Shown in pieces: positions 1 to 64,000 of a stretch of DNA of 64,000 nucleotides. Position numbers and translations under genes: made by a program. Position 1 is the stretch's first letter, and each line of letters begins with the position of its first letter. Origin of the DNA: Marchantia polymorpha subsp. ruderalis (taxonomy: Eukaryota > Streptophyta > Marchantiopsida > Marchantiales > Marchantiaceae). The notes below the pieces were generated by a model. It was not told the DNA's origin. It saw nothing but the letters and a program-made list of their open reading frames with translations, and ran no database searches. Where the stretch lies: NCBI GenBank assembly GCA_037833965.1, contig AP031356.1, positions 19,180,501-19,244,500 of the forward strand. The letters run 5' to 3'.

Positions 1-266
1 GCACTTGTCATTCCCAGAAATACTACAGGGGTCACCCCAAAGGCACCTGCTGCAACATAACTTGAATTTACAACCAAGGCTTACACGAAGTAGCAAAACT
101 TCACTTTGGCATTCAGGGGAAAAATCCCGAAGGAGTACAATCAAGAACAAACACTCGAAGGTGTAGTGCGAGTCCGCCTGCGCACTAATTCGATGTAAGA
201 TCCCGGCTGGAGTGGATCGGCGTATTTATCAAATTTGCGATCCAAGTACTTCAGCAACGGTATCAC

Positions 267-2492
267 CTACTCAGAGAGCGCCGCCGCCGGCGCTCCAACA
301 ATTTCCTCCTCCTCCTCCTCGGTATCCCCTGCTCCCGACATTGCTTCTGTGGAGCCTCCGTCGTCATCATCCGAGTTAAGGATTTCAGTCGCCATTGATT
401 GCGTTGGCGACTGACCCGAGTGGGGCTGCACGTCGTCTACGGGTGCTGCCTGCGAAGGCACAGCTGCAGCCTCGCTGCTCTTCGCTAAAATGTCCAAGGC
501 GGTGGGCGAATGTGGCCGTGCTACATCCCCGTTGCCCGCTTGTCGGTCTTCGACCGTATCCTCTCTACCACCGACGTCCGCCGCCGAAGGCGATCGAGCG
601 GAGTGTGTCTGCGCGGGGTTTGATTGCGCATCGCGCACCAAAATTTTGTCCCGCGAACAGTCAATCCGCTCCTCCGTCAGGTCCTGCTCCCTCGATCGGT
701 CCTGCGCGAGGGCTGTGTCTGGCCTGTGCGCAAGCGCAAATGCCGGCGCCTTGTCCGCCGCAAGCGCAGCGCCGAAGGCGTCTTTCGCCGAAGGCGACAT
801 AGTCGGAGGCCGCTCGCCCGATGTCCCTTGGCCCGAAGGCCCTACCACCGAAGGCGCATCTACCGGCGGATTACCCGCCGACGGTGCGGCCTCCGCACGC
901 TGCCTGCTCACATCTCCTTGGCCCGAAGGCCCTGGCGCCGAAGGCACAAATCGCGGCGCGTTGGGCGCCGGAGGGTCTGGTCCCGAAGGCCCGTGACCCG
1001 TATGCGGATCTTCCGCCGGCTCCTTCCCCTTCCTACGTTGGAACGGGGATGAATCCTGCCTGTGCGGAGGCGGCATGCGCACAGGCGGACTGCCTCTGCT
1101 TACGCGTAGGCGTAGGTCCACTTCCACTTGGGGTCGCCTTTCCATCGAGGCACGCCTGTGCGCAGGCAGAACACCCGTCCGCAACGCACGTGGTAACTCC
1201 GGAGGCCCTTGGCTCGTAGGCTGCCTCTCGTCCGTCGAAGGTGCAGCGTGGTCCGTTGCTCCTGCAAACGTCCGCGCTCCCTCGCTCTTCTCCGGCGACG
1301 CACTTCCTTTCTCCGTGGCAATCGTCGCCGTGTCCGCGCTGCTGGCCGGTAACACAAGCCTGCGCGCCTTTTGCTTCGGCCGGCTGCACACTTTGTGCAA
1401 CGGCCGCTGTCGAATGGGAGTAGTGGGTTCTTGATGTTGCTCCTCTTCGGACTCCTCTCTCCATCGCCGCTTCCGCGGCACTCTTGCTGCGGGAGTGTTT
1501 CTTCCTTCGTCCCTCCTCCTTGGCGGAGTAGAAGTCGGCGACTCCTCTGCGTCAGTGTCGACCTCGTTCTCCCGCACATACTTCCCGGGATGGTCGACGG
1601 ACAACGGCGGAAAACGAGCAAGCTCCGCCGCGGTCAAACAATTTCGCTGCCGATAAAAATTGATTAGGAAAGGAGAGAGATGATTTAGAGTTCCCCCCTT
1701 CTCCTCAAAAGCGTGCTGTCGCATCACTCTGTGCAGGATGCTCGCCCAGTGAATTGGAGCTCCCTCGATGATGCACTCCACAAAAGAGACCTGCCACAAT
1801 GTGATGTAGCAGGCGCGGTGTGGCTGCAGTAATTGCAGCAGCGCCGTAGCCACAGTTCGGCAGAAGCGATCCTTGTAATCGCGGGTCTTGTACCCATTCT
1901 TGGTAGACCTCTCCCGTTTGAACAGCTCCACAAATTGCGCCTCGTCCTGCTTAGACACCTTGACGCTCTCACTATCAAAGAGGAGGTGCCCTGGGATGCC
2001 GGCACACCTCCCCAATGCCCGCGCGCCTTCTTGGACCGTCCACCGATCGACATGCGGCCGCAATCCGCGCGTAGGTGGTCCCTGTGGCTCTAGCCACTCG
2101 CGCACTATATCCACACAGATGTAGTTCCATCCCCATAGCAAGAAATCGAGCTTTCTTGCTATCAGCCGCTCCTCGTAAGCGCGCAGCCCGTTCTGTGGAA
2201 GTCAGAGCGGCAGCATCCGCAATCGGTTCAGTCTCGACATTGCGTTCTTGGAATTCGCCTGTTCGCTAATTCTCCCTTTGCTCTGCTCGAGCTCCTTGCT
2301 TCCTTGGCAAACTCTAATCTCACTCAATTCCAAATCACGCGCACTCACTTCTCTCTCAATCACCAAGTAATCCTCTGCGCGGCGATGTCGGGAATGCTTA
2401 GCAACTAGCAGATGGATGCGCGCAGCTCGCACTAGAAAATGGAATCGCGAATTCAAGAATGGGACGCTCTTCGTCTCCCGGTCGAAGGTCAT
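267..2492 (-). pseudogene. LTR-resident ORF, decayed copy in D
   Basis: This is a reverse-strand copy of the roughly 1035-codon LTR ORF. The ATG (complement of 2490-2492) has the same start as the intact copies, beginning MTFDR. An in-frame TGA at 2202-2204 breaks it about 97 codons in. Reading then stays open to an in-frame TAG at 267-269 that replaces the CAG codon found in intact copies, just after the acidic patch. The coiled-coil part is largely removed by the deletion near 170. The Trp-rich N-terminal domain and the disordered Pro/Arg/Ser region are recognisable. Function is unknown. Confidence 0.8.
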
Positions 2493-2900
2493 GGACGGCT
2501 CTTGCCCGTGAGGGTCGACTCAATTGATGGCCGCGCCGGCTCTACGCTAAAACGGTCTCCGCTCTCACGCCCGGCTTCACGCTCCGCCGACGCCGATTTA
2601 ACTCACACGCTCGAATTGGCGAATTTGAACTCCGCGAGCGTACTACGCCGCGGACATGGGTGCGCAGCGCCGAAGGCGGCTTTTCCGCCTTGCGCGGTAC
2701 ACTCGTTCATACCCCTCCTTAGCCAATCCTCCTCTGCCCCGGCGCTTGTCCGCACATCGGACAAAAGTTCAACTCCCGCTTGTGCGCAGGCGGACTCCTC
2801 GGCGGATTCTCCGCCGGCGCGGAACTTCACCCGCCTGTGCGCAGGCGCTCGCCTAAGCGTAGGCGAATTCCGTTCACGTCGATGCGCTGGCGCGGAAGGC

Positions 2901-2916
2901 GTTGACCGCGGTCAAC
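2901..2916. promoter_or_regulatory. 16-bp palindrome with paired W-box cores (copy D)
   Basis: The sequence GTTGACCGCGGTCAAC is a perfect palindrome with two head-to-head TTGAC cores, the core bound by plant WRKY factors. It lies in the upstream part of U3 and recurs at the same place in other LTR copies. A regulatory role is inferred, not shown. Confidence 0.35.
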
Positions 2917-3568
2917 AACCTCCCCCCCCAGACTGTCCGTTCCTTGTCTCTCCGTCGGCGCGCTCGCCGCCGCAACTCCGCCCGACCACGAGAGCATCCA
3001 TCCGTCCCGTCCGTACAATCCGTACGGTCCGTACAGATTTTACTATTCTGGCGGCTCCTTGCTCGTCCGCGCTGTTGCGCTGGCGCGGCAGGCGCCGTAC
3101 AATTTCTACCTCCGAAGGCGCATTTCTAGGGCCGAAGGCCGATTTCCCGCCGACGCCGAAGCGCCTGTGCACAGGCGGACGCCTGTGTGTAGGCGAACTT
3201 CGCGCCTACATCAAAAACCCTATTTCGCCTGTGCGCAGGCGAACTTCCTTCGTCCGCGCATAGGACAAAACTTTCTTCGCCTTTCTTGACCTAAATATGA
3301 AGGATTTCCCTACCGCCGAGGCGCAGCGCCGAAGGCGGATTTTGCGCCTTGCGCCGAAGGGATTATACCTTCAGAGCTCGCAGGGAGGGTGGTGCCCTTC
3401 CTTGACGCTGCATCCAACTCCTAGATTCTACGAGGTCCCTCGAGAATCTCTGCGATCTTCCGAATTCACTGTATTTTGATGCACCGAAGGCTATTTACAC
3501 TGCTGCCGTGGTACAGTTTTCCAAAAGTGTTTTAATTTCCTCAAAATTACCAAAAGTGGGGTACCACA

Positions 3569-3986
3569 GCAATTACACCCCGCACAGACACATTCCGCTC
3601 GATCGCCTTCGGCGGCGGACGTCGGCGGCGAAGAGGACACAGTCGACGAGCGACAGGCGGATGATGGGGATGTAGCACGGCCACATTCACCCACCGCCTT
3701 GGCCATCTTAGCGGGGAGCAGCAAAGCTGCAGGAGTGCCATCAGCGGCAGCACCCGTAGACAACTCGCAGCCCCACTCGGGTCAGTCGCCAACGCAATCA
3801 ATGGCGATCGAAATCCTTCCCTCGGATGATGACGAAGGAGGCTCCATAGAAGCAATGTCGGGATCAGGATACACAGAGGAGGAGGAGGAGGAAATTGTTG
3901 GAGCGCCGGCGGCGGCGCTCTCTGAGCAGGTAATACCTCTGCTGAGGTACTTGGATCGCAAATTCGATAAATACGCCGATCCACTC
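3569..3986 (+). repeat. 5' LTR of element C, left piece
   Basis: This piece matches the 3' LTR of C from about 54124 to 54541. It encodes the part of the LTR ORF that runs from the disordered region through the acidic patch to the start of the coiled coil. The reverse LTR D bounds it on the left and element B on the right, the latter with target duplication CACTC (3982-3986 and 22218-22222). The ORF frame is open here but the piece is only a fragment. Confidence 0.88.
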
Positions 3987-4789
3987 TGTGGTACCCCACT
4001 TTTGGTATTTTTGAGGAAATTAAAACATTTTTGGAAAACTGTACCGCGGCAGTAGTGTAAATAGCCTTCGGTGCATCAAAACAGAGTGAATTCGGAAAAT
4101 CGCAGAGATTCTCGAGGGAACTCGTAGAATCTAGGAGTAGGGTGCAACGTCACGGACGGACACCACCCTCCCTGCGAGCTCTGAAGGTATGACCCCTTCG
4201 GCGCAAGGCGCAAAATCCGCCTTCGGCGCTAGAGGAATCCTTCAGAATTGGGTCAATCCCCAAACGCCTCAACTTGTTTAGGGTCTTGTTGGAAAGAGCT
4301 TGACGCGCTGATTCCAACGAGCCCAAGAACTCCACAAACGGATTAGGACTCCGGGAGTTATGAAATCGCGAGACACTTAGCTTTACGCCTGCGCACAGGC
4401 GAGGAAAGTTTTGTCCTATGCGCGGACGAAGGCAGTTCGCCTACGCATAGGCGAAATAGGGTTTGACGTAGGCGCGAATGTCGCCTACGCACAGGCGAGG
4501 AAACCTCTGCCCAGGCGGACGAGCGAAGTTCGCCTACGCACAGGCAGTCGCCTGCGCACAGGCGCTAAGGCGTCGGCGGGAAATCCGCCTTTGGCCCTAG
4601 AAATGCGCCTTCGGAGGTAGAAATTGTACGGCGCCTGCCGCGCCAGCGCAACAGCGCGGACGGGCGAGGAACCGCCGGAGTAGTAAAATTCGTACGGACC
4701 GTACGGACGGAACGGATGGATGGGCCTTCGGTCGGACGGAGTTGCGGCGGCGAGAGCGCCGACGGAGAGACGAGAACGGGATGGAGCCT

Positions 4790-4805
4790 GTTGACCGCGG
4801 TCAAC
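4790..4805. promoter_or_regulatory. 16-bp palindrome with paired W-box cores (copy B)
   Basis: GTTGACCGCGGTCAAC is found here upstream of the LTR ORF, at the same relative place as in D, F and the C 3' LTR. It holds two inverted TTGAC cores. Regulatory use is inferred. Confidence 0.35.
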
Positions 4806-5214
4806 GCCTCCCGCGACAGCGCAGCAGCGCGGACGGAATTCGCCTGTGCGCAGGCGAGCGCCTACGCACAGGCGGGTGAAGTTCCGCGCCGGCGGAGATT
4901 CCGCCGGGGATTCTGCCTACGCACAGGCGGGAGTTTAACTTTTGTCCGATGCGCGGACGATCGCCTTAGGCGGAGGAGGATTGGCCGAGGAGCGATACGA
5001 ACAAGTGTACCGCGCAAGGCGGAAAAGACGCCTTCGGCGCTGCGCACCCATGTTCGCGGCGTAGTACGCTCGCGGAGTTCAAATTCGCCAATTCGAGCGT
5101 GTGAGTTAAATCGGCGTCGGCGGAGCGTGAAGCCGCGCGTGAGAGCGGAGACCGTTTTAGCGTAGAGCCGGCGCGGCCATCAAGTGATTCGACCCTCACG
5201 ATCAAGAGCCGACC

Positions 5215-5759
5215 ATGACCTTCGACCGGGAGACGGAGAGCGCTCCATTCTTGAATTCGCGATTTCTTTTTTTAGTGCGAGCTGCGCAAGTCCACCTGCT
5301 AGCTGCTAAGCATTCCAGACATCGCCGCGCAGAGGATTACTTGTTGATTGAGAGAGAATTGAGTACGCGCAATTTGGAATTGAGTGAGATTAGAGGTTGC
5401 AGAGGGTGCAAGGAGCTCGAGCGGAGCAGAGAGAGAATTAGCGAGCAAGCGAATTCCAAGAACGCAATGTCGAAGCTGAACCGATTGCGGATGCTGCCGC
5501 TCCGGCTTCCACAGAACGGGTTGCGCGCCTACGAGGAACGGCTGATTGCAAGAAAGCTCGATTTCTTGCTGTGGGGATGGAACTACATTTGTGTGGATAT
5601 GGTGCGCGAGTGGCTGGAGCCACAGCGACCACCTTCGCACGGATTGCGTCCGCATGTCGATCGGCGGACCGTCCAAGATTGGGCGCAGGCATTGGGGAGG
5701 TGTGCCGGCATCGAAGGGCACCTCCTCTTTGATAGTGAGAGCGTCAAGGTGTCGAAGCA
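5215..5759 (+). pseudogene. LTR-resident ORF of element B, N-terminal piece
   Basis: The ORF starts at the conserved ATG, preceded by GAGCCGACC as in every other copy. About 181 codons are open before solo LTR E interrupts the gene after the motif FDSESVKVSK. The remainder lies at 10913-12745 and is heavily damaged. This piece covers the basic N-terminus and the Trp-rich region (LLWGWNYIC). It shows that the N-terminal frame was intact when E inserted. Confidence 0.82.
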
Positions 5760-6796
5760 TGTGGCACCCCACTTTTGGTAATTTTGAGGAAATTAAAACA
5801 TTTTTGGAAAACTTTACCCTGGCAGCAATGTAAATAGCCTTCGGTGCATCAAAACAGAGTGAATTCGGAAGATTGCAGAGATTCTCGAGGAATCTCGTAG
5901 AATCTAGGAGTTGGGTGCAGCAGTAAGGAATGGCACCACCCTCCCTGCGAGCTCTGCAGTTAGGATCCCTACGGCGCAAGGCGCAAAACCCGCCTTCGGA
6001 GCTACGTCCGCGGCAGTAGGGAAATCCTTCATATTTAGGTCAACCCCCGGACGCCTTGACTTAGTTAGGGTCTCGTTGGAAAGAACTCGACGCACTGATT
6101 CCAACGAGCCCAAGAACGCCCACAATGGATAAGGACTCCGGGAGTTATGAAGGTTGTAAGATACTCAGCTCTTCGCCTGTGCACAGGCGGAGAAGTTTTG
6201 TCCTATGCGCGGACGAAGGAAGTTCGCCTGCGCACAGGCGAAGTAGGGTTTTGAGGTAGGCGCGAAGTTCACCTACGCACAGGCGTGCGCCTGTGCACAG
6301 GCGCTTCGGCGTCGGCGGGAAATCCGCCTTGGGCCCTAGATTCGAGCGCCGACGAAGAGACAAGGAACGGACAATCTGGACGGAGGCGGTCGACCGTGGT
6401 CAACGCCTTCCGCGCCAGCGCATCGCCGCGGACGGAATTCGCCTGCGCATAGGCGGGTGAAGTTCCGCGCCGGCGGAGAATCCGCCGAGGAGTCCGCCTG
6501 CGCGCAGGCGGGAGTTGAACTTTTGTCCGACATGCGGACACACGCGCCGAGGCAAAAGAGGATTGGCTGAGGAGCGGTACGAACGAGTGTACCGCGCAAG
6601 GCGGAAAATCCGCCTTCGGCGCTGCGCACCCATGTCCGCGGCGTAGTACACTCGCGGAGTTCAAATTCGCCAATTCGAGCGTGAGAGTTTAATCGGCGAC
6701 GGCGGAGCGTGAAGCCGCGCGTGAGAGCGGAGACCGTTTCAGCGTAGAGCCGGCGCGGCCATCAATTGAGTCGTCCTCCACGAGCAAGAGCCGACC

Positions 6797-9700
6797 ATGA
6801 CCTTCGACCGGGCGACGGAGAGCGTCCCATTCTTGAATTCGCGATTCCATTCTCTAGTGCGGGCTGCGCGCGTCCATCTGCTGGCTGCTGAGCATTCTCG
6901 ACATCGCCGCGCAGAGGATTTCTTGGTGATTGAGGGAGAAGTGAGTGCGCGTGCTTTGGAATTGAAAGCGATTAGAGTTTGCCGAGGAAGAAAGGAGCTC
7001 GAGCGGAGCTGAAGTAGAATGAGCGGCCGGGCGAACTCCAAGAACGCAATGACGAGACCGGGCCGATTGCGGATGCTGCCGCTCCGTCTACCATAGAACG
7101 GGCTGCGCGCTTTCGAGGAGCGCTTGATAGCAAGAAAGCTCGATTTCTTGCTATGGGGATGGAACTACATCTGTGCAGATATGGTGCGCGAGTGGCTAGA
7201 GCCACAGGGACCACCTTCGCGCGGATTGCGTCCGCATGTTGATCGGTGGACAGTCCAAGATTGGGCGCAGGCATTGGGGAGATGTGCCGGCATGCCAGGC
7301 ACCTCCTCTTCGACAGTGAGAGCGTCAAGGTGACCAAGCAGGAAGAGGCGCAATTTGTGGAGCTGTTCAAGAACGGGAGGTCTACCAAGGATGGGTACAG
7401 GACCCGTGATTACAAGGATCAATTCCGCTGGACTTTGTCCGCGGCGCTGCTGCAATTACTGCAGCCACACCGCGCCTGCTACATCACATTATGGCAGGTC
7501 TCTTTTGAGGAGTGCATCATCGAGGGGACTCCAATTCACTGGGCGAGCATCCTGCACAGGATGATGCGACAGCACGCTTTTGAGGAGAAGGGGGAAACTC
7601 TAAACCATCTCTCTCCTTTCCTCATCAATTTTTATCGACAGCGGAATTGTTTGACAGCAGCGGAGCTTGCGCGTTTTCCGCCGTTGTCCGTCGACCATCC
7701 CGGGAAGTATGTGCGGGAGAATGAGGTCGACACTTATGCAGAGGAGTCACCGACTTCTACTCCGTTGAGGAGGAGGGCCGAAGGGAGGAATACTCCTGCA
7801 GCACGAGCGCCGCGGAAGCGGCGATGGAGAGAGGAGTCCGAAGAAGAGCAGCATCAAGAACCCTATGCTCCCATTCGACCGCGGCTGTTGTACGAGTCAT
7901 ACAGCCGGCCGAAGCAGAAGGCGCGCAGGGTGGTGTTACCAGCCAACAACGCGGACACGGCGACGATTGCGACGGAGAAAGGAAGTGCGTCGCCAGAAAG
8001 GAACGAGGGAGAGCGGACGTCCGTAGGAGCAACGGACCGCACTACACCCTCGACGGACGAGAGGCCGCCTACGGGCCGAGGGCCTCTTGAGTTACCACGT
8101 GCGTTGCGGACAGGTGTTCCGTTTGCGCACAGGCGAGACTCTGCGGACGGACGAGCCTCCGCGGACAGACGACCACAAGCGGACGTGGATCTACGCCTAC
8201 GCGTGGGAAGAAGCAGTCCGCCTGTGCGCAGGTCACCTCCACACGTGCCGCCTGTGCACAGGCAGGAATCGTCCCCGTTCCAACGTAGGAAGAGGAAGGA
8301 GCCGGCGGAAGATCCGCCTACGAGACACCGGCCTTCGGGGCCAGACCCTCCGGCGCACAACGCGCCGCGATTTGCGCCTTCGGCGCCAGGGCCTTCGAGC
8401 CGAGGAGATGCGAGCAGAGAGCGTGCGGAGGCCGCACCATCGGCGGGTAATCCGCCGGTAGATGCGCCTTCGGCGGTAGGGCCGCTGGGCCAAGGGACAT
8501 CGGGCGAGCGACCCCCGGCCATGTCGCCTTTGGCGATGAACGTCCGCGGCGCTACGCCTGCGGCGGACAAGGCGCCGGCATTTGCGCCTGCGCACAGGCC
8601 AAGCACAGCCCCAGCGGACCGATCGCGGGAGAAGCAACTGACAGAGGAGCGGATTGACTGTCCGCGGGATGAAATTTCGGTGCGCGATGCGCAATCAAAC
8701 CCCGCGCAGCCACCCTCTGCTCGATCGCCTTCGGCGGCGAACGTCGGCGGCAGAGAGGATACGGTAGAAGATGAACAAGCGGGCGGCGGGGATGTAGCAC
8801 GGGCACATTCGCCTACCGCCTTAGACATTTTGGCGAAGAGCAGCGAGGCTGGAGCGGTGCCTTCGCAGGCAGCACACGTTGACGACGTGCAGCCCCACTC
8901 GGGTCAGTCGCCGATGCAATCAATGGCGACTGAAATTCTCCACTCGGATGATGACGACGGAGGCTCCACCGAAGAAATGTCGGGAGCGGGGGATACCGAG
9001 GAGGAGGAGGAGGAAATTGTTGGAGCGCCGGCGGCGGCGCTCTCTGAGCAGGTGATTCCGTTGCTAAGGTACTTGGATCGCAAAATCGATAAATACGCCG
9101 ATCCACTTCAGCCGGGATCTTACATTGAATTAGTGCGCAGGCGGACTTGCACTAAAGTCCACACCAGCAAGCTGCTAGCTAGAGTGGACCAGGAGTTGAG
9201 GGAATTGAAGGAGAAGCATGAATGCTTGTGGGGTCAGTATAACCTCAATCAGAAATTCTACAAGTACTCCGAAAAGGTGAGGGATGGGAAACTGGAAGAG
9301 CTCACCAAGGAGCAGGTGAAGGTCACGGAAGCACTGATTTCTGAGCAGACCCAGAATCGGATTTTGTCAGAGGAGCTCGTGCGACAGACGCGGTTGTTAG
9401 AGCAGTGTCAGCTCGCACGGCAGGCGGATGAGGATTTAATCCGCAGGCTACAGTTAGAGTGTGGCGAATTGAGAGCGCAGCGTGCTGAGGCCGAATCGCA
9501 ATTAGTGGTAATTGAAGAGGATCACAGGCGAGAGGCAGATCGCACGAAGGAGGAGACGGCGAGGCGTGTCGCCCACTGCCACAAGGGCTACGCCCATTGG
9601 GAAGTGGCGGCGCAGGAGAAACTCACACTATGTGAGTTTGAACTTCGCGCAGCCGGGTTGTTGACAGGCGACAGCAGGAGTCGGCGGAAGGTAGCAAAGA

Positions 9701-9873
9701 AGCTCGACGCTTTTCTGTCGAAGGCGCGGGATACCATGTCCACCCTCGAAGTGGAGGTGTCCGCGGCGTTGCAGCGGTTGGGACTACGCAGTCGAGCGGA
9801 AGACTGGCAGGGTAGGGAGTTAGTGCGCGGCAGTCCGTCGCGCAGGAGACGTAGCACAGGTTCCGCGGAGTGA
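6797..9873 (+). pseudogene. LTR-resident ORF in solo LTR E, lightly broken
   Basis: This is a nearly full-length copy of the LTR ORF. The ATG at 6797 has the conserved context. In-frame stops lie at 7010-7012 (TGA, single-base change of a GGA codon) and near 7096 (TAG in place of CAG). A one-base loss near 7296-7303 shifts the frame. From there 860 or more codons are open, ending at a TGA at 9871-9873, about a dozen codons before the usual end. Visible parts are a Trp-rich domain, a Pro/Arg/Ser-rich disordered region, the run DTEEEEEE and a long coiled coil. Function is unknown. Confidence 0.85.
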
Positions 9874-9939
9874 AGTGTAGCGTGGTTCCGTGCAGGCGTG
9901 TAGCGTAGTACAGTGTAGTGCTAGTTAGGATTTAGAAGG

Positions 9940-9946
9940 TATAAAA
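9940..9946 (+). promoter_or_regulatory. LTR TATA box (copy E)
   Basis: TATAAAA lies just downstream of the LTR ORF and is followed by the short inverted repeat CCAGGC/GCCTGG. The same arrangement recurs in the other LTR copies that keep this region. It probably sets the U3/R border about 30 bp downstream. Confidence 0.6.
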
Positions 9947-10917
9947 TAGTTCCAGGCATTTTGCCTGGGGTTCTTTCCCAAACTCAGAAGTGCAGATCAA
10001 GAATCCATTTCCTCTGCGTGTTTGTGTCCTTGAGTTCTGTCACCACGCACGAGGAGTTACAACTTAGCGTTCCACATTTTGTAGCTGAAGGCCTTCGGCC
10101 GAATGTTCAGAGCTAGCACATTGGTTAGAGACTTGAGTAGTTCGGATTTGCACTTGCGGGTGACTGCCGATGCTTAGAGCTAGTGACTAGTTAGATACTT
10201 GAGCAGTTTCGTCCCTACACCTTCGAGTGTTTCTTTCTTATTGTACTCCTTTGGGATTTTTCCCCTTAATGCCAAAGTGAAGTTTTGCTACTTCGTGTAA
10301 GCCTTGGTTGTAAATTCAGGTTACGCTGCAGCAGGTGCCTTGAGGGTAACTCCTGTAGTATTTCTGGGAATGACAAGTGCCTGAGAATTCAAACTCTTCA
10401 ATAGACTGTTGTTGTGTTACTGGAATATTTCACAGTGAGTCCTTCAGTGCGGACCTATGTTCTCTGCGCGTTTTGTGAATTGAGAGTGTTGTTCACCGCG
10501 TATGAGTGACTTCGATCCGACGTAGGCAGTCCAAACCTGGTTTCCTGCACTAGCAGCAAGCTAGTGGAAAGGTTGTAAAAGCCGGAGTTGGAAGTCACTA
10601 CCCGCAGCTTCGTTGGGTGTGCTCGCGAGAGACTTTCCCCCTGAAATCTTGAGTAGAGGTCCTAACGGATCTCTGGGTTGTGTTTCTGTAGTTTCAGGAG
10701 TGTGTGTGTGTGTGTTACGCTGCACTGTGCGACCTCCGAGTGCGCTCCGAGTGGACACTTGCAGTATTTCTGGGAGTGACAGTCGCCTGAGAATTCAAAC
10801 TCCTCAATAGTCTGTTAAACGTGACACTTTGTACCTTGTGTGTTCCTCTGTCCCTGTGGGTTCGACCTTTCTACCACTATATTGCAGTTTTAGCCTTTAG
10901 TGGGTTATTACAAAGCA

Positions 10918-12745
10918 GGACGAGGCGCAAGCCTACGAGTAGGCAGGATTCACCCCCGATACAACGTAGGAAGGGGAAGGAGCCGGCGGAAGATCCGCCT
11001 TCGGGTCAAGGGCCTTCGGGACCAGACCCTCCGGCGTATAACGCGTCGCAATTTGCGCCTTCGGCGCCAGGGCCTGCGGGTCAACGAGATGGGAGCAGGG
11101 AGCGTGCGGAGACCGCACCTTCGGCGGGTAATCCGCCGGTAGATGCGCCTTCGGCGGTAGGGCCTACGGGGCCAGGGACATCGGGCGAGCGGCCTCCGGC
11201 TATATCGCCTTCGGCGCTGCGCCTGCGGCGGACAAGGCGCCGGTAATTGCGCCTGCGCACAGGCCAGACACAGCCCTCGCGCAGGACCGATCGAGGGAGT
11301 AGGACCCTCGATCGGTAGATGCGCCTTCGGCGGTAGGGCCTACGGAGCCAGGGACATCGGGTGAGCGGCCTCCGGCTATGTCGCCTTCGGCGATAGACGC
11401 CTTCGGCGCTGCGCCGGTAATTGCGCCTGCGCACAGGCCAGACACAGCCCTCGCGCAGGACCGATCGAGGGAGTAGGACCTAACGGAGGAGCGGATTGTC
11501 TGTCCGCGGGACGAAATTTGGGAGCGCGATGCGCAATTACACCCCACGCAGGCACATTCGGCTCGATCGCCTTCGGCGGCGGACGTCGGCGGCGAAGAGT
11601 ACACAATCGACGATCGACAGGCGGAGGATGGGAATGTAGCACGGCCACATTCACCCACCGCCTTGGACATTTTAGCGGGGAACAGCGAAGCTGCAGGAGT
11701 GCCTTCGGAGGCAGCACCCATAGACGACGTGCAGCCCCACTCGGGTCAGTCGCCAATGCAATCAATGGCGACTGAAATCCTTCCCTCGGATGATGACGAC
11801 GGAGGCTCTACAGAAGCAATGTCGGGGTCAGGAGATACCGAGGAGGAGGAAATTGTTGGAGCGCCGGCGGCGGCGCTCTCTGAGCAGGTAATACCGTTGC
11901 TGAAGTACTTGGATCACAAATTTGATAAATACGCCGATCCACTCCAACCGGGATCCTACATCGAATTAGTGCATAGGCGGACTCGCACTAAAGTCCACAC
12001 CAGCAAGCTGCTAGCTAGGGTGAACCGAGAGCTGAAGGAATTGAGGAAGAAGCATGCCTGTTTGTGGGGTCAGTACAACCTTGTGCGGAAATCGCACACC
12101 CTCGACAAGATGAAGAAGGAGAAACAGGAAGAGCTCACCAGGGATGTGGTGAAGACCACGACATAATTGATTTCTGAGAAAACTCAGAATCAGATTCTGT
12201 CAGAGGAGCTTGTGCGACAGACGCGGTTGTTGGCGGAGTGTTAGCTCGCACGACAGGCGGATGAGGATTTATTCCGCAGGCTACAGTCGGAGTGCGGAGA
12301 ATTGAGAGCGCAGCGTGCGGAGGCCAAATCACAGTTGGTGGTAATTGAAGATGATCGCACGCGAGAGGCAGATCGCACGAAGGAGGAGATGGCGAGGCGT
12401 GTCGCCCACTATCTCAAGGGCTACGTCCACTGGGAAGTGGCGGCGCAGGAGAAACTCACACTGCGTGAGTTGGAGCTTCGTGCAGCCGGGTTGTTGACAG
12501 GTGACAGTAGGAGTCCGCGGAAGGTGGCGAAGAAGTTAGACTCTTTTCTGTCAAAGGCGCGGGATACCATGTCCACCCTCGAGGTGGAGGTGTCCGCGGC
12601 GTTGCAGCATTTGGGACTGCGCAGTCGAGCGGAAGACTGGCAGGGTAGGGAGTTGGTGCGCAGAAGTCCGTCGCGTAGGAGGCGAAGCACAGGTTCTGCG
12701 GAGTGTAGTGTAGCGTGGTTCCGTGCCGCGCATAGTATAGTGTAG
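10918..12745 (+). pseudogene. LTR-resident ORF of element B, C-terminal remains
   Basis: This continues the ORF that starts at 5215, after insertion E and an internal deletion. One long open stretch from 11663 to 12166 covers the acidic patch and the first part of the coiled coil and ends in an in-frame TAA. A second, in the same frame from 12302 to 12745, covers the rest of the coiled coil and ends with the family C-terminus CSVAWFRA. Several frame breaks lie upstream in the duplicated region. It is not translatable as one protein. Confidence 0.8.
11139..11480 (+). repeat. Imperfect tandem duplication within the B 5' LTR
   Basis: Two copies of a segment of about 167 bp (11139-11306 and 11315-11480) both start GTAGATGCGCC and end GAGTAGGACC. 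They differ by point changes and a small internal gap. The duplication is not seen in the other LTR copies, so it arose in this copy. Confidence 0.75.
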
Positions 12746-12776
12746 TGCAGTGTAGTGCTAGTTAGGATTTAGAAGG

Positions 12777-12783
12777 TATAAAG
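12777..12783 (+). promoter_or_regulatory. LTR TATA box (B 5' LTR)
   Basis: TATAAAG is followed by the inverted repeat CAAGGC/GCCTTG, at the same place as in the other LTRs. It is the likely core promoter for element B genomic RNA. Confidence 0.55.
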
Positions 12784-13774
12784 TAGTTCAAGGCGTCTTG
12801 CCTTGGGATCTTTCCCAACATCAGAAGCGCAGATCAGGAACTCATTTTCTCTGCGTGTTTGTGTCCTTAGCTCTGTCACCACGCATGAAGAGCTACACCT
12901 TAGCGATCCGCATTGTGTAGCTGAAGGCCTTCGGCCGAATGTTCAGAGCTAGTACATTGGTTAGAGACTTGAGTAGTTCGGAATTACGCCTGCGGGTGCT
13001 TGCCGATGCTCAGAGCCAGTGACTAGTTAGATACTTGAATAGTTTCGTCCCTACACCTTCAAGTGTTTGTTCCTGATTGTACTCCTTCGGGATTTTTCCC
13101 CTTAATGCCAAAGTGAAGTTTTGCTACTTCGTGTAAGCCTTGGTTGTAAATTAAGGTTACGCTGCAGCAGGTGCCTTGGGGGTAACCCCTGTAGTATTTC
13201 TGGGAATGACAAGTGCCTGAGAATTCAAACTCTTCAATAGACTGTTATGGTGTGTTACTGGAATGCTTTGCAGTGAGTCCTTCAGTGCGGACCTGTGTTC
13301 TCTGCGCGTTTTGTGAGTTGAGAGTGTTGTTCACCGCGTATGAGTGACTCCGATCCGAAGTAGGCAGTCCAAGCCGGGTTTCCTACGCTAGCAGCAAGCT
13401 AGTGGAAGTGTTGTAAAAGCCGGAGTTGGGAGTCTCTACCCGTAGCTTCGCTGAGTGTACTCTTGAGAGACCTTCCCCCTGAAATCTTGAGTAGAGGTCC
13501 TGACGGATCTCTGGGTTGTGTTTCTGTAGTTTCAGGTGTGTGTGTGTGTGTGTGTTACGCTGCACTGTGCGACGTCCGAGTGCGCTCCGAGTGGACACTT
13601 GCAGTATTTCTGGGAGTGACAGTCGCCTGAGAATTCAAACTCCTCAATAGTCTGTTAAATGTGACACTTTGTACCCTGTGTGTTCCTTTGTCCCTGTGGG
13701 TTCGACCTTTCTACCACTATATTGCAGTTTTAGCCTTTATTGGGTTATTACATAAGAAGCCGACAACTTCTTTT

Positions 13775-13793
13775 TGGCGCCGCTGCCGGGGAC
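13775..13793 (+). other. Primer binding site, tRNA-Asp type (element B)
   Basis: TGGCGCCGCTGCCGGGGAC is complementary, with one mismatch in the part I can check, to the 3' end of plant tRNA-Asp(GUC), including the CCA. It starts 22 nt after the LTR end instead of the usual few bases. Confidence 0.85.
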
Positions 13794-13837
13794 AGTTGCG
13801 TCAACACCGGGGTTTTACGAGCAGCCATGCTCGGTGA

Positions 13838-16651
13838 ATGTCGACTGGAGCTAGTGGGAGCAACCTAAGTGCGAGAGCTGCCCGCAAGTACCGACGAGAT
13901 TCACAGAAGGCCGTGGAAGAGACACGGCGTCAAAACGAGAAAACACCAAAAAGAATGTCTAAGCCTAGTCCGGCCGACATCCCTGGGGAAGCCACCCCCA
14001 ATGACTCGGAACCAAACCTGGTGCTTACAGTTCTACTAGATATCCCTTGCACGGACCCCCTTGTGATTTAGAACCGACCGGCCGAGAATCGTCGACAGAC
14101 ACACCGATGGCGGACGGACAAGCCAACGCGCGGCAACCTCAGCCGATTACTAAGCATTCTTATCCGAAGTATAAAGGGAGGGGGTATGATGACGATGCAG
14201 ATCCTACATCAAGTTGTTCGAATCAGTGTCTATCGCCAACCGCGAGATCCACGACAAGGACCGACTACGGATTTTTCCAAGTCTTCTGCGGAAGAAGGCG
14301 CGAAGTTGGTACAACCACGAGAGCATCGATCCGAATGGATTGACAACATGGGCTCAACTGAAGGAGAAGTTCCTTCGCCGCTTCCGTGAGCTCGGCTACG
14401 ACAGTCGGGTGTTGACAAAGTTACGTAACCTGCAGCGGGAGAAGAAGGAGAGTCTGCGTGATTACACCGAGAGATTCCTGGACCTCCTTGACAGAATACC
14501 TAAAACGGGACCAAGGTCCCCCTTCTCGGTGCAGCAAGCTGTGGATTGGTATGTGACCGGCTTAACTCGGAAGATGGAGACTTTTTGCCGACGCAGTAAG
14601 TGCGATACTATCGAGGACGTTATTGCATCGGCCGAAGCCTTTGAAACTTCCACTCTCAACCGAAGAGGGAGAAAGCAACGGGAGTCGAAGGAGCGAAAAT
14701 CGAAGGGAGGGCGAAGACGACACAGAGGCGCGACACCGTCATCGGAAGAACAGTCCTCGGACGAGAACCGTTCCTCATCCGAAGAAGAAGAAACCTCCTC
14801 GTCGGAGGAAGAGAAGAAGAGAAAGAAGCATGGGGCAGCAAAGAAGAAAGGCCCCCGACGAGCAACTATGGACAGAGCGCCGAGAGACATTGCATCGAAG
14901 GTGGAGACCCTTGTGAAGGACTTCGCCGACCTGAAAGTCCACGTAGTGGGCGGCCAGGATCGACGAAAATCTCCGGGGAGAGTGCGAGCAAACTTGTGGT
15001 GCACTACGTGCGGAGCAGTGGGACATGCGAACACTGAGTGTCTTACCACCCGTCCGTCATATCCAGTCAACGCAGTGGAGTGGGCACAACCGTATTATGG
15101 GGAAAACCCCCAGTACTATGGAGAGGCGAGCGAAGAGACAGCCTACGCCGTCCAGTCGGTCCCCGCTCCTGCTGCAATTACGCCAGTGCATATCCCCCGG
15201 TATCATCCGGTAGATAGGGCCACTACGGTACCCGTGAGGCGGAGGGCACCTCCAGGGACGTTTGACCCACCACCCCCGCGAGCTTGTTTTAATTGTGGAG
15301 AAGTTGGACACTACTCACCTCAGTGCCCCCATCCCAAAAGGCAAACCGGGTATGTTCCGACCTGTAGTAACTGCAAGAAGTCTGGGCATACTGCACCAGA
15401 GTGTGATCAACCACCAGTGCCCCGGCAAACGGTACGATTTGTGACAACTCCTGCCAAGGAGGACGTCCAAGTTAACCAGGTCGAAGTGAGTTCGGACAGA
15501 AATGACGAAGAAGAAGAATGGCCGGCGGAAGAAGTTATGTGCGCACGAGTGGAAACTCGCAGTTCCAAGAAATCAACGAAAGAAGAGCGCGACACTCGCA
15601 AGCACGATCGGAAGGCCGACGACCGAACAGGAAAAGGAAAAGAAAAGGCACCCAGCAAGTCCGACTTGCGACCTGCACGAAAGCCTTCGGCTATCCGAGA
15701 AGCACCAGCAGTGCGTACCGATACATCGGTCGAGGATGAGCCAGTACGCATGCTGAAGCGGGACTATGCCCCGGATATCAGAGAGGAGGTAGCGAACTTG
15801 TTGAAAGAAGAAACCCGCAATCAAAAGGGACCAGAGCGGGAAGACTTGTCACCCTCCTTTGGTGCGAAGATGGTAGCAACTCTGGAACCACGCAGGACGT
15901 CGACTCCAAACAGACGCGTCCACTATGACTTAGTCAAAGATCTCGGGAACCGACAAGTGAATATCACGTTCAACCAGCTTCTGGAGGACAACAAGACGTA
16001 TCATAAGATGTTGATGCTTTCGTTACAACGCCCGCGGAAGCCGCGCGCATCCAAAACCCCTCAGTTGTACCAAGTGGCCAGCGAAGACCAAGGACCTCCA
16101 GAGATCGATGTGGAAATAGAAGGGTGTTGTGTACGCAAGGTACCAGTAGACTCTGGATCCGGAGTCAACATAATGACGAAGGACACTGCACGCCTTGGGG
16201 TTCAGTGAATACGAACCTTCGAGGCGTGTGTTGAGGTTAGCGGATCAGACGCGGAGAATGCCTGTAGGTATGCTGCGCAATGTCCGAACAAACATCGGTG
16301 GTGCGGACTTTCGGTTGAACTATATCATCCTGCAGCCCATGTTGAAGCAAGGCTATGACATCCTGCTCGGGCGACCATGGCTGTATGGCGCACAAGTACG
16401 ATGTGACTGGCGTAGGCATCGCCTGAAGTTTCCCCATCCTCAGGAGCCGACAGACCATCACTGTGCCCTTGACCAAGGTCCCACATGAAGGGGAGACACC
16501 GTCGACTAGCGCGGGTTACACATCGGGGGTGGACAGTGATTCGGCCGCCCGATCAGATTCCAGTGCCACTGAATCCGATTATTTTGTGGGATTCGTTGCC
16601 TGCTGTTCTGTGGAAGAGGAACCAGACGCTATTCAGCCGGAGGACGAATAG
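13838..16651 (+). pseudogene. gag: gag-protease ORF of element B, frameshifted
   Basis: This is a degenerate copy of the Gag-protease gene. The ATG at 13838 matches the start in A and C. Frame breaks occur near 14045-14210, near 16192 and near 16450. The large open part 14214-16208 shows the Gag core (RKKARSWYNHES, then LRDYTERFLDLLDRIP), a Ser/Glu/Lys tract, three CCHC zinc knuckles and the aspartic protease motif DSGSGVNIM. The ORF ends with the conserved GAC GAA UAG before pol. Intact copies fold Gag and protease in one ORF. Confidence 0.88.
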
Positions 16652-16657
16652 CAATTA
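16649..16657 (+). promoter_or_regulatory. Stop-codon readthrough context UAG CAA UUA (element B)
   Basis: The gag stop and the two codons after it read TAG CAA TTA, matching the CAR-YYA leaky-stop context known from tobacco mosaic virus. Pol continues in the same frame. The motif is identical in A and C. Confidence 0.7.
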
Positions 16658-19492
16658 ACGGTAGGACTGGGAAGGAGTGAGACGAGTCACACAGAGGGCA
16701 TTGTCGACCCTAGTGACTGTCACGAAGTGCAACTCAGTCCTGACAAGTGCTTGAAGGTATCAAGCACGGTGAAAGGCGACGAGCTAAGGCACGTACAGGC
16801 CTTCCTTCGCCATTACGTTGATGTTTTTGCCTGGAAAATAGAAGACATGAAGGGGATACCTGCACGGTATGGAGAACACCGCATTGATTTACTGGATGAA
16901 GCAGTACCCATACGTCAACGCCAGTATCGCCTCAACCCAAAATACTCCTTGCTAGTTAAGGAGGAGATAGATAAGTACCTTAGCGCCGGTATTATTTACC
17001 CAGTGCTCAACAGTGAATGGGAATTGCCGATTGTTATCGTACCGAAGAAGTTGACGGGTAAGATATGGGTGTGTGAGGATTTCCGGAAGTTGAATGCAGC
17101 AACACGTAAGGATCATCACCCGCTGCCGTTCACGAATGCCATTTTAGACCATGTCGCGGGACATGAGTGCTATAGCTTCCTAGACGGGTTCTCAGGTTAC
17201 AATCAGGTGTCTATCTGGGAACAGGACAAGGATAAGACGACCTTCACAACCGATTGGGGAACTTATGCGTACCACAAGATGCCCTTCGGTCTGTGCAACG
17301 CACCTGCCACCTTTCAGCGGATGATGACCAATATTTTTCAGGAGCAGCTGAGGAAGTTCCTGGAAATATTCATAGATGACTTCCGTGTCTTTGGGAAGCG
17401 GTCAGAACACCTAAGTCACCTGAAGCAGACCTTTGATAAATGTAGGGAGAGCAGTTTATCGCTGCATCCCGAGAAGTGTTTTTTCTTTATGACTAGTGGA
17501 ATCTTGTTGGGCCATCGGGTTTCGTCAGACAGCATTGCCGTGGACATCAAGAAGGTCAAGGTTATACTCGAGCTTGAGCCACCAACGAATCTGAGGGAGC
17601 TTTGAGCATTCCTGGGTCATGTGGGCTACTACCGAAGATTCATACACATGTATGCGATCTTGGCGGCCGACCTGACCAGGTTGTTGAAGAAGGACGAGCC
17701 TTACGCTTGGGGTGCGAAGCAGCAGTCAGCATTCGAGGCTCTTAAAGCGAAACTCACGACTGCTCCAGTACTAAGGAGTCCAGACTGGGATCGACCCTTC
17801 CATGTCTACGTCGACACATCTGCATTCGCCATCGGCGTCGTCTTAAGTCAAAAGGATGACAACAAAAAGGACTACCCGATTTATTTCGCGAGCCGTCAGC
17901 TGTCTCTAGCAGAGAGGAAGTACACCACGACAGAGAGAGAAGCGTTGGGGATGGTGTACTCATGCAAAAAGTTTCGACACTACTTAATCTGCTACGAGTT
18001 TATGTTCCATGTGGATCACTAAGCATTGCAACACCTAGTCAAGAAAGCCGACTTGTCCGGTCGGATAGCAAGATGGGTGCTGTTGCTACAGGAGTTCACC
18101 TACACGGTCTAGACCCGGAAAGGGGTGCATCACGAAAATGCAGATTACTTATCCAAATTATGGACCCAGCCTACCGAGGAGGAACTGGTGGACGACTTTC
18201 CGGATGAAAAATTGTTTCAGTTGTCTGCGGGGCACGAGTCCCGCTATGCAGAGCTGTACCGATATCTGCTAACGCTTCAGTGTCCCGAGGGCATGGACTT
18301 GGAACAAAGGACTGTCTTTATTCATAAGGCGAGCCCGTACCAACTCCAGCAGGGAGTTTTGTTCAAGAAGATGGCAGACGAACGTTTGTGCAGATGCCTG
18401 GAGGAATCAGAGGTCCCAAGAGTAGTAAGCGCGATGCATACCGAAGATGAAGGTGGACACTATGCCACCCGGAATACAGTCACAAAGATTGTAAATGCAG
18501 GGTATTGGTGGCCGACCATGTTTAAGGATGTTCTCGATTACATCCGAAAATGCGATAGTTGCCAGAGGACGGGGAGGCCAACGCCTACAACACGGTGGCC
18601 CCTGACTCCCATCATGCCTCTAGCACCCTTCGAGAAGTGGGGCATCGACTTTGTAGGGCCGATACAACCAGTGACTAGGAACACACGAAGGCGCTACATT
18701 CTAGTAGCTACGGACTACGCCACCAAGATGGTGGAAGCCAAGGCCACGAGAAGAGATGATGCAGCCACAGTAGCAGCCTTTTTATTCGAGTCGATCATCA
18801 CGCGCTACGGGTGTCCTTTAGAGCTAGTCAGCGACCGAGGCACACACTTTCTGAACCAGATAATCGAAGATCTGACACGGCATTTTCACATCAAGCACCG
18901 GAAGACTACCCCATACAATCCTAAGGCAAATGGATTGACGGAGAAGTCCAATGGTCTGTTGTGTAAAATACTGCTCAAAGTCACGGTAAACCACGCTTAC
19001 AACTGGGATACGAAGTTAGCAGCCGCTCTGTGGGCGTACCGGACAGCTGAGAAAATTACGACCAAACAGACACCATACTTTCTGGTGTATGGTCAGCACC
19101 CGATCCTCCCGATCGAATTCGAAATACCCACCCAACGAACGTTGGACTTACAAAGGGTGAGTGCGGAGAAGAGTGAGCTCTACAGATTACAGGAGGTCAT
19201 GCTACTGGAAGAAAGGAGACGAGAAGCCGAGGAGCGCACCAGGAGAATTCAGCTCCGCCGGAAGAAGAGATACGATAAGAAGATCAAACCTGTACTCCTT
19301 TAGAAGGGAGATTTGGCGCTGCTCTTCGACAGCAGGCATGCCAGATTCCCAGGCAAGCTGCACCTAAGATGGATGGGACCATACAAGGTCGTCGAAGTCT
19401 TTTCGAATGGATCCATCCAACTTGCGGACTTAACCGGCGATTTATTAGGCACCCGAGTGAATGGGTGGCGGTTGAAGAAATATCACATGTGA
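16652..19492 (+). pseudogene. pol: pol ORF of element B (RT, RNase H, integrase), with stops
   Basis: The reading frame is continuous with gag. In-frame stops lie at 17603-17605 (TGA), 18020-18022 (TAA), 18110-18112 (TAG) and 19301-19303 (TAG); three of the four look like C-to-T changes of CGA or CAG. RT is recognisable by PFGLCNAPATFQRMM and the active-site motif FIDDF, RNase H by FHVYVDTSAFAIG, and integrase by the HHCC finger, IDFVGP, VSDRGTHF and NGLTEKSNG. The last codons match the end of A pol (NGWRLKKYHM). The encoded enzyme would be inactive. Confidence 0.92.
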
Positions 19493-19515
19493 GTGTTCGC
19501 GTGGGCGCTCACAAT

Positions 19516-19529
19516 TAAGGAGGGGAGCA
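19516..19529 (+). other. Polypurine tract of element B
   Basis: A purine run (AAGGAGGGGAGCA) lies immediately before the 3' LTR start at 19530. This is the plus-strand priming site position. Confidence 0.75.
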
Positions 19530-20767
19530 TGTGGTACCTCACTTTTGGTATTTTTGAGGAAATTAAAACCTTTTTGGAAAACTGTACCGCGGCAGCATTG
19601 TAAATAGCCTTCGGTGCATCAAAACAGAGTGAATTCGGAAGATCGCAGAGATTCTCGAGGGAACTCGTAGAATCAAGGAGTAGGGTGCAACGTCAGGGAC
19701 GGACACCATCCTCCCTGCGAGCTCTGAAGGTATGACCCCTTCGGCGCAAGGCGCAAAATCCGCCTTTGGTGCTAGAGGAATCCTTCAGAATTGGGTCAAT
19801 CCCCAAACGCCTCGACTTAGTTAGAGTCTTGTTGGAAAGAGCTCAACGCGCTGATTCCAATGAGCCCAAGAACGCCACAAACGGATTAGGACTCCGGGAG
19901 TTATGAAGGTCGCGAGACACTTAGCTTTCCGCCTGCGCACAGGCGAGGAAAGTTTTGTCCTATGCGCGGACGAAGGCAGTTCGCCTACGCATAGGCGAAA
20001 TAGGGTTTGACGTAGGCGCGAATGTCGCCTACGCACAGGCGAGGAAACCTCTGCCCAGGCGGACGAGCGAAGTTCGCCTACGCACAGGCAGTCGCCTGCG
20101 CACAGGCGCTAAGGCGTCGGCGGGAAATCCGCCTTTGGCCCTAGAAATGCGCCTTCGGAGGTAGAAATTGTACGGCGCCTGCCGCGCCAGCGCAACAGCG
20201 CGGACGGGCGAGGAACCGCCGGAGTAGTAAAATCCGTACGGACCGTACGAACTGTACGGACGGAACGGATGGATGCGCCTTCGGTCGGACGGAGTTGCGG
20301 CGGCGAGAGCGCCAACGGAGAGACGAGAACGGGACGGAGCCTTTTGACCGCGGTCAACGCCTCCCGCGACAGCGCAGCAGCGCGGACGGAATTCGCCTGT
20401 GCGCAGGCGAGCGCCTACGCACAGGCGGGTGAAGTTCCGCGCCGGCGGAGATTCCGCCGGGGATTCTGCCTACGCACAGGCGGGAGTTTAATCTTTGTCC
20501 GATGCGCGGACGATCGCCTTAGGCGGAGGAGGATTGGCCGAGGAGCGGTACGAACGAGTGTACCGCGCAAGGCGGAAAAGACGCCTTCGGCGCTGCGCAC
20601 CCATGTTCGCGGCGTAGTACGCTCGCGGAGTTCACATTCGCCAATGCGAGCGTGTGAGCTAAATCGGCGTCGGCGGAGCGTGAAGCCGCGCGTGAGAGCG
20701 GAGACCGTTTTAGCGTAGAGCCGGTGCGGCCATCAAGTGATTTGACCCTCACGATCAAGAGCCGACC

Positions 20768-21192
20768 ATGACCTTCGACCGGGAGACGGAGAGCGCCCCA
20801 TTCTTGAATTCGCAATTTCTTTTTTTAGTGCGAGCTGCGCAAGTCCACCTGCTACCTGCTAAGCATTCCAGACATCGCCGCGCAAGGGATTACTTGTTGA
20901 TTGAGAGAGAATTGAGTACGCGCGATTTGGAATTGAGTGAGATTAGAGGTTGCAGAGGGTGCAAGGAGCAGAGAGAGAATAAGCGAGCAAGCGAATTCCA
21001 AGAACACCATTATGTCACAGGATACCATGTCCACCCTCGAGGTCGAGGTGTCCGCGGCGTTGCAGCGTTTGGGACTGCGCGGTCGAGCGGAAGACTGGCA
21101 GGGTAGGGAGTTGGTGCGCAGAAGTCCGTCGCGTAGGAGGCGAAGCATAGGTTCTGCGGAGTGTAGTGTAGCGTGGTTCCGTGCCGGCGCAT
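20768..21192 (+). pseudogene. LTR-resident ORF remnant in the B 3' LTR
   Basis: The conserved ATG and about 55 N-terminal codons are present (MTFDRETESAPFLNS). A small deletion shifts the frame near 20968. The large deletion then fuses the region to the last part of the coiled coil. The central domain, disordered region and most of the coiled coil are gone. Confidence 0.8.
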
Positions 21193-21994
21193 AGTATAGT
21201 GTAGTGCAGTGTAGTGCTAGTTAGGATTTAGAAGGTATAAAGTAGTTCAAGGCGTCTTGCCTTGGGATCTTTCCCAACATCAGAAGCGCAGATCAGGAAC
21301 TCATTTTCTCTGCGTGTTTGTGTCCTTAGCTCTGTCACCACGCATGAGGAGCTACACCTTAGCGATCCGCATTGTGTAGCTGAAGGCCTTCGGCCGAATG
21401 TTCAGAGCTAGTACATTGGTTAGAGACTTGAGTAGTTCGGAATTACGCCTACGGGTGCTTGCCGATGCTCAGAGCCAGTGACTAGTTAGATACTTGAATA
21501 GTTTCGTCCCTACACCTTCAAGTGTTTGTTCCTGATTGTACTCCTTCGGGATTTTTCCCCTTAATGCCAAAGTGAAGTTTTGCTACTTCGTGTAAGCCTT
21601 GGTTGTAAATTAAGGTTACGCTGCAGCAGGTGCCTTGAGGGTAACCCCTGTAGTATTTCTGGGAATGACAAGTGCCTGAGAATTCAAACTCTTCAATAGA
21701 CTGTTATGGTGTGTTACTGGAATGCTTCTCGGTGAGTCCTTCAGTGCGGACCTGTGTTCTCTGCGCGTTTTGTGAGTTGAGAGTGTTGTTCATCGCGTAT
21801 GAGTGACTTCGATCCGAAGTAGGCAGTCCAAGCCGGGTTTCCTACGCTAGCAGCAAGCTAGTGGAAGTGTTGTAAAAGCCGGAGTTGGGAGTCACTACCC
21901 GCAGCTTCGCTGAGTGTACTCTTGAGAGACCTTCCCCCTGAAATCTTGAGTAGAGGTCCTAACAGATCTCTGGGTTGTGTTTCTGTAGTTTCAG

Positions 21995-22021
21995 GTGTGT
22001 GTGTGTGTGTGTGTGTGTGTT
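21995..22021. repeat. (TG)n microsatellite in LTR U5
   Basis: An uninterrupted TG run lies at a site where every LTR copy has a shorter TG run (for example near 10702, 13537, 23156 and 38109). Copy-number differences between LTRs indicate slippage. Confidence 0.9.
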
Positions 22022-22217
22022 ACGTTGCACTGTGCGACGTCCGAGTGCGCTCCGAGTGGACACTTGCAGTATTTCTGGGAGTGACAGTAGCCTGAGAATT
22101 CAAACTCCTCAATAGTCTGTTAAATGTGACACTTTGTACCCTGTGTGTTCCTTTGTCCCTGTGGGTTCGACCTTTCTACCACTATATTGCAGTTTTAGCC
22201 TTTATTGGGTTATTACA

Positions 22218-23371
22218 CACTCCAGCCGGGGTCCTACATCGAGTTAGTGCGCGGGCTGAGTTAGTGAGGGTAGGGAGTTAGTGCGCGGCAGTCCGTTGCG
22301 CAGGAGGCGAAGCACAGGTTCCGCGGAGTGTAGTGTAGCGTGGTTCCGTGCCGGCGTGTAGCGGAGTGTAGTGTAGTGCTAGTTAGGATTTAGAAGGTAT
22401 AAAGTAGTTCAAGGCGTCTTGCCTTGTGTTCTTTCCCAATTTTGAAAGTACAGATCAGGAACTCATTTTCTCTGCGTGTTTGTGTCCTTAGTCTATCACC
22501 ACGCAAGAGGAGCTACAACTTGGCGTTCCGCATTTTGTAGCTGAAGGCCTTCGGCCGAATGTTCAAAGCTAGTACATTGGTTAGAGACTTGAGTAGTTCG
22601 GATCTACACCTGCGGGTGATTGCCGATGCTTAGAGCCAGTGACTAGTTACATACTTGAATAGTTTCGCCCCTACACCTTCGAGTGTTTGTTCCTGATTGT
22701 TCTCCTTCGGGATTTTTCCCCTAAATGCCAAAGTGAAGTTTTGCTACTTCGTGTAAGCCTTGGTTGTAAATTCAGGTTACGCTGCAGCAGGTGCCTTTGG
22801 GGTAACCCCTGTAGTATTTCTGGGAATAACAAGTGCCTAAGAATTCAAACTCTTCAATAGACTGTTATGGTGTGGTACTGGAATGTTTCTCAGTGAGTAT
22901 TTCAGTGCGGACCTGTGTTCTCTGCGCGTTTTGTGAGTTGAGAGTGTTGTTCACCGCGTATGAGTGATTTCGATCCGAAGTAGGCAGTCCAAACCGGGTT
23001 TCCTACGCTAGCAGCAAGCTAGTGGAAGTGTTGTAAAAGCCGGAGTTGGGAGTCACTACCCGTAGCTTCGCTGAGTGTACTCTTGAGAGACCTTCCCCCT
23101 GAAATCTTGAGTGAAGGTCCTAACGGATCTCTGGGTTGTGTTTCTGTAGTTTCAGGTGTGTGTGTGTGTGTGTGTTACGTTGCACTGTGCGACGTCCGAG
23201 TGCGCATGAGTGGACACTTGCAGTATTTCTGGGAGTGACAGTAGCCTGAGAATTCAAACTCCTCAATAGTCTGTTAAATGTGACACTTTGTACCCTGTGT
23301 GTTCCTCTGTCCCTGTGGGTTCGACCTTTCTACCACTATATTACAGTTTTAGACTTTAGTGGGTTATTACA
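22218..23371 (+). repeat. 5' LTR of element C, right piece
   Basis: This piece resumes after element B with the CACTC duplication and ends TTATTAC-A before the spacer and primer site. About 0.7 kb of coiled-coil coding sequence is missing: the text jumps from the PGSYIELVR codons to GTAGGGAGTTAGTGCGCGGC. A TATA box (22398) and complete R/U5 follow. Confidence 0.87.
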
Positions 23372-23393
23372 TAAGAAGCCGACAACTTCTTTT

Positions 23394-23412
23394 TGGCGCC
23401 GCTGCCGGGGAC
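23394..23412 (+). other. Primer binding site, tRNA-Asp type (element C)
   Basis: TGGCGCCGCTGCCGGGGAC starts 22 nt after the LTR end. It is identical to the sites in A and B. Confidence 0.85.
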
Positions 23413-23455
23413 AATTGCGTCAACACCGGGGTATGCGAGCAGCCATGCTCGGTGA

Positions 23456-26275
23456 ATGTCGACGGGAGCTAGTGGGAGCAACCTAAGTGCGAGAGCTGCC
23501 CGCAAGTTCCGACGAGATTCAGAGAAGGCCGTGGACGAGACACGGCGTCAAAACAAGAAAACACCAAAAAGAGTACCTAAGCCTAGTCCGGCCGACATCC
23601 TTGGGGAAGCTACCCCAAGTGACTCGGAACCGAACTTTGTGCTTACAGTTCTACTAGATATCTCTTGCACGGATCCTCCTTGTGATTTAAATCCGACCGC
23701 CCGAGAATCGTCGACAGATACGCCGATGGCGGACGGACAAGCCAATGCGCGGCTACCTCAGCCGATTACCAAGCATTCCTATCCGAAGTATAAAGGGAGT
23801 GGGGATGACAACGATGCAGATTCCTACATCAAGCTGTTCGAGTCAGTGTCTATCGCTAACCGCGAGATTGCCGATGAAGACCGACTACGGATTTTTCCAA
23901 GTCTTCTGCGGAAGAAGGCACGAAGTTGGTACAACCACGAGAGCACTGATCCGAATGGATTGTTAACATGGGCTCAACTGAAGGAGAAGTTCCTTTGACG
24001 TTTCCTTGAGCTCGGCTACAACAGTCGGGTGTTGACGAAGTTACGTAACCTGCAGCGGGAGAAGAAGGAGAGTCTGCGTGACTACACCGAGAGATTCCTG
24101 GACCTCCTTAACAGAATACCGAAAATGGGACCAGGATCCCCCTTCTCGGTGCAGCAAGCTGTGGATTGGTATGTGACCGGCTTAACCCCGGAGATGGAGA
24201 CTTTCTGCCGACGCAGTAAGTGCAATACTATCGAAGACGTGATTGCATCGGCGGAAGCCTTCGAGACTTCCACTCTCAACCGAAGAGGGAGAGAGCAACG
24301 GAAATCGAAGGAGCGGAAACCAAAAGGGGGGCGAAGAAGACGCAGAAGCGCGACACCGTCATCGGAAGAACAGTCCTCAGACGGGGACCGTTCCTCATCC
24401 GATGAAGAAGAAACCTCCTCGTTGGAGGAAGAGAAGAAGAGAAAGAAGCATGTGGCAGCAAAGAAGAAAGGCCCACAACGAGCAACTATGGACAGAGCGC
24501 CGGGAGACATTGCATCGAAGGTGGAGACCCTTGTGAAGGACTTCGCCGACCTGAAAGTCCACGTGGTGGGGGGCCAGGATCGACGGAAATCTCCAGGGAG
24601 AGTGCGAGCGAACTTATGGTGCACTACGTGCGGAGCGGTGGGACATGCAAATACTGTGTGTCTTACCACCCGTCCGTCATATCCAGTCAATGCAGTTGAG
24701 TGGGCACAACCGTATTATGGGGAAAACCCCCAGTACTATGGAGAGGCGAGCGAAGAGGCAGCCTACGCCATCCAGTCGGTCCCCGCTACTACTACAATTC
24801 CGCCAGTGCATATTCCCCGGTATCATCCGATAGACAGGGCCACTACGGTACCTGTGAGGCGCAGGGCACCTCCAGGGATGTTTGACCCACCGCCACCAAG
24901 AGCTTGTTTTAATTGTGGGGAAGTAGGACACTACTCACCTCAGTGCCCCCATCCCAAAAGGCAAACCGGGTATGTTCCGACCTATAGTAATTGCAAGAAG
25001 TCCGGACATACTGCACCAGAGTGTGATCAACCACCAGTTCACCGACCCACGGTGCGATTTGTGACAACACCTGCCAAGGAGGACGTCCAAGTTAACCAGG
25101 TCGAAGTGAGCTCGGACAGAAATGACGAGGAAGAAGAATGGCCGTCGGAAGAAGTTATGTGCGGACGAGTGGAAACCCGCAGTTCAAAGAAATCAAAGGA
25201 AGAAGAGCGCGATACTTGTAAGCACGGTCGGAAGGCCGACTACCGAAAAGGAAAGGGAGAAGAGAAGGTAACCAGCAAGTCCGACTTGCGACCTGCACGA
25301 AAGCCTTCGGCTATGCGCGAAGCACCAGCAGTGCGGACCGATACATCGGTCGAGGATGAGCCAGTACGCGTGCTGAAGCGGGACTATGCCCCGGATATCA
25401 GAGAAGAGGTAGCGAACTTGTTGAAAGAAGCGACCCGCAACCAAAAGGGAACAGAGCGGGAAGACTTATCAACACCCTTTGCTGCTCGGATGGTAGCAAC
25501 TTTGGAACCACGCAGGTCGTCGACTCCAAACCGACGCGTCCACTACGACTTAGTAGAAGATCTCGGGAACCGGCAAGTGAACATCACGTTCAACCAGCTC
25601 CTAGAGGACAACAAGACGTATCGGAAGATGTTGATGCTTTCGTTACGTCGCCCTCGGAAGCCGCGCGCAGCCAAAACCCCCCAGGTGTACCAAGTGGCCA
25701 GTGAAGACCAAGGACCTCCAAAGATCGATGTGGAAATAGAAGGGTGTTGTGTACGCAAGGTACCAGTAGACTCTGGATCAGGAGTCAACATAATGACGGA
25801 GGACACTGCGCGAGCTTTGGGGTTCAGTGACTTCGAACCTTCGAGGCGTGTGTTGAGGTTACCGGATCAGACGCGGAGGATGCCTGTAGGTATGCTGCGC
25901 AATATCCGAACAAACATCGGTGGTGCGGAGTTTCGGTTGAACTATATCATCCTGCAGCCCATGCTGAAGCAAGGCTATGACATCCTGCTCGGGCAACTGT
26001 GGCTGTATGGCGCACAAGTACGATGTAACTGGCGTAGGCATCGCCTTAAGTTCCTCCATCCTAAGGAGCCGACCAAGACTATCACTGTGCCCTGGACCAA
26101 GGTCCGACATGAAGGGGAGACACCGTCGACTAGTGCGGGTTACACATCAGGGATGGACAGTGATTCGGCCGCCCGATCAGACTCCAGTGCCACTGAATCC
26201 GATTATTTTGTGGGATTCGTTGCCTGCTGTTCTGTAGAAGAGGAACCAGACGTTATTCAGCCGGAGGACGAATAG
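23456..26275 (+). pseudogene. gag: gag-protease ORF of element C, one premature stop
   Basis: The ORF spans 940 codons in one frame with a single internal TGA at 23996-23998, in place of a CGC codon in the Gag core. Visible parts in order: retrotransposon Gag core (about residues 120-220), Ser/Glu/Lys tract, three CX2CX4HX4C zinc knuckles with one Cys of the third replaced by Tyr (PTYSNCKKSGH), and the protease motif VDSGSGVNIM. It ends GAC GAA TAG. Gag forms the particle and binds RNA; the protease processes the polyprotein. Confidence 0.9.
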
Positions 26276-26281
26276 CAATTA
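26273..26281 (+). promoter_or_regulatory. Stop-codon readthrough context UAG CAA UUA (element C)
   Basis: TAG CAA TTA lies at the gag/pol border, with pol in the same frame. It is identical in A and B despite many other differences among these copies. Confidence 0.7.
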
Positions 26282-27393
26282 ACGGTAGGACTGGGAAGGA
26301 GTGAGACGAGTCACACAGAGGGCATTGTCGACCCTAGTGACTGTCACGAAGTACAATTCAGTCCTGACAAGTGCTTGAAGGTATCAAGCACGGTGGAAGG
26401 AGACGAGCTAAGGGAGGTACAGGCCTTTCTTCGTCACTAAGTTGATGTCTTCGCCTGGAAGATAGAAGACATGAAGGGGATACCTGCACGGTATGGAAAA
26501 CACCGCATTGATTTACTGGATGAGGCAGTACCCATACGTCAACGCCAGTATCACCTCAACCCAAAATACTCCTTGCTAGTTAAGGAGGAAATAGATAAGT
26601 ATCTGAGCGTCGGTATTATTTACCCAGTGCTCAGCAGTGAATGGGTATCGGCGATTGTTATCGTACCGAAGAAGTTGACGGGTGAGATACGGGTGTGTCA
26701 GGATTTCCGAAAGTTGAATGCAGCAACACGTAAGGATCACCACCCTCTGCCGTTCACGGATGCGATTTTAGACCATGTCGCGGGACATGAGTGCTATAGC
26801 TTCCTAGACGGGTTCTCAGGCTACAATCAGGTGTCTATCCGGGAACAGGACAAGGATAAGACGACATTCACAACCGATTGGGGAACTTATGCGTATCACA
26901 AGATGCCCTTCGGTCTGTGCAATGCACCAACCACCTTTCAGCGGATGATGACCAATATTTTTCAGGAGCAGCTGAGGAAGTTCCTAGAAATATTCATAGA
27001 CGACTTCTGTGTCTTTGGAAAGCGGTAAGAACACCTAAGCCACCTGAAGCAGACCTTTGATAAATGTAGGGAGAGCAGTTTATTGCTGCACCCCGAGAAG
27101 TGTTTTTTCTTTATGACTAGTGGAATCTTGTTGGGCCATCGTGTTTCGTCAGACGGCATTGCAGTGGACATCGAGAAGGTCAAGGTTATACTCGAGCTCG
27201 AGCCACCAACGAATCTAAGGGAGCTTCGAGCATTTCTGGGTCATGTGGGCTACTACCGAAGATTCATACACATGTATGCGATCTTGGCGGCCGACCTGAC
27301 CAAGTTGTTAAAGAAGGACGAGCCCTATGCCTGGGGTGCAAAGCAGCATTCAGCATTCGAGGCTCTTAAAGCGAAACTCACAACTGCTCCAGT
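26276..27393 (+). pseudogene. pol: pol of element C, first piece (RT)
   Basis: The RT region continues in frame from the gag stop. In-frame TAA stops lie at 26438-26440 and 27026-27028. RT motifs QDFRKLNAATRKDHH, FLDGFSGYNQV, PFGLCNAP and FIDDFCVFG are present. The piece ends at the target site of the reverse solo LTR F (CCAGT, 27389-27393). The gene continues at 32758. Confidence 0.9.
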
Positions 27394-28365
27394 TGTAATA
27401 ACCCACTAAAGGCTAAAACTGCAATATAGTGGTAGAAAGGTCGAACCCACAGGGACAGAGGAACACACAGGGTACAAAGTGTCACGTTTAACAGACTATT
27501 GAGGAGTTTGAATTCTCAGGCGACTGTTACTCCCAGAAATACTGCAAGTGTCCACTCGGAGCGCACTCGGAGGTCGCACAGTGCAGCGTAACACACACAC
27601 ACACACACACACCTGAAACTACAGAAACACAACCCAGAGATCCGTTAGGACCTCTACTCAAGATTTCAGGGGGGAAAAGTCTCTCGCGAGCACACTCAGC
27701 GAAGCTGCGGGTAGTGACTCCCAACTCCGGCTTTTACAACACTTCCGCTAGCTTGCTGCTAGCGTAGGAAACCCGGTTTGGACTGCCTACTTCGGATCGA
27801 AGTCACTCAGACGCGGTAAACAACACTCTCAACTCACAAAACGCGCAAAGAACATAGGTCCGCACTGAAGGACTCACTGAGAAACATTCCAGTAACACAA
27901 TAACAGTCTATTGAAGAGTTTGAATTCTCAGGCACTTGTCATTCCCAGAAATACTACAGGGGTTACCCTCAAGGCACCTGCTGCAGCGTAACCTGAATTT
28001 ACAACCAAGGCTTACACGAAGTATCAAAACTTCACTTTGGCATTCAGGGGAAAAATCCCGAAGGAGTACAATCAGAAAGAAACACTCGAAGGTGTAGGGG
28101 CGAAACTGTTCAAGTATCTAACTAGTCACTGGCTCTTAGCATCGGCAGTCACCCGCAGGTGCAGATCCGAACTACTCAAGTCTCTAACCAATGTGCTAGC
28201 TCTGAACATTCGGCCGAAGGCCTTCAGCTACAAAATGCGGAACACTAAGTTGCAACTCCTTTTGCGTGGTGACAGAACTTAAGGACACAAACACACAGAG
28301 GAAATGGATTCCTGATCTGCACTTCTGAGTTTGGGAAAGAACCCAAGGCAAGACGCCTTGAACTA

Positions 28366-28372
28366 TTTTATA
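28366..28372 (-). promoter_or_regulatory. LTR TATA box (copy F)
   Basis: The complement reads TATAAAA and is followed in sense direction by the inverted repeat CAAGGC/GCCTTG. This is the same core-promoter layout as in the other LTRs. Confidence 0.55.
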
Positions 28373-28408
28373 CCTTCTAAGTCCTAACTAACACTACACT
28401 GCACTACG

Positions 28409-31400
28409 CTACACGCCTGCACGGAACCACGCTACACTACACTCCACGGAACCTGTGCTACGTCTCCTGCGCGATGGACTGCCGCGCACTAACTTCCTAC
28501 TTTGCCAGTCTTCCGCTCGACTGCGCAGTCCCAATCGCTGCAACGCCGCGGACACCTCCACTTCGAGGGTGGACATGGTGTCCCGCGCCTTTGACAGAAA
28601 AGCTTCGAGCTTCTTCGCTACCTTCCGCCGACTCCTGCTGTCGCCTGTCAACAACCCGGCTGCGCGAAGTTCAAACTCACGTAGTGTGAGTTTCTCCTGC
28701 GCCGCCACTTCCCAGTGGGCGTAGCCCTTGAGACAGTGGGCGACACGCCTCGCCGTCTCCTCCTTCGTGCGATCTGCCTCTCGCCTGTGATCCTCTTCAA
28801 TTACCACTAATTGCGATTCGGCCTCAGCACGCTGCGCTCTCAATTCGCCACACTCTGACTGTAGCCTGCGGATTAAATCCTCATCCGCCTGTCGTGCGAG
28901 CTGACACTGCTCTAACAACCGCGTCTGTCGCACGAGCTCCTCTGACAAAATCCGATTTTGAGTCTGCTCAGAAATTAGTGCTTCCGTGACCTTCACCTGC
29001 TCCTTGGTGAGCTCTTCCAATTTCCCATCCCTCACCTTTTCGGAGTACTTGTAGAATTTCTGATTGAGCTTATACTGACCCCACAAGCATTCATGCTTCT
29101 CCTTCAATTCCCTCAACTCCTGGTCCACTCTAGCTAGTAGCTTGCTGGTGTGGACTTTAGTGCGAGTCCGCCTGCGCACTAATTCGATGTAAGATCCCGG
29201 CTGAAGTGGGTCGGCGTATTTATCTATTTTGCGATCCAAGTACCTCAGCAACGGAATCACCTGCTCAGAGAGCGCCGCCGCCGGCGCTCCAACAATTTCC
29301 TCCTCCTCCTCCTCGGTATCCCCTGCTCCTGACATTTCTTCGGTGGAGCCTCCGTCGTCATCATCCGAGTGGAGAATTTCAGTCGCCATTGATTGCGTCG
29401 GCGACTGACCCGAGTGGGGCTGCACGTCGTCGACGGGTGCTGCCTGCGAAGGCACTGCTGCAGCCTCGCTGCTCTTCGCCAAAATGTCTAAGGCGGTAGG
29501 CGAATGTGCCCGTGCTACATCCCCATCGCCCGCTTGTTGGTCTTCTACCGTATCCGTTCTGCCGCCGACGTCCGCCGCCGAAGGCGATCGAGCGGAGGGT
29601 GGCTGCGCGGGGTTTGATTGCGCATCGCGCACCAAAATTTCATCCCGCGGACAGTCACTCCGCTCCTCCGTCCGTCGCTGCTCCCTCGCTCGGTCCGCGG
29701 GGGCTGTGCCTGGCCTATGTGCAGGCGCAAATGCCGGCGCCTTGTCCGCCGCGGGCGCAGCGCCGCGGACGTCCATCGCCAAAGGCGACATGGCCGGGGG
29801 CCGCTCGCCCGATGTCCCTTGGCCCTTAGGCCCTACCGCCGAAGGCGCATCTACCGGCGGATTACCCGCCGATGGTGCGGCCTCCGCACGCTCCCTGCTC
29901 GTATCTCCTTGGCTCGAAGGCCCTTGCGCCGAAGGCGCAAATCGCGGCGCGTTGTGCGCTGGAGGGTCTGGCCCCGAAGGCGTCTCGTAGGTGGATCTTC
30001 CGCCGGCTCCTTCCCCTTCCTACGTTGGAACGGGGGTGATTCCTGCCTGTGCACAGGCGGCACGTGTGGAGGTGACCTGCGCACAGGCGGACTGCTTCTT
30101 CCCACGCGTAGGCGTAGATCCACGTCCGCTTGTGGTCGCCTGTCCGCGGAGGCTCGTCCGTCCGCGGAGTCTCGCCTGTCCGCGGAGTCTCGTCCGTCTG
30201 CGGAGGCTCGCCGGTGCGCAAACGGAACACCTGTCCGCAACGCACGTGGTAACTCCGGAGGCCCTTGGCCCGTAGGCGGCCTCTCGTCCGTCGAGGCTGC
30301 AGCGTGGTCCGTTGCTCCTGCGGACGTCCGCGCTCCCTCGTTCTTCTCTGGCGACGCACTTCCTTTCTCCGTCGCAATCGTCGCCGTGTCCGCGCTGTTG
30401 GCTGGTAACACCAGCCTGCGCGCCTTCTGCTTCGGCCGGCTGTATGACTCGTACAACGGCCGCGGTCGAATGGGAGTAGAGGGTTCTTGATGCTGCTCTT
30501 CTTCGGACTCCTCTCTCCATCGCCGCTTCCGCGGCGCTCGTGCTGCAGGAGTGTTCCTCCCTTCGTCCCTCCGCCTTGACGGAGTAGAAGTCGGTGACTC
30601 CTCTGCATCAGTGTCGACCTCATTCTCCCGCACATACTTCCCGGGATGGTCGACGGACAACGGTGGAAAACGCGCAAGCTCCGCCGCTGTCAAACAATTC
30701 CGCTGTCGATAAAAATTGATGAGGAAAGGAGAGAGATGGTTTAGGGTCCCCCCCTTCTCCTCAAAAGCGTGCTGCCGCATCACCTTGTGCAGGATGCTCG
30801 CCCAGTGAATTGGAGTTCCCTCGATGACGCACTCCACAAAAGAGACCTGCCACAATGTGATGTAGCAGGCGCGGTGTGGCTGCAGTAATTGCAGCAGCGC
30901 CGCGGACAAAGTCCGGCGGAATCGATCCTTGTAATCGCGGGTCTTGTACCCATTCTTGGTAGACCTCCCGTTCTTGAACAGCTCCACAAATTGTGCCTCT
31001 TCCTGCTTGGTCACCTTGATGCTCTCACTGTCGAAGAGGAGGTGCCCTGGCATGCCGGCACATCTCCCCAATGCCTGCGCCCAATCTTGGACTGTCCACC
31101 GATCAACATGCGGACGCAATCCGCGCGAAGGTGGTCCCTGTGGCTCTAGCCACTCGCGCACCATATCCGCACAGATGTAGTTCCATCCCCATAGCAAGAA
31201 ATCGAGCTTTCTTGCTATCAAGCGCTCCTCGTAAGCGCGCAGCCCGTTCTGTGGTAGACGGAGCGGCAGCATCCGCAATCGGCCAGGTCTCGTCATTGCG
31301 TTCTTGGAGTTCGCCCGCCTGCTCATTCTACTTCCGCTCCGCTCGAGCTCCTTTCTTCCTCGGCAAACTCTAATCGCCCTCAATTCCAATCACGCGCACT

Positions 31401-31547
31401 CACTTCTCCCTCAATCACCAAGAAATCCTCTGCGCGGCGATGTTGAGAATGCTTAGCAGCCAGCAGATGGACGCGCGCAGCTCGCACTAGAGAATGGAAT
31501 CGCGAATTCAAGAATGGGACGCTCTCCGCCGCCCGGTAGAAAGTCAT
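28409..31547 (-). pseudogene. LTR-resident ORF in solo LTR F, two frameshifts
   Basis: On the reverse strand the ATG (complement of 31545-31547) starts the family N-terminus. A one-base loss near 31390 and a deletion of a few bases near 29800 shift the frame. Otherwise 512 codons (31389-29851) and 460 codons (29791-28409) are open and align to the intact A copies along their whole length. The disordered region holds an expansion of short repeats encoding SADRRD-like units. The coiled coil and the C-terminus CSVAWFRAGV are complete. Confidence 0.87.
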
Positions 31548-31955
31548 TGCGTTCTTGCTCGTGGAGGACGACTCAATTGATGGCCGCGCCGGCTCTACGC
31601 TGAAACGGTCTCCGCTCTCACGCGCGGCTTCACGCTCCGCCGTCGCTTATTAAACTCTCACGCTCGAATTGGCGAATTTGAACTCCGCGAGCGTACAACA
31701 CCGCGGACATGGGTGCGCAGCGCCGAAGGCGGATTTTCCGCCTTGCGCGGTACACTCGTTCGTACCGCTCCTCAGCCAATCCTCTTCTGCCTCGGCGCGT
31801 GTGTCCGCATGTCGGACAAAAGTTCATATTCTGCCTGCGCGTAGGCGAACTCCTCGGCGGATTCTCCGCCGGCGCGGGACTTCACCCTCCTGTGCACAGG
31901 CGCTCGCCTGTGCGCAGGCGAATTCCGTCTGCGGCGATGCGCTGGCGCGGAAGGC

Positions 31956-31971
31956 GTTGACCGCGGTCAAC
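31956..31971. promoter_or_regulatory. 16-bp palindrome with paired W-box cores (copy F)
   Basis: GTTGACCGCGGTCAAC occurs in the U3 part upstream of the LTR ORF, as in B, D and the C 3' LTR. A WRKY-type site is possible but unproven. Confidence 0.35.
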
Positions 31972-32757
31972 CACCTCCGTCCAGACTGTCCGTTCCTTGT
32001 CTCTCCATCGGCGCTCTTGGCGCCGCAACTCCGTCCGTCCAAGAGCGAATCCATCCGTCCCGTCCGTGGAGGCTGCACGGTCCGTACGGATTTTACTATT
32101 CTGGCGGCTCCTTGCTCGTCCGCGGCGCTGCGCTGGCGCGGAAGGCGCCGTACAATTTCTACCTCACAAGGCGCATTTCTAGGGCCCAAGGCGGATTTCC
32201 CGCCGACGCCGAAGCGCCTGTGCACAGCCGCACGCCTGTGCGTAGGCGAACTTCGCGCCTACCTCAAACCCTATTTTGCCTGTGCGCAGGCGAACTTCCT
32301 TCGTCCGCGCATAGGACAAAACTTCTCCGCCTGCGCGTAGGCGAAGAGCTGAGTATCTTACAACCTTCATAACTCCCGGAATCCTTATCCGTTGTTGGCG
32401 TTCTTGGGCTCGTTGGAATCAGCGCATCGAGCTCTTTCCAATGAGACCCTAACTAAGTCAAGACGTTTGGGGGTGGATCTAAGTATGAAGGATTTCCCTA
32501 CCGCCGCGGACGCAGCTCCGAAGGCGGGTTTTGCGCCTTGCGCCGTAGGGATCCTAACTGCAGAGCTCGCAGAGAGGGTGGTGCCCGTCCTTACCACTGC
32601 ACCCAACTCCAAGATTCTACGAGGTCCCTCGAGAATCTCTGCGATCTTCCAAATTCACTCTGTTTTGATGCACCGAAGGCTATTTACATTGCTGCTAGGG
32701 TACAGTTTTCCAAAAATGTTTTAATTTTCTCAAAATTACCAAAAGTGGGGTACCACA

Positions 32758-32952
32758 CCAGAACTAAGGAGCCCAGACTGGGATCGACCCTTCCATGTCT
32801 ACGTCGACACATCTGCATTCGCCATCGGCGTCGTCTTGAGCCAGAAGGATGACAACAAAAAGGACTACCCGATTTATTTTGCGAGCCGTCAACTGTCTCT
32901 AGCAGAGAGGAAGTACACCACGACGGAGAGAGAGGCGTTGGGGATGGTGTAC
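32758..32952 (+). pseudogene. pol: pol of element C, second piece (RNase H start)
   Basis: This 195-bp piece of pol lies between solo LTR F and element A. It encodes the start of RNase H (FHVYVDTSAFAIGVVLSQ and YFASRQLSLAERKYTT) and ends at the target site TGTAC of element A. It begins with CCAGA, the duplicated target of F. Confidence 0.9.
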
Positions 32953-34196
32953 TGTGGTACCCCACTTTTGGCAATTTTGAGGAAATTAAAACATTTTTGG
33001 AAAACTTTACCCTGGCAGCATTGTAAATAGCCTTCGGTACATCAAAACAGAGTGAATCCGGAAGATCGCGGGGATTCTCGAGGGATCTTGTAGAATCTGG
33101 GATTTGGGGTGCCGCAGTAAGGACAGGCACCACCCTCCCTGCGAGCTCTGCAGTTAGGATTTCTACGGCGCAAGGCGCAAAACCCGCCTTCGGAGGTTGC
33201 GTCCGCGGCTGTAGGGAAACCCTCCCTAATTAGGTCAAACCTCGGGCGCCTTGACCAAGTTAGGATTCCGTTGGAAAGAGCTCGACGCACTGATTCCAAC
33301 GAGCCCAAGAACGCTTGGAACGGACGAGGACTTAGGGAGCTATCGCTATTGGAAGAAACGGAGGCGGTCGCCTACGGCGGAAGGAATTCGCCACCGGCGC
33401 GAATTCCGCCTACGCGGAAGGGGGAATCAAGTTTTGTCCTGTGCGCGGACGAAGGCGTTCGCCTGTGCACAGGCGAAGTAGGGTTAGGGAAGGCGCGAAG
33501 TCCGCCTACGCACAGGCGTCCGCCTGTGCACAGGCGCTTCGGCGGCGGCGGAAAATCCGCCTTGGGCCCTAGAAATGCGCCTTGTGAGGTAGAAAGTGTA
33601 CGACGCCTTCCGCGCCAGCGCGGCGCCGCGTACGTCGGAAGAGCCGCCAGAGTAATCAAATCGGTACGGACCATGCGGACGGGAAGGGTGGATACGCTCT
33701 TGGACGGACGGAGTTGCGGCGGCGGAAGCGCCGACGGAGAGACAAGGAACGGACAGGCTGGACGGAGACGGCTGACCACGGTCAACGCCTTCCGCGCCAG
33801 CGCGACGTAGCGCATGGAATTCGCCTGCGCACAGGCGAATGCCTGTGCACAAGAGGATTAAGTTCCGCACCGGCGGAGAATCCGCCGAGGCTCCTGCCTG
33901 CGCACAGGCAGGAGTTGAACTTTTGTCCGACATGCGGACACACGCGTCAAGGCAGAGGGGGATTGGCCGAGGGGCGGTACGAACAAGTGTACCGCGCAAG
34001 GCGGAAAACTCGCCTTCGGCGCTACGCCCCCATGTCCGCAGGGTAATACGCTCGCGGAGTTCAAATCCGCCAATTCGAGCGTGAGAGTTTAATCGACGAC
34101 GGCGGAGCGTGAAGCCGCGCGTGAGAGTGAAGACCGTTCCAGCGTACAGCCGGCGCGGCCATCAAGTGAGACGTTCTTCACGATCAAGAGCCGACC

Positions 34197-37100
34197 ATGA
34201 CCTTCGACCGGGCGGCGGAGAACGTCCCATTCTTGAATTCGCGATTCCAATCTCTTGTGCGCGCTGCGCGCATCCATCTGCTGGCTGCGGAACATTCTCG
34301 ACGTCGTCGCACAGGAGATTTCTTGTTGATTGAGGGAGAAGTGAGTGCGCGTGATTTGGAATTGAGGGCGATTAGAGTTTGCCGAGAGAGAAAGAAACCC
34401 GGGCGGTGCGGAAGTAGAATGAGCGGGCGAGCGAACCCCAGGAACGCAATGACGAGACCGAGCAGATTGCGGATGGTGCCACTTCGCCTACCGCAGAACG
34501 GGCTGCGCGCTTTTGAGGAGCGCTTAATAGCAAGAAAGCTCGATTTCTTGCTATGGGGATGGAATTACATCTGTGGGAATATGGTGTGCGAGTGGCTAGA
34601 GCCACAGGGACCACCCTCGCGCGGATTGCGTCCGCATGTTGACCGGTGGACAGTCCAAGATTGGGCGCAGGCGTTGGGAAGATGTGCTGGCATGCCAGGG
34701 CATCTCCTTTTCGACAGTGAGAGCATCAAGGTGACCAAGCAAGAAGAGGCGCAATTTGTGGAGCTGTTCAAGACCGGGAGATCAACCAAGAATGGGTACA
34801 GGACCCGTGATTACAAGGATCGATTTCGCCGGACTTTGTCCGCGGCGCTGATGCAATTACTGCAGCCGCACCGCGCCTGCTACATCACATTGTGGCAGGT
34901 CTCTTTTGTGGAGTGCGTCATCGAGGGAACTCCAATTCACTGGGCGAGCATCCTGCACAGGGTGATGCGACATCACGCGTTTGAGGAGAAAGGGGGAACT
35001 CTAAACCATCTTTCTCCTTTCCTCATCAATTTTTATCGACAGCGGAATTGTTTGACAGCGGCGGAGCTTGAACATTTTCCGCCATTGTCCATCGACCATC
35101 CCGGGAAGTATGTGCGGGAGAACGAGGTCGACACTGATGCAGAGGAGTCACCGACTTCTACCCCATCAAGACGGAGGGACGAAGGGAGACACACCCCTGC
35201 AGCGCGTGTGCCGCGGAAGCGGCGATGGAGGGAAGAGTCTGAAGAGGAGCAGCATCAAGAACCCTCTGCTCCCATTCGACCGCGGCCGCTGTGCGAGCCA
35301 TACAGCCGGCCGAAGCAGAAGGCACGCAGACTGGTGTTACCAGCCGACAGTGCGGACACGGCGACAATTGCGACGGAGCAAGGAAGTGCGTCGCCAGAGA
35401 GGCGAGAGGAAGCGCGGACGACCGCAGGAGCGACGGGCCACGCTGCAACCTCGACGGGAGAGAGGCCGCCTACGGGCCAAGGGCCTCCGGAGTTACCACG
35501 TGCGATGCGGACAGATGTTCCGTTTGCGGACGGACGAGCCTCCGCGGACCGGCGAACACAAGTGGACGTGGATCTACGCTTACGCGTGGGAAGGAGCAGT
35601 CCGCCTGTGCACAGGCGTTCACCTGTGCACAGGTCGCCTGTGCACAGGACACCTCCACACGTGCCGCCTGTGCACAGGCAAGAATCACCCCCGTTCCAAC
35701 GTAGGAAGGGGAAGGAGCCGGCGGAAGAACCGCCTACGAGACACCGGCCCTCGGGGCCAGACCCTCCGGCGCACCACGCGCCGCAATTTGCGCCTTCGGC
35801 GCCAGGGCCTTCGAGCCGAGGAGATACGAGCAGAGAGCGTGCGGAGGCCGCACCATCGGCGGGAAGTCCGCCGATAGATGCGCCTTCGGCGGTAGGGCCT
35901 ATAGGCCAAGGAACATCGGGCGTGCGGCCCCCGGCCATGTCGCCTTCGGCGATAGATGTCCGCGGCGCTACGCCTGCGGCGGACAAGGCGCCGGCAAATG
36001 CGCCTGCGCACGGGCCGGGCACAGCCCCCACGGACCGATCAAGGGAGCAGCAGACGGAGGAGCGGAGTGACTGTCCGCGGGATGAAATCTCGATGCGCGA
36101 TGCGCAATCCAACCCCGCGCAGCCACCCTCCGCTCAATCGCCTTCTGCGGCGGACGACGGCGGCAGAGAGGATGCGGTAGACAATCAACAAGCGAGAGAC
36201 GGGGATGCCGCACGAGTACATTCGCCTTCCGCCTTAGACATTTTGGCGACGAGCAGCGAGGCTGCAGCCGTGCCTTCGCAGGCAGCCCACGTCGACGACG
36301 TGCAGCCCCACTCGGGGCAGTCGCCGACGCAATCAATGGCGACTGAAATTCTCCACTCGGATGATGACGACGGAGGCTCCACGGAAGAAATGTCAGGAGC
36401 AGAAGACACCGAGGAGGAGGAGGAGGAAATTGTTGGAGCGCCGGCGGCGGCGCTCTCTGAGCAGGTGATTCCGTTGCTGCGGTACTTGGATCGCAAGGTC
36501 GATAAATACGCCGACCCACTCCAGCCGGGATCTTACATCGAGTTAGTGCGCAGGCGGACTCGCACTAAAGTCCACACCAGCAAGCTATTAGCTAGAGTGG
36601 ACCAGGAGCTGAGGGACTTGAAGGAGAAGCATGCGTGCTTGTGGGGTCAGTACAAGCTTAATCAGAAATTCTACAAGCACACCGAGAAGATGAAGGATGA
36701 GAAACTAGGCGAGCTCACCAAGGAGCAGGTGAAGGTCAAGGAAGCACTCATTTCTGAGCAGGCCCAGAATCGGATTTTGTCAGAGGAGCTCGTGCGACAG
36801 ACGCGGTTGTTGGAACAATGTCAGCTCGCACGGCAGGCGGATGAAGAGTTAATCCGCAGGTTGCAGTCAGAGTGTGGCGAATTGAGAGCGCAACGTGCTG
36901 AAGCCGAATCGCAATTAGTGATAATTGAAGAAGATCGCAGGAAGGAGGCGGATCGCACGAAGGTGGAGACGGCGAGGCGAGTCGCCCACTGTCTCAAGGG
37001 CTACGCCCACTGGGAAGTGAAGGCGCAGGAGAAACTCACACTGCGTGAGTTTGAATTGCGCGCAGCCGGGTTGTTGTCAGGCGACAGTAGGAGTCGGCGG

Positions 37101-37316
37101 AAGGTAGCAAAGAAGCTCGATGCCTTTCTGTCGAAGGCACAGGATACCATGTCCGCCCTCGAGGGGGAGGTGTCCGCGGCGTTGCAGCGGTTGGGACTGC
37201 GCAGTCCAGCGGAAGACTGGCAGGGTAGGGAGTTAGTGCGCGGCAGTCGGCCGCGCAGGAGACGTAGTACAGGTTCCGCGGAGTGTAGTGTAGCGTGGTT
37301 CCGTGCAGGCGTGTAG
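34197..37316 (+). CDS. LTR-resident ORF, 1039 aa, unknown function (A 5' LTR)
   Basis: This ORF is intact. The ATG lies in GAGCCGACC-ATG-A, a context conserved in all copies. Predicted layout: basic N-terminus (1-90); Trp-rich, probably folded region (about 110-290, with LLWGWNYIC, TLWQVSFVECVIEG and HLSPFLINFYRQRN); Pro/Arg/Ser/Ala-rich disordered region (300-720), partly encoded by mini-palindromes; acidic run of Asp/Glu (about 720-745); long Leu/Glu/Lys/Arg coiled coil (about 770-1000); basic tail RRRR and CSVAWFRAGV. No signal peptide or membrane segment is evident. It has five more codons than the 3' copy because of one extra 15-bp palindrome unit. A weak resemblance of the folded part to the 'putative plant transposon protein' family is possible but unproven. 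Confidence 0.85.
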   Translation: MTFDRAAENVPFLNSRFQSLVRAARIHLLAAEHSRRRRTGDFLLIEGEVSARDLELRAIRVCRERKKPGRCGSRMSGRANPRNAMTRPSRLRMVPLRLPQNGLRAFEERLIARKLDFLLWGWNYICGNMVCEWLEPQGPPSRGLRPHVDRWTVQDWAQALGRCAGMPGHLLFDSESIKVTKQEEAQFVELFKTGRSTKNGYRTRDYKDRFRRTLSAALMQLLQPHRACYITLWQVSFVECVIEGTPIHWASILHRVMRHHAFEEKGGTLNHLSPFLINFYRQRNCLTAAELEHFPPLSIDHPGKYVRENEVDTDAEESPTSTPSRRRDEGRHTPAARVPRKRRWREESEEEQHQEPSAPIRPRPLCEPYSRPKQKARRLVLPADSADTATIATEQGSASPERREEARTTAGATGHAATSTGERPPTGQGPPELPRAMRTDVPFADGRASADRRTQVDVDLRLRVGRSSPPVHRRSPVHRSPVHRTPPHVPPVHRQESPPFQRRKGKEPAEEPPTRHRPSGPDPPAHHAPQFAPSAPGPSSRGDTSRERAEAAPSAGSPPIDAPSAVGPIGQGTSGVRPPAMSPSAIDVRGATPAADKAPANAPAHGPGTAPTDRSREQQTEERSDCPRDEISMRDAQSNPAQPPSAQSPSAADDGGREDAVDNQQARDGDAARVHSPSALDILATSSEAAAVPSQAAHVDDVQPHSGQSPTQSMATEILHSDDDDGGSTEEMSGAEDTEEEEEEIVGAPAAALSEQVIPLLRYLDRKVDKYADPLQPGSYIELVRRRTRTKVHTSKLLARVDQELRDLKEKHACLWGQYKLNQKFYKHTEKMKDEKLGELTKEQVKVKEALISEQAQNRILSEELVRQTRLLEQCQLARQADEELIRRLQSECGELRAQRAEAESQLVIIEEDRRKEADRTKVETARRVAHCLKGYAHWEVKAQEKLTLREFELRAAGLLSGDSRSRRKVAKKLDAFLSKAQDTMSALEGEVSAALQRLGLRSPAEDWQGRELVRGSRPRRRRSTGSAECSVAWFRAGV
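35634..35648. repeat. Extra 15-bp mini-palindrome unit in the A 5' LTR
   Basis: The unit TCGCCTGTGCACAGG is present here and absent from the otherwise matching place in the 3' LTR (near 46800). The two LTRs were identical at insertion, so this unit was gained or lost since. It keeps the ORF in frame. Confidence 0.85.
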
Positions 37317-37352
37317 CGTAGTGCAGTGTAGTGCTAGGTAGGACTTAGAAGG

Positions 37353-37359
37353 TATAAAA
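37353..37359 (+). promoter_or_regulatory. LTR TATA box (A 5' LTR), probable element promoter
   Basis: TATAAAA lies 37 bp after the stop codon of the LTR ORF. A hairpin-forming inverted repeat (CCAGGC/GCCTGG, 37365-37381) follows. Transcription of genomic RNA would start near 37384. RNA starting here omits the 5' ORF copy but includes the one in the 3' LTR. Confidence 0.65.
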
Positions 37360-38324
37360 TAGTTCCAGGCGTTTTGCCTGGGGTTCTTTCCCATCAGAAG
37401 TGCAGATCAGGAACCCATTTCCTTTGCGTGTTTGTGTCCTTGAGTTCTGTCACCACGCAGGAGGAGTTACAACTTAGCGTTCCGCATTTTGTAGCTGAAG
37501 GCCTTCGGCCGAATGTTCAGAGCTAGTACATTGGTTAGAGACTTGAGTAGTTCGGATCTGCACCTGCGTGTGACTGCCGATGCTCAGAGCCAGTGACTAG
37601 TTAGATACTTGAACAGTTTCGCCCCTACACCTTCGAGTGTTCCTTTCTGATTGTACTCCTTTGGGATTTTTCCCCTGAATGCCAAGGTGAAGTTTTACTA
37701 CTTCGTGTAAGCCTTGGTTGTAAATTCAGGTTACGCTGCAGCAGGTGCCTTGAGGGTAACCCCTGTAGTATTTCTGGGAATGACAAGTGCCTGAGAATTC
37801 AAACTCTTCAATAGACTGTTGTTGTGTTACTGGAATGTTTCTCAGTGAGTCCTTCAGTGCGGACCTGTGTTCTCTGCGCGTTTTGTGAGTTGAGAGTGTT
37901 GTTCACCGCGTAGGAGTGACTTCGATCCGAAGTAGGCAGTCCAAACCGGGTTTCCTACACTAGCAGCAAGCTAGTGGAAGTGTTGTAAAAGCCGGAGTTG
38001 GAAGTCACTGCCCGCAGCTTTGCCGAGTGTGCTCGCGAGAGACTTTCCCCCTGAAATCTTGAAGTAGAGGTCCTAACGGATCTCTGGGTTGTGTTTCTGT
38101 AGTTTCAGGTGTGTGTGTGTGTGTGTTACGCTGCACTGTGCGACCTCCGAGTGCGCTCCGAGTGGACACTTGCAGTATTTCTGGGAGTGACAGTCGCCTG
38201 AGAATTCAAACTCCTCAATAGTCTGTTAAAACGTGACACTTTGTACCTTGTGTGTTCCTCTGTCCCTGTGGGTTCGACCTTTCTACCACTATATTGCAGT
38301 TTTAGCCTTTAGTGGGTTATTACA

Positions 38325-38346
38325 TAAGAAGCCGACAACTTCTTTT
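38325..38346 (+). other. Conserved 22-nt spacer between LTR and primer site
   Basis: The spacer holds AGAAG and CTTCT, which can pair as a small hairpin. It has the same length in A, B and C (38325-38346, 13753-13774, 23372-23393). Plant Ty3/gypsy primer sites usually start within a few bases of the LTR. Confidence 0.7.
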
Positions 38347-38365
38347 TGGCGCCGCTGCCGGGGAC
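38347..38365 (+). other. Primer binding site, tRNA-Asp type (element A)
   Basis: TGGCGCCGCTGCCGGGGAC pairs with the 3' end of plant tRNA-Asp, including CCA. This is the minus-strand priming site. Confidence 0.88.
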
Positions 38366-38410
38366 AGTTGCGTCAACACCGGGGTTTTTACGAGCAGCCA
38401 TGCTCGGTGA

Positions 38411-41242
38411 ATGTCGACTGGGGCTAGCGGGAGCAACCTAAGTGCTAGAGCTGTCCGCAAGTTCCGACGGGATTCAGAGAAGGCCGTGGAAGAGACACGG
38501 CGTCAAAACAAGAAAACACCAAAAAGAGTACCTAAGCCTAGTTCGGCCGACATTCTTGGGGAACCTGCCCCCGGCGACTCGGAACCAAACTTGGTGCTTA
38601 CAGTTCTACTAGATATTCCTTGCACGGACCCGCCTAGTGAAGTAGAACCGACCGCCCGAGAACCGTCGACAGACACACCGATGGCGGACGGACAAGCCAA
38701 TGTGCGGCTACCTCAGCCGATTACTAAACATTCCTACCCGAAGTACAAAGGGAGTGGGGATGACGACGATGCAGATTCATACATCAAGTTGTTCGAATCG
38801 GTGTCTATTGCCAATCGCGAGATCGCAGACGACGACCGACTAAGGATCTTTCCAAGCCTTATGCGGAAGAAAGCGAGGAGTTGGTACAATCACGAGAGCA
38901 TCGATCCGACTGGGTTGACAACATGGGCCCAGCTGAAGGAGAAGTTCCTTCGCCGCTTTCGCGAGCTCGGCTACGACAGTCGGGTTTTGACAAAGTTACG
39001 TAATTTGCATCGAGAGAAGAAGGAGAGTCTGCGTGACTACACTGAGAGATTTCTGGACCTCCTCGACAGAATACCGAAAACAGGACCAGGGTCCCCTTTC
39101 TCGGTACAACAAGCTGTGGATTGGTACGTGACCGGTTTAACTCGGGAGATGGAGACTTTTTGCCGACGCAGCAAGTGCGACACTATTGAGGATGTGATTG
39201 CATCGGCAGAAGCCTTCGAAACTTCCACTCTCAACCGAAGAGGGAGAGAGAGACGGGAGTCGAAGGAGCGAAAACCGAAGGGAGGGCGAAGACGACGTAG
39301 AGGTACAACTCCGTCATCGGAGGAATCGTCTTCGGACGAGAACCGTTCCTCATCCGAAGAAGAGGAAACCTCATCGTCGGAGGAGGAGAAGAAGAGGAAG
39401 AAGCATGGGTCAGCGAAGAAAAAGGGCATCCGACGAGTGACTACGGACAGAGCGCCGGGAGATATAGCTTCGAAGATGGAGACCCTTGTGAAGGACTTCG
39501 CCGATCTCAAGGTTCAAGTGGTAGGCGGGCATGATCGCCGAAAATCACCCGGGAGAGTGCGAGCGAACTTATGGTGTACTACGTGCGGGGCGGTGGGACA
39601 TGCAAACACCGAGTGCCTTACCACCCGTCCGTCATATCCAGTCAACGCAGTAGAGTGGGCACAACCGTACTATGGAGAGCACCCTCAGTACTATGGAGAG
39701 GCTAGCGAAGAGACAGCCTACGCCGTCCAGTCGGTTCCTACCCCTCCTGCAGTTTCAGCAATGCAAGTCCCACGATATATTCCGGTGGATCGGGCCACTA
39801 CAGTACCCGTGAGGCGGAGAGCACCTCCAGGGACGTTTGACCCACCGCCACCGCGAGCTTGTTATAATTGCGGGGAAGTCGGGCACTTCTCACCGCAGTG
39901 TCCCCATCCAAAAAGGCGAAACGATTATGCTCCGACATGTAGTAATTGCAAGAAGATCGGGCATACTGCGCCAGAGTGTGATCAGCCACCAGTCCCTCGG
40001 CCAGCGGTACGATTTGTGAACACTCCTGCCAAGGAGGACGTCCAAGTTAACCAGGTCGAAGTAGGTTCAGACGGGGATGACGAAGACGAAGAGTGGCCGG
40101 CTGAAGAGGTTATGTGCGCACGGGTCGAAACTCGTAGTTCCAAGAAATCGAAGGAGCAAGAGCGTGACACTCGCAAGCACGAACGGCGAACCGACGACCG
40201 GACGGGAAAAGGGAAGGAGAAGACATCCAGCAAGTCCGACTTGCGATCTGCTCGGAAGGCTTCGGCTACGAGAGAGGCACCAGCAGTGCGCCCCCAGACA
40301 GCAGTCGAGGACGAGCCAGTGCGCCTACTGAAACGGGACTATGCTCCGGATATCCGCAACGAGGTAACCAACCTGTTGAAGGAAGCGATCCGCACTCAAA
40401 AGGACCCACCGCGGCCAGACTTGACATCCTCCCTTGGGGCGAAGTTGGCAGCCACCGTGGAACCTCGCAGAGCGTCGCCGACCCCGGCGACTCAACGCGC
40501 CCACTATGACTTGGTCGAAGATCTCGGGAGTCGAAAAGTGAACATCACGTTCAAGCAGCTCTTGGAGGACAATAAGACGTATCGGAGAATGTTGATGCTT
40601 TCGCTACGGCATCCGCGGAAGCCGCGCGCATCCACATCCTCTCAAGTATATCAAGTGGAGAGCGAAGACCAAGGGCCACCAGAGATCGATGTGGAAATAG
40701 CAGGGTGTTGTGTACGCAGGGTGCCAATCGACTCTGGATCAGGAGTCAACATAATGACGGAGGATACAGCGAGAGCCTTGGGGTTCAGTCAATACGAACC
40801 CTCGAAGCGTGTGTTGAGATTAGCGGATCAGACGCGGAGAATGCCTGCAGGTATGCTGCGCAATGTCAAGACAATCATCGGGGGTGCGGACTTTCGGTTG
40901 ACGTATATCATCCTTCAACCGATGATGAAGCAGGGCTATGACGTTCTGCTCGGGCGACCATGGCTATATGGCGCACAAGTCAGATGTGATTGGCGAAGAC
41001 ATCGCCTTAAGTTTCCTCATCCTTCGGAACCGACCAAAACCATTACGGTGCCCTGGAATAGGGTCAGACACGAAGGAGAGACCCCATCGACAAGTGCAGG
41101 TTACACATCGGGCGAGGACAGTGAGTCGACCGCGCGATCGGATTCCAGTGGTACCGAATCCGATTACTTCGTGGGATTCGTTGCCTGCTGTTCGGTGGGA
41201 GAAGAAGAAGAGACGGAAGCTATTCAGCCGGAAGACGAATAG
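38411..41242 (+). CDS. gag: Gag-protease polyprotein of element A, 943 aa
   Basis: This ORF is intact. Gag assembles the particle and packages RNA; the protease cuts the polyprotein. Visible parts: Gag core at about 120-220 (SYIKLFESVSI, RKKARSWYNHES, LRDYTERFLDLL); a Ser/Glu tract ending in Lys at about 295-335; CX2CX4HX4C zinc knuckles at about 387-402, 483-498 and 509-523; Arg/Lys/Glu-rich linker; aspartic protease with IDSGSGVNIM at about 771-780. The ORF ends TAG at 41240-41242, in frame with pol. Three knuckles with the first set apart is more than the usual one or two. The start ATG follows TGCTCGGTGA and is shared by B and C. Confidence 0.95.
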   Translation: MSTGASGSNLSARAVRKFRRDSEKAVEETRRQNKKTPKRVPKPSSADILGEPAPGDSEPNLVLTVLLDIPCTDPPSEVEPTAREPSTDTPMADGQANVRLPQPITKHSYPKYKGSGDDDDADSYIKLFESVSIANREIADDDRLRIFPSLMRKKARSWYNHESIDPTGLTTWAQLKEKFLRRFRELGYDSRVLTKLRNLHREKKESLRDYTERFLDLLDRIPKTGPGSPFSVQQAVDWYVTGLTREMETFCRRSKCDTIEDVIASAEAFETSTLNRRGRERRESKERKPKGGRRRRRGTTPSSEESSSDENRSSSEEEETSSSEEEKKRKKHGSAKKKGIRRVTTDRAPGDIASKMETLVKDFADLKVQVVGGHDRRKSPGRVRANLWCTTCGAVGHANTECLTTRPSYPVNAVEWAQPYYGEHPQYYGEASEETAYAVQSVPTPPAVSAMQVPRYIPVDRATTVPVRRRAPPGTFDPPPPRACYNCGEVGHFSPQCPHPKRRNDYAPTCSNCKKIGHTAPECDQPPVPRPAVRFVNTPAKEDVQVNQVEVGSDGDDEDEEWPAEEVMCARVETRSSKKSKEQERDTRKHERRTDDRTGKGKEKTSSKSDLRSARKASATREAPAVRPQTAVEDEPVRLLKRDYAPDIRNEVTNLLKEAIRTQKDPPRPDLTSSLGAKLAATVEPRRASPTPATQRAHYDLVEDLGSRKVNITFKQLLEDNKTYRRMLMLSLRHPRKPRASTSSQVYQVESEDQGPPEIDVEIAGCCVRRVPIDSGSGVNIMTEDTARALGFSQYEPSKRVLRLADQTRRMPAGMLRNVKTIIGGADFRLTYIILQPMMKQGYDVLLGRPWLYGAQVRCDWRRHRLKFPHPSEPTKTITVPWNRVRHEGETPSTSAGYTSGEDSESTARSDSSGTESDYFVGFVACCSVGEEEETEAIQPEDE

Positions 41243-41248
41243 CAATTA
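41240..41248 (+). promoter_or_regulatory. Stop-codon readthrough context UAG CAA UUA (element A)
   Basis: The gag stop is followed by CAA TTA. This is the known CAR-YYA context that lets ribosomes read through UAG in tobacco mosaic virus and relatives. Pol is in the same frame and has no ATG until about 62 codons further on, so readthrough is the simplest way to make Gag-Pol. Confidence 0.75.
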
Positions 41249-44083
41249 ACTGTGGGACTGGGAAGGAGTGAGACGAGTCACACCGAGGGCATTGTCGACC
41301 CTAGTGACTGTCACGAAGTACAACTTAGTCCCGGCAAGCGCTTGAAGGTATCAAGCGCAGTGAGAGGAGACGAGCTAAGGAAAGTACAGGCATTCCTTAG
41401 CCATTATGTCGACGTCTTCGCCTGGAAGATCGAAGACATGAAGGGGATACCTGCACGGTATGGGGAACACCGTATCGATTTACTGGACGACTCAGTACCC
41501 ATACGACAGCGCCAGTATCGCCTCAACCCAAAATACTCCTTGCTAGTTAAAGAGGAGATAGATAAGTACTTGAGCGCTGGTATTATTTACCCTGTACTCA
41601 GCAGTGAGTGGGTTTCGCCGATTGTTATCGTACCCAAGAAGTTGACGGGTAAGATACGAGTGTGTCAGGATTTCCGGAAGTTGAATGCAGCAACACGCAA
41701 GGATCATCACCCGTTACCATTCACGGATGCCATTCTAGACCATGTCGCAGGACATGAATGTTATAGCTTCCTGGATGGGTTCTCAGGTTACAATCAGGTG
41801 TCTATCCGTGAACAGGACAAGGATAAAACTACGTTCACAACCGACTGGGGAACTTACGCATACCACAAGATGCCCTTCGGTCTGTGCAACGCGCCTGCCA
41901 CCTTTCAACGGATGATGACCAATATCTTTCAGGAACAACTGAGGAAGTTCCTGGAAATATTCATAGATGACTTCTGTGTCTTTGGGAAGCGGTCTGAACA
42001 CCTAAGTCACTTGAAGCAGACCTTCGATAAATGTAGAGAGAGCAGTTTATCACTGCATCCCGAGAAGTGCTTTTTCTTTATGACTAGTGGGATCTTGTTG
42101 GGTCATCGGGTCTCGGCAGACGGCATTGCGGTGGACATCGAGAAGGTCAAGGTTATACTCGAGCTTGAGCCACCCACGAATCTAAGAGAGCTGCGAGCAT
42201 TCCTGGGTCATGTGGGCTACTACCGAAGATTCATACACCTGTATGCAATACTGGCGGCGGACCTGACCAAGTTGTTGAAGAAGGACGAGCCTTATGCTTG
42301 GGGTGCGAACCAGCAGTCAGCCTTTGAGACTCTTAAAGCGAAACTCACGACTGCTCCCGTACTAAGGAGTCCAGACTGGAATCGACCATTCCATGTTTAC
42401 GTTGACACCTCGGCATTCGCCATCGGTGTAGTACTGAGTCAAAAGGATGACAACAAAAAGGACTACCCGATCTACTTCGCGAGCCGACAGTTGTCTCTAG
42501 TAGAGCGGAAGTACACCACGACGGAGAGAGAAGCGTTGGGGATGGTGTACTCCTGTAAAAAGTTCCGTCACTACCTAATCTGCTACGAGTTTGTGTTCCA
42601 TGTGGACCACTACGCATTGCAACACCTAGTCAAGAAAGCCGACCTATCCGGTCGGATCGCCAGGTGGGTGTTGTTACTACAAGAGTTCACCTACACAGTC
42701 CAGACCAGGAAAGGGGTGCACCACGAAAATGCGGATTACTTGTCCCGACTATGGACCCAGCCGACAGAGGAGGAATTGGTGGACGATTTTCCAGATGAAG
42801 AGTTATTTCAGTTGTCTGCAGGACATGAGTCCCGCTATGCCGACCTGTATCGATATTTACTAACCCTCCAGTGTCCCGAAGGCATGGATTTGGAACAGCG
42901 AACTGTCTTTATTCATAAGGCAGGTCCGTACCAACTCCAGCAGGGGGTTTTGTTCAAGAAGATGGCAGATGAGCGCTTATGCAGATGCCTGGAGGAATCA
43001 GAGGTACCAAGAATAGTGAGTGCGATGCATACTGAGGAGGCGGGTGGACACTATGCCACCAGGAACACGGTCACAAAGATCCTAAATGCGGGGTATTGGT
43101 GGCCGACCATGTTTAAGGATGTTCTCGATTACATCCGCAAGTGCAACAGTTGCCAGAGGACGGGGAGACCGACGCCTACAACACGCTGGCCCCTGACTCC
43201 CATCATGCCTCTAGCACCCTTCGAAAAATGGGGTATTGACTTTGTAGGGCCGATCCAACCAGTGACTAGAAGTACACGAAGGCGCTACATTCTGGTAGCA
43301 ACGGACTACGCCACCAAAATGGTAGAGGCCAGGGCCACCAGAAGGGATGATGCTGCCACAGTGGCCGCATTCTTGTTTGAGTCGATCATCACACGCTACG
43401 GATGTCCCTTAGAGCTAGTCAGCGACCGGGGCACGCATTTTCTGAATCAGATCATCGAAGATCTGACACGGTATTTCCACATCAAGCACCGGAAGACTAC
43501 TCCATACAATCCCAAGGCAAATGGATTGACGGAGAAGTCCAATGGTCTGCTGTGTAAAATACTACTCAAGGTCACGGTGAATCACGCTCACGACTGGGAT
43601 ACGAAGCTAGCAGCCGCTCTATGGGCATACCGGACAGCTGAGAAGATCACGACCAAACAGACACCATACTTTCTGGTGTATGGGCAACACCCGATCCTCC
43701 CGATCGAATTTGAAGTACCCACCCAACGAACGTTGGATTTGCAAAGGATGGGCGCAGAGGAGAGTCAGCTCTACAGGTTACAGGAGGTCACGCTGCTGGA
43801 TGAGAGGAGACGAGACGCCGAAGATCGCACCAGGAAAATCCAGCTCCGCCGAAAGGAGAGATACGATGAAAAGATCAAACCGGTACTACTGCAGGCGGGT
43901 GATTTGGCATTGCTCTACGATAGCAGGCATGCCAGATTCCCAGGCAAACTGCACCTAAGGTGGATGGGACCTTACAGGGTTGTCGAAGTCTTCCCGAATG
44001 GATCCATCCAACTTGCGGACCTGGCCGGCGATTTGTTAGGCACCCGAGTGAACGGGTGGCGGTTGAAGAAATACCACATGTGA
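41243..44083 (+). CDS. pol: Pol of element A: reverse transcriptase, RNase H, integrase
   Basis: The frame is open from the gag UAG to TGA at 44081-44083, 946 codons, and is likely made as a Gag-Pol readthrough product. RT (about residues 100-270) shows QDFRKLNAATRKDHH, FLDGFSGYNQV, PFGLCNAPATFQRMM and FIDDF, the catalytic Asp pair with Phe in place of the usual Tyr. RNase H starts near FHVYVDTSAFAIG (about 380). Integrase has an HHCC finger (MHTEE...GGHYAT, CNSCQRTG), then Asp in IDFVGP, Asp in SDRGTHF and Glu in TEKSNG with exactly 35 residues between the last two. The C-terminus ends GTRVNGWRLKKYHM with no chromodomain. All catalytic residues are present, so the enzyme may be active. Confidence 0.96.
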   Translation, partial: QLTVGLGRSETSHTEGIVDPSDCHEVQLSPGKRLKVSSAVRGDELRKVQAFLSHYVDVFAWKIEDMKGIPARYGEHRIDLLDDSVPIRQRQYRLNPKYSLLVKEEIDKYLSAGIIYPVLSSEWVSPIVIVPKKLTGKIRVCQDFRKLNAATRKDHHPLPFTDAILDHVAGHECYSFLDGFSGYNQVSIREQDKDKTTFTTDWGTYAYHKMPFGLCNAPATFQRMMTNIFQEQLRKFLEIFIDDFCVFGKRSEHLSHLKQTFDKCRESSLSLHPEKCFFFMTSGILLGHRVSADGIAVDIEKVKVILELEPPTNLRELRAFLGHVGYYRRFIHLYAILAADLTKLLKKDEPYAWGANQQSAFETLKAKLTTAPVLRSPDWNRPFHVYVDTSAFAIGVVLSQKDDNKKDYPIYFASRQLSLVERKYTTTEREALGMVYSCKKFRHYLICYEFVFHVDHYALQHLVKKADLSGRIARWVLLLQEFTYTVQTRKGVHHENADYLSRLWTQPTEEELVDDFPDEELFQLSAGHESRYADLYRYLLTLQCPEGMDLEQRTVFIHKAGPYQLQQGVLFKKMADERLCRCLEESEVPRIVSAMHTEEAGGHYATRNTVTKILNAGYWWPTMFKDVLDYIRKCNSCQRTGRPTPTTRWPLTPIMPLAPFEKWGIDFVGPIQPVTRSTRRRYILVATDYATKMVEARATRRDDAATVAAFLFESIITRYGCPLELVSDRGTHFLNQIIEDLTRYFHIKHRKTTPYNPKANGLTEKSNGLLCKILLKVTVNHAHDWDTKLAAALWAYRTAEKITTKQTPYFLVYGQHPILPIEFEVPTQRTLDLQRMGAEESQLYRLQEVTLLDERRRDAEDRTRKIQLRRKERYDEKIKPVLLQAGDLALLYDSRHARFPGKLHLRWMGPYRVVEVFPNGSIQLADLAGDLLGTRVNGWRLKKYHM

Positions 44084-44107
44084 GTGTTCGCGTGGGCGCT
44101 CACAATT

Positions 44108-44120
44108 GAGGAGGGGGGCA
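44108..44120 (+). other. Polypurine tract of element A
   Basis: GAGGAGGGGGGCA lies directly before the 3' LTR start at 44121. It is the expected plus-strand primer. Confidence 0.8.
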
Positions 44121-45364
44121 TGTGGTACCCCACTTTTGGCAATTTTGAGGAAATTAAAACATTTTTGGAAAACTGTACCCTGGCAGCATTGTAAATAGCC
44201 TTCGGTACATCAAAACAGAGTGAATCCGGAAGATCGCGGGGATTCTCGAGGGATCTTGTAGAATCTGGGATTTGGGGTGCCGCAGTAAGGACAGGCACCA
44301 CCCTCCCTGCGAGCTCTGCAGTTAGGATTTCTACGGCGCAAGGCGCAAAACCCGCCTTCGGAGGTTGCGTCCGCGGCTGTAGGGAAACCCTCCCTAATTA
44401 GGTCAAACCTCGGGCGCCTTGACCAAGTTAGGATTCCGTTGGAAAGAGCTCGACGCACTGATTCCAACGAGCCCAAGAACGCTTGGAACGGACGAGGACT
44501 TAGGGAGCTATCGCTATTGGAAGAAACGGAGGCGGTCGCCTACGGCGGAAGGAATTCGCCACCGGCGCGAATTCCGCCTACGCGGAAGGGGGAATCAAGT
44601 TTTGTCCTGTGCGCGGACGAAGGCGTTCGCCTGTGCACAGGCGAAGTAGGGTTAGGGAAGGCGCGAAGTCCGCCTACGCACAGGCGTCCGCCTGTGCACA
44701 GGCGCTTCGGCGGCGGCGGAAAATCCGCCTTGGGCCCTAGAAATGCGCCTTGTGAGGTAGAAAGTGTACGACGCCTTCCGCGCCAGCGCGGCGCCGCGTA
44801 CGTCGGAAGAGCCGCCAGAGTAATCAAATCGGTACGGACCATGCGGACGGGAAGGGTGGATACGCTCTTGGACGGACGGAGTTGCGGCGGCGGAAGCGCC
44901 GACGGAGAGACAAGGAACGGACAGGCTCGACGGAGACGGCTGACCACGGTCAACGCCTTCCGCGCCAGCGCGACGTAGCGCACGGAATTCGCCTGCGCAC
45001 AGGCGAACGCCTGTGCACTGGAGGATTAAGTTCCGCACCGGCGGAGAATCCGCCGAGGCTCCTGCCTGCGCACAGGCAGGAGTTGAACTTTTGTCCGACA
45101 TGCGGACACACGCGTCAAGGCAGAGGGGGATTGGCCGAGGGGCGGTACGAACAAGTGTACCGCGCAAGGCGGAAAACTCGCCTTCGGCGCTACGCCCCCA
45201 TGTCCGCAGGGTAATACGCTCGCGGAGTTCAAATCCGCCAATTCGAGCGTGAGAGTTTAATCGACGACGGCGGAGCGTGAAGCCGCGCGTGAGAGTGAAG
45301 ACCGTTCCAGCGTACAGCCGGCGCGGCCATCAAGTGAGACGTTCTTCACGATCAAGAGCCGACC

Positions 45365-48300
45365 ATGACCTTCGACCGGGCGGCGGAGAACGTCCCATTC
45401 TTGAATTCGCGATTCCAATCTCTTGTGCGCGCTGCGCGCATCCATCTGCTGGCTGCGGAACATTCTCGACGTCGTCGCACAGGAGATTTCTTGTTGATTG
45501 AGGGAGAAGTGAGTGCGCGTGATTTGGAATTGAGGGCGATTAGAGTTTGCCGAGAGAGAAAGAAACCCGGGCGGTGCGGAAGTAGAATGAGCGGGCGAGC
45601 GAACCCCAGGAACGCAATGACGAGACCGAGCAGATTGCGGATGGTGCCACTTCGCCTACCGCAGAACGGGCTGCGCGCTTTTGAGGAGCGCTTAATAGCA
45701 AGAAAGCTCGATTTCTTGCTATGGGGATGGAATTACATCTGTGCGAATATGGTGCGCGAGTGGCTAGAGCCACAGGGACCACCCTCGCGCGGATTGCGTC
45801 CGCATGTTGACCGGTGGACAGTCCAAGATTGGGCGCAGGCGTTGGGAAGATGTGCTGGCATGCCAGGGCATCTCCTTTTCGACAGTGAGAGCATCAAGGT
45901 GACCAAGCAAGAAGAGGCGCAATTTGTGGAGCTGTTCAAGACCGGGAGGTCAACCAAGAATGGGTACAGGACCCGTGATTACAAGGATCGATTTCGCCGG
46001 ACTTTGTCCGCGGCGCTGATGCAATTACTGCAGCCGCACCGCGCCTGCTACATCACATTGTGGCAGGTCTCTTTTGTGGAGTGCGTCATCGAGGGAACTC
46101 CAATTCACTGGGCGAGCATCCTGCACAGGGTGATGCGACAGCACGCGTTTGAGGAGAAAGGGGGAACTCTAAACCATCTTTCTCCTTTCCTCATCAATTT
46201 TTATCGACAGCGGAATTGTTTGACAGCGGCGGAGCTTGAACATTTTCCGCCATTGTCCATCGACCATCCCGGGAAGTATGTGCGGGAGAACGAGGTCGAC
46301 ACTGATGCAGAAGAGTCACCGACTTCTACCCCATCAAGACGGAGGGACGAAGGGAGACACACCCCTGCAGCGCGAGTGCCGCGGAAGCGGCAATGGAGGG
46401 AAGAGTCTGAAGAGGAGCAGCATCAAGAACCCTCTGCTCCCATTCGACCGCGGCCGCTGTGCGAGCCATACAGCCGGCCGAAGCAGAAGGCACGCAGACT
46501 GGTGTTACCAGCCGACAGTGCGGACACGGCGACAATTGCGACGGAGCAAGGAAGTGCGTCGCCAGAGAGGCGAGAGGAAGCGCGGACGACCGCAGGAGCG
46601 ACGGGCCACGCTGCAACCTCGACGGGAGAGAGGCCGCCTACGGGCCAAGGGCCTCCGGAGTTACCACGTGCGATGCGGACAGATGTTCCGTTTGCGGACG
46701 GACGAGCCTCCGCGGACCGGCGAACACAAGTGGACGTGGATCTACGCTTACGCGTGGGAAGGAGCAGTCCGCCTGTGCACAGGCGTTCACCTGTGCACAG
46801 GACACCTCCACACGTGCCGCCTGTGCACAGGCAAGAATCACCCCCGTTCCAACGTAGGAAGGGGAAGGAGCCGGCGGAAGAACCGCCTACGAGACACCGG
46901 CCCTCGGGGCCAGACCCTCCGGCGCACCACGCGCCGCAATTTGCGCCTTCGGCGCCTGGGCCTTCGAGCCGAGGAGATACGAGCAGAGAGCGTGCGGAGG
47001 CCACACCATCGGCGGGAAGTCCGCCGATAGATGCGCCTTCGGCGGTAGGGCCTATAGGCCAAGGAACATCGGGCGTGCGGCCCCCGGCCATGTCGCCTTC
47101 GGCGATAGATGTCCGCGGCGCTACGCCTGCGGCGGACAAGGCGCCGGCAAATGCGCCTGCGCACGGGCCGGGCACAGCCCCCACGGACCGATCAAGGGAG
47201 CAGCAGACGGAGGAGCGGAGTGACTGTTCGCGGGATGAAATCTCGATGCGCGATGCGCAATCCAACCCCGCGCAGCCACCCTCCGCTCAATCGCCTTCTG
47301 CGGCGGACGACGGCGGCAGAGAGGATGCGGTAGACAATCAACAAGCGAGAGACGGGGATGCCGCACGAGTACATTCGCCTTCCGCCTTAGACATTTTGGC
47401 GACGAGCAGCGAGGCTGCAGCCGTGCCTTCGCATGCAGCCCACGTCGACGACGTGCAGCCCCACTCGGGGCAGTCGCCGACGCAATCAATGGCGACTGAA
47501 ATTCTCCACTCGGATGATGACGACGGAGGCTCCACGGAAGAAATGTCAGGAGCAGAAGACACCGAGGAGGAGGAGGAGGAAATTGTTGGAGCGCCGGCGG
47601 CGGCGCTCTCTGAGCAGGTGATTCCGTTGCTGCGGTACTTGGATCGCAAGGTCGATAAATACGCCGACCCACTCCAGCCGGGATCTTACATCGAGTTAGT
47701 GCGCAGGCGGACTCGCACTAAAGTCCACACCAGCAAGCTATTAGCTAGAGTGGACCAGGAGCTGAGGGACTTGAAGGAGAAGCATGCGTGCTTGTGGGGT
47801 CAGTACAAGCTTAATCAGAAATTCTACAAGCACACCGAGAAGATGAAGGATGAGAAACTGGGCGAGCTCACCAAGGAGCAGGTGAAGGTCAAGGAAGCAC
47901 TCATTTCTGAGCAGGCCCAGAATCGGATTTTGTCAGAGGAGCTCGTGCGACAGACGCGGTTGTTGGAACAATGTCAGCTCGCACGGCAGGCGGATGAAGA
48001 GTTAATCCGCAGGTTGCAGTCAGAGTGTGGCGAATTGAGAGCGCAACGTGCTGAAGCCGAATCGCAATTAGTGATAATTGAAGAAGATCGCAGGAAGGAG
48101 GCGGATCGCACGAAGGTGGAGACGGCGAGGCGAGTCGCCCACTGTCTCAAGGGCTACGCCCACTGGGAAGTGAAGGCGCAGGAGAAACTCACACTGCGTG
48201 AGTTTGAATTGCGCGCAGCCGGGTTGTTGTCAGGCGACAGTAGGAGTCGGCGGAAGGTAGCAAAGAAGCTCTATGCCTTTCTGTCGAAGGCACAGGATAC

Positions 48301-48469
48301 CATGTCCGCCCTCGAGGGGGAGGTGTCCGCGGCGTTGCAGCGGTTGGGACTGCGCAGTCGAGCGGAAGACTGGCAGGGTAGGGAGTTAGTGCGCGGCAGT
48401 CGGCCGCGCAGGAGACGTAGTACAGGTTCCGCGGAGTGTAGTGTAGCGTGGTTCCGTGCAGGCGTGTAG
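45365..48469 (+). CDS. LTR-resident ORF, 1034 aa, unknown function (A 3' LTR)
   Basis: This is the intact second copy, differing from the 5' copy by a handful of residues and five missing codons in the disordered region. It lies 1.28 kb after the pol stop. It would be inside the 3' end of genomic RNA, the position where some plant Ty3/gypsy elements carry an extra or env-like ORF. No subgenomic splice site or internal start signal could be assigned. The layout is as in the 5' copy: Trp-rich folded part, disordered part, acidic patch (about 731-742) and coiled coil. A coiled coil suggests self-association. A nucleic-acid, chromatin or particle role is possible, but I do not assign one. Confidence 0.85.
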   Translation: MTFDRAAENVPFLNSRFQSLVRAARIHLLAAEHSRRRRTGDFLLIEGEVSARDLELRAIRVCRERKKPGRCGSRMSGRANPRNAMTRPSRLRMVPLRLPQNGLRAFEERLIARKLDFLLWGWNYICANMVREWLEPQGPPSRGLRPHVDRWTVQDWAQALGRCAGMPGHLLFDSESIKVTKQEEAQFVELFKTGRSTKNGYRTRDYKDRFRRTLSAALMQLLQPHRACYITLWQVSFVECVIEGTPIHWASILHRVMRQHAFEEKGGTLNHLSPFLINFYRQRNCLTAAELEHFPPLSIDHPGKYVRENEVDTDAEESPTSTPSRRRDEGRHTPAARVPRKRQWREESEEEQHQEPSAPIRPRPLCEPYSRPKQKARRLVLPADSADTATIATEQGSASPERREEARTTAGATGHAATSTGERPPTGQGPPELPRAMRTDVPFADGRASADRRTQVDVDLRLRVGRSSPPVHRRSPVHRTPPHVPPVHRQESPPFQRRKGKEPAEEPPTRHRPSGPDPPAHHAPQFAPSAPGPSSRGDTSRERAEATPSAGSPPIDAPSAVGPIGQGTSGVRPPAMSPSAIDVRGATPAADKAPANAPAHGPGTAPTDRSREQQTEERSDCSRDEISMRDAQSNPAQPPSAQSPSAADDGGREDAVDNQQARDGDAARVHSPSALDILATSSEAAAVPSHAAHVDDVQPHSGQSPTQSMATEILHSDDDDGGSTEEMSGAEDTEEEEEEIVGAPAAALSEQVIPLLRYLDRKVDKYADPLQPGSYIELVRRRTRTKVHTSKLLARVDQELRDLKEKHACLWGQYKLNQKFYKHTEKMKDEKLGELTKEQVKVKEALISEQAQNRILSEELVRQTRLLEQCQLARQADEELIRRLQSECGELRAQRAEAESQLVIIEEDRRKEADRTKVETARRVAHCLKGYAHWEVKAQEKLTLREFELRAAGLLSGDSRSRRKVAKKLYAFLSKAQDTMSALEGEVSAALQRLGLRSRAEDWQGRELVRGSRPRRRRSTGSAECSVAWFRAGV

Positions 48470-48505
48470 CGTAGTGCAGTGTAGTGCTAGGTAGGACTTA
48501 GAAGG

Positions 48506-48512
48506 TATAAAA
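48506..48512 (+). promoter_or_regulatory. LTR TATA box (A 3' LTR)
   Basis: TATAAAA with the downstream CCAGGC/GCCTGG inverted repeat is identical to the 5' LTR. It could drive transcription out of the element into pol of C. Confidence 0.55.
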
Positions 48513-49475
48513 TAGTTCCAGGCGTTTTGCCTGGGGTTCTTTCCCATCAGAAGTGCAGATCAGGAACCCATTTCCTTTGCGTGTTTGTGTCCTTGAGTTC
48601 TGTCACCACGCAGGAGGAGTTACAACTTAGCGTTCCGCATTTTGTAGCTGAAGGCCTTCGGCCGAATGTTCAGAGCTAGTACATTGGTTAGAGACTTGAG
48701 TAGTTCGGATCTGCACCTGCGTGTGACTGCCGATGCTCAGAGCCAGTGACTAGTTAGATACTTGAACAGTTTCGCCCCTACACCTTCGAGTGTTCCTTTC
48801 TGATTGTACTCCTTTGGGATTTTTCCCCTGAATGCCAAGGTGAAGTTTTACTACTTCGTGTAAGCCTTGGTTGTAAATTCAGGTTACGCTGCAGCAGGTG
48901 CCTTGAGGGTAACCCCTGTAGTATTTCTGGGAATGACAAGTGCCTGAGAATTCAAACTCTTCAATAGACTGTTGTTGTGTTACTGGAATGTTTCTCAGTG
49001 AGTCCTTCAGTGCGGACCTGTGTTCTCTGCGCGTTTTGTGAGTTGAGAGTGTTGTTCACCGCGTAGGAGTGACTTCGATCCGAAGTAGGCAGTCCAAACC
49101 GGGTTTCCTACACTAGCAGCAAGCTAGTGGAAGTGTTGTAAAAGCCGGAGTTGGAAGTCACTGCCCGCAGCTTTGCCGAGTGTGCTCGCGAGAGACTTTC
49201 CCCCTGAAATCTTGAAGTAGAGGTCCTAACGGATCTCTGGGTTGTGTTTCTGTAGTTTCAGGTGTGTGTGTGTGTGTTACGCTGCACTGTGCGACCTCCG
49301 AGTGCGCTCCGAGTGGACACTTGCAGTATTTCTGGGAGTGACAGTCGCCTGAGAATTCAAACTCCTCAATAGTCTGTTAAAACGTGACACTTTGTACCCT
49401 GTGTGTTCCTCTGTCCCTGTGGGTTCGACCTTTCTACCACTATATTGCAGTTTTAGCCTTTAGTGGGTTATTACA

Positions 49476-51013
49476 TGTACTCCTGCAAAAAGTTTCGACA
49501 CTACTAAATCTGCTACGAGTTTGTGTTCCATGTGGACCACTACGCATTGCAACACCTAGTCAAGAAAGCAGATCTGTCCGGTCGGATAGCCAGATGGGTG
49601 CTGTTGCTACAGGAGTTCACCTACACGGTCCAGACCAGGAAAGGGGTGCATCACGAAAATGCAAATTACTTATCCAGATTATGGACCCAGCCCACCGAGG
49701 AGGAACTGGTGGACGACTTTCCGGACGAACAGCTGTTTCAGTTGTCTGCGGGGCAGGAGTCCCGCTATGCAGAGCTGTACCGATATCTGCTAACGCTTCA
49801 GTGTCCCGAGGGCATGGACTTGGAACAAAGGACTGTCTTTATTCATAAGGCAGGCCCGTACCAACTCCAACAGGGAGTTTTGTTCAAGAAGATGGCAGAC
49901 GAACGTTTGTGCAGATGCCTGGAGGAATCAGAGGTCCCAAGGGTAGTAAGCGCGATGCACACCGAAGATGCGGTTGGACACTATGCCACCCGGAATACAG
50001 TCACAAAGATTGTGAATGCAGGGTATTGGTGGCTGATCATGTTTAAGGATGTTCTCGATTACATCCGAAAATGCGATAGTTGCCAGAGGACGGGGAGACC
50101 CACGCCTACGACACGGTGGCCCCTGACTCCCATCATGCCTCTAGCACCTTTCGAGAAGTGGGCCATCGACTTCGTAGGGCCAATACAACTAGTGACTAGG
50201 AACACACGAAGGCGCTACATTCTGGTCGCTACGGACTACGCCACCAAGATGGTGGAGGCCAAGGCCACGAGAAGAGATGATGCAGCCACAGTAGCAGCCT
50301 TTTTGTTTGAATCGATCATCACGCGCTACGGATGTCCTTTAGAGCTAGTCAGCGACCAGGGCACACACTTTTTGAACCAGATGATCGAAGATCTGACCCG
50401 GCATTTTCACATCAAGCACCGGAAGATTACCCCATACAATCCCAAGGCGAATGGATTGACGGAGAAGTCCAATGGTCTGTTGTGTAAAATACTGCTCAAG
50501 GTCACGGTAAACCACGCTTACGAATGGGATACGAAGTTAGCAGCCGCTCTGTGGGCGTACCGGACAGCTGAGAAGATTACGACGAAACAGACACCATACT
50601 TTCTGGTGTATGGTCAACATCCAATCCTCCCGATCGAATTCGAAGTACCCACCCAACGAACGTTGGACCTACAGAGGGTGAGTGTGGAGGAGAGTCAGCT
50701 CTGCAGATTACAGGAAGTCATAGTATTGGAAGAGAGGAGACGAGAAGCCGAGGAGCGCACCAGGAGAATACAGCTCCATAGAAAGGAGAGATACGATAAG
50801 AAGATCAAACCTATACTCCTTCAGAAGGGCGATTTGGCGCTGCTCTACGACAGCAGGCATGCTAGATTCCTAGGCAAACTGCACCTAAGATGGATGGGAC
50901 CATACAAGGTCGTCGAGGTCTTTCCGAATGGATCCATTCAACTTGCAGACTTAACTAGAGAGTTATTAGGCACCCGAGTGAAAGGGTGGCGATTGAAGAA
51001 ATATCACGTATGA
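49476..51013 (+). pseudogene. pol: pol of element C, third piece (RNase H end, integrase)
   Basis: This resumes C pol after element A with the duplicated TGTAC. An in-frame TAA lies at 49505-49507. The integrase part is then open to TGA at 51011-51013. The HHCC finger has HTEDAVGHYAT and CDSCQRTG; the catalytic core shows IDFVGP, VSDQGTHF (Arg changed to Gln beside the Asp) and LTEKSNG. The C-terminus is NGWRLKKYH-like, with Lys in place of Asn. Confidence 0.92.
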
Positions 51014-51036
51014 GTGTTCGCGTGGGCGCTCACAAT

Positions 51037-51050
51037 TGAGGAGGGGAGCA
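51037..51050 (+). other. Polypurine tract of element C
   Basis: TGAGGAGGGGAGCA precedes the 3' LTR start at 51051. Confidence 0.75.
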
Positions 51051-54000
51051 TGTGGTACCCCACTTTTGGTATTATTGAGTAAATTAAAACATTTTTGGAA
51101 AACTGTACCGCGGTAGCAGTGGAAACAGCCTTCGGTGCAACAAAACAGAGTGAAATTGGAAGATTGCAGAGATTCTCGAGAGAACTCGTAGAATCCAGGA
51201 GTTGGGTGCAAAGTCGGGGACGGACACCACCCTACATGTGGGCCCTGAAGGAATAACCCCTTCGGCGCAAGGCGCGAAATCCGCCTTCGGCGCTAGAGGA
51301 ATCCTTCAGAATTTGGTCAATTCCCAAACGCCTTGACTTGGTTAGGGTCTCGTTGGAAAGAGCTCGACGCGCTTATTCTAACGAGCCCAAGAACGCCACG
51401 AACGGGTGAGGACTCCGGGAGTTATGAAGGTCGCAAGATACTCAGCTTCTCGCCTACGAGTAGGCGAGGAAAGTTTGTCCTATGTGCGGACGAAGGCAGT
51501 TCGCCTACGCGTAGGCGAAATAGGGTTTTGACAACGGCGCATTGTCCGCCGCGAATGACGCCTACTCGTAGGCGAGGAAAACCTCTGCTCAGACGGACGA
51601 GCGAATTCCGCCTACGCACAGGCGCCTTCGGCGTCGGCAGGAAATCTGCCTTCGGCCCTGGAAATGCGCCTTCGGAGTTAGAAATTGTACGGCGCCTTCC
51701 GCGCCAGCGCAGCAGCGCGGAAGGGCGAGGACCCACTGGAGTAGCAAAATCCGTACGGACCGTACGGACTGTACGGACGGAACGGATGGGTGCGCCTTCG
51801 GTCGGACGGAGTTACGGCGATAAGAGCGCCGAGGGAGAGGCGAAAAATGGACAAACTGGACGGAGCCTGTTGACCGCGGTCAACGCCTTCGGTGCTAGCG
51901 CAACAGCGCGGACGGAACTTGCCTACGCGTAGGCGAGCGCCTACGCACAGGCAGATGAAGATCCGCGCCGGCGGAGACTCCGCCGGGATTCCGCCTACGC
52001 AGAAGGGAGTTCAACTTTTGTCCGATGCGCGGACGATCGCCTTCGGCGGAGGGGGATTGGCCGAAGAGTGGTACGAACGAGTGTAGCGCGCAAGGCAAGA
52101 AATCCACCTTCGGCGCTGCGCACCCGTGTCCGCTGCGTAGTACGCTAGCGGAGTTCAAATTTGCCAATTCAAGCGTGTGAGTTAAATCGGCGTCGGCGGA
52201 GCGTGAAGCCGCGCGTGAGAGAGGAGACCGTTTTAGCGCGGAGCCGGAGCGGACATCAAGTGATTCGACCTCACGACCGAGAGCCGACCATGACCTTCGA
52301 CCAGGAGACGGAGGACGCCCCATTCTTGAATTCGCGATTTCATTTTCTAGTGGGAGCTGCGCGCGTCCACCTGCTAGCTGTTAAACATTCTAGACATCGC
52401 CGCGCGGAGTATTACTTGCTGTCTTAGAGAGAATTGAGTGCGCGCGATTTGAAATTAAGGGAGATTAGAATTTGCAGAGGGAGCAAGAAGCTCGAGCGGA
52501 GCAGAGAGAGAGTTGATGAGCAAGCTAATTTCAAGAACGCGATGTCGAAACTGAACAGATTGCGGATGCTGCCGCTCCGGCTTCCACAGAACGGGTTGCG
52601 TGCCTTCGAGAAGCGGCTTATTGCAAGAAAACTTGATTTCTTGCTGTGGGGATGGAATTACATTTGTGTGGACATGGTGCGCGAATGGCTGGAACCACAG
52701 CGACCACCTACGCGCGGATTGCGTCCGCATGTAGATCGTTGGACCGTCCAAGATTGGGTGCAGGCATTGGGGAGGTGTGCCGGCATCGATGGATACCTCC
52801 TCTTTGATAGTGAGAGCGTCAAGGTGTCGAAGCAGGACGAGGCGCAATTTGTGGAATTGTTCAAACGGGAGAGGTCTACCAAGAATGGGTACAAGACCCG
52901 CGACTACAAAGATCGCTTTCGCCGAACTTTAGCGGCAGCGCTGCTGCAATTGCTGCAGCCACACCGCACCTCATATATCACCTTGTGGCAGGTTTCTTTT
53001 GTGGAGCTCATCTTGGCCGGAGCTCCAGTTCACTGGGCGAGCATCCTACACAGAGTGATGCGACAGCACGCCTTCGAGGAGAAGGGGGAAACTCTCAATC
53101 ACCTCTCCCCTTTCTTGATAAATTTCTATCGGCAGAGGAATTGTTTGACCGCGGCGGAGCTCGCTCGCTTTCCGACATTGTCCGTCGACCATCCCGGAAA
53201 GTATGTGCGGGATAACGAGGTCGACACCGATGCAGAGGATTCACCAGCTTCTACTCCGCCGACACGGCGGGACGAGGGAAGAAGCACACCCGCAACAAGA
53301 GTGCCGCGGAAGCGGCGATGGAGAGAGGAATCAAAGGAGGAGCAGCATCGAGAACCCGCGGCTCCCATACGACAGCGGCCACTGCACGAAGTGTGCAGCC
53401 GGCCGAAGCAGAAGGCGCGCAGGCTTGTGTTACCAGCCAGCAGTGCGGACACGGCGACGATCGCCACGGAGAAGGGAAGTGCGTCACCGGAGAGGGTCGA
53501 GAGAGCGTGGACGTCCGCAGGAGCGACGGACCACGCTACACCTCCGGCGGACGAGAGGCGGCCTTCGGGCCAAGGGCCTCCGGAGTTGCCACGTGCGATG
53601 CGGACGAGTGTTCCGCCTACGCACAGGCGAATTCCAGCGGATAGGCGACCTCAAGCGGACGTGGACCTCCGCCTACGCGTAGGCAGAGAAAGTTCGCCTA
53701 CGCACAGGCGGCCGCCTACAAGTAGGCAGGATTCACCCCCGATACAACGTAGGAAGGGGAAGTAGCCGGCGGAAGATCCGCCTTCGGATCAAGGACCTTC
53801 AGGACCAGACCCTCCGGCGTATAACGCGCCGCGATTTGCGCCTTCGGCGCCAGGGCCTCCGGGCCAACGAGTTTCGAGCAAGGAGCGTGCGGAGTCCGCA
53901 CCTTCGGCGGGTAATCCGCCGGCAGATGCGCCTTCGGCGGTAGGGCCTTCGGGGCCAGGTACATCGAGCGAGCGGCCTTCGGCTCTGTCGCCTTTGGCGC

Positions 54001-56344
54001 TGTGCCTGCTGCGGACCAAGCGCCGGTACTTGGGCCTACGCGCAGGCCAGACGCAGCCCTCACGCAGGACCTAACGGAGGAGCGGATTGACTGTCCGCGG
54101 GACGAAATTTGGGTGCGCGATGCGCAATTACACCCCGCACAGACACATTCCGCTCGATCGCCTTCGGCGGCGGACGTCGGCGGCGAAGAGGACACGGTCG
54201 ACGAGCGACAGGCGGATGATGGGGATGTAGCACGGCCACATTCACCCACCGCCTTGGACATTTTAGCGGGGAGCAGCGAAGCTGCAGGAGTGCCTTCGGC
54301 GGCAGCACCCGTAGACCATTCGCAGCCCCACTCGGGTAAGTCGCCAACGCAATCAATGGCGACCGAAATCCTTCCATCGGATGATGACGAAGGAGGCTCC
54401 ACAGAAGCAATGTCGGGATCGGGAGACACCGAGGAGGAGGAGGAGGAAATTGTTGGAGCGCCGGCGGCGGCGCTCTCTGAGCAGGTAATACCTCTGCTGA
54501 GGTACTTGGATCGCAAATTTGATAAATACGCAGATCCACTCCAGCCGGGGTCATACATCGAGTTAGTGCGCAGGCGAACTCGCACTAAAGTCCACACCAG
54601 CAAGCTACTAACTAGGGTGGATCGGGAACTTAAGGATTTACGGGAGAAGCATGCGTGTTTGTGGGGACAGTATAATCTCGTGCGGAAGTCGCACACCCAC
54701 TACGACGCATTGAAGCAGGCGAGACTGGAAGAGCTCACCAGGGATGTGGTGAAGACCACGGAAGAACTGATTTCTGAGAAGACTCAAAATCAGGTTCTGT
54801 CAGAGGAGCTCGTGCTACAGACGCGGTTGTTGGCGGAGTGTCAGCTCGCACGACAGGCGGATGAGGATTTAATCCGCAGGCTGCAGTCGGAGTGCGGGGA
54901 ATTGAGAGCTCAGCGTGCGGAGGCCGAATCGCAGTTGGTGGTAATTGAAGATGATCGCAGGCGAGAGGCGGATCGCACGAAGGAGGAGATGGCGGAGCAA
55001 GTCGCTCACTGTCTCAAGGGCTACGCCCACTGGGAAGTGGCGGCGCAGGAGAAACTCACACTGCGTGAGTTGGACCTTCGTGCAGCCGGGTTGTTGTCAG
55101 GTGACAGTAGGAGTCGGCGGCGGGTGGCGAAGAAGTTAGACTCTTTTCTGTCAAAGGCGCGGGATACCATGTCCACCCTCGAAGTGGAGGTGTCCGCGGT
55201 GTTGCAGCGTTTGGGACTGCGCAGTCGAGCTGAAGACTGGCAGGGTAGAGAGTTAGTGCGCGGCAGTCCGTCGCGCAGGAGGCGAAGCACAAGTTCCGCG
55301 GAGTGTAGTGTAGCGTGGTTCCGTGCCGGCGTGTAGCGTAGTGCAGTGTAGTGCTAGTTAGGATTTAGAAGGTATAAAGTAGTTCAAGGCGTCTTGCCTT
55401 GTGATCTTTCCCAACATCAGAAGTGCAGATCAGGAACTCATTTTCTCTGCGTGTTTGTGTCCTTAGTTCTGTCACCACACACGAGGAGCTACACCCTAGC
55501 GATCCGCATTGTGTAGCTGAAGGCCTTCGGCCGAATGTTCAGAGCTAGTACATTGGTTAGAGACTTGAGTAGTTCAGATCTACACCTGCGGGTGATTGCC
55601 GATGCTCAGAGCCAGTGACTAGTTAGATACTTGAATAGTTTCGCCCCTACACCTTCAAGTGTTTGTTTCTGATTGTTCTCCTTCGGGATTTTTCCCCTGA
55701 ATGCCAAAGTGAAGTTTTGCTACTTCGTGTAAGCCTTGGTTGTAAATTCAGGTTACGCTGCAGCAGGTGCCTTTGGGGTAACCCCTGTAGTATTTCTGGG
55801 AATGACAAGTGCCTAAGAATTCAAACTCTTCAATAGATTGTTATGGTGTGGTACTGAAATGTTTCTCAGTGAGTCCTTCTGTGCGGACCTGTGTTCTCTG
55901 CGCGTTTTGTGAGTGGAGAGTGTTGTTCACCGCGTATGAGTGACTTCGATCCGAAGTAGGCAGTCCAAACCGGGTTTCCTACGCTAGCAGCAAGCTAGTG
56001 GAAGTGTTGTAAAAGCCGGAGTTGGGAGTCACTACCCGCAGCTTCGCTGAGTGTACTCTTGAGAGACCTTCCCCCTGAAATCTTGAGTAGAGGTCCTAAC
56101 GGATCTCTGGGTTGTGATTCTGTAGTTTCAGGTGTGTGTGTGTGTGTTACGCTGCACTGTGCGACCTCCGAGTGCGCTCCGAGTGGACACTTGCAGTATT
56201 TCTGGGAGTGACAGTCGCCTGAGAATTCAAACTCCTCAATAGTCTATTAAATGTGACACTTTGTACCCTGTGTGTTCCTCTGTCCCTGTGGGTTCGACCT
56301 TTCTACCACTATATTACAGTTTTAGCCTTTAGTGGGTTATTACA
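51051..56344 (+). repeat. 3' LTR of element C, 5294 bp
   Basis: This is a full-length LTR from TGTGGTACCCCAC to TTATTACA. It holds the GTTGACCGCGGTCAAC palindrome (51869-51884), an ORF copy with stops, a TATA box (55373-55378) with the CAAGGC/GCCTTG inverted repeat, and R/U5. It borders non-repeat AT-rich DNA at 56345, so it marks the outer edge of the nest. Confidence 0.93.
52290..55336 (+). pseudogene. LTR-resident ORF in the C 3' LTR, broken
   Basis: The conserved ATG is followed by 45 codons and an in-frame TAG at 52425-52427. The frame then stays open to TAG at 53763-53765 (a GAG codon changed by one base). A frameshift lies between 53766 and 54002. The C-terminal 444 codons (54002-55336) are open and hold the acidic patch and complete coiled coil. 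The sequence is clearly diverged from the A copies, yet the folded and coiled-coil parts align without large gaps. Confidence 0.86.
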
Positions 56345-57156
56345 AATCTTTAAGCATAAGCACTTTATGTCAAGAGAATTAACCTGAACTTAAACTACAT
56401 TTTTGTAAAGCATACAGAAATATAATATCATTAGTACAGTGCACACTAGCAAATGATTCTTAAAATAAATTTTATCTTTAAATGAATGTGGACGGATTGA
56501 TCAATGCATGAACAATATTTAATATATGAATAATCTTCAAAATTTAAGTTTTGTATGAAAAAATTATGTCATAATACAATATGACGACAATGTATGTTTT
56601 CATATTATTTATCAATAAGACATTTTTCCTCTCATCTTTTTAAAAATTTAACACCTCAGGTCTCAAATCTTTTGCTATGACAAAATGCCAAACAAACTCA
56701 TTCTGAACTTTTATTTCTATACTTTTATTGTTTTCAAGTTGAAAAAGCTTTGTCCTTTGGAAACAGAAATTTTCACAAATGCATTTCGTGTAAGTATTAA
56801 AAATTTATACAGTATTAGATTTTTGTATTAAAATGTTACCGATATTTGGCATGAACACAAACTAATAAGGATTTCAAATTGCCCTATAAATCCAGAGTAT
56901 AAAACTATAATCTTTAGTTTCTTCAGTTATGTCAAGATAACTTATTTTGCAGTTTTTAAATACGAAATGTTTTTATACAGCTTTCCTATCACTAAAACCA
57001 TATCAGATTTAATAATATCTCCATTAGCTGGTAACCGGAAAAAAAGTAAGCAAGATATTTTATAATATCATACTTATTACTCACTTTTTTCACTATTTTA
57101 TTATTTTATTGAGAGGATTCAATGTGCTGTGAAAGAAATAGCATGTTACTTCAGAG
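56345..57156. other. AT-rich flanking DNA, no gene seen
   Basis: The base composition changes sharply from GC-rich LTR to AT-rich DNA. It contains poly-A/T runs and no ORF or motif I can recognise. The first five bases, AATCT, should be the target duplication of element C. It ends with CTTCAGAG, the left target duplication of the hAT-type element. Confidence 0.6.
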
Positions 57157-57655
57157 CAGAGCCCAACATTGGGTGCCCATGCCCAAACGCACCCATGCTC
57201 ATGGGTTTTGGGCACATTATTTTTCCATGGGTGGTTTGTATTTAATTGTAAGTTTGGATAGGAGTAGCTTTCAAATGGGTACGAACCCATGCCCATCAAA
57301 GTTTCTTGAAACCTGGACACTTCAGTGATAGTTTGAACCTCAACTAATTCGTTTTCACATCCAACGGATACCGTGAGAGTTGGAATATTAGAAACGAAAC
57401 CATGACATGAACGTAGAAATCGATTTGCTCTTGACTGAGGAAAAAATTATAAGTACCTTCCGCTCCTTGCTCAAACCAGCAACAACGGACAACTCCAGTC
57501 AAGACTTGGTGTAGAGGAATAATACGCAGTACAGAAGTTTTAAATACATGGGCATAATTTGAAGAGCATGGGTGGGCCAGGTCATGCTATGGGTAGACAT
57601 GGGTGGGCATAGATCCCTCCTGATGGTTATGGTCTGGGTAAAATGTTGGCCTCTG
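57157..57655. mobile_element. Non-autonomous hAT-type element (MITE), 499 bp
   Basis: It is flanked by a perfect 8-bp direct repeat CTTCAGAG (57149-57156 and 57656-57663). The ends are inverted repeats: CAGAGCCCAACATT at the left against CAGAGGCCAACATT read inward from the right, 13 of 14 matching. Both ends hold many short CATGGG/CCCATG subterminal repeats. An 8-bp duplication, CAG-starting ends and subterminal repeats are typical of hAT transposons. No transposase is encoded. Confidence 0.85.
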
Positions 57656-57663
57656 CTTCAGAG

Positions 57664-59739
57664 TTGCTAATAATAAAATTTTCAAACACACAATGTATAT
57701 ACTTCATTTGACTTAAAAATAATTTTATATTCAATCTTCTTATATATATATATATATTTATCAAACATATTCTAAACTTAAACTAAATCCGATTTTTCAT
57801 CCTTAGTGCAAACCAACTTCAGAACGAGATAGATTTGAGACACGAAGGGCGTGAGGCAGGACCGCAGGGTATCAAAATATGCAATATCAAATAACGTTCG
57901 AGAACTAAAACCAAGTCCGCATAGATGACTAGGAAATCAAACGTACGCCCATCGGACTCATAGTAGTAGTGGATATTCGCTGATTGAAAAGGTTGCAAAA
58001 TTCCAGAAAAAATATAGGTTAGATTGAATGTGGTTGACCACTCTACGCTTCTAAATCCCACGGCAGTTGTAAACAGCTCCAAAAAGACTGTGTAGACTCG
58101 TACAAGTTGGGGTCATGCATAGGCGTTGAAAAACGTGCGAACTTTGACATCCATAATCTGAAACAGCGCATCACTCTCCACGGAAGCATTCTCTATGTTC
58201 CTCCACGTCATACGAATATGCGTGCAGATGCACAATCGCTTGCACATCAGTTCTGCACTCTGCACGCTGTAGCTGAGTTATGTTCATCAAAATCTGGCTT
58301 GATTGACCTCACGTTACACTGTCTCTCGGCGGAACCCATTCAATTCAGGTCATTCCATAAATTCAGGATTGTCCTTTGGAATGAATAGATCACCAAATAT
58401 GCTCGTCAGCTTTGCCTCTGCAATCTAAGCAGATGATGATGCGCGTAGCTTAGCTGGTGCGGTGCATATCTTGCATTGCTTCAGTCTCGATCTCTTCGAC
58501 TCAAGCTCGTAACCGTTCACTCGAGCTCGTTACTAGTGGAAACGAACGCAGTTCTTCTGTATGAATCTCGTGGTCGAATCTGAGTATGGTGCTTTCGAGC
58601 ATCAGCCACGTGAGGCGGATTTGTCAGAACGTCTGTTGATGAGGGAGGGAGGTGATTTTGTGTCATTTTGTGCGTAAAAGTGCACAGTATGAATCTTCAT
58701 CGAGCAGAGAGCTATGGGTCAGTCGCATAAAGTCTCTGAAAGTCCATAGAGATGGCAACAGATTGTGTCTTCAAAACTCAAGCTTGACTGGCCGTACTGC
58801 TCGCCGCCGCCCCTTCATGAATAGTATTACCAGTAGACTTGGCTTCATTAGATCACACAATTTAGAAATTCTTTGCTTCCTATGTATATCCAGTAGGAAC
58901 AGAGACTTCAGAATTCACCTCAATTCGACGACATCAATAGTAGCTATATCTCCGCGTTCGAGTGGGAATCAATTTGTTTGACTAGAAGGGTGGAAAGAAG
59001 GCCCACGAGGATTTCGGTCATCGTCTGCAGCAATTTCGAGATTTCTGAATCACTGCATTAGCAATGCGGTAAGATGCAGAAAAACTATCGATTGCCTGAA
59101 CTTATTGTAAGAGCTATAGAAGAGGCACCGATCCACACTTTATTGGCCGCTTTTTAGCTCCACATCGGGACACTCCTTTATACTGCAACATGCTAACGCA
59201 GTATTAATCGACTGCATCGAGACTTCTAATATGTTTCAGTCATGTCAACCGACCCAATGTAACTGTACGTTGTTTTCAATGCAGTATCTCGATCATCCCA
59301 TAAATCAGATCGCATCTGCTTATTGGATTTACCATCTCCATCAGCATGCGCATGTATCTGATCTGCTCAAAATACTCCTGATGATATCACAAGAATATCG
59401 GTTGCTTTCTCAAAATATTCGATGTATAACCGAAAAACACTTCTGTTGCATACATGCACATTTCAGCATATAGAAGTATCATGCACCAAGTACAAACTCG
59501 ATCCGTACTCCCCACAGGTCGAGATAGTTGGAGGTGCAGGTCGTTGTGATCTGATCTCCTCGTACATATTCTCGTGTGTAAGTAATGACTCCGGGTGCGT
59601 AGAATGGGAACCAGAGGGTGGTGCAGTTTGGATGCTGCGATCCATATACTTACACATGCTCGACTGGATGGACCATGAAATTGAACCGGCGACCTTGTAA
59701 ATATTTGGGTGGAGTATCTGGAAGATTGGTTCCCCCAAC
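57664..59739. other. AT-rich intergenic DNA, no clear gene
   Basis: I see no convincing gene. There is a short (TA)n run at 57741-57756. Small ORFs (complement of 57819-58082; 58107-58388; 58652-58981) have no motif I can name. The second ends with YVPPRHTNMRADAQSLA, faintly like the end of a retroelement RNase H domain. A tRNA-like A box (TAGCTTAGCTGG, 58446-58457) has only a poor B box after it. The stretch may hold old, unrecognisable element fragments or promoter sequence for the ORF at 59740. Confidence 0.5.
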
Positions 59740-59881
59740 ATGCGTATATTATGGCTCGCTACAGTTCTGATTGCAGTTTTAGCTGCGGCAACCGAAGCTC
59801 AGCTCACTGCTGATTTGTATGCCAATACTTGTTATACAGCTGTTAAGACCGTTGCTGATGTTGATACTCTTACTCCGAAAA
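59740..59881 (+). pseudogene. Class III peroxidase-like first exon, truncated
   Basis: The ATG starts a typical secretory signal peptide (MRILWLATVLIAVLAAATEA). It is followed by QLTADLYANTC, which resembles the mature start of plant class III peroxidases (QL..FY..TC). After about 47 codons the match ends, where a copia-type LTR seems to begin (TGTTGGAG, 59882). The distal heme His region (RLHFHDCF) is absent, so no active peroxidase can be made from here. The reading frame runs into the LTR and stops at 59956-59958. Alternatively it is a small secreted protein unrelated to peroxidases. Confidence 0.4.
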
Positions 59882-60128
59882 TGTTGGAGAAGGTAACGAG
59901 ATACTCTGATAGTGTAGGAGGAGGCACCGAGGCCACTTGGCACGATAGCTTAGGATAAGCATGTACTTTAGTTTTAGGTTTAGTAAATCACCTTATGTCA
60001 CTTGCGGCACTGTAGGCATGCCGCCCCTCGGTGTTCTCTGTTCCAAACATGTATTTAAGCCACCTCTATTCAATGGAAAACTCATCTGAGTGGAGTCACT
60101 CCACTGCTTAATAACTCGATTCTCTACA
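59882..60128 (+). repeat. Ty1/copia-type LTR (about 247 bp)
   Basis: The right end TTCTCTACA is directly followed by a tRNA-Met-type primer site. A TATTTAAG box and ATTCAATGG, common in small copia LTRs, lie at about 60051-60077. The left end at TGTTGGAG is a guess from the usual TGTTGG start of plant copia LTRs. It inserted into the peroxidase-like exon. Confidence 0.55.
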
Positions 60129-60140
60129 TGGTATCCGAGC
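60129..60140 (+). other. Primer binding site, initiator tRNA-Met type
   Basis: TGGTATCCGAGC matches the common plant copia primer site TGGTATCAGAGC with one change. It lies directly after the LTR end. Confidence 0.75.
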
Positions 60141-60274
60141 TGGGCAGGAATGACTTGAGCCGATTTGACTAGTGTAGGATAGCTAGTGAGTTCAACTATT
60201 GCAGAATGGATCAAAGCTCTAGGAGGTTAGAGCAACACTAGTACGATATCAGATTAATAGTTCACTGAGCCACT

Positions 60275-60612
60275 ATGGCACTCCATGAAGTCTCCATGGG
60301 AGAAGCATTCAAGTTAGAAGCAAACAACAATTAAAGTGTCTTGAGCTTTAACTTACGTAACATGCTATGCAGGGACAATACGTGGAAGCTTATCGAGCCA
60401 TCACCGGGCACTATCGCACCAACTGATGATGCTGAACTCACCGCTTTGCAGGCACTGAAGAGCAAAGCACTCACGATGATCGCGTCATCAGTTAGAGATA
60501 ATGTGATACCATACATCGCGAATATCACACAACCGGATGTCCGTTGGGCAACACTGAAGGCATTGTACGCAAGCAGCTCTAACTCCCGCAAACTCTTGCT
60601 GCGGCGGAAGCT
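60275..60612 (+). pseudogene. gag: Ty1/copia gag, truncated
   Basis: From ATG at 60275 the frame is open, apart from one TAA at 60332-60334, to 60612, where a gypsy LTR interrupts it. The text FNLRNMLCRDNTWKLIEP, then VRWATLKALYASSSNSRKLLLRRKL, matches the copia Gag pattern (W..L...Y...S...R..L...L). Everything downstream, including the zinc knuckle and pol, is missing from the window. Confidence 0.75.
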
Positions 60613-60970
60613 TGTGGTAACCCACTTTTTGTTTTTGTGCGGAATTTAAAACATTTTTGGAAAACAGTACCGCGACAACAATTGTAAATAATAATCGGTA
60701 CATAAAATAGAGTGAAAATGGATGATCACGGGTCACGGAGAATCACGGAGTAGAAATGGAAGATCGAGGGTTGAGGGTTTTTGGCGCCTGCACCGAGTAG
60801 GGGCGCCTTCGGCGCAGATGGTTTCTACTTAGGGTAAGTACCTCCGGCACCTTTGGCAACGGCTCCTTTGCGTGTGTGCCTTCGGCAAAGCGCCCTCAGT
60901 GCAAGCAGAAGAAGAGCCTTCGGCGCAGACACCTTCAGAGGAGTTGTCGCCAAAGACGCCCGAAGCATGT
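60613..60970 (+). repeat. Diverged relative of the giant LTR, 5' end only
   Basis: It starts TGTGGTAACCCAC and then follows the opening of the giant LTR with many changes (ATTTTTGGAAAAC, GTAAATA, TCGGTACATAAAATAGAGTGA). It soon becomes GCCTTCGGCGC-rich sequence. It interrupts the copia gag at 60612. It is cut at 60970 by a reverse LTR end. It represents an older or sister subfamily. Confidence 0.7.
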
Positions 60971-61368
60971 TGTAATAACCCACCAAAGGCTAAAACTGCA
61001 GTATGGTGGTAAAAAGATCGAACCCACAGGGACAGAGGTAACACACAGAGTAAAAGTGTCACGTTTAACAGACTTTTGTAGAGTTTGAATTCTAGGCGAC
61101 TGTCACTCCCAGAAATAGTGCAGTGCTCGACTCGGAGGCTCGACTCGGAGGAGGATCTCGACTCGGAGGATGCTCGGAGGATGCACGGTACAGCGTAGTC
61201 ACTCAACACACACACACACACACCTGAAACTGGCAAAAGCACAACTCGGAGGTCGGTCAGGACCTCCGCTTCGGATTTCAGGAGGAAAGTGTCTCAAAAG
61301 TTCACTTAGAGGTTCTGCAGGTAGTGACTCCCACTCCGGCTTTTACTGCCCTTCCGCCAGGAACTAGC
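60971..61368 (-). repeat. Diverged LTR 3' end in reverse orientation
   Basis: The plus strand starts TGTAATAACCCACC, the complement of the family LTR end, and follows the R/U5 sequence of copy F with many differences. A local repeat of CTCGACTCGGAGG units (61125-61191) and a CA run are present. It is truncated at 61368, where LTR copy G begins. Confidence 0.75.
61125..61191. repeat. Short CTCGACTCGGAGG direct repeats
   Basis: Several partial copies of CTCGACTCGGAGG stand in tandem. The other LTR copies have a single CACTCGGAG..CTCGGAGG pair at this place. The expansion is local. Confidence 0.65.
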
Positions 61369-64000
61369 TGTGGTACCCCACTTTTGGCAATTTTGAGGAA
61401 ATTAAAACATTTTTGGAAAACTGTACCCTGGCAGCATTGTAAATAGCCTTCGGTACATCAAAACAGAGTGAATCCGGAAGATCGCGGGGATTCTCGAGGG
61501 ATCTTGTAGAATCTGGGATTTGGGGTGCCGCAGTAAGGACAGGCACCACCCTCCCTGCGAGCTCCGCAGTTAGGATCTCTACGGGCAAGGCGCAAAACCC
61601 GCCTTCGGAGGTTGCGTCCGCGGCTGTAGGGAAACCCCCGTAATTAGGTCAACCCTCGGGCGCCTTGACCAAATTAGGATCCCATTGGAAAGAGCTCGAC
61701 GCGCTGATTCCAACGAGCCCAAGAACGCTTGGAACGGACGAGGACTTAGGGAGTTATCGCTATTGGAAGAAACGGAGGCGGTCGCCTACGACGGAAGGAG
61801 TTCGCCACCGGCGCGAATTCCGCCTACGCGGAAGGGGGATTCAAGTTTTGTCCTATGCACGGACGAAGGCGTTCGCCTGTGCACAAGCGAAGTAGGGTTA
61901 GGGAAGGCGCGAAGTCCGCCTACGCACAGGCGAACGCCTGTGCACAGGCACTTCAGCGTCGGCGGAAAATCCGCCTTGGGCCCTAGAAATGCGCCTTGTG
62001 AGGTAGAAAGTGTACGGCGCCTTCCGCGCCAGCGCAGCGCCGCGTACGTCGGAAGAGCCGCCAGAGTAATCCAATCGGTACGGACCATGCGGACGGCCCG
62101 GGTGGATGCGCTCTTGGACGGACGGAGTTGCGGCGGCGGAAGCGCCGACGGAGAGACAAGGAACGGACAGACTGGACGGAGACGGCTGACCACGGTCAAC
62201 GCCTTCCGCGCCAGCGCAGCGCCGCGGACGGAATTCGCCTGCGCACAGGCGAACGCCTGTGCACAGGAGGATGTTCAAGTTCCGCGCCGGCGGAGGATCC
62301 GCCGAGGCTCCTGCCTGCGCACAGGCAGGAGGTGAATTTTTGTCCGACATGCGGACACACGCGTCAAGGCAGCGGGAGATTGGCCGAGGGGCGGTACGAA
62401 CAAGTGTACCGCGCAAGGCGGAAAACTCGCCTTCGGCGCTACGCCCCCATGTCCGCAGGGCGACACGCTCGCGGAGTTCAAATCCGCCAATTCGAGCGTG
62501 AGAGTTTAATCGACGACGGCGGAGCGTGAAGCCGCGCGTGAGAGCGAAGACCGTTCCAGCGTACAGCCGGCGCGGCCATCAAGTGAGACGTTCTTCACGA
62601 CCAAGAGCCGACCATGACCTTCGACCGGGCGGCGGAGAACGTCCCATTCTTGAATTCGCGATTCCAATCTCTTGTGCGCGCTGCGCGCATCCATCTGCTG
62701 GCTGCGGAACATTCTCGACGTCGTCACACAGGAGATTTCTTGTTGATTGAGGGAGAAGTGAGTGCGCGTGATTTGGAATTGAGAGCGATTAGAGTTTGCC
62801 GAGAGAGAAAGAAACGCGGACAGTGCGGAAGTAGAATGAGCGGGCGAGCGAACCCCAGGAACGCAATGACGAGACCGAGCAGATTGCGGATGGTGCCACT
62901 TCGCCTGCCGCAGAACGGGCTGCGCGCTTTCGAGGAGCGCTTAATAGCAAGAAAGCTCGATTTCTTGCTATGGGGATGGAATTACATCTGTGCGAATATG
63001 GTGCGCGAGTGGCTAGAGCCACAGGGACCACCCTCGCGCGGATTGCGTCCGCATGTTGATCGGTGGACAGTCCAAGATTGGGCGCAGGCGTTGGGAAGAT
63101 GTGCTGGCATGCCAAGGCATCTCCTTTTCGACAGTGAGAGCATCAAGGTGACCAAGCAAGAAGAGGCGCAATTTGTGGAGCTGTTCAAGACCGGGAGATC
63201 TACCAAGAATGGGTACAGGACCCGCGATTACAAGGATCGATTTCGCCGGACTTTGTCCGCGGCGCTGATGCAATTACTGCAGCCGCACCGCGCCTGCTAC
63301 ATCACATTGTGGCAAGTCTCTTTTGTGGAGTGCGTCATCGAGGGAACTTCAATTCACTGGGCGAGCATCCTGCACAGGGTGATGCGACAGCACGCGTTTG
63401 AGGAGAAGGGGGGAACTCTAAACCATCTTTCTCCTTTCCTCATCAATTTTTATCGACAGCGGAATTGTTTGACAGCGGCGGAGCTTGAACATTTTCCGCC
63501 ATTGTCCATCGACCATCCCGGGAAGTATGTGCGGGAGAACGAGGTCGATACTGACGCAGAGGAGTCCCCGACTTCTACCCCATCACGACGGAGGGACGAA
63601 GGGAGACACACCCCTGCAGCGCGAGTGCCGCGGAAGCGGCGATGGAGGGAAGAGTCCGAAGAGGAGCAGCATCAAGAACCCTCTGCTCCCATTCGACCGC
63701 GGCCGCTGTGCGAGCCATACAGCCGGCCGAAGCAGAAGGCACGCAGACTGGTGTTACCAGCTGACAGTGCAGACACGGCGACGATTGCGACGGAGATAGG
63801 AAGTGCGTCGTCAGAGAGGCGAGAGGAAGCGCGGACGACCGTAGGAGCAACGGGCCACGCTGCAACCTCGTCGGGAGAGAGGCCGCCTACGGGCCAAGGG
63901 CCTCCGGAGTTACCACGTGCGATGCGGACGGATGTTCCGTTTGCGCACAGGCGAACCTCCGCGGACGGACGAGCCTCCGCGGACCGGCGAACACAAGTGG
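61369..64000 (+). mobile_element. LTR copy G, 5' part, runs off window
   Basis: It starts TGTGGTACCCCAC and is close to the element A LTRs throughout. The left flank CTAGC (61364-61368) would be the target duplication. The first 1.24 kb is the palindrome-rich upstream U3, with GCCTGTGCACAGGC-type units, then the LTR ORF begins. Whether it is a solo LTR or a whole element cannot be seen. Confidence 0.9.
62614..64000 (+). CDS. LTR-resident ORF in copy G, open to the window end
   Basis: I read this frame codon by codon from the conserved ATG to the window end: 462 codons without a stop. It aligns to the A copies through the basic N-terminus, the Trp-rich folded region (LLWGWNYIC, TLWQVSFVEC, HLSPFLINFYRQRN) and into the disordered region. 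Differences are mostly single residues such as R-to-H and P-to-Q. It is a third independent copy with an intact N-terminal half, which supports coding constraint or recent spread. The C-terminal half is not visible. Confidence 0.82.
   Translation, partial: MTFDRAAENVPFLNSRFQSLVRAARIHLLAAEHSRRRHTGDFLLIEGEVSARDLELRAIRVCRERKKRGQCGSRMSGRANPRNAMTRPSRLRMVPLRLPQNGLRAFEERLIARKLDFLLWGWNYICANMVREWLEPQGPPSRGLRPHVDRWTVQDWAQALGRCAGMPRHLLFDSESIKVTKQEEAQFVELFKTGRSTKNGYRTRDYKDRFRRTLSAALMQLLQPHRACYITLWQVSFVECVIEGTSIHWASILHRVMRQHAFEEKGGTLNHLSPFLINFYRQRNCLTAAELEHFPPLSIDHPGKYVRENEVDTDAEESPTSTPSRRRDEGRHTPAARVPRKRRWREESEEEQHQEPSAPIRPRPLCEPYSRPKQKARRLVLPADSADTATIATEIGSASSERREEARTTVGATGHAATSSGERPPTGQGPPELPRAMRTDVPFAHRRTSADGRASADRRTQV

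What the first reader, a model, noticed from the sequence alone, without database searches (positions are those of the whole stretch)
44121..49475. Giant 5.36-kb LTR that carries a 1034-codon ORF inside U3
The LTR boundaries are fixed by near-identical copies, a perfect target duplication, a primer site and a polypurine tract, so the ORF truly lies inside the LTR and is duplicated with it. It is intact in both LTRs of A, open for 462 codons in G, and recognisable with the same start in B, C, D, E and F. An LTR-resident gene of this size is not part of standard plant Ty3/gypsy organisation; the nearest functional parallel I know is the retroviral sag gene in the mouse mammary tumour virus LTR. 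Because the TATA follows the ORF, genomic RNA would carry it only once, after pol.
Basis: partly seen in the sequence, partly recalled or inferred. Interest (0 to 1): 0.93.

Follow-up and report, generated by a model that had tools for sequence, protein, structure and literature searches.

The report
Selected gene inside retrotransposon LTRs
A very abundant jumping element in a Marchantia-like liverwort keeps a large protein gene inside its long end repeats; selection preserves that gene, and it can survive intact even where only a single repeat is left behind.

Summary
Element A (32953-49475) is a Ty3-type LTR retrotransposon with 5.37/5.36-kb LTRs, target duplication TGTAC, primer site and polypurine tract. 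Each LTR carries one open frame (1039 and 1034 codons). It lies wholly in U3 and ends 36 nt before the conserved TATA box. It is a gene, not chance: 20 genome copies picked by noncoding LTR sequence give dN/dS 0.26 (bootstrap 0.20-0.35); the two forward control frames give 1.28 and 1.17. Two divergent LTR copies of the same genome (49-59% identical proteins, dS about 0.8-1.7) also hold the ORF, partly broken, inside solo LTRs with perfect target duplications, at dN/dS near 0.2. The genome has 6,357 matches to the LTR 3' end but only 1,347 joined to the internal leader, so solo LTRs probably predominate; several of those read keep the ORF whole. All named relatives found are hypothetical proteins of Marchantia polymorpha. 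The ORF matches no Pfam family, has no membrane segment and no similarity to gag. Most likely the polypurine tract lies upstream of a sense accessory gene that follows pol, so reverse transcription copies this gene into both LTRs. The protein probably acts in trans as a nucleic-acid-associated regulator (inferred). Expression was not testable here.

The parts
32953..38324 (+). left LTR of element A (5,372 bp)
   Evidence: 99.6% identical over aligned bases to the right LTR; TGTGG...TTACA; flank TGTAC
44121..49475 (+). right LTR of element A (5,355 bp)
   Evidence: same; polypurine tract before it, TGTAC after it
32948..32952 (.). target duplication TGTAC, left
49476..49480 (.). target duplication TGTAC, right
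34197..37316 (+). LTR-resident ORF in the left LTR, 1039 aa
45365..48469 (+). LTR-resident ORF in the right LTR, 1034 aa: Arg-rich start; conserved domain about 91-360 (dN/dS about 0.1); Pro/Ala/Ser-rich linker about 361-720; conserved motif from about 745 and heptad-like stretches to about 1000
   Evidence: heptads by a simple script, not a coiled-coil predictor
44121..48536 (+). U3 (end approximate, set about 30 nt after the TATA; R start inferred)
   Evidence: TATA position
48506..48514 (+). TATA box TATAAAATA
   Evidence: GGTATAAA kept in 40 of 41 copies with letters there; TATAAA also after the ORF in L051 and L052
38347..38364 (+). primer binding site TGGCGCCGCTGCCGGGGA (tRNA-Asp type as recalled)
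   Evidence: same in elements A, B and C
38411..41242 (+). gag-protease ORF ending UAG CAA UUA
   Evidence: Pfam gag, zinc knuckles, protease-like; stop context in 3 of 3 elements
41252..44083 (+). RT-RNase H-integrase frame, in frame with gag-protease behind the stop
44108..44120 (+). polypurine tract directly before the LTR
   Evidence: similar junction in right LTRs of A, B and C; 1,238 genome matches to the junction pattern
22267..56344 (+). element B: partial left LTR 22267-23371, internal pieces 23372-27390, 32763-32953 and 49476-51050, right LTR 51051-56344 with broken ORF; A inserted in its pol
3987..22217 (+). element C: left LTR 3987-5759 plus 10941-13752, internal 13753-19529, right LTR 19530-22217; duplication CACTC
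5760..10912 (+). solo LTR D, duplication AAGCA; ORF in two frames
27394..32757 (-). solo LTR E, flanks CCAGT/CCAGA (4 of 5 alike); ORF in several frames
61369..64000 (+). LTR start F, ORF open for 462 codons to the window end
1..3568 (-). partial LTR G with ORF relics

Best explanation
A Ty3-type (Tat-like) retrotransposon of a Marchantia genome in which a sense accessory gene follows pol, while the polypurine tract that primes the second DNA strand lies upstream of that gene. Everything between this tract and the promoter, a 4.4-kb U3 with the 1034-codon gene, is therefore copied into both LTRs at each transposition. Shown: anatomy, LTR residence in the copies read, purifying selection, conservation across divergent copies, intact ORFs in some solo LTRs. 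Inferred from anatomy: full-length RNA starts behind the ORF, carries it once at its 3' end after pol, and the protein is made from a spliced or otherwise shortened RNA, or from a promoter in the 1.2 kb of U3 before the ORF. Inferred from architecture (basic start, mostly helical domain, low-complexity linker, acidic stretch, heptad-like end, no membrane segment): an intracellular accessory protein acting in trans on the element's nucleic acid or chromatin, such as a regulator or anti-silencing factor.
For: LTR boundaries, duplications, primer site and polypurine tract. dN/dS 0.26 (0.20-0.35) in 20 ORF-blind copies, frames +1/+2 1.28 and 1.17. Conserved domain 0.14, C-terminal part 0.18, linker 0.42. 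For scale, gag-protease 0.15-0.17 and pol 0.05-0.06 between A and B or C. L051 and L052: ORF inside divergent solo LTRs with duplications GCACT and ATTTG. Pattern counts. No transmembrane stretch.
Against: No transcript or peptide data. No match to the TATA-like patterns tried before the ORF in the A LTR and no convincing conserved splice pair, so the expression route is open. Both AlphaFold models are too poor to read a fold (pLDDT 38 and 44). One reverse frame (rev2) also gave low ratios (0.19-0.61 against the same 8 window copies), because its third codon positions coincide with those of the ORF; stops were met in it in 9 of 10 comparisons. Noncoding U3 read as pseudo-frames gave 0.61-1.05 and 0.68, so the noncoding baseline is somewhat below 1. 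Two 60-codon stretches just upstream of the ATG gave about 0.5, though that frame has stops.
Confidence: 0.78

Rival explanations
1. The gene is selected only as part of complete elements, translated from spliced genomic RNA like a retroviral accessory or env gene. LTR residence is a by-product of where the polypurine tract sits, and ORFs in solo LTRs are silent leftovers.
For: The only TATA match in the A LTR lies behind the ORF. In the ORF-blind sample only 6 of 20 copies keep the frame from the usual start to the usual end. Changes private to one sequence (20 copies plus A's right LTR) are less often synonymous (85 synonymous, 96 nonsynonymous) than shared ones (67, 49), as expected if copies decay after insertion.
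Against: No conserved donor and acceptor pair bridging gag-pol was found, with a crude scan. Some solo LTRs keep the whole ORF: 10 of 10 in the ORF-scored sample, 3 of 6 in the ORF-blind one, though they may simply be young.
Confidence: 0.5
2. A host gene captured into U3.
For: The ORF itself has no Pfam or NCBIfam relative, so its origin is unknown.
Against: The three protein searches returned only Marchantia polymorpha hypothetical proteins among named hits, many of them divergent fragments. The gene is shared by LTR copies with dS about 0.8-1.7, so any capture is old.
Confidence: 0.1
3. An envelope-like gene.
For: Sense orientation and position after pol in the RNA.
Against: No hydrophobic segment: best 19-residue Kyte-Doolittle mean 1.14.
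Confidence: 0.03
4. A chance open frame in GC-rich DNA.
For: The window is 54% G+C and the LTR also has a 280-aa reverse ORF.
Against: Simulated maximum 372 aa; dN/dS; protein conservation with M. polymorpha proteins and between divergent copies.
Confidence: 0.01

Closest known systems
Sense additional ORFs between pol and 3' LTR (aORF-3S / eORF-3'F) of plant LTR retrotransposons (PMC7264820, part 1 of 3 and passages read; PMC6317226, passages)
   Same: Extra sense gene downstream of pol in the RNA, function unknown, likely accessory
   Different: The review speaks of aORFs in the internal region; here the gene is inside U3 and duplicated in both LTRs and solo LTRs
TRP28/Transposase_28, plant mobile domain and Athila ORF-1 proteins of Retand, Ogre and Athila elements (PMC11963269, abstract and discussion read; PMC6317226, passages)
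   Same: Accessory proteins of non-chromovirus elements; TRP28 is suggested to bind DNA and regulate transposition
   Different: No Pfam match to any of them at E up to 10; TRP28 ORFs are antisense and internal
ORF0 of Retrosat2/RIRE3/RIRE8 (PMC3485330, passages read)
   Same: Large LTRs (about 3 kb or more) and an extra ORF that evolves faster than the gag-pol ORF
   Different: ORF0 is described as upstream of gag-pol, not in the LTR
sag in the MMTV LTR; nef reaching into HIV U3 (recalled)
   Same: Accessory gene within or reaching into U3, after pol in the RNA
   Different: Unrelated host and element; homology not tested; this ORF is about three times longer than sag (recalled)

Membership tests
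Ty3/gypsy LTR retrotransposon | gag-PR-RT-RH-INT order between LTRs with primer site and polypurine tract | tested here: met
Tat lineage | extra (archaeal-type) RNase H domain | tested here: not met
   [not shown]
[not shown]
   no reference RT set at hand
Athila/Tat superclade | tRNA-Asp-type primer site | tested here: inconclusive
   TGGCGCCGCTGCCGGGGA; the tRNA assignment is recalled, not checked against a tRNA
aORF-3S / eORF-3'F | ORF between pol and the 3' LTR | tested here: not met
   the ORF lies behind the polypurine tract, inside the LTR
env-like aORF | transmembrane domain | tested here: not met
Transposase_28 / plant mobile domain / Athila ORF-1 | Pfam match | tested here: not met
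   no match at E up to 10
LTR-resident accessory gene (sag-like by position) | ORF wholly within U3, kept by selection | tested here: met
LTR-resident accessory gene (sag-like by position) | expressed from LTR transcripts | not testable with these tools
   no RNA data

The most novel reading that the evidence does not exclude
The LTR itself is a gene: a promoter in the 5' part of U3 drives the ORF and the R/U5 of the same LTR ends its RNA, so every intact solo LTR is a free-standing copy of an accessory (for example anti-silencing) gene, and recombination that removes gag-pol spreads and preserves this gene in a very large number of copies, in effect a satellite gene family made by a retrotransposon.
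Probability: 0.3. Interest if true: 0.88.

Novelty: new variant of a known kind. Interest (0 to 1): 0.74.

Why it matters
LTRs are normally regulatory only, and solo-LTR formation is taken to erase coding capacity. Here a gene of about 1,000 codons is part of the LTR. Overall it is less constrained than gag-protease (0.26-0.38 against 0.15-0.17), but its core domain is held as tightly (0.14). It sits in an LTR family with more than 6,000 matches to its 3' end in one genome of a genetically tractable plant genus, and it can survive solo-LTR formation. That makes testable how a coding LTR is transcribed, whether solo LTRs act in trans on active elements, and how the place of a polypurine tract can put a gene into the LTR.

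Tried and rejected
AlphaFold2 on the conserved domain, first with 10 and then with 43 sequences, gave mean pLDDT 38 and 44; no fold search was run on such models. Pfam, NCBIfam, PDB sequence and Rfam searches gave nothing usable; the weak Pfam hits among the relatives or on the C-terminal piece (CENP-K E 0.0018 in 2 of 5 members, an extensin model 0.00019 in 1, DUF5580 0.11) look like coiled-coil or low-complexity matches and were not pursued. Origin from gag not supported. The palindrome CCTGYGCACAGG in U3 and in the ORF linker (61 hits, counting both strands, against 0.02 expected) was considered as a binding site for the ORF protein, but it is absent from L051 and L052, so it is family-specific. 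Splice and second-promoter scans were inconclusive. P0073 looked like a spliced integrase-ORF model but is continuous in genomic DNA here over residues 19-259, probably a deletion junction. Literature: judged by titles and abstract starts of the listed papers, searches listed no paper on a gene inside plant LTRs, and one search found no paper with its phrases (open-licence PMC only). Two of the three papers that one search found with 'inside the LTR' were opened: PMC4031123 (passages; predicted ORFs in a nested contig, three of them matching LTRs, no LTR-resident gene described) and PMC8282616 (passage; not about this); the third, PMC11302176, was not opened.
Full report
What is there. The window lies at G000:C7:19180501-19244500 of a 241-Mb genome in 9 contigs. 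The organism is very probably a Marchantia: all named relatives of the ORF in three protein searches are Marchantia polymorpha subsp. ruderalis hypothetical proteins, one of which (P0081) matches this genome in two pieces at 99 and 100%, another (P0073) at 92%, another (P0007) only at up to 66%. The window is a nest of one LTR family. Element A (32953-49475, duplication TGTAC) sits in the pol of element B. Element C (3987-22217, CACTC), solo LTRs D (AAGCA) and E (CCAGT/CCAGA), and two partial copies at the window ends complete the picture.

Anatomy of A. Left LTR 5,372 bp, right LTR 5,355 bp; primer site at 38347; gag-protease ORF 38411-41242; RT-RNase H-integrase frame 41252-44083; polypurine tract; right LTR. 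The LTR ORF runs from LTR position 1245 to 4349; the TATA box follows after 36 nt, so about 4.4 kb of the LTR is U3 and the ORF lies wholly in it. The ATG is kept in 47 of 47 copies with letters there and GGTATAAA in 40 of 41 (50 copies pooled from the window and two genome samples, 20 of them picked by ORF score).

Chance excluded. The longest ATG ORF in 300 Markov-1 simulated LTRs was 372 aa. Ten window copies were compared with A's right LTR. For the 8 with more than 100 comparable codons, A's own left LTR (0.57, 14 changes) left out, the in-frame ratio is 0.16-0.40; the ninth has 30 codons (0.17). For the same 8, frames +1 and +2 give 0.70-2.14; rev0 and rev1 give 0.82-1.97; rev2 gives 0.19-0.61, because it shares third positions with the ORF, and stops were met in it in 9 of all 10 comparisons. 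Pseudo-frames in noncoding U3 gave 0.61-1.05, so the noncoding baseline is somewhat below 1. Two upstream 60-codon stretches gave about 0.5 although that frame is closed by stops.

Genome-wide tests. (a) ORF-scored sample: 46 rows were reported, with 44 of 13,252 first-look candidates scored; 42 rows are full length (A's two LTRs among them), of which 39 have no stop, and four further rows are the halves of two copies split in frame. I fetched 20 of the 42. In 19 of 20 the ORF lies in a complete TGTGG...TTACA LTR (L016 matches only from LTR position 562). Eighteen of 20 have frames of 1033-1046 codons. Ten of 20 are solo LTRs with identical 5-bp flanks, all ten with the whole ORF; 3 have polypurine tract before and primer site after (tandem), 2 are left and 4 right LTRs. 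Pooled dN/dS is 0.21 over 231 pairs of 22 copies, biased by the selection for protein score. (b) ORF-blind sample by LTR positions 1-600: 41 matches, 40 of 2,350 candidates scored. Six of 20 keep the frame from the usual start to the usual end, and one more is open for 1035 codons with another end. Six of 20 are solo LTRs with perfect duplications; three of these six have the whole ORF. For L032 the sampled LTR ends at position 1526 and the script measured an inverted neighbour instead; seven copies were cut to their first LTR part before counting. dN/dS: ORF 0.26 (bootstrap 0.20-0.35), residues 1-90 0.27 (0.08-0.88), 91-360 0.14, 361-720 0.42, 721-1034 0.18, frames +1/+2 1.28 and 1.17; U3 read as a pseudo-frame 0.68. 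Changes private to one of 21 sequences: 85 synonymous and 96 nonsynonymous; shared changes: 67 and 49. (c) Divergent copies: two stretches chosen from the P0007 and P0081 searches both turned out to be solo LTRs, L051 (GCACT) and L052 (ATTTG), with a recognisable, broken ORF inside and TATAAA after it (one stop in L051; two frames and a stop in L052). Protein identity is 49-59% and dN/dS 0.19-0.22 to the A ORF at dS 0.84-1.7. Between A and B or C, gag-protease gives 0.15-0.17 and pol 0.05-0.06, so the ORF as a whole is less constrained than gag-protease and its core domain about as much.

Abundance. With up to one mismatch, the LTR 3' end has 6,357 matches, the 3' end joined to the internal leader 1,347, and the polypurine tract joined to the LTR start 1,238; reversed-pattern controls gave 0, 0 and 1. 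If each leader match stood for an element with two LTRs, some 3,660 LTR ends would be unpaired. This is a rough figure, because the leader may have diverged, elements may be truncated and tandem arrays share LTRs. How many of the 6,357 carry the ORF was not counted.

The protein. An Arg-rich start; a domain of about 91-360 shared with many divergent M. polymorpha proteins (118 hits at E up to 10, some unnamed); a Pro/Ala/Ser-rich linker; an acidic stretch; a conserved LLRYLDRK...ELVRRRTRTKV motif; heptad-like stretches at about 787-1000 by a simple script. No Pfam match for this ORF, no PDB sequence match, no hydrophobic segment, no relation to gag. The predicted models are unusable.

How it probably works. 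The full-length RNA starts behind the ORF (TATA) and so carries it once, after pol. The second DNA strand is primed at the polypurine tract upstream of the ORF, so the ORF becomes U3 and is copied into both LTRs. This follows from standard LTR-element replication (established knowledge) and the anatomy seen here. How the protein is made (splicing, or a second promoter in the first 1.2 kb of U3) is open: no match there to the TATA-like patterns tried and no clear splice pair. Its role is inferred: a trans-acting, non-membrane accessory protein, perhaps nucleic-acid-binding as proposed for TRP28 (PMC11963269, abstract and discussion read).

Verdict. Real, selected, abundant and unusual in location. 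I call it a new variant of a known kind (accessory gene of an LTR retrotransposon), with a bolder reading, that the LTR is a free-standing gene, left open.

Noticed in passing
41240-41248 (also in elements B and C): gag-protease ends in UAG CAA UUA, the tobacco-mosaic-type leaky stop context (recalled), with pol in the same frame behind it; conserved in 3 of 3 elements, suggesting read-through.
   Followed up: partly
44630, 44691, 44992, 45065, 46772, 46790, 46820 and other LTR copies: Palindrome CCTGYGCACAGG: 61 hits counting both strands, 0.02 expected; in U3 and in the ORF linker, where it encodes PVHR; 3 linker copies in A's right LTR, 4 in its left. Absent from L051 and L052.
   Followed up: partly
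G000 C4 about 14.58-14.63 Mb; C4 about 20.82-20.86 Mb; C8 about 9.86-9.90 Mb: pol or ORF copies repeat every 11.19-11.20 kb, and L013, L014 and L026 (C4 and C7) have a polypurine tract before and a primer site after the LTR: tandem arrays of LTR-internal units.
   Followed up: partly
G000:C7:18969266-18969994: An annotated M. polymorpha protein (P0073) joins integrase to the LTR-ORF domain; here residues 19-259 match without an intron, probably a deletion junction read as a gene.
   Followed up: partly
46423-47265 minus: A 280-aa reverse ORF overlaps the LTR ORF; whole-length reverse frames hold stops, and no sign was found that it is coding, though it was not tested by itself.
   Followed up: partly
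LTR positions about 4350-5355 (48470-49475): In the six older window copies that cover it, the R/U5 part is 93.9-96.6% identical to A while the longer other segments are mostly 80-92%, which suggests constraint on noncoding sequence; among the young copies it is not more conserved than the ORF (1.5% against 1.4% difference).
   Followed up: no
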